From positions 1 to 34,690 of IMG/VR virus record IMGVR_UViG_3300027659_000108: a stretch of 34,690 bases of DNA; one strand, written 5' to 3'. The position numbers were made by a program, and so were the translations under genes. A model generated the notes under the pieces. The model saw only the letters and a program-made list of their open reading frames with translations, was not told the origin of the DNA and searched no databases. This document shows, one piece after another, positions 1 to 34,690 of this stretch. This DNA is from a virus. The stretch's first letter is position 1; every line of letters begins with the position of its first letter.

Positions 1-1881
1 ATTTAATGTGGCCCCAGTACGAGGTTTAAATGTTTTAGTCTTACGTTTTTCGGTATCTTTGGACATTTTGGGCCTACCCTGACCTGGAACTCCTGGTAAA
101 GATTCTGGCGAATCTTTTACCAACTTCGTTGTAGGAACAAGAGAAGAAGGATTGGCTAGCGGTTTAGGTGCAGTCTCCATTTTTAGATCGTATAATGTTT
201 TTTCTCCCTTTTTCTTAGTTTCTAAATCTAATCCAACTTGACTTGGGGTAGCAACGCCAGTTTGTAATACAATCTTTTTAAGACTATTCTCAAATTCTGG
301 ATCATTCCAAGGACCAGCTTTGGGAACTCTTCTTTGTGATGTTCTTTCTCTATTTTCACGATTAATTCTATTCTTTTCCATATCTGGATCAAAGCCAAAG
401 ATTGTTTGGAGTAATTCGTCACTAATAAGATTACGGTCAGCTAATTGAATTAGTAATGCTTTTTCTGTATCTTCATTACTTAAATCCATTCTATCAAATT
501 CTATTTTTGCTGGGTATTTGAAACCCATAGCTTTTTGTACTATCTCTATCTCTCTGGTCCAAAATTCTGTAAGAACTCTACGACCATATTCTAATCTTTG
601 TGTTAAAGTTTTGAGACTAATAAAATTATTGGTTGTTCCTGATGCTCCGTATGTTCCTGTTAATGTTGGAGGAATTCCTAATCCAGCATAAATACTATTT
701 AAGTGTGGAGTATATTTAGCTTCTCCAAGAAATTGATGAACAGCAGTTTTGCTTTCTATAAGCTCAATATCTGGTCCCCAAATTAAATCCATTGTACCAC
801 CACCAACATTGTTTTGTAAAATATTTGATAGTTTTGATGCTGCTGCTTTTGTAGGAGCAATTTTATGTTCTAAACTACCTAATTTAAAAATACGAATATT
901 AGAAATGGCTCCGTCAAGAGCGGCTAAGTCTGCTAATTTAAGCTTCTCGATAATATTTATATCATCCATAATAGCATATATCATTGGATAGGCCCAAATT
1001 TGCCAATCGTCTTTTTTATAATGAAATACTAAAGTTTTATCAGCATCTAGAACATAAGAAGTTTTATTTTTGGCTGCTTGTAAAATATCTTCTGGTAGTT
1101 GTGAGATAATATTTCTTTCTAGATCATTCTTTGGACTATTAATAGTTTTGCGTAATTGTCCTGGCAATTGAATTTCATAAATTCTTTTCCCAACGAATGA
1201 CGATAAACTATCACCAATTACGTCAACGTAATAAGGATCTATAAAAGTATATTTCCATGGTATTTCCCTTTTTTCAATAATAATATCATCCTCATACAAT
1301 GATATATCAGCTCTGCCTGACGCTTTATATAGATTATCAGAAGTTTTTTTAGAAATTTTTGCTGTTTGTCTATTGATAACTACATTTCCAACACGATAAA
1401 CATTATTTAAAAATCTTTCTGATCTTTCTTGTCCATGAACCTTTTGGAACCAATTACGATAGAATCTCTCCACTTTCTTGGTTCTGTGTACTAATCGTAT
1501 GCCCTGACTTGCAAAATCACCCATCAAATCAATAACATTTTTTACTAAACCAACTCTTTGATAAACAATATCAGCAGTACGAATAATATTTTTTATTTGA
1601 GTTGGAACAGATTCGCTTGGCCTAAAATAGTCATAGTCTGATCTAGTTAATCCTGGTCTACCAGATGTATTGTCTGTTAAATTAGAAAAATCTCTACTAT
1701 ATCTGGCGTAACCAGTAGTTCTATGAATGCCATCATATTCGTTTAAAGATGCTGAAGATTCATTTAAAGCGCTTTTTTTAGAATCTAAATCATCACCCCA
1801 TGTAACATAAGCTTCAACCTTATCGGCATTAGGATCTGCGTCAGGAATACTATTGTTCTTTCCGGGTTGTTTTTTGGGCAT
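1..1881 (-). CDS. Phage portal protein (3' end cut by window edge)
   Basis: Portal proteins form the dodecameric ring at the capsid vertex through which DNA is packaged. The frame is open from the ATG at 1881 to base 1, giving 627 residues, so the C-terminus lies outside the window. The length, the position just downstream of the terminase gene and the sequence character support the call: an acidic/Asn-rich N-terminus, a central region with 'FIDPYYVDVIGDS', and 'YAGLGIPPTLTGTYGASG' followed by a long helical stretch, as in portal proteins. A 55-nt AT-rich gap separates it from the terminase stop. No strong Shine-Dalgarno is visible. The Lys/Pro-rich tail near the edge may be a C-terminal extension. 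Family inferred from motifs and synteny, not from a search. Confidence 0.8.
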   Translation of the reverse strand, partial: MPKKQPGKNNSIPDADPNADKVEAYVTWGDDLDSKKSALNESSASLNEYDGIHRTTGYARYSRDFSNLTDNTSGRPGLTRSDYDYFRPSESVPTQIKNIIRTADIVYQRVGLVKNVIDLMGDFASQGIRLVHRTKKVERFYRNWFQKVHGQERSERFLNNVYRVGNVVINRQTAKISKKTSDNLYKASGRADISLYEDDIIIEKREIPWKYTFIDPYYVDVIGDSLSSFVGKRIYEIQLPGQLRKTINSPKNDLERNIISQLPEDILQAAKNKTSYVLDADKTLVFHYKKDDWQIWAYPMIYAIMDDINIIEKLKLADLAALDGAISNIRIFKLGSLEHKIAPTKAAASKLSNILQNNVGGGTMDLIWGPDIELIESKTAVHQFLGEAKYTPHLNSIYAGLGIPPTLTGTYGASGTTNNFISLKTLTQRLEYGRRVLTEFWTREIEIVQKAMGFKYPAKIEFDRMDLSNEDTEKALLIQLADRNLISDELLQTIFGFDPDMEKNRINRENRERTSQRRVPKAGPWNDPEFENSLKKIVLQTGVATPSQVGLDLETKKKGEKTLYDLKMETAPKPLANPSSLVPTTKLVKDSPESLPGVPGQGRPKMSKDTEKRKTKTFKPRTGATLN

Positions 1882-1896
1882 AGTTGTATTGCATTT

Positions 1897-1908
1897 CTAT
1901 TATAATAG
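1897..1908. promoter_or_regulatory. AT-rich palindrome upstream of portal gene
   Basis: A perfect 12-bp palindrome (CTATTA/TAATAG) lies in the 55-nt gap between terminase and portal genes. It resembles the larger palindrome at 6954-6975 and contains -10-like sequence on both strands. It could be a promoter element or operator for the portal gene. Function is not established. Confidence 0.3.
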
Positions 1909-1936
1909 GATTATAGATTTTATATTTTATAATACA

Positions 1937-3964
1937 CTATTTTTTATAAATACCAAGGTATAAATCGCTATTAGCAGAATTTGTGAACCATGACGGTCCT
2001 CTGTATAAGGTTTTATCGGTGTCAGAATAATAATTCTCTTTGGTTGATCCGATAACATCATAAGAAACTGGAGCATCAGCTCTGCTTACGGATCGTGCTA
2101 TAGAATTAGCTATTACTAAAGCACTATATCGGTCTTTTCTTAATCTTCCTCTTTTGCCATTAGAAATCTTTACTTCTGGAGTGTCCCATCTTTCTCTAGC
2201 TCCGGAACTATTACTAGTTTGAGTCATAACAATAGTTGTTAATTCATTTTTAAGTTCTTCTATTTCTAGAATACATTCGCTTAAAGTATCATAAATTGGG
2301 TCTAAATCACTACCAATTATATCTTTAGATTCATTAGCCAGGGCTAATCCTAGTGTTAAATTATCAAATGATGGGAATAATAATACTTTATCTTCAAAAT
2401 CTTTTCTAAGACCATGATTAGCATGACTAGTCCACTCTGCTCTAGCAAATTGAATTAGATGTAAAATGTGTAATCCTGCTTTATTATCAGTATCTTTGCT
2501 TTTATTTAGGTCAATAATTGGCCAAATTGGCAATTCATCAGGATTAATTTTGCTAGTATCGTGTAAAGCTTCTTCTATAGCAACGCCTCCTCCCTGAGCA
2601 TCAATTCCTATATATTCACATGGAAATACTTTCATTAAATTTCTAATTTTTCTAGCACAAAAACCATAAAAATCATTTTCGTTTATTAATCCTGTTTGTT
2701 GTCGTTGTTTAAAATTTGATCTATTAGTGGTCCAACAGTAAACAATTCTACTATGATTAGGATGAATTTCTATAACTACTATACTAAAATTATCTTGTTC
2801 GCTAGCTGGGTCTATACCATAAATATATTTTTTATCGGCATCCCCTGCTATTTTAGCATCAAATACTATATTTTGATTATTAATTGTAATAGGATTTTTA
2901 ATATTAGCCACACAGCTTTCTATTAAACTTCTACGAAAAAATCCACTACTATCTTTTGTAAAACACGCTGCATATTCCATATTATATATGCCACTATGAA
3001 TAGTAGCTTTGGCTCTAGCAACTTGTCGATCATCCATAAAGCCTTTTGGTATAAGCTCGTAGGGCATTCTAACTATACTATAGTCCTTCCAATTAAAATT
3101 AGATGGAACTTCACCTTTAAATAATTCAGATAATTTTTTATCGTCCCCACGACTTTGAATAATAGATTTGTATCTTTCCCAGTAAGCAGCAAAATGTTTA
3201 AAAGAATAGTCTGCTGTTCCGGCTACGATAGCTTGATTACTGCGTCTATATTGAAGTTCTTCCATTTCTTCGGACCATATGCCCAGCTCTTTCATTAAGT
3301 CTTTTTTAGCTTCTGCCTTAACATTACCAATAGGATCGGCAGATACAGCAGCAAATCCCGATACCACAGTTTCATATACTTCTGGAGATATTGACGCAAA
3401 TTCGTCAGCAATAATGATATGTGCTCTTAAGCCTCTAATTTTACTTCCATCACCAAGAGGAATAGCAATAGCCCAACTATCTCCATATCTCATGGTACAT
3501 CTATCAACATCTCGTCTGGGTCCATCGTCGTTACTACTAAAAATACTCCGTATAATAGATGATTTTCTCCATATGGTTTCCATGTATTCAAAAATAACTT
3601 TACTTTGTCTAAATGCTGCACCAACTATAACAATTTTTGTTCCTGGTATAAAAATACATTTTAATGTACAATATAATGCTAGTATAAAAGATTTACCAAA
3701 ACCTCGGCTAGCAATAAACATTGGAAATGGCCTGCTCCAAAATTCTTCTAAAATAGCTAGTTGAATAGGATGCAATTCAATATCCATTAATAGTCTAGCA
3801 GTAATACTAAAATTAGCAGGATTTCTCATTATTCTTAATAAATGTTGATCGGGATTCTCAATATCTTTTTGAGCCCTATGAATCATTAAATTATTAGGTA
3901 GTGATAAAGTATTAATATTACCTAGTTTTAGCCAGGCATTATCTAATTCATGATGATCTGCCAT
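1937..3964 (-). CDS. terL: Terminase large subunit (TerL)
   Basis: DNA-packaging motor that translocates phage DNA into the prohead using ATP and cuts it with a RNase H-like nuclease domain. 675 aa, a normal TerL length. The N-terminal ATPase has a Walker A-type motif 'ASRGFGKS' (about residues 85-92) and Walker B 'HIIIADEF' (about 182-189, D187/E188). The nuclease domain shows 'YIYGIDPASEQDN' (D385), 'YIGIDAQGGG' (D455) and a late acidic motif 'RKDRYSALVIA' (D611). These are the three acidic positions expected for TerL nucleases. The start overlaps the end of the ERCC4 nuclease gene by 17 nt, indicating one operon with it. The portal gene follows. Confidence 0.95.
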   Translation of the reverse strand: MADHHELDNAWLKLGNINTLSLPNNLMIHRAQKDIENPDQHLLRIMRNPANFSITARLLMDIELHPIQLAILEEFWSRPFPMFIASRGFGKSFILALYCTLKCIFIPGTKIVIVGAAFRQSKVIFEYMETIWRKSSIIRSIFSSNDDGPRRDVDRCTMRYGDSWAIAIPLGDGSKIRGLRAHIIIADEFASISPEVYETVVSGFAAVSADPIGNVKAEAKKDLMKELGIWSEEMEELQYRRSNQAIVAGTADYSFKHFAAYWERYKSIIQSRGDDKKLSELFKGEVPSNFNWKDYSIVRMPYELIPKGFMDDRQVARAKATIHSGIYNMEYAACFTKDSSGFFRRSLIESCVANIKNPITINNQNIVFDAKIAGDADKKYIYGIDPASEQDNFSIVVIEIHPNHSRIVYCWTTNRSNFKQRQQTGLINENDFYGFCARKIRNLMKVFPCEYIGIDAQGGGVAIEEALHDTSKINPDELPIWPIIDLNKSKDTDNKAGLHILHLIQFARAEWTSHANHGLRKDFEDKVLLFPSFDNLTLGLALANESKDIIGSDLDPIYDTLSECILEIEELKNELTTIVMTQTSNSSGARERWDTPEVKISNGKRGRLRKDRYSALVIANSIARSVSRADAPVSYDVIGSTKENYYSDTDKTLYRGPSWFTNSANSDLYLGIYKK

Positions 3965-4424
3965 AAGTATGCATCTCGTTTACTCTTTTAATAATAGAAA
4001 AAGCCATCTCTTCTGCTGCTATAGGATTGTCGCAAAAAATTACATGAATATTATATTTAGTTTGTAGTTCGGTTAAATATTTAAGAATATATGGTGGCCT
4101 TATTTTAATTTTGCTCCATACTCTTGATGGAACATTAGATCCTCGTGGATAGTTTAATACATCTTGTAAACTAAATTCTAGTAATATAAATTTATAAAGA
4201 TAGTTGGACATTCTATCTAACTCATCTTTAAAACGTGGTTCTGATATATTATTGGCTATTTCACTAACAGAATTTTTACGCTCAATACAAAGCATATTCT
4301 CAAGCCCCTCTATTGAATAATCTCCAGTATCAAGCTTTTTCTTAATAGTATTACAAGACGCAAAAGCCCATGGCTTTTGTTCTCTAGTATCAATAATAAT
4401 ATTAAAAGTATATTTACTATCCAT
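3948..4424 (-). CDS. ERCC4-domain nuclease (XPF/MUS81-type)
   Basis: 158 aa, essentially a stand-alone ERCC4 nuclease domain. The catalytic signature is complete: 'IIIDTREQKPW' (D12, R14, E15), 'LDTGDYSI' (about 31-38) and 'CIERKN' (E48-R49-K50), matching the GDX(n)ERKX(3)D-type active site of structure-selective endonucleases that cut branched or flapped DNA. No HhH dimerisation domain is present. It overlaps both neighbours (TerL by 17 nt, the upstream gene by 8 nt), so it is translated with the packaging genes. A role in resolving branched concatemers before packaging is plausible. That role is inference; the domain call is firm. Confidence 0.88.
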   Translation of the reverse strand: MDSKYTFNIIIDTREQKPWAFASCNTIKKKLDTGDYSIEGLENMLCIERKNSVSEIANNISEPRFKDELDRMSNYLYKFILLEFSLQDVLNYPRGSNVPSRVWSKIKIRPPYILKYLTELQTKYNIHVIFCDNPIAAEEMAFSIIKRVNEMHTYGRSS

Positions 4425-5100
4425 AACAAAACTCTAATAACTCTAAGGATCTTTGTTTAATAATACTATATTGTAGTGGAAGATTCTGTATCTCTAGTTC
4501 TTGTAATCGTTTAATGTCTTTTATTAATGATTTTAATGTTATTTTTAAGTTTATATTAAGCTTTAATAGATTAATTAATACATTATTGTATACTAGACGA
4601 GTTTTATATATTCCAGATAAAATTAAAGTATCTATTAAATATTTGATATCTTTATCGTAGATAGTATACTTATGAATACAGTATGCTATAACAGCTTCTA
4701 TTTTAGGAATATTAAAATTTAAACCATTATATGGTAAAGTATGATATTCATTATTATAAAGTTCTTTGTAATATAAATCATTATTCATATTATAAATACT
4801 AAAATTAAATTTATGTAAATATTTAAATGTTAAAATTTGATCAACATATCCTATGTGGGCCACTGGTTGAAAGTTATGAATCAGACTATAACATATGTTA
4901 ACAAATAGATCAGAATCTGTTACTAAGGAGCAAGTTTCAAATGTTGTTGGATATGTAAAAAATAAATCTTTGGAATAGTTAAATAGATATAATGGTAAAG
5001 CACTATCTAAACCTAATATAGCATCATAGTTATAATCATAATTAATAAAATAAGAAGATAATATAAAATTATACAGATAGGGGTTATTTGTTGATGTCAT
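4417..5100 (-). CDS. Conserved-looking protein of unknown function, Tyr/Asn/Leu-rich
   Basis: 227 aa, not recognised. The N-terminal third is very rich in Tyr, Asn and Phe and the C-terminal half is helical (around 'LKLNINLKITLKSLIKDIKR'). No membrane segment or Cys motif is evident. It overlaps the HNH gene upstream by 17 nt and the ERCC4 nuclease downstream by 8 nt, so it is a genuine member of the packaging operon despite strongly AT-biased codons. The 'DAILGLDSALPLYLFN' segment looks faintly like a nucleotidyltransferase-type start but lacks a clear GS...DxD motif. I would not assign function. Confidence 0.75.
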   Translation of the reverse strand: MTSTNNPYLYNFILSSYFINYDYNYDAILGLDSALPLYLFNYSKDLFFTYPTTFETCSLVTDSDLFVNICYSLIHNFQPVAHIGYVDQILTFKYLHKFNFSIYNMNNDLYYKELYNNEYHTLPYNGLNFNIPKIEAVIAYCIHKYTIYDKDIKYLIDTLILSGIYKTRLVYNNVLINLLKLNINLKITLKSLIKDIKRLQELEIQNLPLQYSIIKQRSLELLEFCYG

Positions 5101-5356
5101 TATTTAATAATAGTTTTAAAAAGAATAGCTCGTAGTTTTCTTCATTATTTTTAATTAAATCATGATGATATTTGCAAAGTGTTATTCCGTTGGATGGATG
5201 AAATCTTAAGCCGGGATAATCCGACCATTTTTTTATATGGTGAGCATTTAATTTTTTATGAGGTTGAGAACAGTGGGGCCACTTACATTTATGGTCATCT
5301 CTTTTAAAAATAGATTTGATCCATTCTTTATATTGTTTATCATAGAATCTACGCAT
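5084..5356 (-). CDS. HNH endonuclease, small
   Basis: 90 aa. The HNH beta-beta-alpha-metal fold is visible: a zinc pair 'CKWPHC' (C24, C29), the catalytic 'LNAHHIKKW' (H39/H40), 'HPSNGITLCKYHH' with N56, C61 and H64/H65. HNH proteins next to terminase genes take part in cos cleavage and packaging in some phages (the HK97 gp74 type), so a packaging role is possible; a selfish homing nuclease is the alternative. Its start overlaps the upstream TerS-candidate stop by 8 nt and its end overlaps the next gene by 17 nt. This tight coupling favours an integrated operon gene over a recent insertion. Confidence 0.88.
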   Translation of the reverse strand: MRRFYDKQYKEWIKSIFKRDDHKCKWPHCSQPHKKLNAHHIKKWSDYPGLRFHPSNGITLCKYHHDLIKNNEENYELFFLKLLLNNDINK

Positions 5357-6164
5357 CGTCGTTAGCCACTGATTCTGCGTTAAGAATTGGCCTATCTAGC
5401 TGACCATCTTGATATGAGTGTAAGTCATATAAGCTACCTTTAAATTTGTCGGTGGCCATCTTTAGAATTTCTAGTTGACGACCCTCTTTTTCTCTAATCT
5501 CTTCGTCTTCAAGCATTCGTATTAAACCAGCCCAGCTACTTTTACCATCCTCGATTCTTTTAATTCGCTGTTCTCTTGTGGCCTTAAGATCTTTACTAAT
5601 TTTTTGTTGTTCACTTAATAATTTAGTATATTCGTTAGTATAACTGGCTATGCTATTTCGGGCAAAACTTAGTTGAGTTTCAAGATTGGCCAGCTTTGGA
5701 ATATCTCGGTCACTTTCTTCTTTTGAGTATTCTTGATCAACAGCTTTTTGAAGTTTTTCAGTTTCCGCTATGTGTCTTTTTCTTTCTTTCATGCTTCGAT
5801 TAATAAGAATATCAATAGTTATAAATTGTTTAATTTGTAGTTCTTCTGCGGGCAAAACGTCTTCTCTGAATTGTTTAATAAGATTAACCCATGTATTTTC
5901 AAAATATTCTAATTCGCCCGTTTCAGTATCAAATTGTCTGGTAATTTCTATCCAAAAAGACTTGGATCTTAATTTTAATTTAAGAATTTCATTTTCTTGT
6001 TGAATTCCTTTGGGTTGTAATAAAGCTTTACTCTCAATATATTTTTTAATTGGTTCTGTTGTGCGATTTAATGCAGAAGCAATGTCCTCTATACTGGTGG
6101 TTTCTATATAGTCGGAAATATATTTTTCTTCTTCTAAACTAAGCTGTCCTCGTTTTTTGCTCAT
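5349..6164 (-). CDS. Putative terminase small subunit (HTH + coiled coil)
   Basis: 271 aa. Residues 8-46 form a likely helix-turn-helix ('TTSIEDIASALNRTTEPIKK'). A long charged helical region (about 140-215, rich in E, K, R, Q) should be a coiled coil. An N-terminal HTH plus coiled-coil oligomerisation region, encoded a few genes upstream of TerL on the same strand, is the usual pattern for small terminase subunits that recognise packaging sites. The protein is longer than most TerS, and other genes separate it from TerL, so the assignment rests on architecture and position. It starts 4 nt downstream of the sigma-factor stop and overlaps the HNH gene by 8 nt. Confidence 0.55.
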   Translation of the reverse strand: MSKKRGQLSLEEEKYISDYIETTSIEDIASALNRTTEPIKKYIESKALLQPKGIQQENEILKLKLRSKSFWIEITRQFDTETGELEYFENTWVNLIKQFREDVLPAEELQIKQFITIDILINRSMKERKRHIAETEKLQKAVDQEYSKEESDRDIPKLANLETQLSFARNSIASYTNEYTKLLSEQQKISKDLKATREQRIKRIEDGKSSWAGLIRMLEDEEIREKEGRQLEILKMATDKFKGSLYDLHSYQDGQLDRPILNAESVANDDA

Positions 6165-6168
6165 AGGA

Positions 6169-6792
6169 TTAATCTTTTTTAAAGTTTGGTAAAATATTAT
6201 TTTTTATATAGTTTTGTAGTTTAGTTTTATCGTTCTTGGATATTTTAGCTCCATATTTTAGTTTTAAATAAATTTCCCTATATTTAGTGGGCAAATTATC
6301 TTCTAAATAGTCAATAATATCCTGATTGGCTATGCTATTAATAAAATTAGATGGTTGAACTGGATCATTATTCTCCATGTATCCTGGCTTCATAATATTC
6401 TTTTTACTATTATTGCGCTTAAACCATATTTCATAAGCATGACAATTAGACTTATCTTTAAACTGGGCGCAATCGGATTCTTCGTTATTTGGTCTATATA
6501 ATGGACAAGTTAAACAAGGTTTATCGGGCCTTTGATAGTGATCTCTTTTATAATTAAATAAACGATTTCTAACATGTGTCCATAAGAAATTTTCTAGTGG
6601 CCTAGAATGATCATATTTTTCTAGTCCTTCAATAGCAAAAATTGCTGCTTGTTGTTTCATATCATCAACATCATGATATCCAAATTTAAATTTATAAACT
6701 AATTTTTTAGTTATAATATCTAATGTTCTAAGAAAATCTTCTTCTGAAACAGTATTATTTTTGATTATTGGATTGTTCGGTTTTTTGCTCAT
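6169..6792 (-). CDS. Phage RNA polymerase sigma factor (sigma70 region 2-like) with Cys4 insert
   Basis: 207 aa. Residues about 35-85 match a sigma70 region 2: 'YHDVDDMKQQAAIFAIEG' then 'PLENFLWTHVRNRLFNYKRD', the helices that bind the beta' clamp and the -10 element. Immediately after is a four-cysteine cluster (C93, C96, C108, C117) that may bind Zn or an Fe-S centre. The C-terminal part ('LPTKYREIYLKLKYGAKIS') is short and lacks an obvious region 4 HTH, as in T4 gp55-type late sigma factors. It lies second in the packaging operon, so it probably directs late transcription. That role is inferred from domain content; promoter specificity cannot be read here. Confidence 0.8.
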   Translation of the reverse strand: MSKKPNNPIIKNNTVSEEDFLRTLDIITKKLVYKFKFGYHDVDDMKQQAAIFAIEGLEKYDHSRPLENFLWTHVRNRLFNYKRDHYQRPDKPCLTCPLYRPNNEESDCAQFKDKSNCHAYEIWFKRNNSKKNIMKPGYMENNDPVQPSNFINSIANQDIIDYLEDNLPTKYREIYLKLKYGAKISKNDKTKLQNYIKNNILPNFKKD

Positions 6793-6919
6793 TAAGTAAT
6801 TCTGCTATAGTTTTATGTTCCTGAATATCTTCTTGTTCTAAGTCCTTAGTAACATCTACTTTAGAAGATGCTATAACTTTTATTGTGGAACCAACCACAT
6901 TATATACAATTTTGTTCAT
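6755..6919 (-). CDS. Small hypothetical protein heading the packaging operon
   Basis: 54 aa, beginning 'MNKIVYNVVGSTIKVIASSK' and ending in a Gln/Glu/Asn-rich tail. It is the first frame after the divergent control region and overlaps the sigma-factor start by 38 nt. No domain is recognised. The N-terminus looks like a short beta hairpin. The ribosome-binding site is weak, so the start is not certain. It is accepted because of operon position and reading-frame length in an otherwise filled region. Confidence 0.55.
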   Translation of the reverse strand: MNKIVYNVVGSTIKVIASSKVDVTKDLEQEDIQEHKTIAELLNEQKTEQSNNQK

Positions 6920-6953
6920 AAAAAACTCGTTTGTTGCATAGATAAAAAGCTGG

Positions 6954-6975
6954 CCTATAATATAATTATTATAGG
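6954..6975. promoter_or_regulatory. Perfect 22-bp AT palindrome in the divergent promoter region
   Basis: Arms CCTATAATA and TATTATAGG (9 bp each, 4-nt centre) are perfectly complementary. The palindrome lies between the leftward packaging operon (start 6919) and the rightward AT-hook gene (start 7010). Each arm contains TATAAT, so it can supply a -10 element in both directions and also act as an operator. Confidence 0.5.
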
Positions 6976-7009
6976 ATAAGTTACACCAATGTAAAGTGAG
7001 ACACTAATA

Positions 7010-7210
7010 ATGAATAAAACATACAAAAAATGGACAGAAACTGATCTAGAATTTATTCGTGCCAACTATAATACTATGACAGATAAAGATATGTCGGAGA
7101 CACTATCCAAGATTTCTGGTCAAAGTATTAGTATTAGTATGGTACGAAGACAACGACGCAAGCTGGTACTAGGACGCAAAAGAGGCAGACCAAGAACTTC
7201 AGCAGTATAG
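7010..7210 (+). CDS. Small DNA-binding protein with HTH and AT-hook
   Basis: 66 aa. Residues about 5-50 ('KWTETDLEFIRANYNTMTDK' onward) resemble a SANT/Myb-like or HTH module of the type that starts with W...E...L. The C-terminus 'GRKRGRPRTS' is a classical AT-hook (core RGRP) for the minor groove of AT-rich DNA. The gene is divergent from the packaging operon and faces the 6954 palindrome, so it is a candidate regulator of this control region (inference). A hairpin terminator follows at 7250. Confidence 0.8.
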   Translation: MNKTYKKWTETDLEFIRANYNTMTDKDMSETLSKISGQSISISMVRRQRRKLVLGRKRGRPRTSAV

Positions 7211-7249
7211 TTAATGCAGAAGGGGTGGTCTAAGTTAATACACCAAAAT

Positions 7250-7284
7250 AAGCCATATTAATAATATAATGTGGCTTTATTCTT
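7250..7284 (+). terminator. Putative terminator between convergent genes
   Basis: Arms AAGCCA (7250-7255) and TGGCTT (7272-7277) are followed by a T-rich run (TTTATTCTTTAT). It lies between the rightward AT-hook gene and the leftward gene ending at 7277, so it could stop both transcripts. Confidence 0.5.
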
Positions 7285-7879
7285 TATCTAGATCTTCATC
7301 ATTATCAGGAACTGGTTGATTGTTTAATAATTTGGTGGACTTTTTAATAGCTCTATTAATTAATATTTTGCCAATCATATCAACAAATGGTAAACCTCTT
7401 CTTTGAGCTTCTTCTCTTAACCAGCCAACAATAGTATCAACATTCTGAGAACACCACTCATTACCTTTAGCATTCATGGTTAATGCGTGTCTACGACACG
7501 AACAATTATCGCTCATATGAATGCCTATGGATTTAATCATGCTGGCTAATACTGTTCCTGGAGCATAAGGATCTTCTTCCATAGTTCGTGGAAATAATGA
7601 TCTTAAAGTTTTAGCAGGATCGTCGCCTAAGATTTGTAATAATCTATTTTCTAAAACATTTTGATTCCAAAAACCATTAAGCTGATCATATGATGATGAT
7701 GTAAATAATTGAATAGGTAGTGGAAAATATTGTATAGCTACGCTAATAATTTGTTTAAGTGGGTCTATAGTATATAAAAGATTCAACTCATCGGTAATTA
7801 TTGGTGGGGGTTGATTAACTTTGCCATTATTGTCAGAAAATGGTGGGGGAACAATAGTTATAGATTTAGCTAGTTTCAT
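7277..7879 (-). CDS. Conserved phage protein of unknown function with C-x-C/C motif
   Basis: 200 aa. The N-terminal half is Pro-rich with no recognised fold. Residues about 107-180 form a compact module: 'GTVLASMIKSIGI' then a Cys cluster (C126, C128, C143) around 'NCSCRRH' and 'MNAKGNEWC', then amphipathic helices ('GWLREEAQRRGLPF'). I have seen this pattern in phage and metagenomic proteins of unknown role; the Cys/His residues suggest metal binding. It is transcribed alone, leftward, from a promoter near 7931-7958, with AAGGA at a suitable distance before the ATG. No function is assigned. Confidence 0.75.
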   Translation of the reverse strand: MKLAKSITIVPPPFSDNNGKVNQPPPIITDELNLLYTIDPLKQIISVAIQYFPLPIQLFTSSSYDQLNGFWNQNVLENRLLQILGDDPAKTLRSLFPRTMEEDPYAPGTVLASMIKSIGIHMSDNCSCRRHALTMNAKGNEWCSQNVDTIVGWLREEAQRRGLPFVDMIGKILINRAIKKSTKLLNNQPVPDNDEDLDKE

Positions 7880-7930
7880 AAAATATCCTTGAAATTTCCT
7901 ATGAGATGACAGCTGAAGTGTTAGTATTTT

Positions 7931-7958
7931 ATAATAATCGGCTAATTATAGGTGTCAA
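7931..7958 (-). promoter_or_regulatory. Sigma70-type promoter for the 7879 gene
   Basis: On the minus strand TTGACA (7953-7958) is followed after 16 nt by TATTAT. The spacer contains GCCGATTA, close to the GCCGATAATA block seen in the rightward early promoters. Confidence 0.5.
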
Positions 7959-8110
7959 GAAAAATAAAGAAGTGAGGTATTTGTGGTAAAGATTCAGCGT
8001 ATCAGATATTTGCTTATGTATCATGTTATCTATGTTCTAACAATAGGATTGTAGGATTTTAAGCAGAAGGTGTGGTACAAATTAATTAAAGGGTAATTCT
8101 AAAATCATTC

Positions 8111-8138
8111 TTGATTTTGTGATTTTCTGTCGTAAGAT
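8111..8138 (+). promoter_or_regulatory. Possible promoter for the subtilase gene
   Basis: TTGATT, 16-nt spacer, TAAGAT, 45 nt before the ATG at 8184. It lacks the CGATAATA spacer block. The rest of the 7959-8183 stretch is AT-rich and shows no other structure. Confidence 0.35.
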
Positions 8139-8183
8139 ACACAACATATTGTGGCTGGAAGCCTAAAATGAAAGGACTCAATC

Positions 8184-9398
8184 ATGCAAAAACGCTCTTT
8201 GCTTTTTGAAAGTTTAGAATCTAGAAGAGTATTATCTAATACTGTTATTGCTATAATTGATAGTGGTACAGATACGTCTCATCCTTACATTAGTTCTCAC
8301 CTATGGACCAATCCTGGAGAGATTGCTGGTGATAATATTGATAATGATCATAATGGATATGTTGATGATATTCATGGATGGAATTTTGTAGAAAATAATA
8401 ATAATGTACAGGATGGATATGGTCATGGTACGGCGGTAACGGGTCTGGTTGTGGCTAATAATGTTTCTGATGTAATGATTTTAAGATTTCAAAATAATCA
8501 GGGATTAGGATTTACCGGCGAAGCTATTAAGGGTATAGAATATGCTACCATGATGAAAAGAGACTTTAATATTAATGTAGTAGCTATTAATGCTAGCTGG
8601 GGTGGCGGATTAGGATATTCTAGTTTATTATATGCTGCTATTAATAATGCTGGAACTAATGATATAGCTTTTGTGGTTGCTGCTGGCAATAGTGGTGCGG
8701 ATAATGATGCTGTTCCACGATATCCTGGATCTTATGATTGTTCTAATATTATTAATGTGGCGGCGGTGACTGATCAAGGATATTTGACATCATATTCTAA
8801 TTATGGAAAAAATAGTGTAGATTTGGGGGCCTATGCTAATGGAGTAAATACTACTTTTCCTAATAATAGTTATGGATCTTTTGCTGGTACCAGTGCTGCT
8901 GCTCCTAGAGTATCTAGCTCTGTAGGTTATTTAAAATCTCAGAATCCTTCATGGAGTATTGATCAGGTTAAAAGCTATATATTTAGTACTGTAGAAAAAA
9001 ATAATAGTTTAGCAGAGAAGATTGTTAGTGGGGGAGTATTAGATAAGAGTCTAGTTTTTAATGTTCCAGAACCCATCAAGACTCCAGCTTCTATAAGTCT
9101 ACCAGTAATTAGTACTCCAATTGGTAACGTGGAAGTTTTATCATTAAGAAGAATTAAGGGGTGGGCTTTTAATAGTGATAGTGGATCCAAGCCAGTTGTA
9201 GTAAAAATTTTTATAAACGATGTGATGGTAAAAATTTCAGTAGCTCGAAGTTATAGAGGAGATTTAAGAAGTAGTTTAGGGTCTAGCTACCATGGATTTA
9301 ATATGAAGCTAAATCCCAAGTGGTTTGTTGTTGGGGAAAACAGAGTAAGTGTGAAAGTGGGAGATAATGTGATATGGAGTGGAAAGATTAATAAATAG
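8184..9398 (+). CDS. Subtilisin-like serine protease (S8) with planctomycete-type N-terminus
   Basis: 404 aa. The complete S8 triad is visible: Asp26 in 'AIIDSGTDTSHP', His81 in 'GYGHGTAVTGL', Ser237 in 'FAGTSAAAPR', with oxyanion Asn169 in 'AAGNSGADN'. There is no propeptide. The first 20 residues contain 'LFESLESRRVLS', the FE-LE-R-LL/LS N-terminal motif widespread in planctomycete exported proteins. A C-terminal beta-rich domain (about 310-404, 'IKGWAFNSDSG') probably binds a surface or substrate. ATG preceded by AAAGGA. A virion-linked, lysis or host-surface protease is possible; capture from a planctomycete host is the likely origin. Confidence 0.9.
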   Translation: MQKRSLLFESLESRRVLSNTVIAIIDSGTDTSHPYISSHLWTNPGEIAGDNIDNDHNGYVDDIHGWNFVENNNNVQDGYGHGTAVTGLVVANNVSDVMILRFQNNQGLGFTGEAIKGIEYATMMKRDFNINVVAINASWGGGLGYSSLLYAAINNAGTNDIAFVVAAGNSGADNDAVPRYPGSYDCSNIINVAAVTDQGYLTSYSNYGKNSVDLGAYANGVNTTFPNNSYGSFAGTSAAAPRVSSSVGYLKSQNPSWSIDQVKSYIFSTVEKNNSLAEKIVSGGVLDKSLVFNVPEPIKTPASISLPVISTPIGNVEVLSLRRIKGWAFNSDSGSKPVVVKIFINDVMVKISVARSYRGDLRSSLGSSYHGFNMKLNPKWFVVGENRVSVKVGDNVIWSGKINK

Positions 9399-9558
9399 TG
9401 GCTAATAAACTGGCCAATTATTTATTGAGGTCGGCTATTGTTTTTAGACCACCCGGCGATTTTCAAAAATTTCTCAAGGTAAGGCGAAAAAACGAAAAAA
9501 CCCCCCTTCTTCTAGTCAGTGTCTGGTCCTAGTCTGGTACCAATGAGCGACCACTTTT
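9399..9558. other. Gene-free junction between subtilase and early region
   Basis: 160 nt without a credible frame. It marks a shift from the AT-rich left-hand coding style to the early region. It holds homopolymer-like runs (A and C tracts near 9490-9510) and the sequence CTAGTCAGTGTC, but no convincing hairpin terminator. The regulatory cassette starts at 9559. Confidence 0.5.
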
Positions 9559-9643
9559 CGTAAGTAGTCTGGTCGTAAGGACTTAGTATTGGTTTATGCC
9601 CAAAAATTTGATGTAAGTGCTTATGCTGTAAGGACTTATGACG
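9559..9643 (+). repeat. Regulatory dyad cassette, copy 1
   Basis: Two imperfect long dyads built from TAAG/CTTA half-sites (CGTAAGTAGTC...CGTAAGGACTTAG and TGTAAGTGCTTA...TAAGGACTTA), separated by about 22 nt. This is the first of 18 related cassettes that precede early promoters. A conserved block with TGCCA and TTGGCATGAAATTATATT follows at about 9662-9702. Confidence 0.75.
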
Positions 9644-9723
9644 AGTTTTGACGCAAAGACTGTGCCACAAAAATTTTTCTCGTTTGGCATGAAATTATAT
9701 TCGAAAAATTGCAAAGATTTCTC

Positions 9724-9751
9724 TTGAAAGCGTCGATAAATACTGTATAAT
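9724..9751 (+). promoter_or_regulatory. Early promoter (gene 9790)
   Basis: TTGAAA, 16-nt spacer containing TCGATAAA, TATAAT. The transcript would have a purine-only leader (GAAAGAAAGAGAGAAAG-type) before the ATG. Confidence 0.8.
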
Positions 9752-9789
9752 GAAAACACAAGAGAAAAAGAAAGAAAGAGAGAAAGAAA

Positions 9790-10026
9790 ATGAAGAATAC
9801 GAAAATCATCATGAATCGCAAAGAACTTGACGAAATCCTCTATGGTGAGAACAGTGTTTCTCCCGATACTTTTGTGGATTCGGAGTATGCGATTGGTGGA
9901 GAATTGCTTGAAGAAGCAAGAAACAACAACAACTCTATCGAAGACTTCTTCCCTATGGGAGATGAGGGAGAGTATATCGAAGTGGATAATGATGGATATG
10001 TAATCGCAGATTTCCTGTATTACTAG
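9790..10026 (+). CDS. Small acidic early protein, paralog of the 11126 gene
   Basis: 78 aa, strongly acidic, not recognised as a known family. It shares layout and motifs with the 75-aa protein at 11126: an N-terminal 'MKN' start, a central 'GELLEEA' / 'GDLLAKV' block and a C-terminal 'GEYIEVDNDGYV' / 'GGWIEVDEMGYV' block. Both follow an identical purine-rich leader. The pair therefore arose by duplication together with the promoter cassette. No function can be read. Confidence 0.75.
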   Translation: MKNTKIIMNRKELDEILYGENSVSPDTFVDSEYAIGGELLEEARNNNNSIEDFFPMGDEGEYIEVDNDGYVIADFLYY

Positions 10027-10036
10027 GGGAAAAAAC

Positions 10037-10050
10037 GTACAGTAGTGTAC
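10037..10050. promoter_or_regulatory. GTACA/TGTAC palindrome after the stop codon
   Basis: GTACA-GTAG-TGTAC followed by a run of A and CTCGACGTAA. Related palindromes occur at about 10861-10875, 11687-11702 and 13230-13242, each just upstream of a dyad cassette. It could be a short terminator stem or a protein site. Confidence 0.45.
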
Positions 10051-10058
10051 AAAAAACT

Positions 10059-10144
10059 CGACGTAAACCCTTACCGCGTAAGGAGTTACAGCGAATTTTT
10101 GCCGAAAAATTTGACGTAAGTACTTGCAGCGTAACGACTTACGC
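10059..10144 (+). repeat. Regulatory dyad cassette, copy 2
   Basis: First dyad CGTAAACCCTTA...TAAGGAGTTACAG, central AT palindrome AATTTTT-GCCG-AAAAATT, second dyad GACGTAAGTACTTG...AACGACTTACG. A clear example of the three-part design. Confidence 0.85.
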
Positions 10145-10251
10145 TCAGTATTTTGTCTTTTATTATCTATCTTACCACACAGCAAATATCGTGCCATAAA
10201 AATTTTATCCATTTGGCATGAAATTATATTTGAAATTTTTCAAGATTTTGC

Positions 10252-10279
10252 TTGAAAGCGTCGAATATATCTATATAAT
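10252..10279 (+). promoter_or_regulatory. Early promoter (gene 10311)
   Basis: TTGAAA, 16-nt spacer with GCGTCGAATA, TATAAT. Confidence 0.8.
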
Positions 10280-10310
10280 CAAAGCATCAAGAGAAAAGGG
10301 AGAGATGAAA

Positions 10311-10490
10311 ATGAAAATCGGTGAATTTGTTTTTGCGGAATATGATAACGGTGAAATCGTGAACGGCGAAGTGATCAACGTTCGCATGTTCGGTGATCGG
10401 ATGCTGTTGACGGTAAAGGCCGATCAAGGCTATCGTTCGATCTATACCGATAAGTGTGTGACGCTCGAAGTTATGGAAGCCTCTAAGTAA
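10311..10490 (+). CDS. Small beta-rich protein, paralog of the 11937 gene
   Basis: 59 aa. The start is set at the second of two close ATGs because GGGAGA is then correctly spaced and the product matches the 59-aa paralog at 11937 end to end (about three-quarters identical: both have 'EYDNGE', 'GEVINVRMFGDRMLLTVKA', 'GYRSIYTDKCV'). The alternating hydrophobic pattern suggests a small SH3/KOW-like barrel, which would fit nucleic-acid or protein binding. Function unknown. First gene of a three-gene unit. Confidence 0.8.
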   Translation: MKIGEFVFAEYDNGEIVNGEVINVRMFGDRMLLTVKADQGYRSIYTDKCVTLEVMEASK

Positions 10491-10503
10491 AAAGGAAATA
10501 GTA

Positions 10504-10677
10504 ATGGAAAAGATGATCGACGAGAATGGAGAGGAATGGATTGTGGGTTATGGAGAGGATGACGCTATGGATTTCGACGATTATTCGTGGGATCCGATCA
10601 TGGGTGATTCCGAAGATGATGTTGAAACGGATGATGTGTGGCTCGATGATTTCCAAGGCGAGGAGGATTGGGCATGA
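10504..10677 (+). CDS. Small highly acidic protein, paralog of the C-terminal half of the 13543 gene
   Basis: 57 aa, very rich in Asp/Glu with several Trp. The C-terminal half 'SWDPIMGDSEDDVETDD' and 'WLDDFQGEED' matches the end of the 89-aa protein at 13543 ('GWDPIMGDAEDHIETDD', 'WLDDFCGEED'). The larger paralog carries an extra N-terminal Cys-rich domain that is missing here. Charge distribution would suit a DNA mimic, which is speculative. Its TGA overlaps the next ATG (ATGA), indicating translational coupling. Confidence 0.72.
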   Translation: MEKMIDENGEEWIVGYGEDDAMDFDDYSWDPIMGDSEDDVETDDVWLDDFQGEEDWA

Positions 10678-10856
10678 CTCAGGAAATTCGTGATCTTGCA
10701 AATTCGCTTGGGCTTGTTGTGGCAAGCGTTTGGGATGGATATTCTCGCAAATGGATCGTAAGCGAACGGGATGGATACTGTACGCTGTTCACCACGAACG
10801 ACTACGATACGCTTGTTCAGGGATTGAGGGATGGGGGAAAGTTTCGACCACTGTAA
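10674..10856 (+). CDS. Small hypothetical early protein
   Basis: 60 aa, starting at the ATG that overlaps the previous stop. Alpha/beta pattern: N-terminal helix 'IRDLANSLGLVVASVWDG' then a strand pair 'KWIVSERDGYCTLFTTNDYD' and a C-terminal helix. Not assigned to a known family. Last gene before cassette 3. Confidence 0.65.
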   Translation: MTQEIRDLANSLGLVVASVWDGYSRKWIVSERDGYCTLFTTNDYDTLVQGLRDGGKFRPL

Positions 10857-10881
10857 ATCCGTATACTACTGTACAAAAACT

Positions 10882-10970
10882 CGACGCAAACCCTTACTGC
10901 CGAAGGAGTTACGACGAATTTTTGCCCGAAAATTTGACGTAAGTACTTACGCTACAACGACTTACAACGA
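10882..10970 (+). repeat. Regulatory dyad cassette, copy 3
   Basis: CGCAAACCCTTA...AAGGAGTTACG, centre AATTTTTGCCCGAAAATT, then GACGTAAGTACTTAC...AACGACTTAC. Preceded by a degenerate TATAC/TGTAC palindrome (10861-10875). Confidence 0.85.
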
Positions 10971-11004
10971 GTTTTTCTCTAATCTTATCTATGTTACCAA
11001 AAGT

Positions 11005-11021
11005 TTGGCACGATATTTGCT
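11005..11021 (+). promoter_or_regulatory. Sigma54-like -24/-12 element
   Basis: TTGGCACGATATTTGCT matches the sigma54 consensus TGGCAC-N5-TTGC with the required 10 nt between GG and GC. An identical element occurs at 12776 and a near-identical one at 13374. Host sigma54 use is inference. Confidence 0.45.
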
Positions 11022-11029
11022 GTAGCTAA

Positions 11030-11047
11030 CCTTACGATATTGTAAGG
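11030..11047. promoter_or_regulatory. CCTTAC dyad upstream of -35
   Basis: Perfect arms CCTTAC / GTAAGG around GATATT. Exact copies at 12801 and 13814 and a degenerate one at 14258 all sit just upstream of an early promoter. Its half-sites match those of the long cassettes. Confidence 0.6.
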
Positions 11048-11057
11048 AAGATTTTAG

Positions 11058-11085
11058 TTGATATCTAAAGATAGGATGGTATAAT
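11058..11085 (+). promoter_or_regulatory. Early promoter (gene 11126)
   Basis: TTGATA, 16-nt spacer, TATAAT, followed by a purine-only leader to the ATG at 11126. Confidence 0.8.
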
Positions 11086-11125
11086 GTCGATATAAGAAGA
11101 AGAAAGAAAGAAAGAGAGAAAGAAA

Positions 11126-11353
11126 ATGAAAAACATGATCGTCCTTAACACTGTGGCTGAACTGACTGAGTTTCTTAACAATACTAGCCTTGATACTCTG
11201 GTGAATCGGGTTGCTTTTGCTGGTGATCTGCTGGCAAAAGTGAATGAGCATAATCAGATTAACATAGATGAGGAGATCGGATTCTGTGATGATGGTGGAT
11301 GGATCGAAGTTGACGAAATGGGCTATGTTGTGGATGATTTCGCAATCTGCTAA
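11126..11353 (+). CDS. Small acidic early protein, paralog of the 9790 gene
   Basis: 75 aa. It shares the 'GDLLAKV' and 'GGWIEVDEMGYVVDDF' blocks with the 9790 product. N-terminal helix 'TVAELTEFLNNTSLDTLV'. Expressed from its own promoter with the long GAAA-type leader that contains the Shine-Dalgarno-like AGAGAAAG. Unknown function; the duplicated gene, leader and promoter unit is the notable point. Confidence 0.75.
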   Translation: MKNMIVLNTVAELTEFLNNTSLDTLVNRVAFAGDLLAKVNEHNQINIDEEIGFCDDGGWIEVDEMGYVVDDFAIC

Positions 11354-11384
11354 AAATACGAACATAAGAAAGAAGGAAAAGAAA

Positions 11385-11681
11385 ATGAATCATTGTGAAG
11401 CTGTTAAGATGGTGAAGGGAAAGGGTAATAAGAATACCCGTAAGGTGGGCAACAATACCTATGCGGAAATTCTTCCTGATGGTAGCGTGGGCATTATGCT
11501 ACATAGTACCTATGTTGTGAAGATTCATCCCGACAATAGTGCTACCCTTAATACTGGGGGGTGGTATACCAGCACCACTAAGGATCGAATCAACAAGTAT
11601 TCGCCCGTAAGAGTATATCAGCGTAGGGGCGAATGGTATCTGAACAACGGTACACCATATGAGGATGGTATGGTAGTGTGA
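11385..11681 (+). CDS. Conserved phage domain protein (N-T-R-K-V-x-N-N-T-Y type)
   Basis: 98 aa. The start ATG is preceded by AAGGAAAAGAAA. The core 'NTRKVGNNTYAEILPDG' followed by 'GIMLHSTYVVKIHPDNS' and 'LNTGGWYTSTTKDRINKY' is a beta-rich domain I recognise as recurring in unrelated phages, always of unknown role. The strict Gly/Asn/Thr turns suggest a small beta sandwich. It lies 31 nt after the 11126 gene in the same unit. No catalytic residues are apparent. Confidence 0.78.
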   Translation: MNHCEAVKMVKGKGNKNTRKVGNNTYAEILPDGSVGIMLHSTYVVKIHPDNSATLNTGGWYTSTTKDRINKYSPVRVYQRRGEWYLNNGTPYEDGMVV

Positions 11682-11686
11682 ACATC

Positions 11687-11702
11687 TGTACACTACTGTA
11701 CA
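11687..11702. promoter_or_regulatory. TGTACA palindrome
   Basis: TGTACA-CTAC-TGTACA, perfect on both arms, followed by AAAAACGCGACGTAA, the entry to cassette 4. The clearest of four related palindromes. Confidence 0.5.
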
Positions 11703-11708
11703 AAAACG

Positions 11709-11796
11709 CGACGTAAAGCCTTACCCCATAAGGAGTTACGTCAAATTTTTGCCCGAAAATTTCTCCTAAGTACTTATGCTGCAACGACTTACGACA
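11709..11796 (+). repeat. Regulatory dyad cassette, copy 4
   Basis: First dyad CGACGTAAAGCCTTA / TAAGGAGTTACGTC can form a long hairpin followed by AAATTTTTG, so it could also terminate the upstream transcript. Second dyad CTAAGTACTTA...AACGACTTACG. Confidence 0.85.
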
Positions 11797-11876
11797 AGTT
11801 TTCAGAGCAAACGCTGTGCCACAAAAAATTATTTTATTTGGCATGAAATTATATTCGAAATTTCTCAAGATTTCTC

Positions 11877-11904
11877 TTGAAAGGGCCGATATACTCTGTA
11901 TAAT
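11877..11904 (+). promoter_or_regulatory. Early promoter (gene 11937)
   Basis: TTGAAA, 16-nt spacer with GGGCCGATATA, TATAAT. Confidence 0.8.
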
Positions 11905-11936
11905 AGAGGTATCAAGAGAAGAGAAAGGGATAAGAA

Positions 11937-12116
11937 ATGAAAATCGGTGACTTTGTTAACGCTGAATACGACAATGGCGAAGTGGTTGTTGGTGAGGTTA
12001 TCAACGTGAGGATGTTTGGGGATCGGATGCTGCTGACGGTTAAGGCGGAACAAGGATACCGTTCCATCTATACCGATAAGTGTGTTAAGCTTGAAGTGGC
12101 CGAAGCCGTTAACTGA
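11937..12116 (+). CDS. Small beta-rich protein, paralog of the 10311 gene
   Basis: 59 aa, the same length as its paralog at 10311 and very similar throughout ('MKIGDFVNAEYDNGEVVVGE' at the start). The upstream promoter and leader are also alike, so the whole expression unit was duplicated. AAAGGGA lies 7 nt before the ATG. Possible small SH3/KOW-like fold; function unknown. Confidence 0.8.
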   Translation: MKIGDFVNAEYDNGEVVVGEVINVRMFGDRMLLTVKAEQGYRSIYTDKCVKLEVAEAVN

Positions 12117-12131
12117 AAAGGAAAACAAATA

Positions 12132-12323
12132 ATGAATAGCCTCGACTCTATCTTTTCTGCTATGCGAACGGGTAAGTATGGGTGTGTTATCGACACCAAG
12201 GGAAATGCCCATGTTGGTATTATCAATTGTGTGATGCGTGAGGATGGCAGCGGAAAGAATTGGATTGTGACGATTACTAATAAGACAGTTGGTCATGAGA
12301 ATGTTTTTTTTCACGCTAAGTGA
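12132..12323 (+). CDS. Small hypothetical early protein
   Basis: 63 aa. AAGGA precedes the ATG. Beta-rich pattern 'KYGCVIDTKGNAHVGIINCV' then 'NWIVTITNKTV'. The G-x-V-x-x-x-G-x-x-x-G-I layout resembles small SH3-type barrels. Not recognised as a family. It lies between the 11937 paralog and a small membrane protein in the same unit. Confidence 0.65.
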   Translation: MNSLDSIFSAMRTGKYGCVIDTKGNAHVGIINCVMREDGSGKNWIVTITNKTVGHENVFFHAK

Positions 12324-12335
12324 AAGGTATAGAAA

Positions 12336-12485
12336 ATGAAAAACTGGATTTGCTACAATTTGTTTGGCGAACATCCCGACGATGTTGATGCTTTCGGAAT
12401 GATTCTTGGTATTAGTATTCTAAGCTTTTTGGTTTTTTGGGCTTCTTATCTTTTTGTTTATATTCCCTTCTTTTACTTTGGATGA
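12336..12485 (+). CDS. Small membrane protein, one transmembrane segment
   Basis: 49 aa. An acidic N-terminal stretch is followed by about 25 hydrophobic residues ('GMILGISILSFLVFWASYLF') and an aromatic tail. Probably inner-membrane. Such micro-membrane proteins recur in this region (14702, 14864, 14973, 32143). The role is unknown; superinfection exclusion or host-membrane effects are possibilities only. Confidence 0.65.
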   Translation: MKNWICYNLFGEHPDDVDAFGMILGISILSFLVFWASYLFVYIPFFYFG

Positions 12486-12488
12486 AAA

Positions 12489-12662
12489 ATGAATATCTCT
12501 CAACTAAGCAAATGTACAGTACAAACTGCTTTAAGGATTGAACAAATTCGTTTGCAATATGCTTTGAGTGAATCGGATAAGGAAACTATTAAGAAAAGCA
12601 TTAAGGAATTGGCACAGGATTTGCTGGTACGTTATAAAAAAGAGATTGACGCAAACCCTTGA
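12489..12662 (+). CDS. Small helical hypothetical protein
   Basis: 57 aa, mainly helical and charged ('LRIEQIRLQYALSESDKETI', 'KELAQDLLVRYKKE'). It starts 3 nt after the preceding stop. The last codons (IDANP-stop) are written by the first half-dyad of cassette 5, so the regulatory repeat has become part of the coding end. Confidence 0.6.
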   Translation: MNISQLSKCTVQTALRIEQIRLQYALSESDKETIKKSIKELAQDLLVRYKKEIDANP

Positions 12663-12735
12663 GGCGTAAGGAGTTACGTCAAATTTTCGCCGCAAAATTT
12701 TCCCTAAGTGCTTATATACCAACAACTTACGACAA
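12648..12735 (+). repeat. Regulatory dyad cassette, copy 5
   Basis: GACGCAAACCCTTG...TAAGGAGTTACGTC, centre AAATTTTCGCCGCAAAATTT, then CTAAGTGCTTA...AACAACTTACG. It overlaps the 3' end of the 12489 gene. Confidence 0.85.
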
Positions 12736-12775
12736 GTTCTGACGCATATCATATGCCAAAGCAAAATATTCTTTT

Positions 12776-12792
12776 TTGGCACGATATTTGCT
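12776..12792 (+). promoter_or_regulatory. Sigma54-like -24/-12 element
   Basis: TTGGCACGATATTTGCT, identical to 11005-11021. Confidence 0.45.
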
Positions 12793-12800
12793 GTGGGAAA

Positions 12801-12818
12801 CCTTACGATATTGTAAGG
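12801..12818. promoter_or_regulatory. CCTTAC dyad upstream of -35
   Basis: CCTTAC-GATATT-GTAAGG, identical to 11030-11047, 19 nt before the -35 of the 12838 promoter. Confidence 0.6.
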
Positions 12819-12837
12819 AAACTACCAAAGATTTCGC

Positions 12838-12865
12838 TTGCAAGTTAAAGAAAAGCCTGTATAAT
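12838..12865 (+). promoter_or_regulatory. Early promoter (gene 12895)
   Basis: TTGCAA, 16-nt spacer, TATAAT, then a purine-only leader. Confidence 0.75.
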
Positions 12866-12894
12866 GTCGGTATAAGAAGAAAGAGAGAAAGAAA

Positions 12895-13224
12895 ATGAAA
12901 ACCAAGTTCCCTATCGTCGAAAACGCCAAGCGTCAAGCCAGACTGTGCTTCCTCGGGATTGCGATTCCTCACCAACCGTCCCTTGCGGATGGGGTATATG
13001 GTCCGATCCGTAGTGAGAAGGTGTTGAAGTTCAATCGGAAAGCCTTGAAGAATCTTGGAAGAAAGAAAGTTGAAAAGAATGATCCCCGCCTTGTTGGAGG
13101 TGAGGATCGCATGATTGTGAGAGTTGGCAAGCCGGGTTCGGCCGAAAGGGTTGCTGCTCTGGAGTCGCAATATGCCGCAATTCTTGCTTGTGGAGAGGAA
13201 GTATCCCCCTTTTCGGAGGGGTGA
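12895..13224 (+). CDS. Small basic early protein, unknown
   Basis: 109 aa, basic in the centre ('RKALKNLGRKKVEKNDPR'). The N-terminal part is Cys/Pro-containing. The C-terminal half 'GKPGSAERVAALESQYAAIL' is a predicted helix. Not recognised. It follows a full purine leader (AGAGAGAAAGAAA) and its own promoter, and is the only gene in its unit. Confidence 0.7.
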   Translation: MKTKFPIVENAKRQARLCFLGIAIPHQPSLADGVYGPIRSEKVLKFNRKALKNLGRKKVEKNDPRLVGGEDRMIVRVGKPGSAERVAALESQYAAILACGEEVSPFSEG

Positions 13225-13250
13225 TCTTCTGTACACTGTACAAAAAACTC

Positions 13251-13336
13251 GACGTAAAGCCTTACTACCAAAGGAGTTGCGTCAAATTTTTGCCGAAAAA
13301 TTTTTCCTAAGTACTTATGGCATAAGGACTTACAGC
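13251..13336 (+). repeat. Regulatory dyad cassette, copy 6
   Basis: GACGTAAAGCCTTA...AAGGAGTTGCGTC, centre AAATTTTTGCCGAAAAATTT, then CTAAGTACTTA...TAAGGACTTAC. Preceded by a compact TGTACA-C-TGTACA palindrome (13230-13242). Confidence 0.85.
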
Positions 13337-13373
13337 ATGTTTTTTCGTCTATATTACCTATCTTAGAAATTGT

Positions 13374-13408
13374 TTGGCATGATATTTGCATATAGCAAAT
13401 GCTGTGCC
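13374..13408 (+). promoter_or_regulatory. Sigma54-like element within an inverted repeat
   Basis: TTGGCATGATATTTGCA (13374-13390) fits a sigma54 -24/-12 site. It also starts a long inverted repeat: TTGGCA and ATTTGC on the left pair with GCAAAT and TGCCAA on the right. It may be a protein-binding dyad and not a promoter. Confidence 0.4.
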
Positions 13409-13472
13409 AATCGTACAAAAACCAGAAAAAGTTTTGTCAAAATTTCTTGACAGAAAAATCTCAGGATTTCTC

Positions 13473-13500
13473 TTGCAATCTAAAGAATCTATGGTATAAT
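13473..13500 (+). promoter_or_regulatory. Early promoter (gene 13543)
   Basis: TTGCAA, 16-nt spacer, TATAAT, then a 40-nt leader of A and G only. Confidence 0.78.
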
Positions 13501-13542
13501 GTCGATATAAGAAGAAAGAAGAAAAGAAAAGAGGAAAAGAAA

Positions 13543-13812
13543 ATGGAATATCTGGATTACGATCTGATGTCCGATTGCTGCGGTTCTGGTGTGGGCTTTC
13601 AAACCGGTGAGGGTGAGGACCGAATCGGAATTTGTATGGAGTGTCAAGACTGGTGTGGTGTGGTGGAAGATATTCCGGAAGATGAGGCCGACTACATTCC
13701 GGGTCTTGACGATGGAGAGGGTTGGGACCCCATTATGGGGGATGCTGAAGATCATATCGAAACGGATGATCGGTGGCTCGACGATTTTTGTGGCGAAGAG
13801 GATTTTGCCTGA
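13543..13812 (+). CDS. Acidic protein with N-terminal Cys cluster, paralog of the 10504 gene
   Basis: 89 aa. The N-terminal part has five cysteines in a zinc-ribbon-like layout ('DCCGSG' and 'CMECQDWCG'). The C-terminal part is the acidic block shared with the 10504 product. The 10504 protein is either a truncated copy or this is a fusion of a zinc module to the acidic domain. Start chosen at the ATG after GGAAAAGAAA. Confidence 0.75.
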   Translation: MEYLDYDLMSDCCGSGVGFQTGEGEDRIGICMECQDWCGVVEDIPEDEADYIPGLDDGEGWDPIMGDAEDHIETDDRWLDDFCGEEDFA

Positions 13813-13813
13813 G

Positions 13814-13831
13814 CCTTACGATATTGTAAGG
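13814..13831. promoter_or_regulatory. CCTTAC dyad upstream of -35
   Basis: CCTTAC-GATATT-GTAAGG then AAATTTTTT, starting two bases after the stop codon. Here it could serve as a weak intrinsic terminator as well as an operator. Confidence 0.6.
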
Positions 13832-13842
13832 AAATTTTTTAG

Positions 13843-13870
13843 TTGACACTCAAGATGGTTACTGTATAAT
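13843..13870 (+). promoter_or_regulatory. Early promoter (gene 13897)
   Basis: TTGACA, 16-nt spacer, TATAAT. Confidence 0.82.
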
Positions 13871-13896
13871 GTCGATACAAAGGAAAAGGAAAAAAG

Positions 13897-14091
13897 ATGA
13901 ATAGCAAAAGTTTATCAAAGCGTTTGAAGAAAAAAAATTATACTCTCGGTCAGGATATTTTTGGGTGGATTGTGATTTCCGACCTGACGAAGTTTGAATG
14001 GAAATTTTCAACCCTTGGCGGGGTACAAAGATTTATTACCGATGAGGAATCTTTGGCTCGTTATTCTAAGCAAAATATATTGAATAAATAA
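13897..14091 (+). CDS. Small basic hypothetical protein
   Basis: 64 aa, beginning with a Lys/Ser-rich stretch ('SKSLSKRLKKKNYTLG') then a beta-rich centre ('GWIVISDLTKFEWKFST') and 'GGVQRFITDEESLARY'. Unrecognised. Preceded by AAGGAAAAGGAAAAAAG. First gene of a short unit that ends in the structured element at 14193. Confidence 0.65.
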   Translation: MNSKSLSKRLKKKNYTLGQDIFGWIVISDLTKFEWKFSTLGGVQRFITDEESLARYSKQNILNK

Positions 14092-14117
14092 GCAAGAGAA
14101 AACGGAGAAAAAATAAA

Positions 14118-14186
14118 ATGTTTATTGGAAGTGACGCTCCGATTAGCGACTACGGAATCTGCACAAGATGCCACGATCATGCATAA
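14118..14186 (+). CDS. Micro-ORF of 22 codons with C-x-x-C-H
   Basis: The peptide ends 'GICTRCHDHA'. GGAGAAAAAATAAA precedes the ATG. It sits between the 13897 gene and RNA element A. Two other copies of the element also follow a short frame ending within it or just before it. Could be a real microprotein or an upstream leader peptide; evidence is limited to the ribosome-binding site and position. Confidence 0.4.
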   Translation: MFIGSDAPISDYGICTRCHDHA

Positions 14187-14192
14187 AGGGTA

Positions 14193-14250
14193 GTCTGGCT
14201 GTATCAGCTAACCCTCCGGGTTTGGGTAAGTTGGGTATAGTCAGCAAGTT
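14193..14250 (+). ncRNA. TAGTCAG two-hairpin RNA element, copy A
   Basis: Hairpin 1 is AACCC-TCC-GGGTT flanked by a C/G pair and a U-U mismatch. Hairpin 2 is TTG...CAA enclosing GGTATAGTCAG. It lies downstream of the 14118 frame and upstream of the 14287 promoter. One of eight copies in the window. Confidence 0.6.
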
Positions 14251-14286
14251 AGCGGAACCTTTCAATATTGTAAGATATTTTTTTTG

Positions 14287-14314
14287 TTGACAGCTAAAGA
14301 TTAGATGGTAGAAT
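14287..14314 (+). promoter_or_regulatory. Early promoter (gene 14341)
   Basis: TTGACA, 16-nt spacer, TAGAAT. A degenerate CCTTTC...GTAAGA dyad (14258-14275) and a T8 run lie just upstream. Confidence 0.8.
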
Positions 14315-14340
14315 GTCGATATAAGAAAGAAGGAAAGAAA

Positions 14341-14574
14341 ATGATTAGTGAGGCAGAAGTTAGGGAGCTGGTTGGTGATTATCTTGATGGTTGTACGGTG
14401 GATATTAGTCGGTCTGGTTGTGGCTGGCCGACTGCTTGTGGTTGGAGAATCTCTATTCTTAGCGAAATTCCCGGTAATCAGCACACCACTTATATTCGTG
14501 ACGATATGAGTAGCCATCAAGCTTGGTCTATTATTACTAATCTTGCTACAAATGCCTTGAATTTTGTGGAGTAA
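14341..14574 (+). CDS. Small hypothetical early protein
   Basis: 77 aa. ATG directly after AAGGAAAGAAA. N-terminal helix 'SEAEVRELVGDYLDG', a Cys/Trp-containing beta centre ('GCGWPTACGWRISIL') and a C-terminal helix. Unrecognised. It leads a polycistronic run of very small genes (14577-15050). Confidence 0.68.
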   Translation: MISEAEVRELVGDYLDGCTVDISRSGCGWPTACGWRISILSEIPGNQHTTYIRDDMSSHQAWSIITNLATNALNFVE

Positions 14575-14576
14575 AT

Positions 14577-14705
14577 ATGAAAAATTCTCATAAAAAAGCT
14601 GTTGAAAGAATGGAACGGGAAACTGGTCGTGCAGTCCGTCAAGTTAAGTTATTGGAAAAGCTCTATCTGGAAATGATGCAGAAGAAAATAAAGGTCGCTA
14701 AGTGA
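14577..14705 (+). CDS. Small basic helical peptide
   Basis: 42 aa, highly basic amphipathic helix ('KKAVERMERETGRAVRQVKL'). It starts 2 nt after the previous stop. Its TGA overlaps the GTG of the next frame. Possible RNA- or DNA-binding helix; no family recognised. Confidence 0.55.
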   Translation: MKNSHKKAVERMERETGRAVRQVKLLEKLYLEMMQKKIKVAK

Positions 14706-14848
14706 CCACTATTATCATCATAAACGCTTGGATTTTTACTATCCTTGCAATGTATGCTTTTGTTAACGTGGCTTTCTGGTTGTTTGCTCAGGCTTTTGGT
14801 GTTGTTGATAATTATCTTCAAAATCAGTATTGGAAAAATAAAAATTAA
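14702..14848 (+). CDS. Micro-membrane protein
   Basis: 48 aa starting at GTG inside the preceding stop (GTGA). One long hydrophobic stretch ('INAWIFTILAMYAFVNVAFW') then a polar Asn/Lys tail. Single-pass membrane protein. Unknown role. Confidence 0.5.
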   Translation: MTTIIIINAWIFTILAMYAFVNVAFWLFAQAFGVVDNYLQNQYWKNKN

Positions 14849-14863
14849 AGAAAGGCGACACGG

Positions 14864-14980
14864 ATGGTCGATATTAACTGGGTGCAAATAGGTGTGGGAT
14901 TTGTTGCTGGCGTGTTGTGTTCTTGGTTTGTTTCTGATTTGGTTTTTTATGTAAGGAATAGCGAGGATAATAATGATTAA
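14864..14980 (+). CDS. Micro-membrane protein
   Basis: 38 aa: a short N-terminus, a hydrophobic segment ('IGVGFVAGVLCSWFVSDLVF') and an acidic tail. AAAGGCGACACGG precedes the ATG. Related in layout to the 25-residue frame that overlaps its end. Confidence 0.5.
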   Translation: MVDINWVQIGVGFVAGVLCSWFVSDLVFYVRNSEDNND

Positions 14981-15050
14981 TTCGGATTCTATTATTCTGA
15001 CCATTTCTTTTGTGGCTGGTTGCTTGGTTGCTTGGATTGTAAACTCTTAA
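14973..15050 (+). CDS. Micro-membrane peptide, 25 residues
   Basis: Almost entirely one hydrophobic segment ('ILTISFVAGCLVAWIV'). It shares the 'FVAG' and 'CxxxW' pattern with the 14864 product, so it may be a shortened paralog. The ATG lies within the end of that gene (8-nt overlap). AGGATAATA is a usable ribosome-binding site. Small size keeps confidence low. Confidence 0.42.
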   Translation: MINSDSIILTISFVAGCLVAWIVNS

Positions 15051-15136
15051 CGTAAACCCTTGCCCTATAAAGACTTAGGGCAATTTTTTGCCGCCCGGCG
15101 CGTCGTAACTCCTTTGATAGCATAGACTTAGAGCGA
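15049..15136 (+). repeat. Regulatory dyad cassette, copy 7
   Basis: CGTAAACCCTTG...AAAGACTTAGGG, then a GC-rich centre (CCGCCCGGCGCG) replacing the AT palindrome, then GTCGTAACTCCTTTG...AGACTTAGAG. From here on the cassettes have GC-rich centres. Confidence 0.75.
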
Positions 15137-15215
15137 GTATTGACGCAAAGCTTGTGCCAGAAAAATATTTGTCGTTTGGCACAGAATTATATTTGAAAAA
15201 TTCCAAAGATTTCTC

Positions 15216-15243
15216 TTGCATTGGCCGATAAACACTGTAGAAT
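15216..15243 (+). promoter_or_regulatory. Early promoter (gene 15281)
   Basis: TTGCAT, 16-nt spacer with GGCCGATAAA, TAGAAT. Confidence 0.8.
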
Positions 15244-15280
15244 GACAGCATCACAAGGGAAACCACTAAGGAAACCAACA

Positions 15281-15445
15281 ATGCTTCACGATTTTGATGA
15301 AATCAATCTGATTCTGGCTGGCATGGTGGACGAGGGGATTGTTGAGCCGATTGACGATCCGAATTTTGAGGTTGATTTTTGGGATTGGGCCGATATAGTT
15401 GGTGTTGTTGACGATTGTGTTCCCGAAGAATATTCTAACTCTTGA
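15281..15445 (+). CDS. Small acidic hypothetical protein
   Basis: 54 aa, Asp/Glu-rich ('FDEINLILAGMVDEGIVEPI', 'VDFWDWADIVGVVDDC'). Start chosen at the ATG following AAGGAAACCAACA. Unrecognised. First gene in a four-gene overlapping unit. Confidence 0.6.
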   Translation: MLHDFDEINLILAGMVDEGIVEPIDDPNFEVDFWDWADIVGVVDDCVPEEYSNS

Positions 15446-15456
15446 AAGGCTATAAC

Positions 15457-15729
15457 ATGAGTCACCCCGATCCCCTGTTCGATCCCGATAACGCTTATGA
15501 GGATGATGAAATGGCAACTAATTACAGTGACTACCACTACGATTACCACGACGATTTCTATGAAGGATGCGATGATCTTGAGGCGAACGAATATGAAGAT
15601 GAGGAAACGAAGGAAGATTGGGATGATTCTTACAATGATAGCATGGATGGGGATTTTGATTCAGCCATGCGTGATGCGGGATTCGGAACGGATGAAGATT
15701 ACGGTTACTACGGTGGAGAAGACTACTAA
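15457..15729 (+). CDS. Hyperacidic Asp/Glu/Tyr-rich protein
   Basis: 90 aa. More than a third of residues are Asp or Glu and there are many Tyr, with almost no basic residues (for example 'NYSDYHYDYHDDFYEGCDD'). There is no fold signature; it may be disordered or act as a nucleic-acid mimic. That is a charge-based suggestion only. GAAAGG lies before the ATG. The stop TAA overlaps the next ATG (TAATG). Confidence 0.7.
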   Translation: MSHPDPLFDPDNAYEDDEMATNYSDYHYDYHDDFYEGCDDLEANEYEDEETKEDWDDSYNDSMDGDFDSAMRDAGFGTDEDYGYYGGEDY

Positions 15730-15932
15730 TGAAATGCCGATTCTTTGATATTGTTGTGGAAAATGAAAATGGTGAACAGCCGATTTCGAGCGAGTATGTT
15801 CTAGACTTGCCGGAACATAACATGACAGATGCTGTTGACCGACAAGAGTTTCTTGGTATCATGTTTGATACTGTTGTGGCCGCTAGTGGCTTGAATGTTT
15901 GTTCTTTTAGTTCAGAGGAGATTGGAATATGA
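15729..15932 (+). CDS. Small hypothetical early protein
   Basis: 67 aa. It starts inside the previous stop (TAATG) and ends with ATGA overlapping the next gene, so it is translationally coupled on both sides. Beta-rich start 'CRFFDIVVENENGEQPIS' then an acidic helical centre. Unrecognised. Confidence 0.65.
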   Translation: MKCRFFDIVVENENGEQPISSEYVLDLPEHNMTDAVDRQEFLGIMFDTVVAASGLNVCSFSSEEIGI

Positions 15933-16156
15933 AATGTGTTGTAACTCATACCGATACTTTCGGTGGTGAAGCTAATTATGGTTGGGTAAAGCGTTGGGAG
16001 TTTGTACCCAAGTATGAATCTCAGCGTAGCGTAACATATCATGCTAAGAAACTGGCTGGCATGACGGGCGTTAAGAGTGATACTTATGATTATGGCGATG
16101 GCTTTACAATTAAGCCTAGGGGTTATGCTCAAGTAATTTTTGTAGACTTTGAGTGA
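15929..16156 (+). CDS. Small basic hypothetical protein
   Basis: 75 aa, Lys/Tyr-rich ('YGWVKRWEFVPKYESQRSVT', 'KLAGMTGVKSDTYDYGDGFT'). Likely a small beta-rich fold. Coupled to the preceding gene by ATGA overlap. No family recognised. Confidence 0.65.
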   Translation: MKCVVTHTDTFGGEANYGWVKRWEFVPKYESQRSVTYHAKKLAGMTGVKSDTYDYGDGFTIKPRGYAQVIFVDFE

Positions 16157-16162
16157 AACTGT

Positions 16163-16249
16163 CCGCAAACCCTTGTCAGATAACGACTTAGGGCGAGCGG
16201 GGCCGCAAAAATTTGACGTAACTCTTTATGTATCAACACTTTACGTCTA
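16163..16249 (+). repeat. Regulatory dyad cassette, copy 8
   Basis: CGCAAACCCTTG...AACGACTTAGGGCGAG, centre CGGGGCCGC, then TTTGACGTAACTCTTTA...AACACTTTACGTC followed by AAAAAAATTTT. Confidence 0.8.
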
Positions 16250-16273
16250 AAAAAATTTTCTCAAGATTCCCTC

Positions 16274-16302
16274 TTGCATTGGTCGATAATAGATGGTAGA
16301 AT
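16274..16302 (+). promoter_or_regulatory. Early promoter (gene 16328)
   Basis: TTGCAT, 17-nt spacer with TCGATAATA, TAGAAT. Confidence 0.82.
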
Positions 16303-16327
16303 GACAATACGAAAGAAGGGGTGAAGT

Positions 16328-16621
16328 ATGAGTCCTGACGGAACCTATAACGGCTATGCGAACTACCAAACGTGGAACGTATGCCTTTGGATTAGTAATG
16401 ATCAAGGTCTGAACGAATTTGCGGCCGTGTGTCAAGACTATAAAGATTTTATGGCTAGGCTTCGTGATTTGTCTAGCGATGCTTTTTTGAATACTTCATG
16501 GAAATATACCAGTGCTATTTTCTATGAAACGCCCGATGGTGTGTCGTGGAATGATAGTGCGGTGAACCTTGCGGAAATGCAAGAGTATTGGAAAGAAAAT
16601 TTTGTTCAAGTTGAGGCTTGA
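16328..16621 (+). CDS. Conserved phage protein with N-Y-x-T-W-N-V motif (DUF7249-like)
   Basis: 97 aa. The N-terminal 'YNGYANYQTWNVCLWISND' is the hallmark of a small phage/plasmid domain family of unknown function found in many early regions. I recall it as DUF7249 and have not checked. The rest is helical with conserved aromatic residues. ATG follows AAGAAGGGGTGAAGT. Its stop codon lies inside the -35 of the next promoter. Confidence 0.78.
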   Translation: MSPDGTYNGYANYQTWNVCLWISNDQGLNEFAAVCQDYKDFMARLRDLSSDAFLNTSWKYTSAIFYETPDGVSWNDSAVNLAEMQEYWKENFVQVEA

Positions 16622-16646
16622 CAAATGTCGATAATAGTTGTAGAAT
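16618..16646 (+). promoter_or_regulatory. Early promoter (gene 16690)
   Basis: TTGACA, 17-nt spacer with GTCGATAATA, TAGAAT. The -35 overlaps the TGA of the upstream gene and there is no long cassette here. Confidence 0.82.
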
Positions 16647-16689
16647 GTTGAAAGTTGAACGATTGGTTTTCCTAATGAAAGGGTTGATA

Positions 16690-17094
16690 ATGAGTAATGA
16701 TGTTTTGATGGGTTTGATTGCTGCTGGTGTTGCTATTCTGGCGATTGCTGGATTTGTTAGTGGTCTTCTTGGTGTTCATGCTAATCTGGCACACGCTAAG
16801 GTTGGCGAAGTCTATAACTTTGAATATGAACAGCCGCTGCATGGTGAGCGTAAGCGTATCCTTGCAGAAGTGATTGAGCCTGTTCATACTCTGGATGAGC
16901 TTTCCATCCGTAGACTGAATGCACGAAGTCGGTATCGTAGCAATGATCCGATTTTCCAGCGTTCCAAGCATCTGGTTACTTGCAAGATGGCAAGCGGTGA
17001 AGTTAGAAACTTCTATGCTGAACGTGCCACAAAGGTGCGTCGATCCATCTTTGGTAACAAGGCTCTTCGCCACGCTGTGGCGGCTATGCTCTAA
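16690..17094 (+). CDS. Membrane-anchored phage protein with conserved C-terminal domain
   Basis: 134 aa. N-terminal transmembrane segment (about residues 5-30, 'LIAAGVAILAIAGFVSGLLG'), then a soluble domain. Its C-terminal part 'NDPIFQRSKHLVTCKMASGE' and 'RNFYAERATKVR' is a motif set I recognise from many phage proteins of unknown function. Start taken at the ATG with AAAGGG 6 nt upstream; earlier ATGs in frame lack a ribosome-binding site. Confidence 0.75.
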   Translation: MSNDVLMGLIAAGVAILAIAGFVSGLLGVHANLAHAKVGEVYNFEYEQPLHGERKRILAEVIEPVHTLDELSIRRLNARSRYRSNDPIFQRSKHLVTCKMASGEVRNFYAERATKVRRSIFGNKALRHAVAAML

Positions 17095-17119
17095 AAACTA
17101 GAGTTACGATCAACCCTCT

Positions 17120-17207
17120 AACCCTAAACCTTTGGAAACAAAGGACTTAGGGCGAGGGCGGCGGGCCAAATTTGACGTAACTCCTTGTGTAGTATGGGTT
17201 TAGGATT
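17120..17207 (+). repeat. Regulatory dyad cassette, copy 9
   Basis: CCCTAAACCTTTG...AAAGGACTTAGGGCGAG, GC-rich centre, then TTTGACGTAACTCCTTG...GGGTTTAGGATTAG. More diverged in the last half-site. Confidence 0.7.
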
Positions 17208-17222
17208 AGCTTTAGAAATCTA

Positions 17223-17251
17223 TTGACAATTGCCGATAGTGATGGTATCCT
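17223..17251 (+). promoter_or_regulatory. Early promoter (gene 17293)
   Basis: TTGACA, 17-nt spacer with TGCCGATAG, TATCCT. Confidence 0.7.
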
Positions 17252-17292
17252 AAGACTATCGAGGAACGAAAACCGCCAACAAGGACATAATA

Positions 17293-17838
17293 ATGTTTAC
17301 TATTGCGGATTTTGAAGAGATCGAGGCTGAATTGGTCAAGGAAAAGATTTATTCTACAGAAAAGGATGAGCTGTCCTATCGCATTAGTCTGTTAAATAGT
17401 ACAGACAGGGGTTTGTTTGGCGAGAAGATGCTGGTTAAAAAACTTATGATGAGTGGGTTTGTTGTGCAGCATTACGGTTCTAGTAGCGATTTTGATATTC
17501 TTGTGGATGGCAGGATTAAAGTTGAAGTTAAAATGTCTTCAATTAGGATGAAGGGAAATCGTTCTTATTATTATTTTCAAAAGATTAAGCCGGAATTGTG
17601 CGATGTGGTCTTTTTAATATTCCTGACTCCGGCGGGCGTAAAGATTAAGTGGACCCATTCTAATATGATAGATTTGTGGGCTGAGGAAAATAGTGCTAAA
17701 CGGGGTAAAGAGGGATATAGTCCGGTTTTTGATAGTTATTGTGATAATATGAATATGTACTATCATGATAATTTTGATAGTTTTGTGGAAAAATACGGTT
17801 CGTGTGGGAAACTTCTTAAAAGAAAAACTCAGGTTTAG
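17293..17838 (+). CDS. PD-(D/E)XK-fold nuclease-like protein
   Basis: 181 aa. Core motif: 'FGEKMLVKKLMMSGF' (E44) then 'SSSDFDILVDG' (D68) and 'IKVEVKMSS' (E78-x-K80), which fits the E...D...ExK active site of restriction-endonuclease-like folds. The distance between D68 and E78 is typical. A following beta strand ('DVVFLIFLTPAG') also fits. It could be a nuclease for host DNA breakdown or an Mrr/Holliday-type enzyme. Fold assignment is by motif only. Confidence 0.72.
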   Translation: MFTIADFEEIEAELVKEKIYSTEKDELSYRISLLNSTDRGLFGEKMLVKKLMMSGFVVQHYGSSSDFDILVDGRIKVEVKMSSIRMKGNRSYYYFQKIKPELCDVVFLIFLTPAGVKIKWTHSNMIDLWAEENSAKRGKEGYSPVFDSYCDNMNMYYHDNFDSFVEKYGSCGKLLKRKTQV

Positions 17839-17842
17839 GCTC

Positions 17843-17871
17843 TTGACAGGCCGATAATAGTAGTGTAGAAT
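17843..17871 (+). promoter_or_regulatory. Early promoter (gene 17918)
   Basis: TTGACA, 17-nt spacer with GGCCGATAATAG, TAGAAT, only 5 nt after the upstream stop. Confidence 0.83.
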
Positions 17872-17917
17872 ATGGGGAATCAAAAGAAGAAATGTTCGCA
17901 GGATCGGAGGAGGAAGC

Positions 17918-18067
17918 ATGAATACTGATACTTATATGGTAATGAGAGGATATAAACTTTTGGGTTATGTTGAGGCCCAGAGTAACTATCATGCTATTAG
18001 ATTAGCGGAAAAGTATTATGGAGATAATATCATCGTGGAAAGAATCACGCATAACTGTCCCGCCTAA
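17918..18067 (+). CDS. Small hypothetical protein ending inside RNA element B
   Basis: 49 aa. A strong GGAGGAGG lies before the ATG. 'GYKLLGYVEAQSNYHAIRLA' then 'KYYGDNIIVERITHNCPA'; the A-x-x-A-x-x-x-Y-G-D-x-I pattern suggests a tiny alpha/beta domain of the kind that carries substrate-modified residues, but no family is certain. The last codons and stop (GCC TAA) are the 5' strand of RNA element B, so coding end and RNA structure overlap. Confidence 0.65.
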   Translation: MNTDTYMVMRGYKLLGYVEAQSNYHAIRLAEKYYGDNIIVERITHNCPA

Positions 18068-18104
18068 CCCTGCCGGGTTGGTTGAGTGGGTATAGTCAGC
18101 CAGT
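18057..18104 (+). ncRNA. TAGTCAG two-hairpin RNA element, copy B
   Basis: Hairpin 1: CC-T-AACCC-TGCC-GGGTT-GG. Hairpin 2: TGG...CCA around GTATAGTCAG, a compensatory change relative to TTG...CAA in copy A. It overlaps the stop of the 17918 gene and precedes the 18114 promoter. Confidence 0.65.
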
Positions 18105-18113
18105 AGTCGGGGC

Positions 18114-18142
18114 TTGACAAAAGGTTTTTAATAGAGTATATT
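18114..18142 (+). promoter_or_regulatory. Promoter (gene 18163)
   Basis: TTGACA, 17-nt spacer without the CGATAATA block, TATATT. It directly follows RNA element B. Confidence 0.72.
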
Positions 18143-18162
18143 GAGCAGAAAGGGAGAGGATT

Positions 18163-18366
18163 ATGTTGACAACTGAAGAACGAGATGCTGTTTCTGATTG
18201 TGTGAGAAATTTTGCCATTTGTCTGATAAATGCTACCACTGTTGATGAGCAAGCTGTGCATACTGAAATGGATACTTTCTTTGAGTTCTTTTGTAAGGCT
18301 CTTGAGATTGCCAGAACTGATGGTATCGTTAGAGTTCGTGAGTCTATTGGGACTAGTAATAACTAA
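18163..18366 (+). CDS. Small helical acidic protein
   Basis: 67 aa, predicted all-helical ('TTEERDAVSDCVRNFAICLI', 'EMDTFFEFFCKALEIARTDG'). AGGGAGAGG precedes the ATG. No known family. Co-transcribed with the zinc-finger gene at 18376. Confidence 0.65.
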   Translation: MLTTEERDAVSDCVRNFAICLINATTVDEQAVHTEMDTFFEFFCKALEIARTDGIVRVRESIGTSNN

Positions 18367-18375
18367 GGGGATACC

Positions 18376-18555
18376 ATGAGAGTTTGTCCATGTGGGTCTG
18401 GCAAGAAAAGTTGGTGGGAAAGTGATGCTAGGGGAATTCCACTGGGTAGGGTTTGTTTGGAGTGTTTAGATAAAAAGTTGAGTAAGTATCGACCGGAAGT
18501 GTTGACCAACTCCAACTACTACGCCGACGAGCCTATTGAGGCTGAAGACTACTGA
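18376..18555 (+). CDS. Small Cys4 zinc-binding protein
   Basis: 59 aa. 'CPCGSGKKSWW' and 'CLECLDKKL' form a C-x-C...C-x2-C metal site, the first half reminiscent of SEC-C-type motifs. Acidic C-terminal tail. 9 nt after the preceding stop, with AAGGGGATACC before the ATG. Possible zinc-ribbon adaptor; function unknown. Confidence 0.65.
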   Translation: MRVCPCGSGKKSWWESDARGIPLGRVCLECLDKKLSKYRPEVLTNSNYYADEPIEAEDY

Positions 18556-18556
18556 T

Positions 18557-18640
18557 CGTAAGTCCTTATCCTTAAACAACTTAGGGATAGGGCGGGCGGC
18601 CGAAATCGACGTAAGTCCTTACCTCTAAACGATTTGCGTC
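18557..18640 (+). repeat. Regulatory dyad cassette, copy 10
   Basis: CGTAAGTCCTTA...AAACAACTTAGGG, centre GGGCGGGCGGCCG, then GACGTAAGTCCTTA...AACGATTTGCGTC and AAAAAGATTTTTT. Confidence 0.8.
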
Positions 18641-18666
18641 TAAAAAGATTTTTTCAAGAAACCCTC

Positions 18667-18694
18667 TTGACAAGCCGATAATAGATGGTAGAAT
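18667..18694 (+). promoter_or_regulatory. Strong early promoter driving the large non-coding RNA
   Basis: TTGACA, 16-nt spacer with AGCCGATAATAG, TAGAAT. It has an inverted TCAAGA...TCTTGA over the -35, as in other copies. No gene starts for more than 500 nt downstream. Confidence 0.85.
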
Positions 18695-18700
18695 GATTGA

Positions 18701-19190
18701 AGAACAAGTGAAAACTTGTTGGTTGTGTCGGGCCGAGCAGCCGGTAAAAACGGTAATTGATGTCCTAGGAAACGTCTTCTACAATCGGTCCTAACAATAC
18801 AAATCAGTCAGAAGTATAATCGTAAAGTAAGAGAGGCCCGTGTTGACACGGATAACCTAGCGTAGTATACTCTGACTGACAAACTTCCGTGGGTCCATGC
18901 TCAAGGGACTAGATAGGGATAAGCCATTACGATAAACCTACGGCTGTTATGCAGCGTGGGGTTGACAGCGGGCTTATACGCTGTATAGTAGTGCCTATCT
19001 ATGTGGGATTGCATCCAGACCACGGCCAATACAACCAGTAACCGTTGCCTCTGATAAACTGCCTGATATTAGGTACCCGAAAGCAGTGAAGCAGCGTGGG
19101 CGGTTTCCACCAGTTTTTACCTTGCTCCAAGGGTTCATAATATCGGGGTATTGGTGGGCTATAGGATAGGGGCGTAAAATATCCGCTGGT
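18701..19190 (+). ncRNA. Candidate large structured non-coding RNA (about 490 nt)
   Basis: No credible frame on either strand. Visible pairings: AACAAGT-GAAA-ACTTGTT (18703-18720, GNRA loop); CAGTCAGA+GTAT (18805-18817) with ATAC+TCTGACTG (18867-18878), 12 bp with one bulge, enclosing CCGTG-TTGA-CACGG (18838-18851); TAGATAGG (18910-18917) with CCTATCTA (18994-19001), enclosing an ATAAGCC/GGCT..TTAT hairpin and CAGCG...CGCTG; GTGGGATTGCATCC...CCAC; and a long-range helix GAGCA + GGTAAAAAC (18735-18751) with GTTTTTACC + TGCTC (19113-19127). GGTTGT/GGCC (18721-18734) can also pair with 19024-19036, a possible pseudoknot. GCAGCGTGGG occurs twice. Size and phage/tRNA context recall ornate RNAs such as GOLLD or ROOL, but I see no specific match. 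Confidence 0.65.
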
Positions 19191-19211
19191 TTTAATACAA
19201 AGGAGAAAGAC

Positions 19212-19469
19212 ATGAACGGTTATGAGTTGCTGGCAGAATTTGAGACACTTATCAACGATCTGATTCTGGTTCCTAATAGCTGGCTTCCCGAAGATTTTAG
19301 GGACAATCGTACTGATAGCGTTTCGCTGGCCGATCTAGAACGAAAGTGTGATGCTCAGGAGATTGGTGAGACTGATCACCAAATTGAGAAGCGTGAAAAG
19401 GATAAGCGAATTGCAGCCTATGCAGCAATGATTGAAAATGGACAGGAAATAACCTATCTGCTAAAATAG
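19212..19469 (+). CDS. Small helical charged protein downstream of the large RNA
   Basis: 85 aa, AAAGGAGAAAGAC before the ATG. N-terminal 'GYELLAEFETLINDLILVPN' then a highly charged helix ('HQIEKREKDKRIAAYAAMIE'). No recognised domain. It is the first gene after the 18701 RNA and ends exactly at cassette 11, so it may share the RNA's transcript. Confidence 0.68.
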   Translation: MNGYELLAEFETLINDLILVPNSWLPEDFRDNRTDSVSLADLERKCDAQEIGETDHQIEKREKDKRIAAYAAMIENGQEITYLLK

Positions 19470-19553
19470 CATAAAGTCTTGCTGCTAAAAGACTTAGAGC
19501 AACCGGGAGCGGCCCGGCTCGTCATAACTGCTTGTGCTACAACACTTTACATC
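19470..19553 (+). repeat. Regulatory dyad cassette, copy 11
   Basis: CATAAAGTCTTG...AAAAGACTTAGAGC, centre hairpin CCGGG-AGCGG-CCCGG, then CGTCATAACTGCTTG...AACACTTTACATC and AAAAATTTTTCTTC. Confidence 0.8.
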
Positions 19554-19580
19554 TTAAAAATTTTTCTTCAAGAAACCCTC

Positions 19581-19609
19581 TTGACAGTGTCGATAATAGA
19601 TAGTAGAAT
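19581..19609 (+). promoter_or_regulatory. Early promoter (gene 19630)
   Basis: TTGACA, 17-nt spacer with GTGTCGATAATAG, TAGAAT. Confidence 0.83.
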
Positions 19610-19629
19610 AGGAGCACAGGAGAAAAAAT

Positions 19630-19884
19630 ATGATTGGTTTTACTAGATATTGTTTGACTGATAATGTGCGTAGGGTTGTGGAAGGTGATAATCTTGTATT
19701 TTCTGGATATACGTCTAGTGATAGGCAGTTTATTATTACGGTAAAGTTGAGTGATGCTAATGAATGGCTGAATGGTGGACTGATTCAGAGTTGCTTTCCG
19801 TATCTGGATTCTGAACAGCGTGAGATTCTGATGACGGGTAATGATAATGAGGCTTGGGCAAGTATGTTTGGGGAGGGTGAGTGA
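19630..19884 (+). CDS. Small hypothetical early protein
   Basis: 84 aa. AGGAGAAAAAAT precedes the ATG. Beta-rich N-terminal half ('RRVVEGDNLVFSGYTSSDRQ') then a helix 'LDSEQREILMTGNDNEAWAS'. It looks like a small phage fold but is not recognised. It heads a six-gene overlapping cluster (19630-20937); the stop overlaps the next ATG. Confidence 0.68.
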   Translation: MIGFTRYCLTDNVRRVVEGDNLVFSGYTSSDRQFIITVKLSDANEWLNGGLIQSCFPYLDSEQREILMTGNDNEAWASMFGEGE

Positions 19885-20108
19885 TGACCGTTAACGAACT
19901 GATTGAGCAGTTGAAAAATTACCCGTCCGATATGAGAATTCTTACCCTTGGATATGAGGGTGGGTATAATGATGTGGACCTCAAGACTGAGGAGATTGTT
20001 TTTAATTTTTCCAAGAATGATGCTTGGTATTATGGGCCTCACGAGAACGTGAGATTTACAGATGGCGATACTGGTACAAAGTGCTTGGTAGTTGTGAGGG
20101 GAAAATGA
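19884..20108 (+). CDS. Conserved small phage/bacterial protein (MTVNELIEQLKNYP type)
   Basis: 74 aa. 'MTVNELIEQLKNYPSDMRIL' followed by 'GYEGGYNDVD' is a recurring pattern in small phage and bacterial proteins: an N-terminal helix that binds in trans, then a beta-rich region. Function unknown. Start taken at the ATG overlapping the preceding TGA (ATGA). Confidence 0.75.
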   Translation: MTVNELIEQLKNYPSDMRILTLGYEGGYNDVDLKTEEIVFNFSKNDAWYYGPHENVRFTDGDTGTKCLVVVRGK

Positions 20109-20329
20109 ACTGGGATTATGGACAACCTGTCGTAAATGGATCGTATCTTTGTTGTATTATGGGATATTCGTCTCCTATTCATCTTATTTGGAATAAAAAA
20201 GAGGGTGGATGGGGTGATTGGTGGCATGGTGAATATGATGATGGGTTGGCAGAATGGAAGCAGTTTGAGAATGATCTAGTGGTATGCTATATTGGTTTTG
20301 ATGAGATTCCTATGCCGGAGGGTTGGTAA
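20105..20329 (+). CDS. Small Trp/Gly-rich protein (DUF551-like start)
   Basis: 74 aa, very rich in Trp and Gly ('KKEGGWGDWWHGEYDDG'). The opening 'WDYGQPVVNGSYLCCIMG' resembles DUF551-type small phage proteins. ATGA overlap with the previous gene, TAATG overlap with the next. Function unknown. Confidence 0.68.
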   Translation: MNWDYGQPVVNGSYLCCIMGYSSPIHLIWNKKEGGWGDWWHGEYDDGLAEWKQFENDLVVCYIGFDEIPMPEGW

Positions 20330-20454
20330 TGATCTATTTAAACATTAACGAGATTGAGCGGTTGGCCGAAATTGTATCCGAACTGGTTAAGTTGGGTATG
20401 AGTGTTACTGCTGAACTCAAATATGATAGATGGCAGATAGAGGTATATAAGTAA
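20329..20454 (+). CDS. Small helical peptide, 41 residues
   Basis: N-terminal 'NINEIERLAEIVSELVKLG' helix and a short strand 'WQIEVYK'. The start overlaps the previous stop (TAATG) and its own stop overlaps the next ATG, so it is held tightly within the cluster. The coupling supports it as a real gene despite its size. Confidence 0.58.
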   Translation: MIYLNINEIERLAEIVSELVKLGMSVTAELKYDRWQIEVYK

Positions 20455-20771
20455 TGGAATGGAATAACTCTCATAAGAATCCGCCAGAAGTTGGGCAGAG
20501 GGTTTATTACTTTGGCCCCAATATTGGTATAGGAATTGGGTACTATTCTTACCATCCAGACCGAAAGATGGAAACATACTATTACAATGAAAATAATGAA
20601 AAGGTTGTAGATAAAGAGATAGAGATTTGCCAGCACGTTTTTACCAACCAAGCCAAACCGTGGACTTGTGACGCTTGTGACGCTCCTTTCTGGCTTCCAT
20701 ATGATGAGGAACGAGCAAAGAGTTGGTGTCCCATTATCCCAGAAGAATATACTAAGGGGTTGTATGACTAA
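20454..20771 (+). CDS. Small protein with Cys pairs (DUF551-like)
   Basis: 105 aa. The N-terminal 'NSHKNPPEVGQRVYYFGPNI' resembles DUF551-like domains. The C-terminal half carries 'WTCDACDAPFWLPYD' and a further Cys, plus H61, which could form a metal site. Function unknown. It overlaps the next gene by 8 nt. Confidence 0.68.
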   Translation: MEWNNSHKNPPEVGQRVYYFGPNIGIGIGYYSYHPDRKMETYYYNENNEKVVDKEIEICQHVFTNQAKPWTCDACDAPFWLPYDEERAKSWCPIIPEEYTKGLYD

Positions 20772-20937
20772 CGATAGAGAAAAGGCCATGATCTATATTC
20801 TGAGTTTTTTCAAAAATAGAATGGCCGCTGTAAATAAGCACAATGTAGATAAGACTAAAGAACTAATCGGTACTCATGAGATTTCACTACCTGAACTTGT
20901 TAATAAATATGTGGAGTTAGTTTTTGAAAACTCTTAG
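20764..20937 (+). CDS. Small helical protein
   Basis: 57 aa, all-helical ('REKAMIYILSFFKNRMAAVN', 'LPELVNKYVELVFENS'). ATG inside the end of the previous gene. The final codons run directly into cassette 12. No family recognised. Confidence 0.62.
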   Translation: MTNDREKAMIYILSFFKNRMAAVNKHNVDKTKELIGTHEISLPELVNKYVELVFENS

Positions 20938-21022
20938 ATGTAACTTCTTACAGCATAAGGACTTAGGAGAAATCCGGCGGGCGAAATTTGTTGTAAGTAC
21001 TTGACCGCAAAAGACTTACGTT
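20938..21022 (+). repeat. Regulatory dyad cassette, copy 12
   Basis: TGTAACTTCTTA...TAAGGACTTAGGAG, centre CCGGCGGGCG, then TTGTAAGTACTTG...AAAAGACTTACG. Confidence 0.8.
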
Positions 21023-21047
21023 CAAAAATATTTTTTAAAGACTTCTC

Positions 21048-21076
21048 TTGACATTTGCCGATAATAGAAGTATACT
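21048..21076 (+). promoter_or_regulatory. Early promoter for a short unit ending in RNA element C
   Basis: TTGACA, 17-nt spacer with TTGCCGATAATAG, TATACT. The transcript to the next promoter is only about 150 nt and has no convincing gene. Confidence 0.83.
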
Positions 21077-21170
21077 TAAATCAAGACGATAGATGAGGGC
21101 CGCTGGCAGAATGATATCAAAGAAGCCACGGTTAAATGCAAGGCCGAGTATGGCATAACCCAATCTATTT

Positions 21171-21220
21171 GTCTTGCCTAATCCTACGGATTTGGTGGTC
21201 TTGGCGATAGTCAGCGAGAA
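21171..21220 (+). ncRNA. TAGTCAG two-hairpin RNA element, copy C
   Basis: Best-formed copy: CC-T-AATCC-TAC-GGATT-T-GG hairpin, then CTTG...CGAG around GCGATAGTCAG. It lies in a promoter-driven unit with no clear protein product. A frame ending GCC TAA runs into it, as in copy B, but has no start codon. Confidence 0.65.
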
Positions 21221-21229
21221 TACGGGGTC

Positions 21230-21258
21230 TTGACAAGATCGTTTCTATAAGGTATAGT
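21230..21258 (+). promoter_or_regulatory. Promoter for a leaderless gene
   Basis: TTGACA, 17-nt spacer, TATAGT, then 6 nt and the ATG at 21265. Transcription would start at or next to the start codon. Confidence 0.78.
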
Positions 21259-21264
21259 ATAAGC

Positions 21265-21690
21265 ATGAAACAGAACAAACTACATGGCGAAGTTCGATTT
21301 CACCTGAGTAATGGCCAGCATTATATGCACTGGCAAATAAAGGTTAAGCAGGGTGGGGAAACAGTTGATGTATACTACGTTGACCCCAAAAAATATCAGT
21401 TAGAGATGCGGGGTTGTATCCTGTGGAACCGGCCGAATAAGGCTAAACAGGTATTTGAGGCTGGTGTGCATGATGTGAGTGGATGGGTGCGATGTGAAGA
21501 AGTGATGTTGAGAAAAGATTTTCATCCAGCTTTGCCTATTGACAATCTTGAAAAATTGTACTATAACCCACTGAGAGATCCGCACTGGCGACGAGAAAGC
21601 GATAGTAACGAATTCATTTGGGATGGTAGCGAGTATGCTACTCTCTTGACTAACGGTAAACAAGTTTATATTTTGGAGGAGAGAGAATGA
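21265..21690 (+). CDS. Phage hypothetical protein from a probably leaderless mRNA
   Basis: 141 aa. Beta-rich start 'GEVRFHLSNGQHYMHWQIKV', a central 'YYVDPKKYQLEMRGCILWNR' and a Trp/His-containing C-terminal half. It resembles a phage hypothetical family but no function is known. There is no Shine-Dalgarno, and the promoter position implies a leaderless transcript. It overlaps the next gene (ATGA). Confidence 0.75.
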   Translation: MKQNKLHGEVRFHLSNGQHYMHWQIKVKQGGETVDVYYVDPKKYQLEMRGCILWNRPNKAKQVFEAGVHDVSGWVRCEEVMLRKDFHPALPIDNLEKLYYNPLRDPHWRRESDSNEFIWDGSEYATLLTNGKQVYILEERE

Positions 21691-22061
21691 TTAAGGTTGA
21701 ACTGGGTGTGCGTGAGGCTCTTACCATGATTTCTAATGGTTGCAGTCTGGATATGTTTGAGAAGATTGTTTGTTCGCTGGAAGTGGCGCTGGGTGTGAAC
21801 CAGAGGCGACAGGTGACGATCACGGGCGGTATGACTCTGGACAACCGCATCCCTTGCATCAAGGCAATTCGGATGGCTACTGGCTGGGGCTTGAAGGAGA
21901 GCAAGGATTGGACCGATGGTATGGTGGGCGGCTGGAAGTATGACAGGTTCGTGCCTGCTCCCCCAAACACCAGACAGAGCATTACTCTCAAGACGCCCGA
22001 AGCGGCCGAGATGTTGCTGCGTGATCTGGTTGGGTTGGGTTGTGAGGGCTTTCTCTCTTGA
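21687..22061 (+). CDS. Protein with ribosomal L7/L12 C-terminal-like domain
   Basis: 124 aa. Residues about 50-120 follow the L7/L12 CTD pattern: 'PCIKAIRMATGWGLKESKDW' (compare K-x-x-x-I-K-x-V-R-x-x-T-G-L-G-L-K-E-A-K in L12) and 'TPEAAEMLLRDLVGLGCEG'. The L12 CTD recruits translation factors, so the phage protein could contact the translation machinery or simply use the fold for another purpose. The N-terminal 50 residues are unassigned. GAGGAGAGAGA precedes the ATG. Confidence 0.7.
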   Translation: MIKVELGVREALTMISNGCSLDMFEKIVCSLEVALGVNQRRQVTITGGMTLDNRIPCIKAIRMATGWGLKESKDWTDGMVGGWKYDRFVPAPPNTRQSITLKTPEAAEMLLRDLVGLGCEGFLS

Positions 22062-22145
22062 CCTAAAGCCTTGTCCGTAAAACACTTACGGCGAGGCGGG
22101 CCGGCCAAATTTGACGTAACTCCTTATGCTTCAATAACTTAGAAC
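22060..22145 (+). repeat. Regulatory dyad cassette, copy 13
   Basis: CCTAAAGCCTTG...AAACACTTACGGCGAG, centre GCGGGCCGGCC, then TTTGACGTAACTCCTTA...CAATAACTTAGAAC. Confidence 0.78.
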
Positions 22146-22184
22146 AAATCATGAGAATACCAAAAAATCATTCATGCAAACACC

Positions 22185-22213
22185 TTGACGATGACGATAC
22201 TATATGGTAGAAT
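22185..22213 (+). promoter_or_regulatory. Early promoter for a short leader-like unit
   Basis: TTGACG, 17-nt spacer with GACGATAC, TAGAAT. Only about 60 nt separate it from the next promoter. That stretch has a CGAAA...TTTCG hairpin (22247-22264) and no gene. Confidence 0.7.
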
Positions 22214-22273
22214 GATAGCATCACACGACAAGACGCTGGTTGAACCCGAAAACACAAAGTTTCGACCTAGCCC

Positions 22274-22302
22274 TTGACAAGTGATAATGTTGGATGTATA
22301 AT
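22274..22302 (+). promoter_or_regulatory. Promoter (gene 22346)
   Basis: TTGACA, 17-nt spacer with GTGATAATG, TATAAT. Confidence 0.82.
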
Positions 22303-22345
22303 TGGTTTACTTGGTTCGATAACACTTTTGGAAAGGTTTTTTACA

Positions 22346-22597
22346 ATGAAGAAGTTTAGCTTTGTGGTTGATGTGGTTGCGGATGAGCTTGATCGTGACG
22401 GCGTTGTGGATTCGATTCGTTCTTGCCTGAGCGATAGCCTCCCTGGCGATGTTCATGCGAATGTCAAGGCTGGCGAGGTCAAGGCTTTTTCGGAGCAGGG
22501 TTATAAGGTCTGGCGTGCTAGGGTCACGGGCGTGACTGCGGAGCAGGCCGGTGATGCCCACTCTGGTAAGGTTGAGAAGGAAACCGTCGAGGCTTGA
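22346..22597 (+). CDS. Small charged hypothetical protein
   Basis: 83 aa. GAAAGG lies 11 nt upstream. Pattern: strand 'KFSFVVDVVADELDRDGVVD', helix 'SIRSCLSDSLPGDV', strands 'NVKAGEVKAFSEQGYKVWRA' and 'RVTGV', a compact alpha/beta layout. Not recognised. GC-richer codons than most neighbours. Confidence 0.68.
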   Translation: MKKFSFVVDVVADELDRDGVVDSIRSCLSDSLPGDVHANVKAGEVKAFSEQGYKVWRARVTGVTAEQAGDAHSGKVEKETVEA

Positions 22598-22599
22598 TC

Positions 22600-22627
22600 T
22601 TGACAAACTGGACTATGCCAGTATAAA
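22600..22627 (+). promoter_or_regulatory. Promoter of the 22634 structured RNA
   Basis: TTGACA, 16-nt spacer, TATAAA. It overlaps the region just after the 22346 gene stop. Confidence 0.78.
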
Positions 22628-22633
22628 TAGATT

Positions 22634-22815
22634 TTAGGCATAGTGCGGCGGGATTCGTCCCGCGTAATGATGTGGGCTCAGACCCACCTAGCAGAGTCTA
22701 ACCAACTAATAACCGGCGTGGTTGCCGGGAAGGGGTCTGCTGCTAGTAATATAACGATGGTAAAGTGATCCCACCATCAAACCGTATAGCCTCTATGGGA
22801 CGCCATAGGGGCTTG
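22634..22815 (+). ncRNA. Candidate structured non-coding RNA (about 180 nt)
   Basis: There is no frame, but dense hairpins: GCGGGA-TTCG-TCCCGC (22648-22663), GTGGG...CCCAC (22672-22687), a closing stem CTAGCAG (22688-22694) with CTGCTAG (22740-22746) that encloses CCGGC...GCCGG (22713-22728), GATGGT...ACCATC (22756-22778) and a 10-bp GCCTCT...AGGGGC stem (22789-22812). It starts at a strong promoter and ends just before the tRNA-Arg promoter. I recognise no known family; it is not 6S, tmRNA or RNase P by any motif I can see. Confidence 0.65.
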
Positions 22816-22840
22816 CGGCATTGAGTGGATATGGTATAAT
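22813..22840 (+). promoter_or_regulatory. Promoter for the Arg-Asp tRNA pair
   Basis: TTGCGG, 16-nt spacer, TATAAT, 9 nt before the tRNA. A TTGAGT closer in is a poorer fit for spacing. Confidence 0.6.
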
Positions 22841-22849
22841 AGATGGCAC

Positions 22850-22921
22850 GGCCCCATAGTTAAATGGATATAATAAGTGACTTCTAATCTCTAGTTGCAG
22901 GTTCGATTCCTGCTGGGGCTA
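22850..22921 (+). tRNA. tRNA-Arg (TCT)
   Basis: Acceptor GGCCCCA/TGGGGCT with a G-U first pair, T8-A9-G10, anticodon loop CTTCTAA, T-arm GCAGG-TTCGATT-CCTGC. Anticodon TCT reads AGA. One T-T mismatch in the anticodon stem. No CCA encoded. Confidence 0.88.
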
Positions 22922-22926
22922 TTGTT

Positions 22927-23000
22927 GGGGGCGTAGATCAATTGGTTAGATCGCTAGCTTGTCACGCTAGAGGTTGCGGGTTCGAGTCCCGTCGCTCTCG
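22927..23000 (+). tRNA. tRNA-Asp (GTC)
   Basis: Acceptor GGGGGCG/CGCTCTC (two G-U pairs), anticodon stem CTAGC/GCTAG around TTGTCAC, T-loop TTCGAGT. 5 nt after tRNA-Arg. No CCA encoded. Confidence 0.92.
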
Positions 23001-23083
23001 CTAAGTTGTTGGCATATAAAGACTTAGATCAAATCCGGGCGGCCCCGTTTGACGTAAGTCCTTATGCCACAAGCCTTTGCATC
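23001..23083 (+). repeat. Regulatory dyad cassette, copy 14
   Basis: CTAAGTTGTTG...AAAGACTTAGATC, centre CCGGGCGGCCCCG, then TTTGACGTAAGTCCTTA...AAGCCTTTGCATC and AAAAAATAATTTCTTC. It starts directly after tRNA-Asp. Confidence 0.8.
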
Positions 23084-23110
23084 AAAAAATAATTTCTTCA
23101 AGAATTGGTC

Positions 23111-23138
23111 TTGACTAGCCGATAATATAGTGTAGAAT
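23111..23138 (+). promoter_or_regulatory. Early promoter (gene 23158)
   Basis: TTGACT, 16-nt spacer with AGCCGATAATATAG, TAGAAT. Confidence 0.82.
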
Positions 23139-23157
23139 CGGTAGACAAGGGAGAATA

Positions 23158-23871
23158 ATGATGAAAACTGCAAATGGTAATGATAAGTTGGGTAAGGAAA
23201 ATTGTATTGTGGTTTCGCGTCCGGTTGGTGATAGTTGTCCGTCCGATTGTGATTTTCTCGGTAACGGATGCTATGCAGAAGATTTGGAAAATATCTATCC
23301 CGGTGTTCGTCCTGCCGGTATGCAAAATCTTGTTACAGAAAAGAATCGTATTCGCTCCATGCTGGTGGATGCCGTCAAGAAAAATAAAGATGTTCGCTGG
23401 CATGAGCGTGGCGACTTTTTCAAGTATGGTGAACTTGACAATGAATATGTTGATAATGTATTGTGGGCTTGTGAGAATATTCTTGCCAGTGGTGGTAGTC
23501 TGCCGACCATGTGGGCTTATACCCATATTTATGATACCAGATTGTCTATGGAACTTGGCAAGTATATCAATATGTATGCTAGTATCCATGATGGTGAAGA
23601 TATGAAACAGGCTAAGGCTGCTGGTTTCAAACTGTTCGCATGGTGTGATAGTGATACTAAAATTGCCCCTAAGCGTCCGCGTGGTAAGAATAAGGTTGCA
23701 GCATGGCGATCAGCACTGCCGAAACTGGTTGTGCTGGAAGGTGAAAAGTTTGTCACTTGCCCGGAAATTCGTCGTGGTCGTGGAGTTGTCACTTGCACAA
23801 AAACCAAAAATAGCGTACACTGTGACTTGTGCGTTCGTGGTTTGGCTAATGTATTGTTTCCTGCTCATTGA
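23158..23871 (+). CDS. Cys-rich conserved phage protein (DUF7227-like)
   Basis: 237 aa. N-terminal 'SRPVGDSCPSDCDFLGNGCYAE' region has C-x3-C-x6-C. A central 'WHERGDFFKYGELD' motif and a C-terminal group 'TCTKTKNSVHCDLCVRG' add four more Cys. This matches a phage/actinophage protein family I recall as DUF7227, of unknown function. The clustered cysteines suggest Zn or Fe-S binding. GGGAGAATA precedes the ATG pair at the start. It heads a five-gene unit of overlapping frames. Confidence 0.75.
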   Translation: MMKTANGNDKLGKENCIVVSRPVGDSCPSDCDFLGNGCYAEDLENIYPGVRPAGMQNLVTEKNRIRSMLVDAVKKNKDVRWHERGDFFKYGELDNEYVDNVLWACENILASGGSLPTMWAYTHIYDTRLSMELGKYINMYASIHDGEDMKQAKAAGFKLFAWCDSDTKIAPKRPRGKNKVAAWRSALPKLVVLEGEKFVTCPEIRRGRGVVTCTKTKNSVHCDLCVRGLANVLFPAH

Positions 23872-23879
23872 GGATTACT

Positions 23880-24059
23880 ATGGAAAACTGGAAAACTATC
23901 AATGATAAGAAGATTAGACATCGTTGGGAATGTCCAGAGTGTGATAACTATGCTTATGTAGAACCTTCGTATTATTCCGAAATGGGAGAACCAGTATGTA
24001 CCGATTGTGAATGGGATGATACTATGGAATATATTAGAACGGAGATAAACAATGGCTAA
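23880..24059 (+). CDS. Small zinc-ribbon protein
   Basis: 59 aa. Two C-x2-C knuckles 'WECPECDN' and 'PVCTDCEWD' separated by 20 residues form a classic zinc ribbon. Acidic C-terminus. GAGGATTACT before the ATG. It overlaps the next gene by 8 nt. Likely binds nucleic acid or a partner protein. Confidence 0.75.
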   Translation: MENWKTINDKKIRHRWECPECDNYAYVEPSYYSEMGEPVCTDCEWDDTMEYIRTEINNG

Positions 24060-24570
24060 TATATATTTGGGTTTGTATGATGATGAGGGAAGTAAAAATG
24101 CTTTCTATATTATCAAAGACAGAAAGATAGATCGTAAACGTGTAGGTTTCAAAGAGTTCGGATCTAAAGAGGAAGCAGATTTTGCTCATAAAGTTCAAAG
24201 TATTCTGGCAGAGCAAGACTTGGCTCCGCGTGTGTACGGTCAAGTTGGCAGAATTCGCCGAAATAGTAATCAAGGATTGACAGAGTATGGTTATTTGACA
24301 GAAGTTGCTAGATTGATGTCACAGTGTAATGACGAGTATTGTGACGGAGAATGTTTTGAGGGTGGTTGCCGTAACTGTACTATCATTGGGGAAATACTTT
24401 GGGAATTAGATAATTGTGGACTAGACTACTCCGATCATCATAGAGGGAACTTTGGATACGTTAGAAGAAACGGAGCATGGGTTCCGGTTGTGATAGATGT
24501 TGGGGTTGAGAGTTTTAGTGATTGGGATAAAGATATTTATGGACAGTTTGAATATGAATATGCCTACTAA
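24052..24570 (+). CDS. Reduced protein-kinase-like protein with Cys cluster
   Basis: 172 aa. 'DYSDHHRGNFGYVRRNG' and 'VPVVIDVGVESF' resemble a kinase/aminoglycoside-phosphotransferase catalytic loop (H-x-x-N, N133) and metal-binding D-x-G (D149), on a much shorter scaffold than a full kinase. A Cys cluster (C92, C97, C101, C106, C109) sits in the middle. A catalytic role is uncertain; a pseudokinase or metal-stabilised fold is equally possible. Confidence 0.65.
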   Translation: MANIYLGLYDDEGSKNAFYIIKDRKIDRKRVGFKEFGSKEEADFAHKVQSILAEQDLAPRVYGQVGRIRRNSNQGLTEYGYLTEVARLMSQCNDEYCDGECFEGGCRNCTIIGEILWELDNCGLDYSDHHRGNFGYVRRNGAWVPVVIDVGVESFSDWDKDIYGQFEYEYAY

Positions 24571-24581
24571 GGAATTGAAAA

Positions 24582-24827
24582 ATGTCTAAATATTATATCA
24601 AGTGCGGTACTCTGGAACTAATTTACTCTACAGATAAAAGTTCTGTTGAAGCGGCGGTTACAAGTTTGTTTGAGAGTAATAAGTATGATACATTAGATGA
24701 ATACTTCTATATTGATGAGCGTGGCTTTAGAGACTATCTAACTGCTGATAAGCAAACGGAAGTTTTGAAACTGAACGTAATCGCAAAGATGGGTGGATGG
24801 ACCCTAGGTAACGATAAAGATGATTGA
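24582..24827 (+). CDS. Small conserved phage protein
   Basis: 81 aa. AAGGAATTG before the ATG. 'KYYIKCGTLELIYSTDKSSV' and 'LDEYFYIDERGFRDY' form an alpha/beta pattern I have seen in small phage proteins of unknown role. It overlaps the glycosylase gene by 8 nt. Confidence 0.7.
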   Translation: MSKYYIKCGTLELIYSTDKSSVEAAVTSLFESNKYDTLDEYFYIDERGFRDYLTADKQTEVLKLNVIAKMGGWTLGNDKDD

Positions 24828-25389
24828 TCCAAAACGCATTACTAACTTTGATCGTACAGATAGTGAGCTAGAAACTTTCTGGCTATTCTGTATCATGGTT
24901 GCTGGTAAAAACTCTGATACGGTTAGCAGAACGATTAGTAAAATCTTTCATACTACAGACAACCCGTTCGATGTTTTGAGAGAATTGGGAGAGATTGGCA
25001 TACACAATATGTTGGTTGCTAATCGTGTAGGACAGTACAATAGAATCTCTAAGGCTTTTAATCAGAGTTTGAGTGTTGATCTTCGGCACTGTAATATTGA
25101 GGATCTATTATCTATTTATGGGGTTGGTCCAAAAACTGCCAGATTCTTTCTGCTACATACTCGTAGAGATTGTACATACGCTGTTTTAGATACTCATATT
25201 CTAAAGTGGATCAAAAACCATGGTATAGAAGATGCTCCATCATCAACTCCGCAAAATCCTAAAACATACTCTTATTACGAAAGAATATTTCATAAGCTAG
25301 CATCTAGTTATTTTCCCAACATGACGATGGCGGATGTCGATTTATTGATATGGACAGAGCAGAGCGGTAGATTAGACGAAAATAATTAA
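24820..25389 (+). CDS. HhH-GPD DNA glycosylase / endonuclease III-like
   Basis: 189 aa. The helix-hairpin-helix 'LLSIYGVGPKTARFF' (about 97-110) and the catalytic Asp in 'YAVLDTHILKWI' (D124) are the two hallmarks of the HhH-GPD superfamily. A Lys (K105) is present at the bifunctional lyase position. No C-terminal 4Fe-4S Cys cluster is seen, unlike bacterial Nth. It should excise a modified base; substrate unknown. It could protect or edit phage DNA, or attack host DNA with modified bases. Confidence 0.8.
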   Translation: MIDPKRITNFDRTDSELETFWLFCIMVAGKNSDTVSRTISKIFHTTDNPFDVLRELGEIGIHNMLVANRVGQYNRISKAFNQSLSVDLRHCNIEDLLSIYGVGPKTARFFLLHTRRDCTYAVLDTHILKWIKNHGIEDAPSSTPQNPKTYSYYERIFHKLASSYFPNMTMADVDLLIWTEQSGRLDENN

Positions 25390-25394
25390 GACTA

Positions 25395-25479
25395 ACCGCA
25401 AACCCTTACTGCATAAGCACTTAGGGCGAGCGGGGCCGGGCAAATTTGTCGTAAGTGCAATAGCATCAACCACTTAGGA
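25395..25479 (+). repeat. Regulatory dyad cassette, copy 15
   Basis: CGCAAACCCTTA-CTGCA-TAAGCACTTAGGGCGAG, centre CGGGGCCGGG, then TTTGTCGTAAGTGCAATA...CAACCACTTAGG. Confidence 0.8.
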
Positions 25480-25495
25480 TTTTTTAAAGAAAAGG

Positions 25496-25524
25496 TTGAC
25501 AAGTGCCGATAACTATGATATGAT
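25496..25524 (+). promoter_or_regulatory. Early promoter (gene 25547)
   Basis: TTGACA, 17-nt spacer with GTGCCGATAAC, TATGAT. Confidence 0.78.
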
Positions 25525-25546
25525 TAAACGGAAAGGATGGGACAGC

Positions 25547-25903
25547 GTGATCCAATGGATTGGTGTGCTAATTGCTCTGTTAGGTTTGGCATATACTGGC
25601 GTTAAAGATTATCAAAAAGGTGATTTAAAAATTCCAAAAATACCATCTAGACAAAAGATTGTGTATCCTATACAATACTGTCTAATGGCTTATGATCCTA
25701 ACATAGACAAAGTTTTTTATTTACACGACAATGGAATATGGCATGACTATGCACCACCTCAACGACGATATTCGCCCACGACGCAATCACAACAAAATCA
25801 AGGTCAAGGTCAAGAAGCCTTGGGAGTTGTCAACGGGACACAAGGAACATCGGGATACCGTTATGGACAATCGCCCCAAGCGACTGCGAACCCGATCCGC
25901 TGA
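25547..25903 (+). CDS. Membrane-anchored hypothetical protein, overlapped at its 3' end
   Basis: 118 aa, starting at GTG because earlier in-frame codons lie within the promoter; AAAGGA lies 9 nt upstream. N-terminal transmembrane segment ('WIGVLIALLGLAYTGV'), a conserved-looking 'NIDKVFYLHDNGIWHDYAPP' and a low-complexity Gln/Gly/Thr tail. The tail is encoded by the same DNA as the next gene in another frame. Confidence 0.62.
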   Translation: MIQWIGVLIALLGLAYTGVKDYQKGDLKIPKIPSRQKIVYPIQYCLMAYDPNIDKVFYLHDNGIWHDYAPPQRRYSPTTQSQQNQGQGQEALGVVNGTQGTSGYRYGQSPQATANPIR

Positions 25904-25937
25904 AAAGCGTCGGGCTTGCGAGGATTATCACTATTGA
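25731..25937 (+). CDS. Small basic protein in an overlapping frame
   Basis: 68 aa, strongly basic: 'KVKVKKPWELSTGHKEHRDT' and 'DNRPKRLRTRSAEKRRAC'. I recognise the 'PWELSTGH...DNRPKRLRTR' string as a recurring small phage protein. It shares 173 nt with the end of the 25547 gene in a different frame, whose product there is low-complexity. This suggests overprinting. Start could be 25731, 25743 or 25749; no clear ribosome-binding site. Confidence 0.6.
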   Translation: MEYGMTMHHLNDDIRPRRNHNKIKVKVKKPWELSTGHKEHRDTVMDNRPKRLRTRSAEKRRACEDYHY

Positions 25938-25953
25938 TTATAATAGGTAGATT

Positions 25954-26024
25954 GCCCGCATAGTATAATGGTAATACAGTTGATTTGTAATCATCTAATA
26001 CTAGTTCGATTCTAGTTGTGGGCT
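25954..26024 (+). tRNA. tRNA-Thr (TGT)
   Basis: Acceptor GCCCGCA/TGTGGGC, anticodon loop TTTGTAA, T-loop TTCGATT. Starts 16 nt after the 25731 gene stop. First of five nearly contiguous tRNAs. No CCA. Confidence 0.9.
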
Positions 26025-26025
26025 C

Positions 26026-26096
26026 TCCGGGATGGTGTAACAGTAGCACAGAACACTTTGGATGTTCTTGTCTAGGGGCGGAACCTAGTCCCGGAA
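26026..26096 (+). tRNA. tRNA-Gln (TTG) with non-canonical T-loop
   Basis: Acceptor TCCGGGA/TCCCGGA, anticodon loop CTTTGGA, T-stem CTAGG/CCTAG. The T-loop is GGCGGAA where TTCRANY is expected, and the D-loop (between GTG and CAC) lacks the usual GG pair. The elbow contact G18/G19 with positions 55/56 cannot form normally. Confidence 0.8.
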
Positions 26097-26100
26097 TTTT

Positions 26101-26172
26101 ACGAAGGTAGCATAATGGTAGTGCCGCAAACTGTTAATTTGCTCTGTGTAGGTTCGACTCCTACCCTTCGTG
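26101..26172 (+). tRNA. tRNA-Asn (GTT)
   Basis: Acceptor ACGAAGG/CCTTCGT, anticodon stem GCAAA/TTTGC around CTGTTAA, T-loop TTCGACT. No CCA. Confidence 0.92.
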
Positions 26173-26175
26173 CTT

Positions 26176-26260
26176 GGCTGGATGGCAGAGTGGTCTAATG
26201 CACCGGTTTACTAAACCGACGAGGAGAAATCCTCCACAAGTTCGAATCTTGTTCCAGCCG
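26176..26260 (+). tRNA. tRNA-Ser with ACT anticodon
   Basis: Class II tRNA with long variable arm GAGGA-GAAA-TCCTC, acceptor GGCTGGA/TCCAGCC, T-loop TTCGAAT. The anticodon loop reads TTACTAA, giving ACT (codon AGU). The stem has one C-A mismatch at the base. An A34 tRNA-Ser(ACT) is rare; GCT is the usual isoacceptor. Confidence 0.82.
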
Positions 26261-26264
26261 CTTA

Positions 26265-26346
26265 GGTAGATTACTCAAGCGGACAACGAGGGCAGACTGT
26301 AAATCTGCTGGCATTGCCTTCGCTGGTTCGAATCCAGCATCTACCA
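26265..26346 (+). tRNA. tRNA-Tyr (GTA)
   Basis: Acceptor GGTAGAT/ATCTACC, anticodon stem GCAGA/TCTGC around CTGTAAA, long variable arm, T-loop TTCGAAT. Cassette 16 begins at the next base. Confidence 0.92.
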
Positions 26347-26428
26347 CTAAGTTGTTGATATTAAAAGACTTAGAGAAAATTTGGCGGGCCGAGTTCGACG
26401 TAAGTGCTTGCGGGATAACAACTTAGAA
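26347..26428 (+). repeat. Regulatory dyad cassette, copy 16
   Basis: CTAAGTTGTTG...AAAAGACTTAGAG, centre TTGGCGGGCC, then TTCGACGTAAGTGCTTG...AACAACTTAGAA. Its first arm is near-identical to copy 14, which also follows a tRNA. Confidence 0.78.
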
Positions 26429-26445
26429 TTTTCTAAAGATGGTGC

Positions 26446-26474
26446 TTGACTCTTGCCGATAAGTAGAGTATAAT
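26446..26474 (+). promoter_or_regulatory. Early promoter (tRNA-Ile)
   Basis: TTGACT, 17-nt spacer with TTGCCGATAAG, TATAAT, 9 nt before the tRNA. Confidence 0.82.
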
Positions 26475-26483
26475 GTTATGAAC

Positions 26484-26558
26484 ACTGCGTGTGCTCGCCG
26501 GTAGTGGGCATCAGGCTTATAACCTGAGCAAGAGGGGGTTCGACTCCCCAACGCAGTA
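26484..26558 (+). tRNA. tRNA-Ile (TAT)
   Basis: Acceptor ACTGCGT/ACGCAGT, anticodon stem TCAGG/CCTGA around CTTATAA, T-loop TTCGACT. The arm is like that of Met/Ile2 tRNAs (CTCATAA) with C34 changed to T, so AUA would be read without lysidine. No CCA encoded. Confidence 0.85.
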
Positions 26559-27065
26559 TTATTTTTGAACTATAAAATAGGTTCTAGTACTATTACCTTT
26601 ATTCTTTGCTTTATATGTAGGTAATTGGCAATCACAGTTAGGACATACAATCCTAAGATTATCCAAGTGGTTATTATTAGATTTACCATCAATATGATCT
26701 ACAATTAAAGTAATAGGCTTACCATTCCAATTGTCTCCAGACTGTCCACATATCATACAGTTGTTTCCATATTTACGGATAAAATATTTTCTAATAGTGA
26801 AGTTATGGTAGTAACCATTACCAAAACCTTGTTTTTCTATAAGAGAATCTGATTTTTCCCTTTTATGTTCTATTTGACATTGTTTAGAGCAATATTTTCT
26901 GGGATTGTTAGTATTAAACTCAGTTTTGGTTTTACATTTTAAACATTTGAAATACCTAGTATTTTTGCGTCTTTTAGGTTGAATTCTGTTATTATAAGAT
27001 ATGCCGCACGATCTACAGCAGAATTTGGGGTTATTGGTATCCTTGTCGCAATTAGTACATTTCAT
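26559..27065 (-). CDS. HNH homing-type endonuclease with zinc fingers
   Basis: 168 aa from the ATG that has TAGGAG 9 nt upstream; an in-frame ATG further up lacks this. N-terminal C-x2-C knuckles ('KCTNCDKD', 'FCCRSCG', 'FKCLKCKTK', 'YCSKQC') are followed by an HNH core: 'NNCMICGQSG', 'LIVDHIDGKSNNNHLDNLRI', 'CPNCDCQ'. The V-D-H-I-D-G-K...N...D-N-L-R signature is typical of free-standing homing HNH enzymes. The only minus-strand gene in the tRNA region, it ends against tRNA-Ile. It is probably a mobile insertion into the tRNA cluster. Confidence 0.88.
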   Translation of the reverse strand: MKCTNCDKDTNNPKFCCRSCGISYNNRIQPKRRKNTRYFKCLKCKTKTEFNTNNPRKYCSKQCQIEHKREKSDSLIEKQGFGNGYYHNFTIRKYFIRKYGNNCMICGQSGDNWNGKPITLIVDHIDGKSNNNHLDNLRIVCPNCDCQLPTYKAKNKGNSTRTYFIVQK

Positions 27066-27134
27066 AATAGAACTCCTATAGTTATGTCTCGCTAAATTAT
27101 AATACACCGTTTCGATTCAAAAACAACTAAAGTC

Positions 27135-27163
27135 TTGACAACAGAATACCGATTATGTAGAAT
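27135..27163 (+). promoter_or_regulatory. Promoter (tRNA-Glu)
   Basis: TTGACA, 17-nt spacer with ACCGATTATG, TAGAAT. Confidence 0.8.
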
Positions 27164-27199
27164 AGCAAACCGGAGGCTGACGTTTGAGTTGCGATGGCT

Positions 27200-27271
27200 G
27201 GCCCCATAGTATAGTAGTCAGTACGCTGGCCTTTCACGCCGGAGACCTGGGAGCGTAACCCAGTGGGGTCA
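27200..27271 (+). tRNA. tRNA-Glu (TTC) with non-canonical T-loop
   Basis: Acceptor GGCCCCA/TGGGGTC, anticodon stem CTGGC/GCCGG around CTTTCAC, T-stem CTGGG/CCCAG. The T-loop is AGCGTAA where TTCRANY is expected, and the D-loop (GTATAGTAGTCAGTAC) has no GG pair. Same departures as the tRNA-Gln at 26026. Confidence 0.82.
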
Positions 27272-27285
27272 CTAAAGTTTTTCTG

Positions 27286-27314
27286 TTGACAAGCCGATAA
27301 GAGTATGGTAGACT
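27286..27314 (+). promoter_or_regulatory. Early promoter (gene 27337 and tRNA-Lys)
   Basis: TTGACA, 17-nt spacer with AGCCGATAAGAG, TAGACT. Confidence 0.82.
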
Positions 27315-27336
27315 GTTGGAACAAGAAAGGAAAGTG

Positions 27337-27513
27337 ATGATGAAGAACCTTCGCATCTATGATATTTTGACTGAGGACGGTAAGACTTTAGCCGATATTC
27401 AACTATCCATGGAAGAGGATTTTGATTGGGCTGATGTGTTTGACAAACTGTATGATTTTACTACAGAAAATATCAAAAGTTATTCTTACGAAGAAATTAC
27501 CGTAACCGAATAA
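27337..27513 (+). CDS. Small acidic hypothetical protein within the tRNA cluster
   Basis: 58 aa. AAAGGAAAGTG lies before the ATG pair. 'LRIYDILTEDGKTLADIQLS' looks like a strand pair, followed by an acidic aromatic helix ('MEEDFDWADVFDKLYDF'). Unrecognised. tRNA-Lys starts 6 nt after its stop, so both are on one transcript. Confidence 0.65.
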   Translation: MMKNLRIYDILTEDGKTLADIQLSMEEDFDWADVFDKLYDFTTENIKSYSYEEITVTE

Positions 27514-27519
27514 TAAGGC

Positions 27520-27592
27520 GGGCCTTTAGCTCAATTGGCAGAGCAAGGAGCTTTTAACTCTTAGGTTCGGGGTTCGAGTCCCCGAGGGCCCA
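27520..27592 (+). tRNA. tRNA-Lys (TTT)
   Basis: Acceptor GGGCCTT/AGGGCCC, anticodon stem AGGAG/CTCTT around CTTTTAA, T-loop TTCGAGT. Its 3' end abuts the -35 of the next promoter (27594). Confidence 0.92.
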
Positions 27593-27593
27593 C

Positions 27594-27622
27594 TTGACAA
27601 GTATGTTTGGTTGGTGTATAAT
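27594..27622 (+). promoter_or_regulatory. Promoter (gene 27647 and tRNA-like RNA)
   Basis: TTGACA, 17-nt spacer without CGATAATA, TATAAT. Confidence 0.78.
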
Positions 27623-27646
27623 GCTGGAAAGAAAGGAAGGTTGATT

Positions 27647-27817
27647 ATGCGTTATAGTGATGATTACGAACAGTATGATTATGACTATGATGAATTGGTA
27701 GAAAATGCCGATGATCTTGGTCTAGATGAAGAACCTTGGATGGATGAAGAAGAAGATGCCGAGGTTCCTTCTTATGGAAAGAATTACTATCCTGATATAA
27801 CGGAAGATGATTGCTGA
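27647..27817 (+). CDS. Small hyperacidic protein
   Basis: 56 aa, dominated by Asp/Glu/Tyr ('SDDYEQYDYDYDELVENADD', 'MDEEEDAEVPSYG'). Comparable in composition to the 15457 product. AAAGGAAGG before the ATG. The tRNA-like gene begins 5 nt after its stop. Function unknown. Confidence 0.65.
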   Translation: MRYSDDYEQYDYDYDELVENADDLGLDEEPWMDEEEDAEVPSYGKNYYPDITEDDC

Positions 27818-27822
27818 TTTTT

Positions 27823-27907
27823 GTGGATGCTTCTAGGTGGGACTAGACTCTTTTCTTTATCCTTTCTTTCTTTTCTTGAATAGCCGGTTCGAATCCGGCC
27901 ATCCACA
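27823..27907 (+). ncRNA. tRNA-like RNA with polypyrimidine tract in place of an anticodon arm
   Basis: Canonical outer parts: acceptor GTGGATG/CATCCAC (7 bp), D-arm TCTAG/CTAGA, T-arm GCCGG-TTCGAAT-CCGGC. Between D- and T-arms (27848-27882) there is no normal anticodon stem. Instead there is an almost pure pyrimidine run, at best closed by TATCC/GAATA with one mismatch, presenting a 15-nt U/C loop. That run is complementary to the AAGAAAGAAAG...AAAGAAAA leaders of the early genes. Position 8 is C, not T. It could be a regulatory tRNA mimic or a decayed tRNA. Confidence 0.6.
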
Positions 27908-27912
27908 CTTAT

Positions 27913-28422
27913 ATGAATGTTTTGAGCCAAAAGCCCGATGATTTTCGTCGTACTCCAGACGGTAAAGTTATTCAAGGTGCTAGCCATACTTGCCGTGTGT
28001 TAAATCATAAAGAGCGTAATAAGATTATTATAAAAGCTGTTTGTGATCTTAGAAAAATTAAAAATCAGTTTGACACTATTGCTTGCTGCGGTATTAGTGG
28101 TTTGATGGTTGTTGCACAAATTGCTGAACTGCTTGATAAACATATTTTGATTATTCGCAAAGATGAAAAATGCTACAGTGAATTTAGAACTGAGGGCGTT
28201 GCTCCTTTTCAATATGTGGTTATTGATGATCTTATTTGCTCTGGAGAAACGATAAGAAGAATTAAAAATACTATTAGTGATGAATACCCCAGAGCAATTT
28301 GCAAGGGTATTTATTGCTATCTTCCAGATGAGTGTTCATACAGGCCAGATGAAGAAGGATCTAAATGGTGTGTGCGTGATCTAAAGGCTCCGCTCCTAAA
28401 CCTAAGCCACCAAAAGACTTAG
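27913..28422 (+). CDS. Phosphoribosyltransferase-like protein
   Basis: 169 aa. The PRPP-binding loop 'YVVIDDLICSGETIRRIKN' (about 101-119) is the type I PRTase signature (hydrophobic-DD-x-x-x-x-G-E/D-T). A preceding 'IACCGISGLMVVAQIAELL' fits the core sheet/PPi loop. Substrate unknown (base salvage or a phage nucleotide modification). The ATG lies 5 nt after the tRNA-like 3' end and has no Shine-Dalgarno. The last codons are written by cassette 17. Confidence 0.8.
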   Translation: MNVLSQKPDDFRRTPDGKVIQGASHTCRVLNHKERNKIIIKAVCDLRKIKNQFDTIACCGISGLMVVAQIAELLDKHILIIRKDEKCYSEFRTEGVAPFQYVVIDDLICSGETIRRIKNTISDEYPRAICKGIYCYLPDECSYRPDEEGSKWCVRDLKAPLLNLSHQKT

Positions 28423-28479
28423 GACGAGCCGGGGCGGCCCCGCCCGACGTAAGTGCTTATATACCAACGACTTGCGTCA
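28396..28479 (+). repeat. Regulatory dyad cassette, copy 17
   Basis: CCTAAACCTAAG...AAAAGACTTAGGACGAG, GC-rich centre with CGGGGC/GCCCCG, then CCGACGTAAGTGCTTA...AACGACTTGCGTC. Overlaps the PRTase 3' end. Confidence 0.78.
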
Positions 28480-28504
28480 CGAAATTTTTCCGCAAGTTTG
28501 CCCC

Positions 28505-28533
28505 TTGACACTGCCGATAATAGATGGTAGAAT
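28505..28533 (+). promoter_or_regulatory. Early promoter (gene 28577)
   Basis: TTGACA, 17-nt spacer with CTGCCGATAATAG, TAGAAT. Confidence 0.85.
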
Positions 28534-28576
28534 CAGCGTATCGGAACGAAGAATCAGTAACACGAAAGGGTTGATT

Positions 28577-29524
28577 ATGCCTGCTATGGTCGAAAAGATG
28601 ATGTTTGTTGGTGCTACCCCTTGGCATGGTGAGGGTACGCAGCTTGATGAGAATCCCTCTATTTCTGAGGCGATTACCGCTGCTGGTCTGGATTGGGAAG
28701 TTGGCACGAAGCCATTGTTTACGTCGGAAGGCGAGGAAGTCAACGCCAAGGCGACTTTCCGTAAGACCGATAATAGGGTGCTGGGAGTTGTGGGTCCGCG
28801 TTATACCCCTCTCCAGAATCAAGATGCTTTTGATTGGTTCCAGCCGTTTCTGGACGCTGGCGAGTGCCAACTGCACACCGCCGGTTCGCTCAGTGAGGGC
28901 GAGAAGGTTTGGGTGTTGGCTCAACTCAATCGTGCGAACAGCGAAATTGTTCCCGGCGATGAGGTGAGCAAGTTTATCCTGCTGAGTAACAGCCACGACG
29001 GTACAACGTCGATCCGCGTCGGATATACTCCGATCCGCGTGGTCTGCGTGAATACTCTCGCTGCTGCCCACTCCAACAAGGACAGCCAGTTGATTCGGAT
29101 TCGTCACACACGCTCCAGCAAAACAAATCTGGATAACGTGCGAGACATCATGGATAATATCAACGTGCAGTTCGAGGCGACTGCGGAACAGTATAGGTTC
29201 CTCGCCTCTAAGGATTTCAATCAGAACGATATTCGTAAGTATGTCAAGATTCTGCTGGGGATTGATAAGACCCCGGACGAAGATATCAAGACTCGTACCC
29301 GTAATATCATGGATGAAATCTTGACGCTTGTGGAAGGCCCGAAGCAGAGTGCTACGAATGTTCGTGGAACATGGTGGGCTGCCTATAATGGCTTCAATGA
29401 GTATCTGAACTATAGCAAGGGTCGCACGGTGAGCAATCGCCTCGACTCACTCTGGTTCGGACAGAATGGGGTTGATAACGTCAAGGCACTCAATACCGCA
29501 GTGGAGTTTGCGAACGCCGTCTGA
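28577..29524 (+). CDS. DUF932-family phage/plasmid protein
   Basis: 315 aa. 'FVGATPWHGEGTQLDEN' at the start, 'FRKTDNRVLGVVGPRYTPLQ', then 'EKVWVLAQLN' and 'ILLSNSHDGTTSIRVGYTPI', 'RVVCVNTLAAA': the ordered motifs of the DUF932 (phage/plasmid-like protein) family. The family is widespread in phages and plasmids; a clear biochemical role is not known to me. Length is typical. ATG after AAAGGGTTGATT. GC-richer codons than the flanking AT-rich genes, suggesting high expression or transfer. Confidence 0.9.
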   Translation: MPAMVEKMMFVGATPWHGEGTQLDENPSISEAITAAGLDWEVGTKPLFTSEGEEVNAKATFRKTDNRVLGVVGPRYTPLQNQDAFDWFQPFLDAGECQLHTAGSLSEGEKVWVLAQLNRANSEIVPGDEVSKFILLSNSHDGTTSIRVGYTPIRVVCVNTLAAAHSNKDSQLIRIRHTRSSKTNLDNVRDIMDNINVQFEATAEQYRFLASKDFNQNDIRKYVKILLGIDKTPDEDIKTRTRNIMDEILTLVEGPKQSATNVRGTWWAAYNGFNEYLNYSKGRTVSNRLDSLWFGQNGVDNVKALNTAVEFANAV

Positions 29525-29612
29525 TCTTTTCGTGTCACGATGAAAAGTGGGAGGGCCGTAGCTGGGAAACTGGCTGCGGCCTTCTCTTTTGGTTGCTGCG
29601 AAACGGTTCACT

Positions 29613-29700
29613 AGACGTAAGTACTTGCAACATAACGACTTACGACGAGCCGGGCCGCAAAATTTTGTCGTAACTTTAGTATTCATAAGGACTTACGTCA
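29613..29700 (+). repeat. Regulatory dyad cassette, copy 18 (last)
   Basis: GACGTAAGTACTTG...AACGACTTACGACGAG, centre CCGGGCCGC, then TTTGTCGTAACTTTAG...TAAGGACTTACGTC. No further cassette is seen to the right of this point. Confidence 0.82.
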
Positions 29701-29709
29701 AAAAAACTG

Positions 29710-29738
29710 TAGACAAGCACGGCAAATTCCGATATACT
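29710..29738 (+). promoter_or_regulatory. Promoter of a short unit containing RNA element D
   Basis: TAGACA, 17-nt spacer with TTCCGA, TATACT. The transcript to the next promoter is about 180 nt and holds no gene longer than a few codons. Confidence 0.7.
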
Positions 29739-29822
29739 GTAGGGGGAGTAGACGTAAGGTGTTGGTATGAAAGAAGTTAGGGTAAGATTATAAAAAGAGA
29801 TTGTATAAAATCATATTATAAT

Positions 29823-29872
29823 TGTCTTATCTAATCCACCGGATTTGCTGGTCTTGTTGATAGTCAGCCAAA
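29823..29872 (+). ncRNA. TAGTCAG two-hairpin RNA element, copy D
   Basis: Hairpin AATCC-ACC-GGATT, then TTG...CAA around TTGATAGTCAG(C). It sits in a gene-free, promoter-driven unit and is followed by an ATCAT...ATGAT hairpin (29880-29900). Confidence 0.62.
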
Positions 29873-29924
29873 AACTAGGATCATTAGATTCTTTGATGAT
29901 TCTAAGTCTATGATACTAAACAAG

Positions 29925-29953
29925 TTGCGACGAGTCCTCTCTTGTGGTATACT
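29925..29953 (+). promoter_or_regulatory. Promoter upstream of RNA element E and gene 30178
   Basis: TTGCGA, 17-nt spacer, TATACT. The 225-nt region to the 30178 ATG contains only RNA element E and a 14-codon frame. Confidence 0.6.
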
Positions 29954-30094
29954 GGTGGTATGGGAGAGTATGAATTATTCTAATGATAGTTTTGAGATAA
30001 AGTCTCAATATTAAATTATTGTTAGATAGTTATAATCTCTACCATATTGATAAACTTAGCTATAGTCTGGCCTTATATGGGGCCACTTTATTTT

Positions 30095-30144
30095 GTCTCA
30101 GCTTATCTTACGGATTTGCGGTCTTGGCGATAGTCAGCGAGAAT
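30095..30144 (+). ncRNA. TAGTCAG two-hairpin RNA element, copy E
   Basis: Weaker first hairpin (ATCT-TAC-GGAT with a G-U pair), second part CTTG...CGAG around GCGATAGTCAG as in copy C. Lies in the 5' leader of the 30178 gene. A frame reads through it without a stop, but this is probably incidental. Confidence 0.58.
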
Positions 30145-30177
30145 TCTTGGTATATTACTTATGCAGGAAAAATAAAT

Positions 30178-30387
30178 ATGTCTAGTAGAAAAGATGATCT
30201 GATTAAAAGCATGAACTATTGTATAGATTGTGCTAAGATGAGAATACAATGGTATATGGAGACTGGTACTATGAGGTATCTTAATGAGGGAAGTGATTAT
30301 TTAAGTGTGGCTAATCTTTATGTTAAAGAAATTAATAATGAGTTGAGCGGGAATTATCATATGAATCTTAGTACTGAGAAGGTTTAA
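30178..30387 (+). CDS. Small helical hypothetical protein
   Basis: 69 aa from the ATG with AGGAAA 9 nt upstream; a longer reading frame extends upstream through RNA element E but lacks a ribosome-binding site. 'RKDDLIKSMNYCIDCAKMRI' and 'YLNEGSDYLSVANLYVKEIN' suggest two helices in a TPR-like or four-helix arrangement. Unrecognised. Confidence 0.65.
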   Translation: MSSRKDDLIKSMNYCIDCAKMRIQWYMETGTMRYLNEGSDYLSVANLYVKEINNELSGNYHMNLSTEKV

Positions 30388-30389
30388 TT

Positions 30390-30596
30390 ATGAAAATAGT
30401 TAAAATTAGTATGGAATTGGTTATTGATGATGATGAAAACTTTTATATTCCTGAGGAGATTAGTGGTGGTGTTTTTACTCCTAGGTTTGATAATGATAAG
30501 ATAGCCCAATATTTAAATAATAAACTGTATACTGATCCTGAATTCTTTGGGGACTTTGGTCCTGAGAATATTGTTAGTGTGGGGGAATTTGTATGA
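30390..30596 (+). CDS. Small acidic hypothetical protein
   Basis: 68 aa, beginning 2 nt after the previous stop. 'KIVKISMELVIDDDENFYIP' then an acidic, helical rest. It overlaps the next gene (ATGA). No family recognised. Confidence 0.62.
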   Translation: MKIVKISMELVIDDDENFYIPEEISGGVFTPRFDNDKIAQYLNNKLYTDPEFFGDFGPENIVSVGEFV

Positions 30597-30778
30597 ATAA
30601 AATACTGTGCATTATAATGTTGCTAATTTCCCTTGTTGTAAGCAGAAACTATAGGTATAAATGTAATACTTGTTATCTTATTTTTGAATATGGTGAACAA
30701 GGTACTAAAATTTGTCCTAGGGATGGGTCTTTTATGGTTCCTGATTATGAGGTTAATTGTGCAAATAGAAGTAAGTAA
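30593..30778 (+). CDS. Small exported or membrane protein with Cys pairs
   Basis: 61 aa. N-terminal hydrophobic segment ('ILCIIMLLISLVVS') that could be a signal peptide or anchor, followed by 'YKCNTCYLIFEYG' and 'KICPRDGSFM', a rubredoxin/zinc-ribbon-like C-x2-C plus Cys. GGGGGAATTTGT precedes the ATG. Function unknown. Confidence 0.62.
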   Translation: MNKILCIIMLLISLVVSRNYRYKCNTCYLIFEYGEQGTKICPRDGSFMVPDYEVNCANRSK

Positions 30779-30902
30779 ACAAGAGGCGTGGAAGCTTTTG
30801 GATGCTATAAAAACTTATATGAAGGATTATACTGTTACTGCTCCAGTTAGTAAAACATTTAATAATATTATTAAAAAGTTAGAGACTATTACCAACTCAT
30901 AA
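30747..30902 (+). CDS. Small helical protein overlapping the 30593 gene
   Basis: 51 aa if started at ATG 30747; a GTG at 30759 is an alternative with AGG upstream. 'VQIEVSKQEAWKLLDAIKTY' and 'SKTFNNIIKKLETI' form the strand-plus-helices pattern of a small phage protein type I have met but cannot name. It overlaps the end of the 30593 gene by about 30 nt in another frame. Confidence 0.6.
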   Translation: MRLIVQIEVSKQEAWKLLDAIKTYMKDYTVTAPVSKTFNNIIKKLETITNS

Positions 30903-30983
30903 TAATTTTCAAAATCCAGCCTTAACGTATTTAGGCCATGGCTGGTTTGGTCCTGTTGATCTAAATTCTTTATTCTCAACACG

Positions 30984-31011
30984 TTGTGGCAACCGATAGG
31001 TATGGTATAAT
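30984..31011 (+). promoter_or_regulatory. Promoter-like site with CCGATAGG spacer
   Basis: TTGTGG, 16-nt spacer with ACCGATAGG, TATAAT. The next 370 nt before the 31391 gene hold only a 13-codon hydrophobic frame (31079-31120) and, on the other strand, a possible gene. Confidence 0.6.
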
Positions 31012-31141
31012 GAAAGGGTGCCCCAACGATAGTATACTTGTCAGAAATGTCTTTGTCAATTCTCTTTTAGGAATCTCAATGATACTGCTTCTGATTATGA
31101 TCGTATTGATGCTTGATTAAATAAATTTTATTCTCAATAAA

Positions 31142-31435
31142 TTATAAATCTGTATAAAAAATAACAGAATATTTAACCAAATAATTAGAGAATAAAGCAT
31201 AGTACTTAGAAAGAATTCTATTACAGAAAGGACAAGTCTCATATATAAAAATTTTGTAGTATTCTTTGGATTCATATGGTATAATGCTATAGTCAACGGA
31301 GCCAGATGTTAAACGTCTTGTGAATAAAGACGAAGAACAATTGGAATCATGGGCAAGAGAGTTTTTAACTTTTAAACCATGAGGTGATTTATGCGTGCTA
31401 GATATATTAGTGAAGTTAACCGTAAGGAAATTCAA
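31142..31435 (-). CDS. Possible minus-strand zinc-binding protein
   Basis: 97 aa in the longest form. The internal 'AHDSNCSSSLFTRRLTSGSV' and 'IYETCPFCNRIL' look protein-like (C-x2-C near the end), which is why it is not dismissed. However, its start overlaps the 31391 gene, no ribosome-binding site is evident for the ATG, and neighbours run the other way. The true start may be a later non-ATG codon. Confidence 0.33.
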   Translation of the reverse strand: MNFLTVNFTNISSTHKSPHGLKVKNSLAHDSNCSSSLFTRRLTSGSVDYSIIPYESKEYYKIFIYETCPFCNRILSKYYALFSNYLVKYSVIFYTDL

Positions 31436-31654
31436 AGAAAGTATATTGATCAGATTTTGGGCGAGTTAGATTTTATGGATATTAAGAATAGTCTAAGAGA
31501 CTATCTATCCAAGGAAAAGGATAAAGAATCTAATTATGCTTTAGAGTCTGAGATACGAAAAGAAGCTCCTGAAGTTCTAGTTGATAATTGGGAGGACTTT
31601 CAAGGTCCTGCTACATTAACTAGAGACAAGAAAGTGAAAGGGGGAGCATCATGA
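31391..31654 (+). CDS. Small helical protein, paralog of the 31651 gene
   Basis: 87 aa. It shares 'YIDQILGELDFMDIKNSLRD' / 'YVDHILSRMDQTDIWESLKN', 'YLSKEKDKE' / 'YLFKEKIKY' and 'LESEIRKEAPEVL' / 'LQAEIKRYCPSIL' with the next product. GAGGTGATTT before the ATG. Tandem duplication; function unknown. It overlaps its paralog by 4 nt. Confidence 0.7.
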   Translation: MRARYISEVNRKEIQRKYIDQILGELDFMDIKNSLRDYLSKEKDKESNYALESEIRKEAPEVLVDNWEDFQGPATLTRDKKVKGGAS

Positions 31655-31899
31655 AAACACTAATTATAAACGAAAATAATAAGAGTTATTTCACTAAAAG
31701 ATACGTTGATCATATTTTATCACGAATGGATCAGACAGACATATGGGAGTCTTTAAAGAATTATTTATTCAAAGAAAAGATTAAGTATCCAACCGATACT
31801 TTACAAGCTGAAATCAAAAGATACTGTCCTTCTATTTTGGAAGAACATTTATCAGAAGCGGTTGTAGGGAAAGGAGAAGAATACAATGAGAACTTTTAG
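31651..31899 (+). CDS. Small helical protein, paralog of the 31391 gene
   Basis: 82 aa, aligned with the 31391 product over about 60 residues. The two genes and the 31886 gene overlap by 4 and 14 nt, forming a compact operon. The C-terminal tail is acidic. Confidence 0.7.
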   Translation: MKTLIINENNKSYFTKRYVDHILSRMDQTDIWESLKNYLFKEKIKYPTDTLQAEIKRYCPSILEEHLSEAVVGKGEEYNENF

Positions 31900-32134
31900 A
31901 AGAATAATTTCTTTTGAGGTTGAGGGTGAAATTTATGACCACTCCACATCTGCTGAAGAGATTTTAGAAAATTATAACTGGAGTTTTAAAGGATACCACG
32001 ATAATCATGAAGACAAATGTTTCTTAGAATCATCTCATGATGATCGTCGTGGACGTATTACTAAAGTTGTTCGTAAGAATAAAATTAGTAAAACTGATAG
32101 GGCAGATACAGAAACTTTTACAGTTAATACATGA
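31886..32134 (+). CDS. Small charged hypothetical protein
   Basis: 82 aa. 'RRIISFEVEGEIYDHSTSAE' suggests beta structure, then a Lys/Arg/Asp-rich C-terminus ('DRRGRITKVVRKNKISKTDR'). GGAGAAGAATACA precedes the ATG inside the previous gene. Unrecognised. Confidence 0.65.
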   Translation: MRTFRRIISFEVEGEIYDHSTSAEEILENYNWSFKGYHDNHEDKCFLESSHDDRRGRITKVVRKNKISKTDRADTETFTVNT

Positions 32135-32142
32135 GGTGCTTT

Positions 32143-32259
32143 ATGATTACATTGCCAGTAGAATATTGGTTTGTTGGTGTTTTCATAGTATTAAGTTTGT
32201 TAACATGGTTTGGATACCAATATTTTTATCTTAATGAAAATAAAAGCTTCAAACTATAA
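32143..32259 (+). CDS. Micro-membrane protein
   Basis: 38 aa: 'WFVGVFIVLSLLTWFGYQYF' is a single transmembrane segment, with a short polar tail. GAGGTGCTTT before the ATG. Last gene before RNA element F. Confidence 0.5.
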   Translation: MITLPVEYWFVGVFIVLSLLTWFGYQYFYLNENKSFKL

Positions 32260-32297
32260 TTAAATTAATGATTTTTACATAACCGATCCGGACATTA

Positions 32298-32350
32298 GTT
32301 TCAGCTAATGCTCCGGGTTTGGTTTTTGTGGTTGTAGTCAGCGATAAATT
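32298..32350 (+). ncRNA. TAGTCAG two-hairpin RNA element, copy F
   Basis: First hairpin degenerate (AATGC-TCC-GGGTT), then TTGT...GCGA around the GGTTGTAGTCA loop. Between the 32143 gene and the 32374 promoter. Confidence 0.55.
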
Positions 32351-32373
32351 GGGAGCCATAGTAATGGTATTGG

Positions 32374-32401
32374 TTGACCATGCTATGTTAACGCATACTA
32401 T
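32374..32401 (+). promoter_or_regulatory. Promoter (gene 32453)
   Basis: TTGACC, 16-nt spacer, TACTAT; CATACT-ATAC-AGTATG palindrome over the -10. This TACTAT class recurs at 33731 and 34234 and lacks CGATAATA. Confidence 0.68.
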
Positions 32402-32452
32402 ACAGTATGTATCAGTCGCAAGGACGCGACATTCCTTTTAACGGAGAAATTT

Positions 32453-32668
32453 ATGATTAAGTATGTTCTAATGTTAACTCTAGCTCTTTCAGGTTCTGCT
32501 GTTAACGCCGGCGAATGTGTAACTGGTAAATGTAATCTTCGTAGTCGTAGCGTTGTTGTAGTACGCGAGATTATTTCAGTACCAGTAACTGTTACTCATA
32601 AAACTGTTGAGACTGCTCGTACCTTTGGTCGCAAAACAGTTTCAAGAGTTCGTAATATTGTTCGTTAA
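32453..32668 (+). CDS. Small secreted protein, planctomycete-like
   Basis: 71 aa. Clear signal peptide ('YVLMLTLALSGSAVNAGE', cleavage near AxA). The mature part has two Cys ('ECVTGKCNLRSRSVVVVREI') and a basic Val/Arg-rich rest. The 'GxCxxRSRxVxVVRE' start recalls short exported planctomycete proteins. ACGGAGAAATTT before the ATG. A hairpin terminator follows at 32690. Confidence 0.7.
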   Translation: MIKYVLMLTLALSGSAVNAGECVTGKCNLRSRSVVVVREIISVPVTVTHKTVETARTFGRKTVSRVRNIVR

Positions 32669-32689
32669 TTTATTTCTTAAACATATACT

Positions 32690-32717
32690 CCCCCGATTTA
32701 AAACCGGGGGTTTATTG
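32690..32717 (+). terminator. Intrinsic terminator
   Basis: Stem CCCCCG / CGGGGG with a 9-nt loop, then TTTATTG. It separates two secreted-protein genes. Confidence 0.75.
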
Positions 32718-32735
32718 TATACACAAGGAGGATTT

Positions 32736-33086
32736 ATGATAAAGTCTATGTTTTATTCTTGTTGTTTTATTTTTGCTTTTATGAATTTTGCTCAAGCTGA
32801 TGGGACTATATATTATAGTAATAATAATCATATAGTAAATAAGTCACACTCATATACTAATAGTTTTGGTGGTGATCAAGAAAGATGCCAAGCAGAAGCT
32901 AATTATATGGCAGCAAATAATATTACTGGTCATGTTTGGGGAGTTATAGGACGATTTGAAGGAGTGGGATATGGTTCTAGTCCAAATTGTAGAACATGTA
33001 CTCCTAGCAGTAATATGACTCCAACAGGAGATGCTAGTGCTATAGGTCGTAACGGAATGTGGTATCGTGTTAGATCGTGGAGATAA
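32736..33086 (+). CDS. Secreted Cys-containing protein, planctomycete-like
   Basis: 116 aa from the ATG after AAGGAGGATTT, a near-perfect ribosome-binding site. Signal peptide with 'CCFIFAFMNFAQA'. Mature region: 'QERCQAEANYMAANNITGHV', 'GRFEGVGYGSSPNCRTCTP' and a 'WYRVRSWR' end. I recognise this layout from small secreted proteins common in planctomycetes, some with a CAP/SCP-like flavour. Role unknown. Confidence 0.72.
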   Translation: MIKSMFYSCCFIFAFMNFAQADGTIYYSNNNHIVNKSHSYTNSFGGDQERCQAEANYMAANNITGHVWGVIGRFEGVGYGSSPNCRTCTPSSNMTPTGDASAIGRNGMWYRVRSWR

Positions 33087-33096
33087 TATTCTCTAA

Positions 33097-33169
33097 GCAA
33101 GAGTAGCTCAATTGGCAGAGCGTCAGGTTTCCAACCTGAATGTTGAGGGTTCAACTCCCTTCTCTTGCT
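33097..33169 (+). tRNA. tRNA-Gly (TCC)
   Basis: Acceptor GCAAGAG/CTCTTGC, anticodon stem TCAGG/CCTGA around TTTCCAA, T-loop TTCAACT. Followed by a T-rich run, likely its terminator. 10 nt after the 32736 gene stop, so probably co-transcribed. No CCA. Confidence 0.92.
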
Positions 33170-33246
33170 TTTTTCTTATAAAAATATGTTAGATATTGGT
33201 CTGCTTCTACTAAAGAATATACTATAAGGTCAGACAGGTGTAAGTA

Positions 33247-33286
33247 TACTATATAACATCCCCCGTCCTGCATAAATTATATAGTA
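33247..33286. repeat. Perfect 10-bp inverted repeat with 20-nt C-rich loop
   Basis: TACTATATAA (33247-33256) and TTATATAGTA (33277-33286) flank CATCCCCCGTCCTG. The surrounding 33170-33376 stretch has no gene. The arms contain the TACTAT seen in nearby -10 boxes. Operator, terminator or origin-like element cannot be told apart. Confidence 0.5.
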
Positions 33287-33376
33287 AATTTGGCATTTGT
33301 CAAGAGTCAATACGGTCCAAACAAAAAATTTTATACAACGTGTTAATCCAAAACAAAGTAATGACAGGAGGCCAGT

Positions 33377-33619
33377 ATGAAAGTAGACCCATTAAGCGTC
33401 GAAACAGACGGTCTGGTGTGCGATCTTTTAATGAAACATATCGGTAGGCCACGCGATTTAATAACGTGCAGGGCCATCAATCTGTGGGGCAACAAGTATC
33501 GAATCAATGTGTATACCAAGCATATGGTTGAAGATATAGAAAGTAAAAAAATAACTTATAGTTGTTTTGCTAAACTAGATAAAACAAATTTAACTATTAT
33601 TAACGAATCAACAAGCTGA
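33377..33619 (+). CDS. Small hypothetical protein
   Basis: 80 aa. AGGAGGCCAGT before the ATG. Basic centre 'KHIGRPRDLITCRAINLWGN' with a beta-rich second half ('YRINVYTKHMV', 'ITYSCFAKLDKTNLTII'). Unrecognised. RNA element G follows its stop by about 20 nt. Confidence 0.68.
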   Translation: MKVDPLSVETDGLVCDLLMKHIGRPRDLITCRAINLWGNKYRINVYTKHMVEDIESKKITYSCFAKLDKTNLTIINESTS

Positions 33620-33639
33620 AAATTTTTAGTAAGATATTA

Positions 33640-33690
33640 GTTTGTAACACCAAAAGCAACAAGATTGTTTTCTTGGTTGTAGTCAGCGAA
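33640..33690 (+). ncRNA. TAGTCAG two-hairpin RNA element, copy G
   Basis: First hairpin AACA-AGAT-TGTT, with no sequence similarity to copies A-C but the same place; second part CTTG...CGA around GTTGTAGTCAG. Between the 33377 gene and the 33731 promoter. Confidence 0.52.
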
Positions 33691-33730
33691 TAGTAGGGGT
33701 TTTTGAAATTCATGACGCAAAAAAAGTATC

Positions 33731-33758
33731 TTGACCCAAAAGCCCCTAACCATACTAT
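33731..33758 (+). promoter_or_regulatory. Promoter for a leaderless gene
   Basis: TTGACC, 16-nt spacer, TACTAT, then AAAAGT and the ATG at 33765. Same -10-to-ATG spacing as at 21230-21265. Confidence 0.65.
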
Positions 33759-33764
33759 AAAAGT

Positions 33765-33983
33765 ATGGAACCAAAATTTATTTTACTTACAGCTGTTGGA
33801 ACAATAGTTTTTTTAGGACTAACTTGTATCTTATTATCTTTAGTGGAAAAAGATAAATACGAGCATGATGAAATTACTGCCAGCTTTGTTCCATCACCAG
33901 ATAGCCAAAAAACATTGGATGAGGAAGATTTTACTGTGGAATATAGTAATATTGATAATGATTTCTATAGTCCGGACCTTTAG
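33765..33983 (+). CDS. Single-pass membrane protein, probably leaderless mRNA
   Basis: 72 aa. N-terminal transmembrane segment ('FILLTAVGTIVFLGLTCILL') and an acidic cytoplasmic or periplasmic tail rich in Asp/Glu/Ser. No Shine-Dalgarno; the promoter places transcription start at the ATG. RNA element H follows the stop within 12 nt. Confidence 0.65.
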   Translation: MEPKFILLTAVGTIVFLGLTCILLSLVEKDKYEHDEITASFVPSPDSQKTLDEEDFTVEYSNIDNDFYSPDL

Positions 33984-33993
33984 GGAGCCCTTT

Positions 33994-34042
33994 GTCTCAT
34001 CTGAACCTATAGGATTGCACCGGTTGAACTTAGTCAGCGAAA
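33994..34042 (+). ncRNA. TAGTCAG two-hairpin RNA element, copy H
   Basis: Most diverged copy: first hairpin weak around CCTATAGG, second TTG...CGA around AACTTAGTCAG. Lies in the 5' leader of the 34055 gene. Confidence 0.5.
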
Positions 34043-34054
34043 AATAAAGAGTTT

Positions 34055-34237
34055 ATGATTGGTATAAGTTTAAATCAGAACATTTCTTGTGAACAAATAT
34101 GTAAAACCATACAAAATCTGGTTAATAACTATAAAAAACAAAATAATCTTTCAGAAAATAGTATGTTAACTATTAGGATAGTAGAAACACAAGACAGTAA
34201 ACTAATAGAAAAAGTTTTATATCTTGAAAAACATTGA
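34055..34237 (+). CDS. Small hypothetical protein
   Basis: 60 aa. 'NISCEQICKTIQNLVNNYKK' helix and 'SMLTIRIVETQDSKLIEKVL'. Weak ribosome-binding site (AAAGAG). No family recognised. Its stop lies within the -35 of the next promoter. Confidence 0.58.
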   Translation: MIGISLNQNISCEQICKTIQNLVNNYKKQNNLSENSMLTIRIVETQDSKLIEKVLYLEKH

Positions 34238-34261
34238 CACTATAGTAAATAATAATACTAT
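34234..34261 (+). promoter_or_regulatory. Promoter (gene 34293)
   Basis: TTGACA, 16-nt spacer, TACTAT. Confidence 0.72.
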
Positions 34262-34292
34262 ATAACAAAACCATATTATTAGAAAGCATATC

Positions 34293-34511
34293 ATGAGTTC
34301 ACAAGACAAAAAGAAATCTGGAAACAAAAAGAAAGTTTGTTCATCCCCAAAAGGATGTAATAAAAACAAATCTTGTGGTATTCGTAAAACTATCACAAAA
34401 AAGACACAAAAGCCAAAAGAATCAATAGAGTCTAAAGCAACAGTTCAAAATGAAGAATCTGTTGGTATATTTGGGAAAATATATAATTTGATAGCAAAAA
34501 TATTAGACTAA
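34293..34511 (+). CDS. Small Lys-rich basic protein
   Basis: 72 aa, Lys/Ser-rich N-terminal two-thirds with three Cys ('KKVCSSPKGCNKNKSCG') and a short hydrophobic C-terminal helix ('VGIFGKIYNLIAKIL'). Probably disordered and nucleic-acid- or membrane-binding. AGAAAGCATATC before the ATG is a weak ribosome-binding site. Confidence 0.6.
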   Translation: MSSQDKKKSGNKKKVCSSPKGCNKNKSCGIRKTITKKTQKPKESIESKATVQNEESVGIFGKIYNLIAKILD

Positions 34512-34524
34512 TAATAAACTTATC

Positions 34525-34690
34525 TTGAAAATACAACTAAGGTTCTATAAAAAAATAGAAACTACTATACATTCTATTTTTTATGCTCTAATTCATTATA
34601 ATAATCAAATACTTGGTTTTGCCCGCAAATACTACGGATCGGGCCGCAATATTAAAGTTGTAGTTTTAGATTCAGATTTTAATATTACTA
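34525..34690 (+). CDS. Partial reading frame running off the right edge
   Basis: Open from a TTG at 34525 to the window end (55 codons): 'SIFYALIHYNNQILGFARKY' then 'GSGRNIKVVVLDSDF'. No ribosome-binding site or ATG is seen, so the start is unsure; the frame may begin further downstream. The product is not recognised. Confidence 0.35.
   Translation, partial: MKIQLRFYKKIETTIHSIFYALIHYNNQILGFARKYYGSGRNIKVVVLDSDFNIT

Follow-up and report, generated by a model that had tools for sequence, protein, structure and literature searches.

A subtilase of large environmental phages with a planctomycete-type N-terminal motif, a candidate signal for export in the host

Whether a virus can make use of a protein export signal that belongs to a single bacterial phylum, and whether such a signal can point to its host, are the questions raised by a protease gene in IMG/VR record IMGVR_UViG_3300027659_000108. 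This is a virus record of 34,690 bases, analysed over its full length and referred to here as the window; it is probably a fragment, because contigs carrying related terminases reach 199,884 bases and those carrying related subtilases 243,821 bases. A sequence-only reading of this DNA had described an intact, phage-encoded S8 protease with the planctomycete-type motif FESLESRRVLS at its N-terminus, and had taken it, together with two secreted proteins encoded at 32453 and 32736, as pointing to a planctomycete host.

To the left of the protease the minus strand carries portal, terminase and ERCC4 nuclease genes, which supports its description as phage-encoded, along with HNH and sigma-like genes, while many small ORFs and 11 tRNA genes lie to its right (Table 1). 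The protease gene is on the strand opposite to the packaging genes and shares its strand with the small-gene and tRNA region. Its divergent neighbour has a relative, recognised by reading, at 5211-5795 of locus L004, where it occupies a different place within the cluster. AAGGA precedes the ATG in 20 of 25 subtilase relatives. The hairpin that follows the stop codon is terminator-like by consensus only, one being found against 0.9 expected in shuffles.

Table 1. Features of the window that bear on the protease gene and its surroundings
Feature	Position	Strand	Basis or remark
Portal protein	1..1881	-	runs off window edge
Terminase large subunit	1937..3964	-	query for finding phage clade
ERCC4-type nuclease	3948..4424	-	cluster adjoining protease
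Sigma-70 region 2-like protein	6169..6792	-	cluster adjoining protease
Protein without known function	7277..7879	-	divergent neighbour of protease
Shine-Dalgarno AAAGGA	8171..8176	+	precedes protease ATG
S8 subtilase gene, 404 aa	8184..9398	+	between packaging cluster (-) and small-gene region (+)
Putative export signal, Planc_extracel-like, residues 1-18, MQKRSLLFESLESRRVLS	8184..8237	+	Pfam, hydropathy, conservation
S8 catalytic domain, residues 19-275	8238..9008	+	Pfam
Catalytic residues	Asp26 8259-8261; His81 8424-8426; Asn169 8688-8690; Ser237 8892-8894	+	alignment
C-terminal beta-sandwich domain, residues 313-404, fibronectin/Ig-like shape	9120..9395	+	predicted model
Hairpin TGGC...GCCA	9399..9416	+	directly after protease stop codon
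71-aa Sec-like small protein	32453..32668	+	ORF, hydropathy
116-aa Sec-like protein	32736..33086	+	inner ATG of 32607-33086 frame

The base composition of the window switches at about position 7900, from 25-35% GC in the first 8 kb, which include the packaging genes, to 37-49% between 9 and 30 kb, with 31-35% in the last 4 kb. The tRNA genes carry 11 different anticodons (22850-27593 and 33096-33170). Pfam matches among the small genes comprise Kyanoviridae Gp96 (11268), gene product 88 (23158) and an Ogg-HhH DNA glycosylase (24820); matches below cut-off were obtained for a small gene at 27913 (phosphoribosyltransferase) and for a 124-aa ORF at 21687-22061 (ribosomal protein L7/L12 C-terminal domain, 5.4e-5). 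The INPHARED copy searched contained no close isolate of the phage clade.

The protease ORF starts with ATG and has no internal stop, and its product matches Pfam Peptidase_S8 (PF00082) at 1e-40 with 140.3 bits against a cut-off of 21.8, in agreement with its description as an intact S8 protease. The D26, H81, S237 triad and the oxyanion residue N169 are invariant in all nine aligned phage sequences. By its score and its catalytic residues the protein is a member of the S8 family, and proteolytic activity is predicted. The best phage family match is PHROG 3677 'protease'. Assignment to the type VII mycosins was rejected (78.4 bits against a cut-off of 278.75), as were the other NCBIfam S8 models, all of which scored below their own cut-offs; a PADLOC 'subtilase' match (2.6e-6) was taken as general S8 kinship.

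Downstream of the catalytic domain, the predicted model of residues 310-404 is a beta-sandwich with a mean pLDDT of 94.6. This domain had no convincing Pfam family (15 members searched) and no Foldseek match in the PDB at E <= 0.001. BFVD yielded a single match, to a 327-aa protein from Siphoviridae sp. ctiV651 that is itself uncharacterized (E 1.3e-6, TMq 0.73, 28% identity); in VIA-align 5z1a scored best (Z 8.3, rmsd 2.7, 74 aligned), and many glycosidase and chitinase modules of the beta-sandwich type followed closely. On these models the domain is read only as a common extracellular-type sandwich, such as extracellular enzymes carry. The full-length model is of moderate quality (mean pLDDT 69.9, residues 1-18 below 50) and is therefore silent on the structure of the N-terminus.

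The stretch FESLESRRVLS was found where the sequence-only reading had placed it, at residues 8-18. The wider ExLExRxLL pattern is present at the extreme N-terminus, within residues 2-17, with V replacing the first L of LL, and the Planc_extracel profile (PF07595) aligns to residues 2-17 over profile positions 1-16 of 20 (E 0.005). The tag thus resembles this family, yet it is not filed there, because its scores of 16.9 bits (Pfam) and 21.2 bits (six-frame search) lie below the curated cut-off of 25.5 bits. In random 40-mers of phage composition the motif occurred three times in 400,000. An excerpt of PMC8567305, quoting Studholme et al. 2004, gives the Planc_extracel consensus as RRLxxExLExRxLLA, and reports for Tuwongella immobilis 52 genes with the motif and 20 proteins detected, eight of them in the Tris/SDS fraction only. 

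Judged by hydropathy alone, no Sec-type hydrophobic core was found in the first 20 residues of the window protein (12-residue mean at most 0.38), and the best means of its relatives range from -0.15 to 0.61 within their first 22 residues. The 12 residues that begin at position 16, just behind the tag, are rather hydrophobic (mean 1.52, and 2.31 for L003) and contain the strand that bears the catalytic Asp. The two relatives with a longer spacer that were measured lack such a stretch, with means no higher than 0.01 and 0.21 over 40 residues. N-terminal peptides of the LIPY/LLPY type, a feature of intracellular subtilisins such as the Bacillus ISPs, are absent from the window protein and its eight aligned relatives.

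Since one occurrence of so short a motif is weak evidence, relatives of the protease were examined. A first viral scan returned two loci, of which one was identical and the other 62% alike, a profile built on these two types added two copies of a third viral relative, and a wider profile recovered 66 viral loci. The 43 leading loci (L240-L282, all matching at E 1e-55 or better, a boundary drawn after the rows had been seen) comprise 33 distinct sequences once duplicates are collapsed by identical 250-residue stretches. The tag is exact in 26 of the 33, is a near variant in six and has one conserved residue changed in the last (GPESIENKTLLS). The remaining 23 loci (19 distinct by the same rule) are mostly more distant S8 proteins, and the tag is absent from 18 of the 19 and present in one (L292, VERLESRHVLS).

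Among 5,043 open frames of the phage loci (six-frame, at least 60 aa with ATG, with duplicates and loci chosen for their subtilase included) there were 25 distinct exact N-terminal motifs, all of them heading subtilases, two of which (L259, L279) were assigned by reading. Codons and architecture were compared in 25 of the 26 sequences with an exact tag, L255 being left out: the E and L residues do not vary, while their codons do (GAG in 14 and GAA in 11 for the first E; five codons for L). A tag that is constant in its residues with varied codons, heads subtilases exclusively and is rare by chance therefore looks selected as protein. The PF07595 profile itself was less sensitive at E <= 1, with no hmmscan match in the eight other aligned members and a six-frame match in four of eight tagged records. 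Of its six matches at this threshold across 28 large clade records, four are tagged S8 genes; those in L179 and L181 were rejected as tags, because they lie in a shared small protein that contains IIEQ(L/M)EKRFKTIM and span profile positions 2-14 and 3-14 only.

Two architectures occur in this set. In 14 of the 25, including the window protein, about 0-8 residues separate the tag from the Asp strand, and in the other 11 the distance is 32-33 residues with the tag retained. Neither leaves room for a classical subtilase propeptide, which has about 80 residues. The long form is the likelier ancestor, the short form being a trimmed one, because a related planctomycete enzyme (L007) has about 60 residues between tag and Asp strand.

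The specificity of the motif was assessed in the best 80 S8 relatives, out of at least 564, from a species-genome scan. In its loose form (LExRxLL at any place in the open frame ahead of the domain, as YGQLEARNLLA in L022) the motif precedes the S8 domain in seven of eight planctomycete loci, one of them titled Kuenenia, and in none of 60 others (Fisher 8e-9), a count over these best 80 that leaves out L006 and the 11 of the 79 loci L007-L085 with domains shorter than 200 aa. The strict pattern, scored in all 79 of these loci, is found in four of eight planctomycete loci and none of 71 others. Among these best 80, then, the loose form bears out the description of the motif as planctomycete-type. 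Each of the planctomycete genomes G006-G013 has 7 to 37 PF07595 matches at E <= 1, above cut-off in only three of the eight, and sub-cut-off matches occur in five of 14 control genomes. Not every planctomycete S8 protein bears the tag and, as sampled here, most do without it: the strict pattern is found in two of the best 30 S8 loci from 199 planctomycete-phylum genomes, one being the top-scoring L197, and many of the 30 have, by eye, a Sec-like start.

In a quick-search tree built from 108 catalytic domains, with SH-aLRT as its only support measure and with the 11 short-domain loci named above and phage loci L185 and L188 left out for domains below 200 aa, nine phage enzymes and the motif-bearing planctomycete MAG enzymes L007 and L008 fall into one set with a support of 99. 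Taken by themselves, the phage enzymes do not form a single clade, because L137 stands beside L007 and L008 (support 80). The contig of L007 also carries an EF-Tu gene, read by eye.

The best match of the genome scan (best 80 of at least 564), 99% identical, lies in a MAG named Gammaproteobacteria (L006, RGPR01000093.1). Its contig matches window positions 7954-13318 in three pieces at 94-98% identity, and this phage contig holds the sole PF07595 match at E <= 1 in the MAG (G005, about 2.1 Mb). A gammaproteobacterial host on the strength of L006 was rejected, the contig being phage DNA in a MAG with no other PF07595 match; it is probably a wrongly binned phage fragment, uninformative on the host.

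A host check by CRISPR spacers gave no support: bases 1-20000 were compared with 397 genomes of the class of G009, scoring up to two candidates per genome, a limit under which a weak match to a spacer may have gone unnoticed, and none of the matches at E <= 0.1, present in 67 of the 397, was spacer-like. The seven strongest fall in 8303-8407 within the protease gene, which we take to be its calcium-binding loop, and several others fall in the repeat element of the window. CRISPR-like repeats are absent from L233, and L236 has one diverged pair. Terminase relatives at 1e-20 were found in none of 294 planctomycete-phylum genomes, a result that shows little, as the search was run without a positive control. 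A planctomycete phage of 21.9 kb, Phage-ZRK32, is reported in an excerpt of PMC10945688.

The proteins encoded at 32453 and 32736 have hydrophobic, Sec-like starts (12-residue means of 1.97 and 2.02). As a host clue the former was not supported, with no match at E <= 0.01 in 148 planctomycete-class genomes, searched without a positive control. The latter gave weak matches at E <= 0.01 in three of 149 planctomycete-phylum genomes against none of 150 from Pseudomonadota, and an open, secreted-looking homologue was confirmed for one of the three (L086) only. Against a profile built from one planctomycete domain (L237) it scored 17.7 bits, with at most 12.1 in 1,000 shuffles, which from a single domain is suggestive only. 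Its relatives at 33 viral loci (53-100% identity) include several on contigs above 200 kb, and it had no match among INPHARED phages; by this distribution it is a marker of these phages rather than of the host. The proposal that three proteins point to a planctomycete host thus stands in its main part, through the motif and tree of the protease, and is not supported by the 32453 protein. Taken together, the conservation of the motif, its planctomycete specificity, the tree and the phage origin of the gammaproteobacterial match make a planctomycete the likeliest host; it has not been seen directly, and is well supported.

The window also contains a diverged family of palindromic repeats between 9526 and 29728, up to about 120 bases long (for example 10852-10975, 11679-11802, 16158-16276 and 29610-29728), with units like TAAGTNCTT-N6-AANGACTTA that are often 53 bases apart. 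A 41-base unit is present 22 times at 60% identity or more, a count by paired arms gives 15 places, and TAAGGACTTA occurs nine times against 0.1 expected. Several copies are followed by what read as TTGACA...TAGAAT-like promoters, and the family could be an operator series. The palindrome arms (TAAGTCCTTACTGCATAAGGACTTA and a variant) were also found in planctomycete loci L345 and L346 (G842) and L351 (G735), a biased sample, these contigs having been picked for their DNA match. The strict palindrome does not occur in a further 231 kb of G842 contigs, where a much looser form gives 72 matches against seven in a shuffle; the looser form occurs three times in 229 kb of G735, not at all in 357 kb from further genomes within the class, and six times in 343 kb of Pseudomonadota against 20 in a shuffle. 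The arms in planctomycete contigs are a possible second host clue. The strict palindrome is present in 19 of the 43 subtilase-phage loci (L240-L282) against one of 80 terminase-clade loci (L099-L178), a contrast that may reflect coverage of different genome parts alone.

Within the phage clade, eight of 28 large records carry the tagged enzyme, three an S8 gene starting with LLPY or LFPY (one record has both kinds) and one a weak match, while 17, possibly fragments, have no S8 gene at E <= 0.001. A tagged S8 gene lies within 8 kb upstream of the terminase at seven of 34 loci, and it may sit farther away, as does L280 on the contig of L156. By these counts the tagged protease is an accessory gene, and for that reason it is probably tuned to particular hosts. 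The second, tagless S8 gene is found elsewhere in the clade genomes, starting LLPY in G322 and G316 and LFPY in G310; L186 and L188 are of the former type, and L185, beside which a gene resembling an actin-like ParM/MreB protein was noted by eye, is of the latter. Both kinds occur together in G316, a phage record of 153.6 kb, the start of whose second S8 gene we take to be like that of intracellular subtilisins. If the LLPY start marks intracellular enzymes, this phage would make one protease for the inside of the cell and one for the outside.

The explanation that we consider probable from these sequence comparisons is that a planctomycete phage exports the protease by means of the lineage-specific tag of its host, most likely so that the envelope is weakened or remodelled. 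The host machinery would recognise the tag during infection and move the enzyme from the cytoplasm to the cell envelope, where it would cut surface or wall proteins. Weakening or remodelling of the envelope would then serve the release of progeny, or the removal of surface proteins during infection. Export might instead serve competition, by stripping receptors and so excluding superinfecting phages, or by attack on other phages or bacteria. This use draws on the same evidence for export, and the accessory distribution of the gene and its placement on the strand of the tRNA and small genes, opposite to packaging, are consistent with it; the evidence does not discriminate between it and a role in release, and we regard use in competition as unlikely. 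Were the host not a planctomycete, the gene would have been acquired from one and the tag would be a passenger, as a near-identical copy in a MAG called Gammaproteobacteria, the limited CRISPR search and the lack of terminase relatives in 294 genomes of the phylum might be taken to suggest. Yet that copy lies on phage DNA, in a MAG with no other PF07595 match at E <= 1, and residues conserved with varied codons in 25 sequences, unexpected for a passenger, argue that the tag is not one; of the explanations weighed here, we hold this one least probable.

Two further accounts dispense with export. The protease could act in the cytoplasm, in protein processing or counter-defence, with its 18-residue N-terminus as a short autoinhibitory peptide like that of intracellular subtilisins: a classical propeptide is missing, the motif of the 14 short forms ends near enough to the Asp strand to reach the active site, and subtilases of the LLPY or LFPY type are encoded elsewhere in the clade. 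However, the N-terminus follows the planctomycete pattern and not L(L/F)PY, the 11 long forms keep the tag despite their distance from the Asp strand, both types coexist in G316, and the C-terminal module is of the extracellular type, which together make a cytoplasmic enzyme quite improbable. Slightly less credible still is a virion-bound protease that aids entry through the host envelope; its beta-sandwich module could bind a surface and PHROG 3677 'protease' is its best phage family match, but an export tag should be needless on a virion part, the gene is opposite to the packaging strand, and 17 of 28 large records, maybe fragments, have no S8 gene. As to a head-maturation protease, the observations are the strand opposite to the packaging genes and that no prohead protease was recognised among the 10 genes downstream of the portal in a relative.

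Export by the host's tag remains the explanation that we prefer, and in its more general form we lean, if by a little, towards the view that widespread large environmental phages have captured a planctomycete non-Sec tag of about 18 residues together with a protease core, sending the enzyme to the envelope of the host. Subtilases in phages and the planctomycete motif are both already known, while a search of the open-licence PMC literature found no phage protein with that motif. To our knowledge, the machinery of the planctomycete phylum-specific export route is not yet known; if the proposal is true, this would be a virus that uses such a route. The short forms amount to a natural minimal construct, and because the 18 residues nearly abut the catalytic core and exist in 25 natural variants, the putative export signal can be tested by small fusions. 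The tag also suggests a host phylum for a clade of large environmental phages, and supplies a search rule for further planctomycete phages.

Compared with known systems, the phage enzyme has the same pattern at the same N-terminal place as planctomycete Planc_extracel proteins, followed as in these by an extracellular-type enzyme, and differs in being phage-encoded, in its sub-cut-off score and in the almost direct junction of tag and catalytic domain. The S8 protease L007, from planctomycete MAG contig JAJTED010000149.1, is 45% identical over residues 19-320 and groups with the phage enzymes; it carries the motif PEPLERRAVLS, its spacing having been taken by reading, and differs by its bacterial contig, longer linker, different C-terminal part and tentative start codon. 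The closest solved structure, both by sequence (9e-53) and by fold (E 1.1e-24), is the S8 protease deseasin MCP-01 (3vv3), presumably a secreted enzyme with a propeptide, which lacks the planctomycete tag. The second subtilases of the clade (L185, L186 and L188) share with the tagged one the S8 catalytic domain and a phage gene, and differ in their LFPY or LLPY start without tag, in their place in the genome, and in open frames of 311-325 aa, which leave no space for the C-terminal module. Bacillus phages (SP-15, Goe3, BSP14 and others) encode S8 subtilases too, but these belong to phages of other hosts and, among the 20 of 34 records listed, are 26-31% identical with at most 73% of the query covered.
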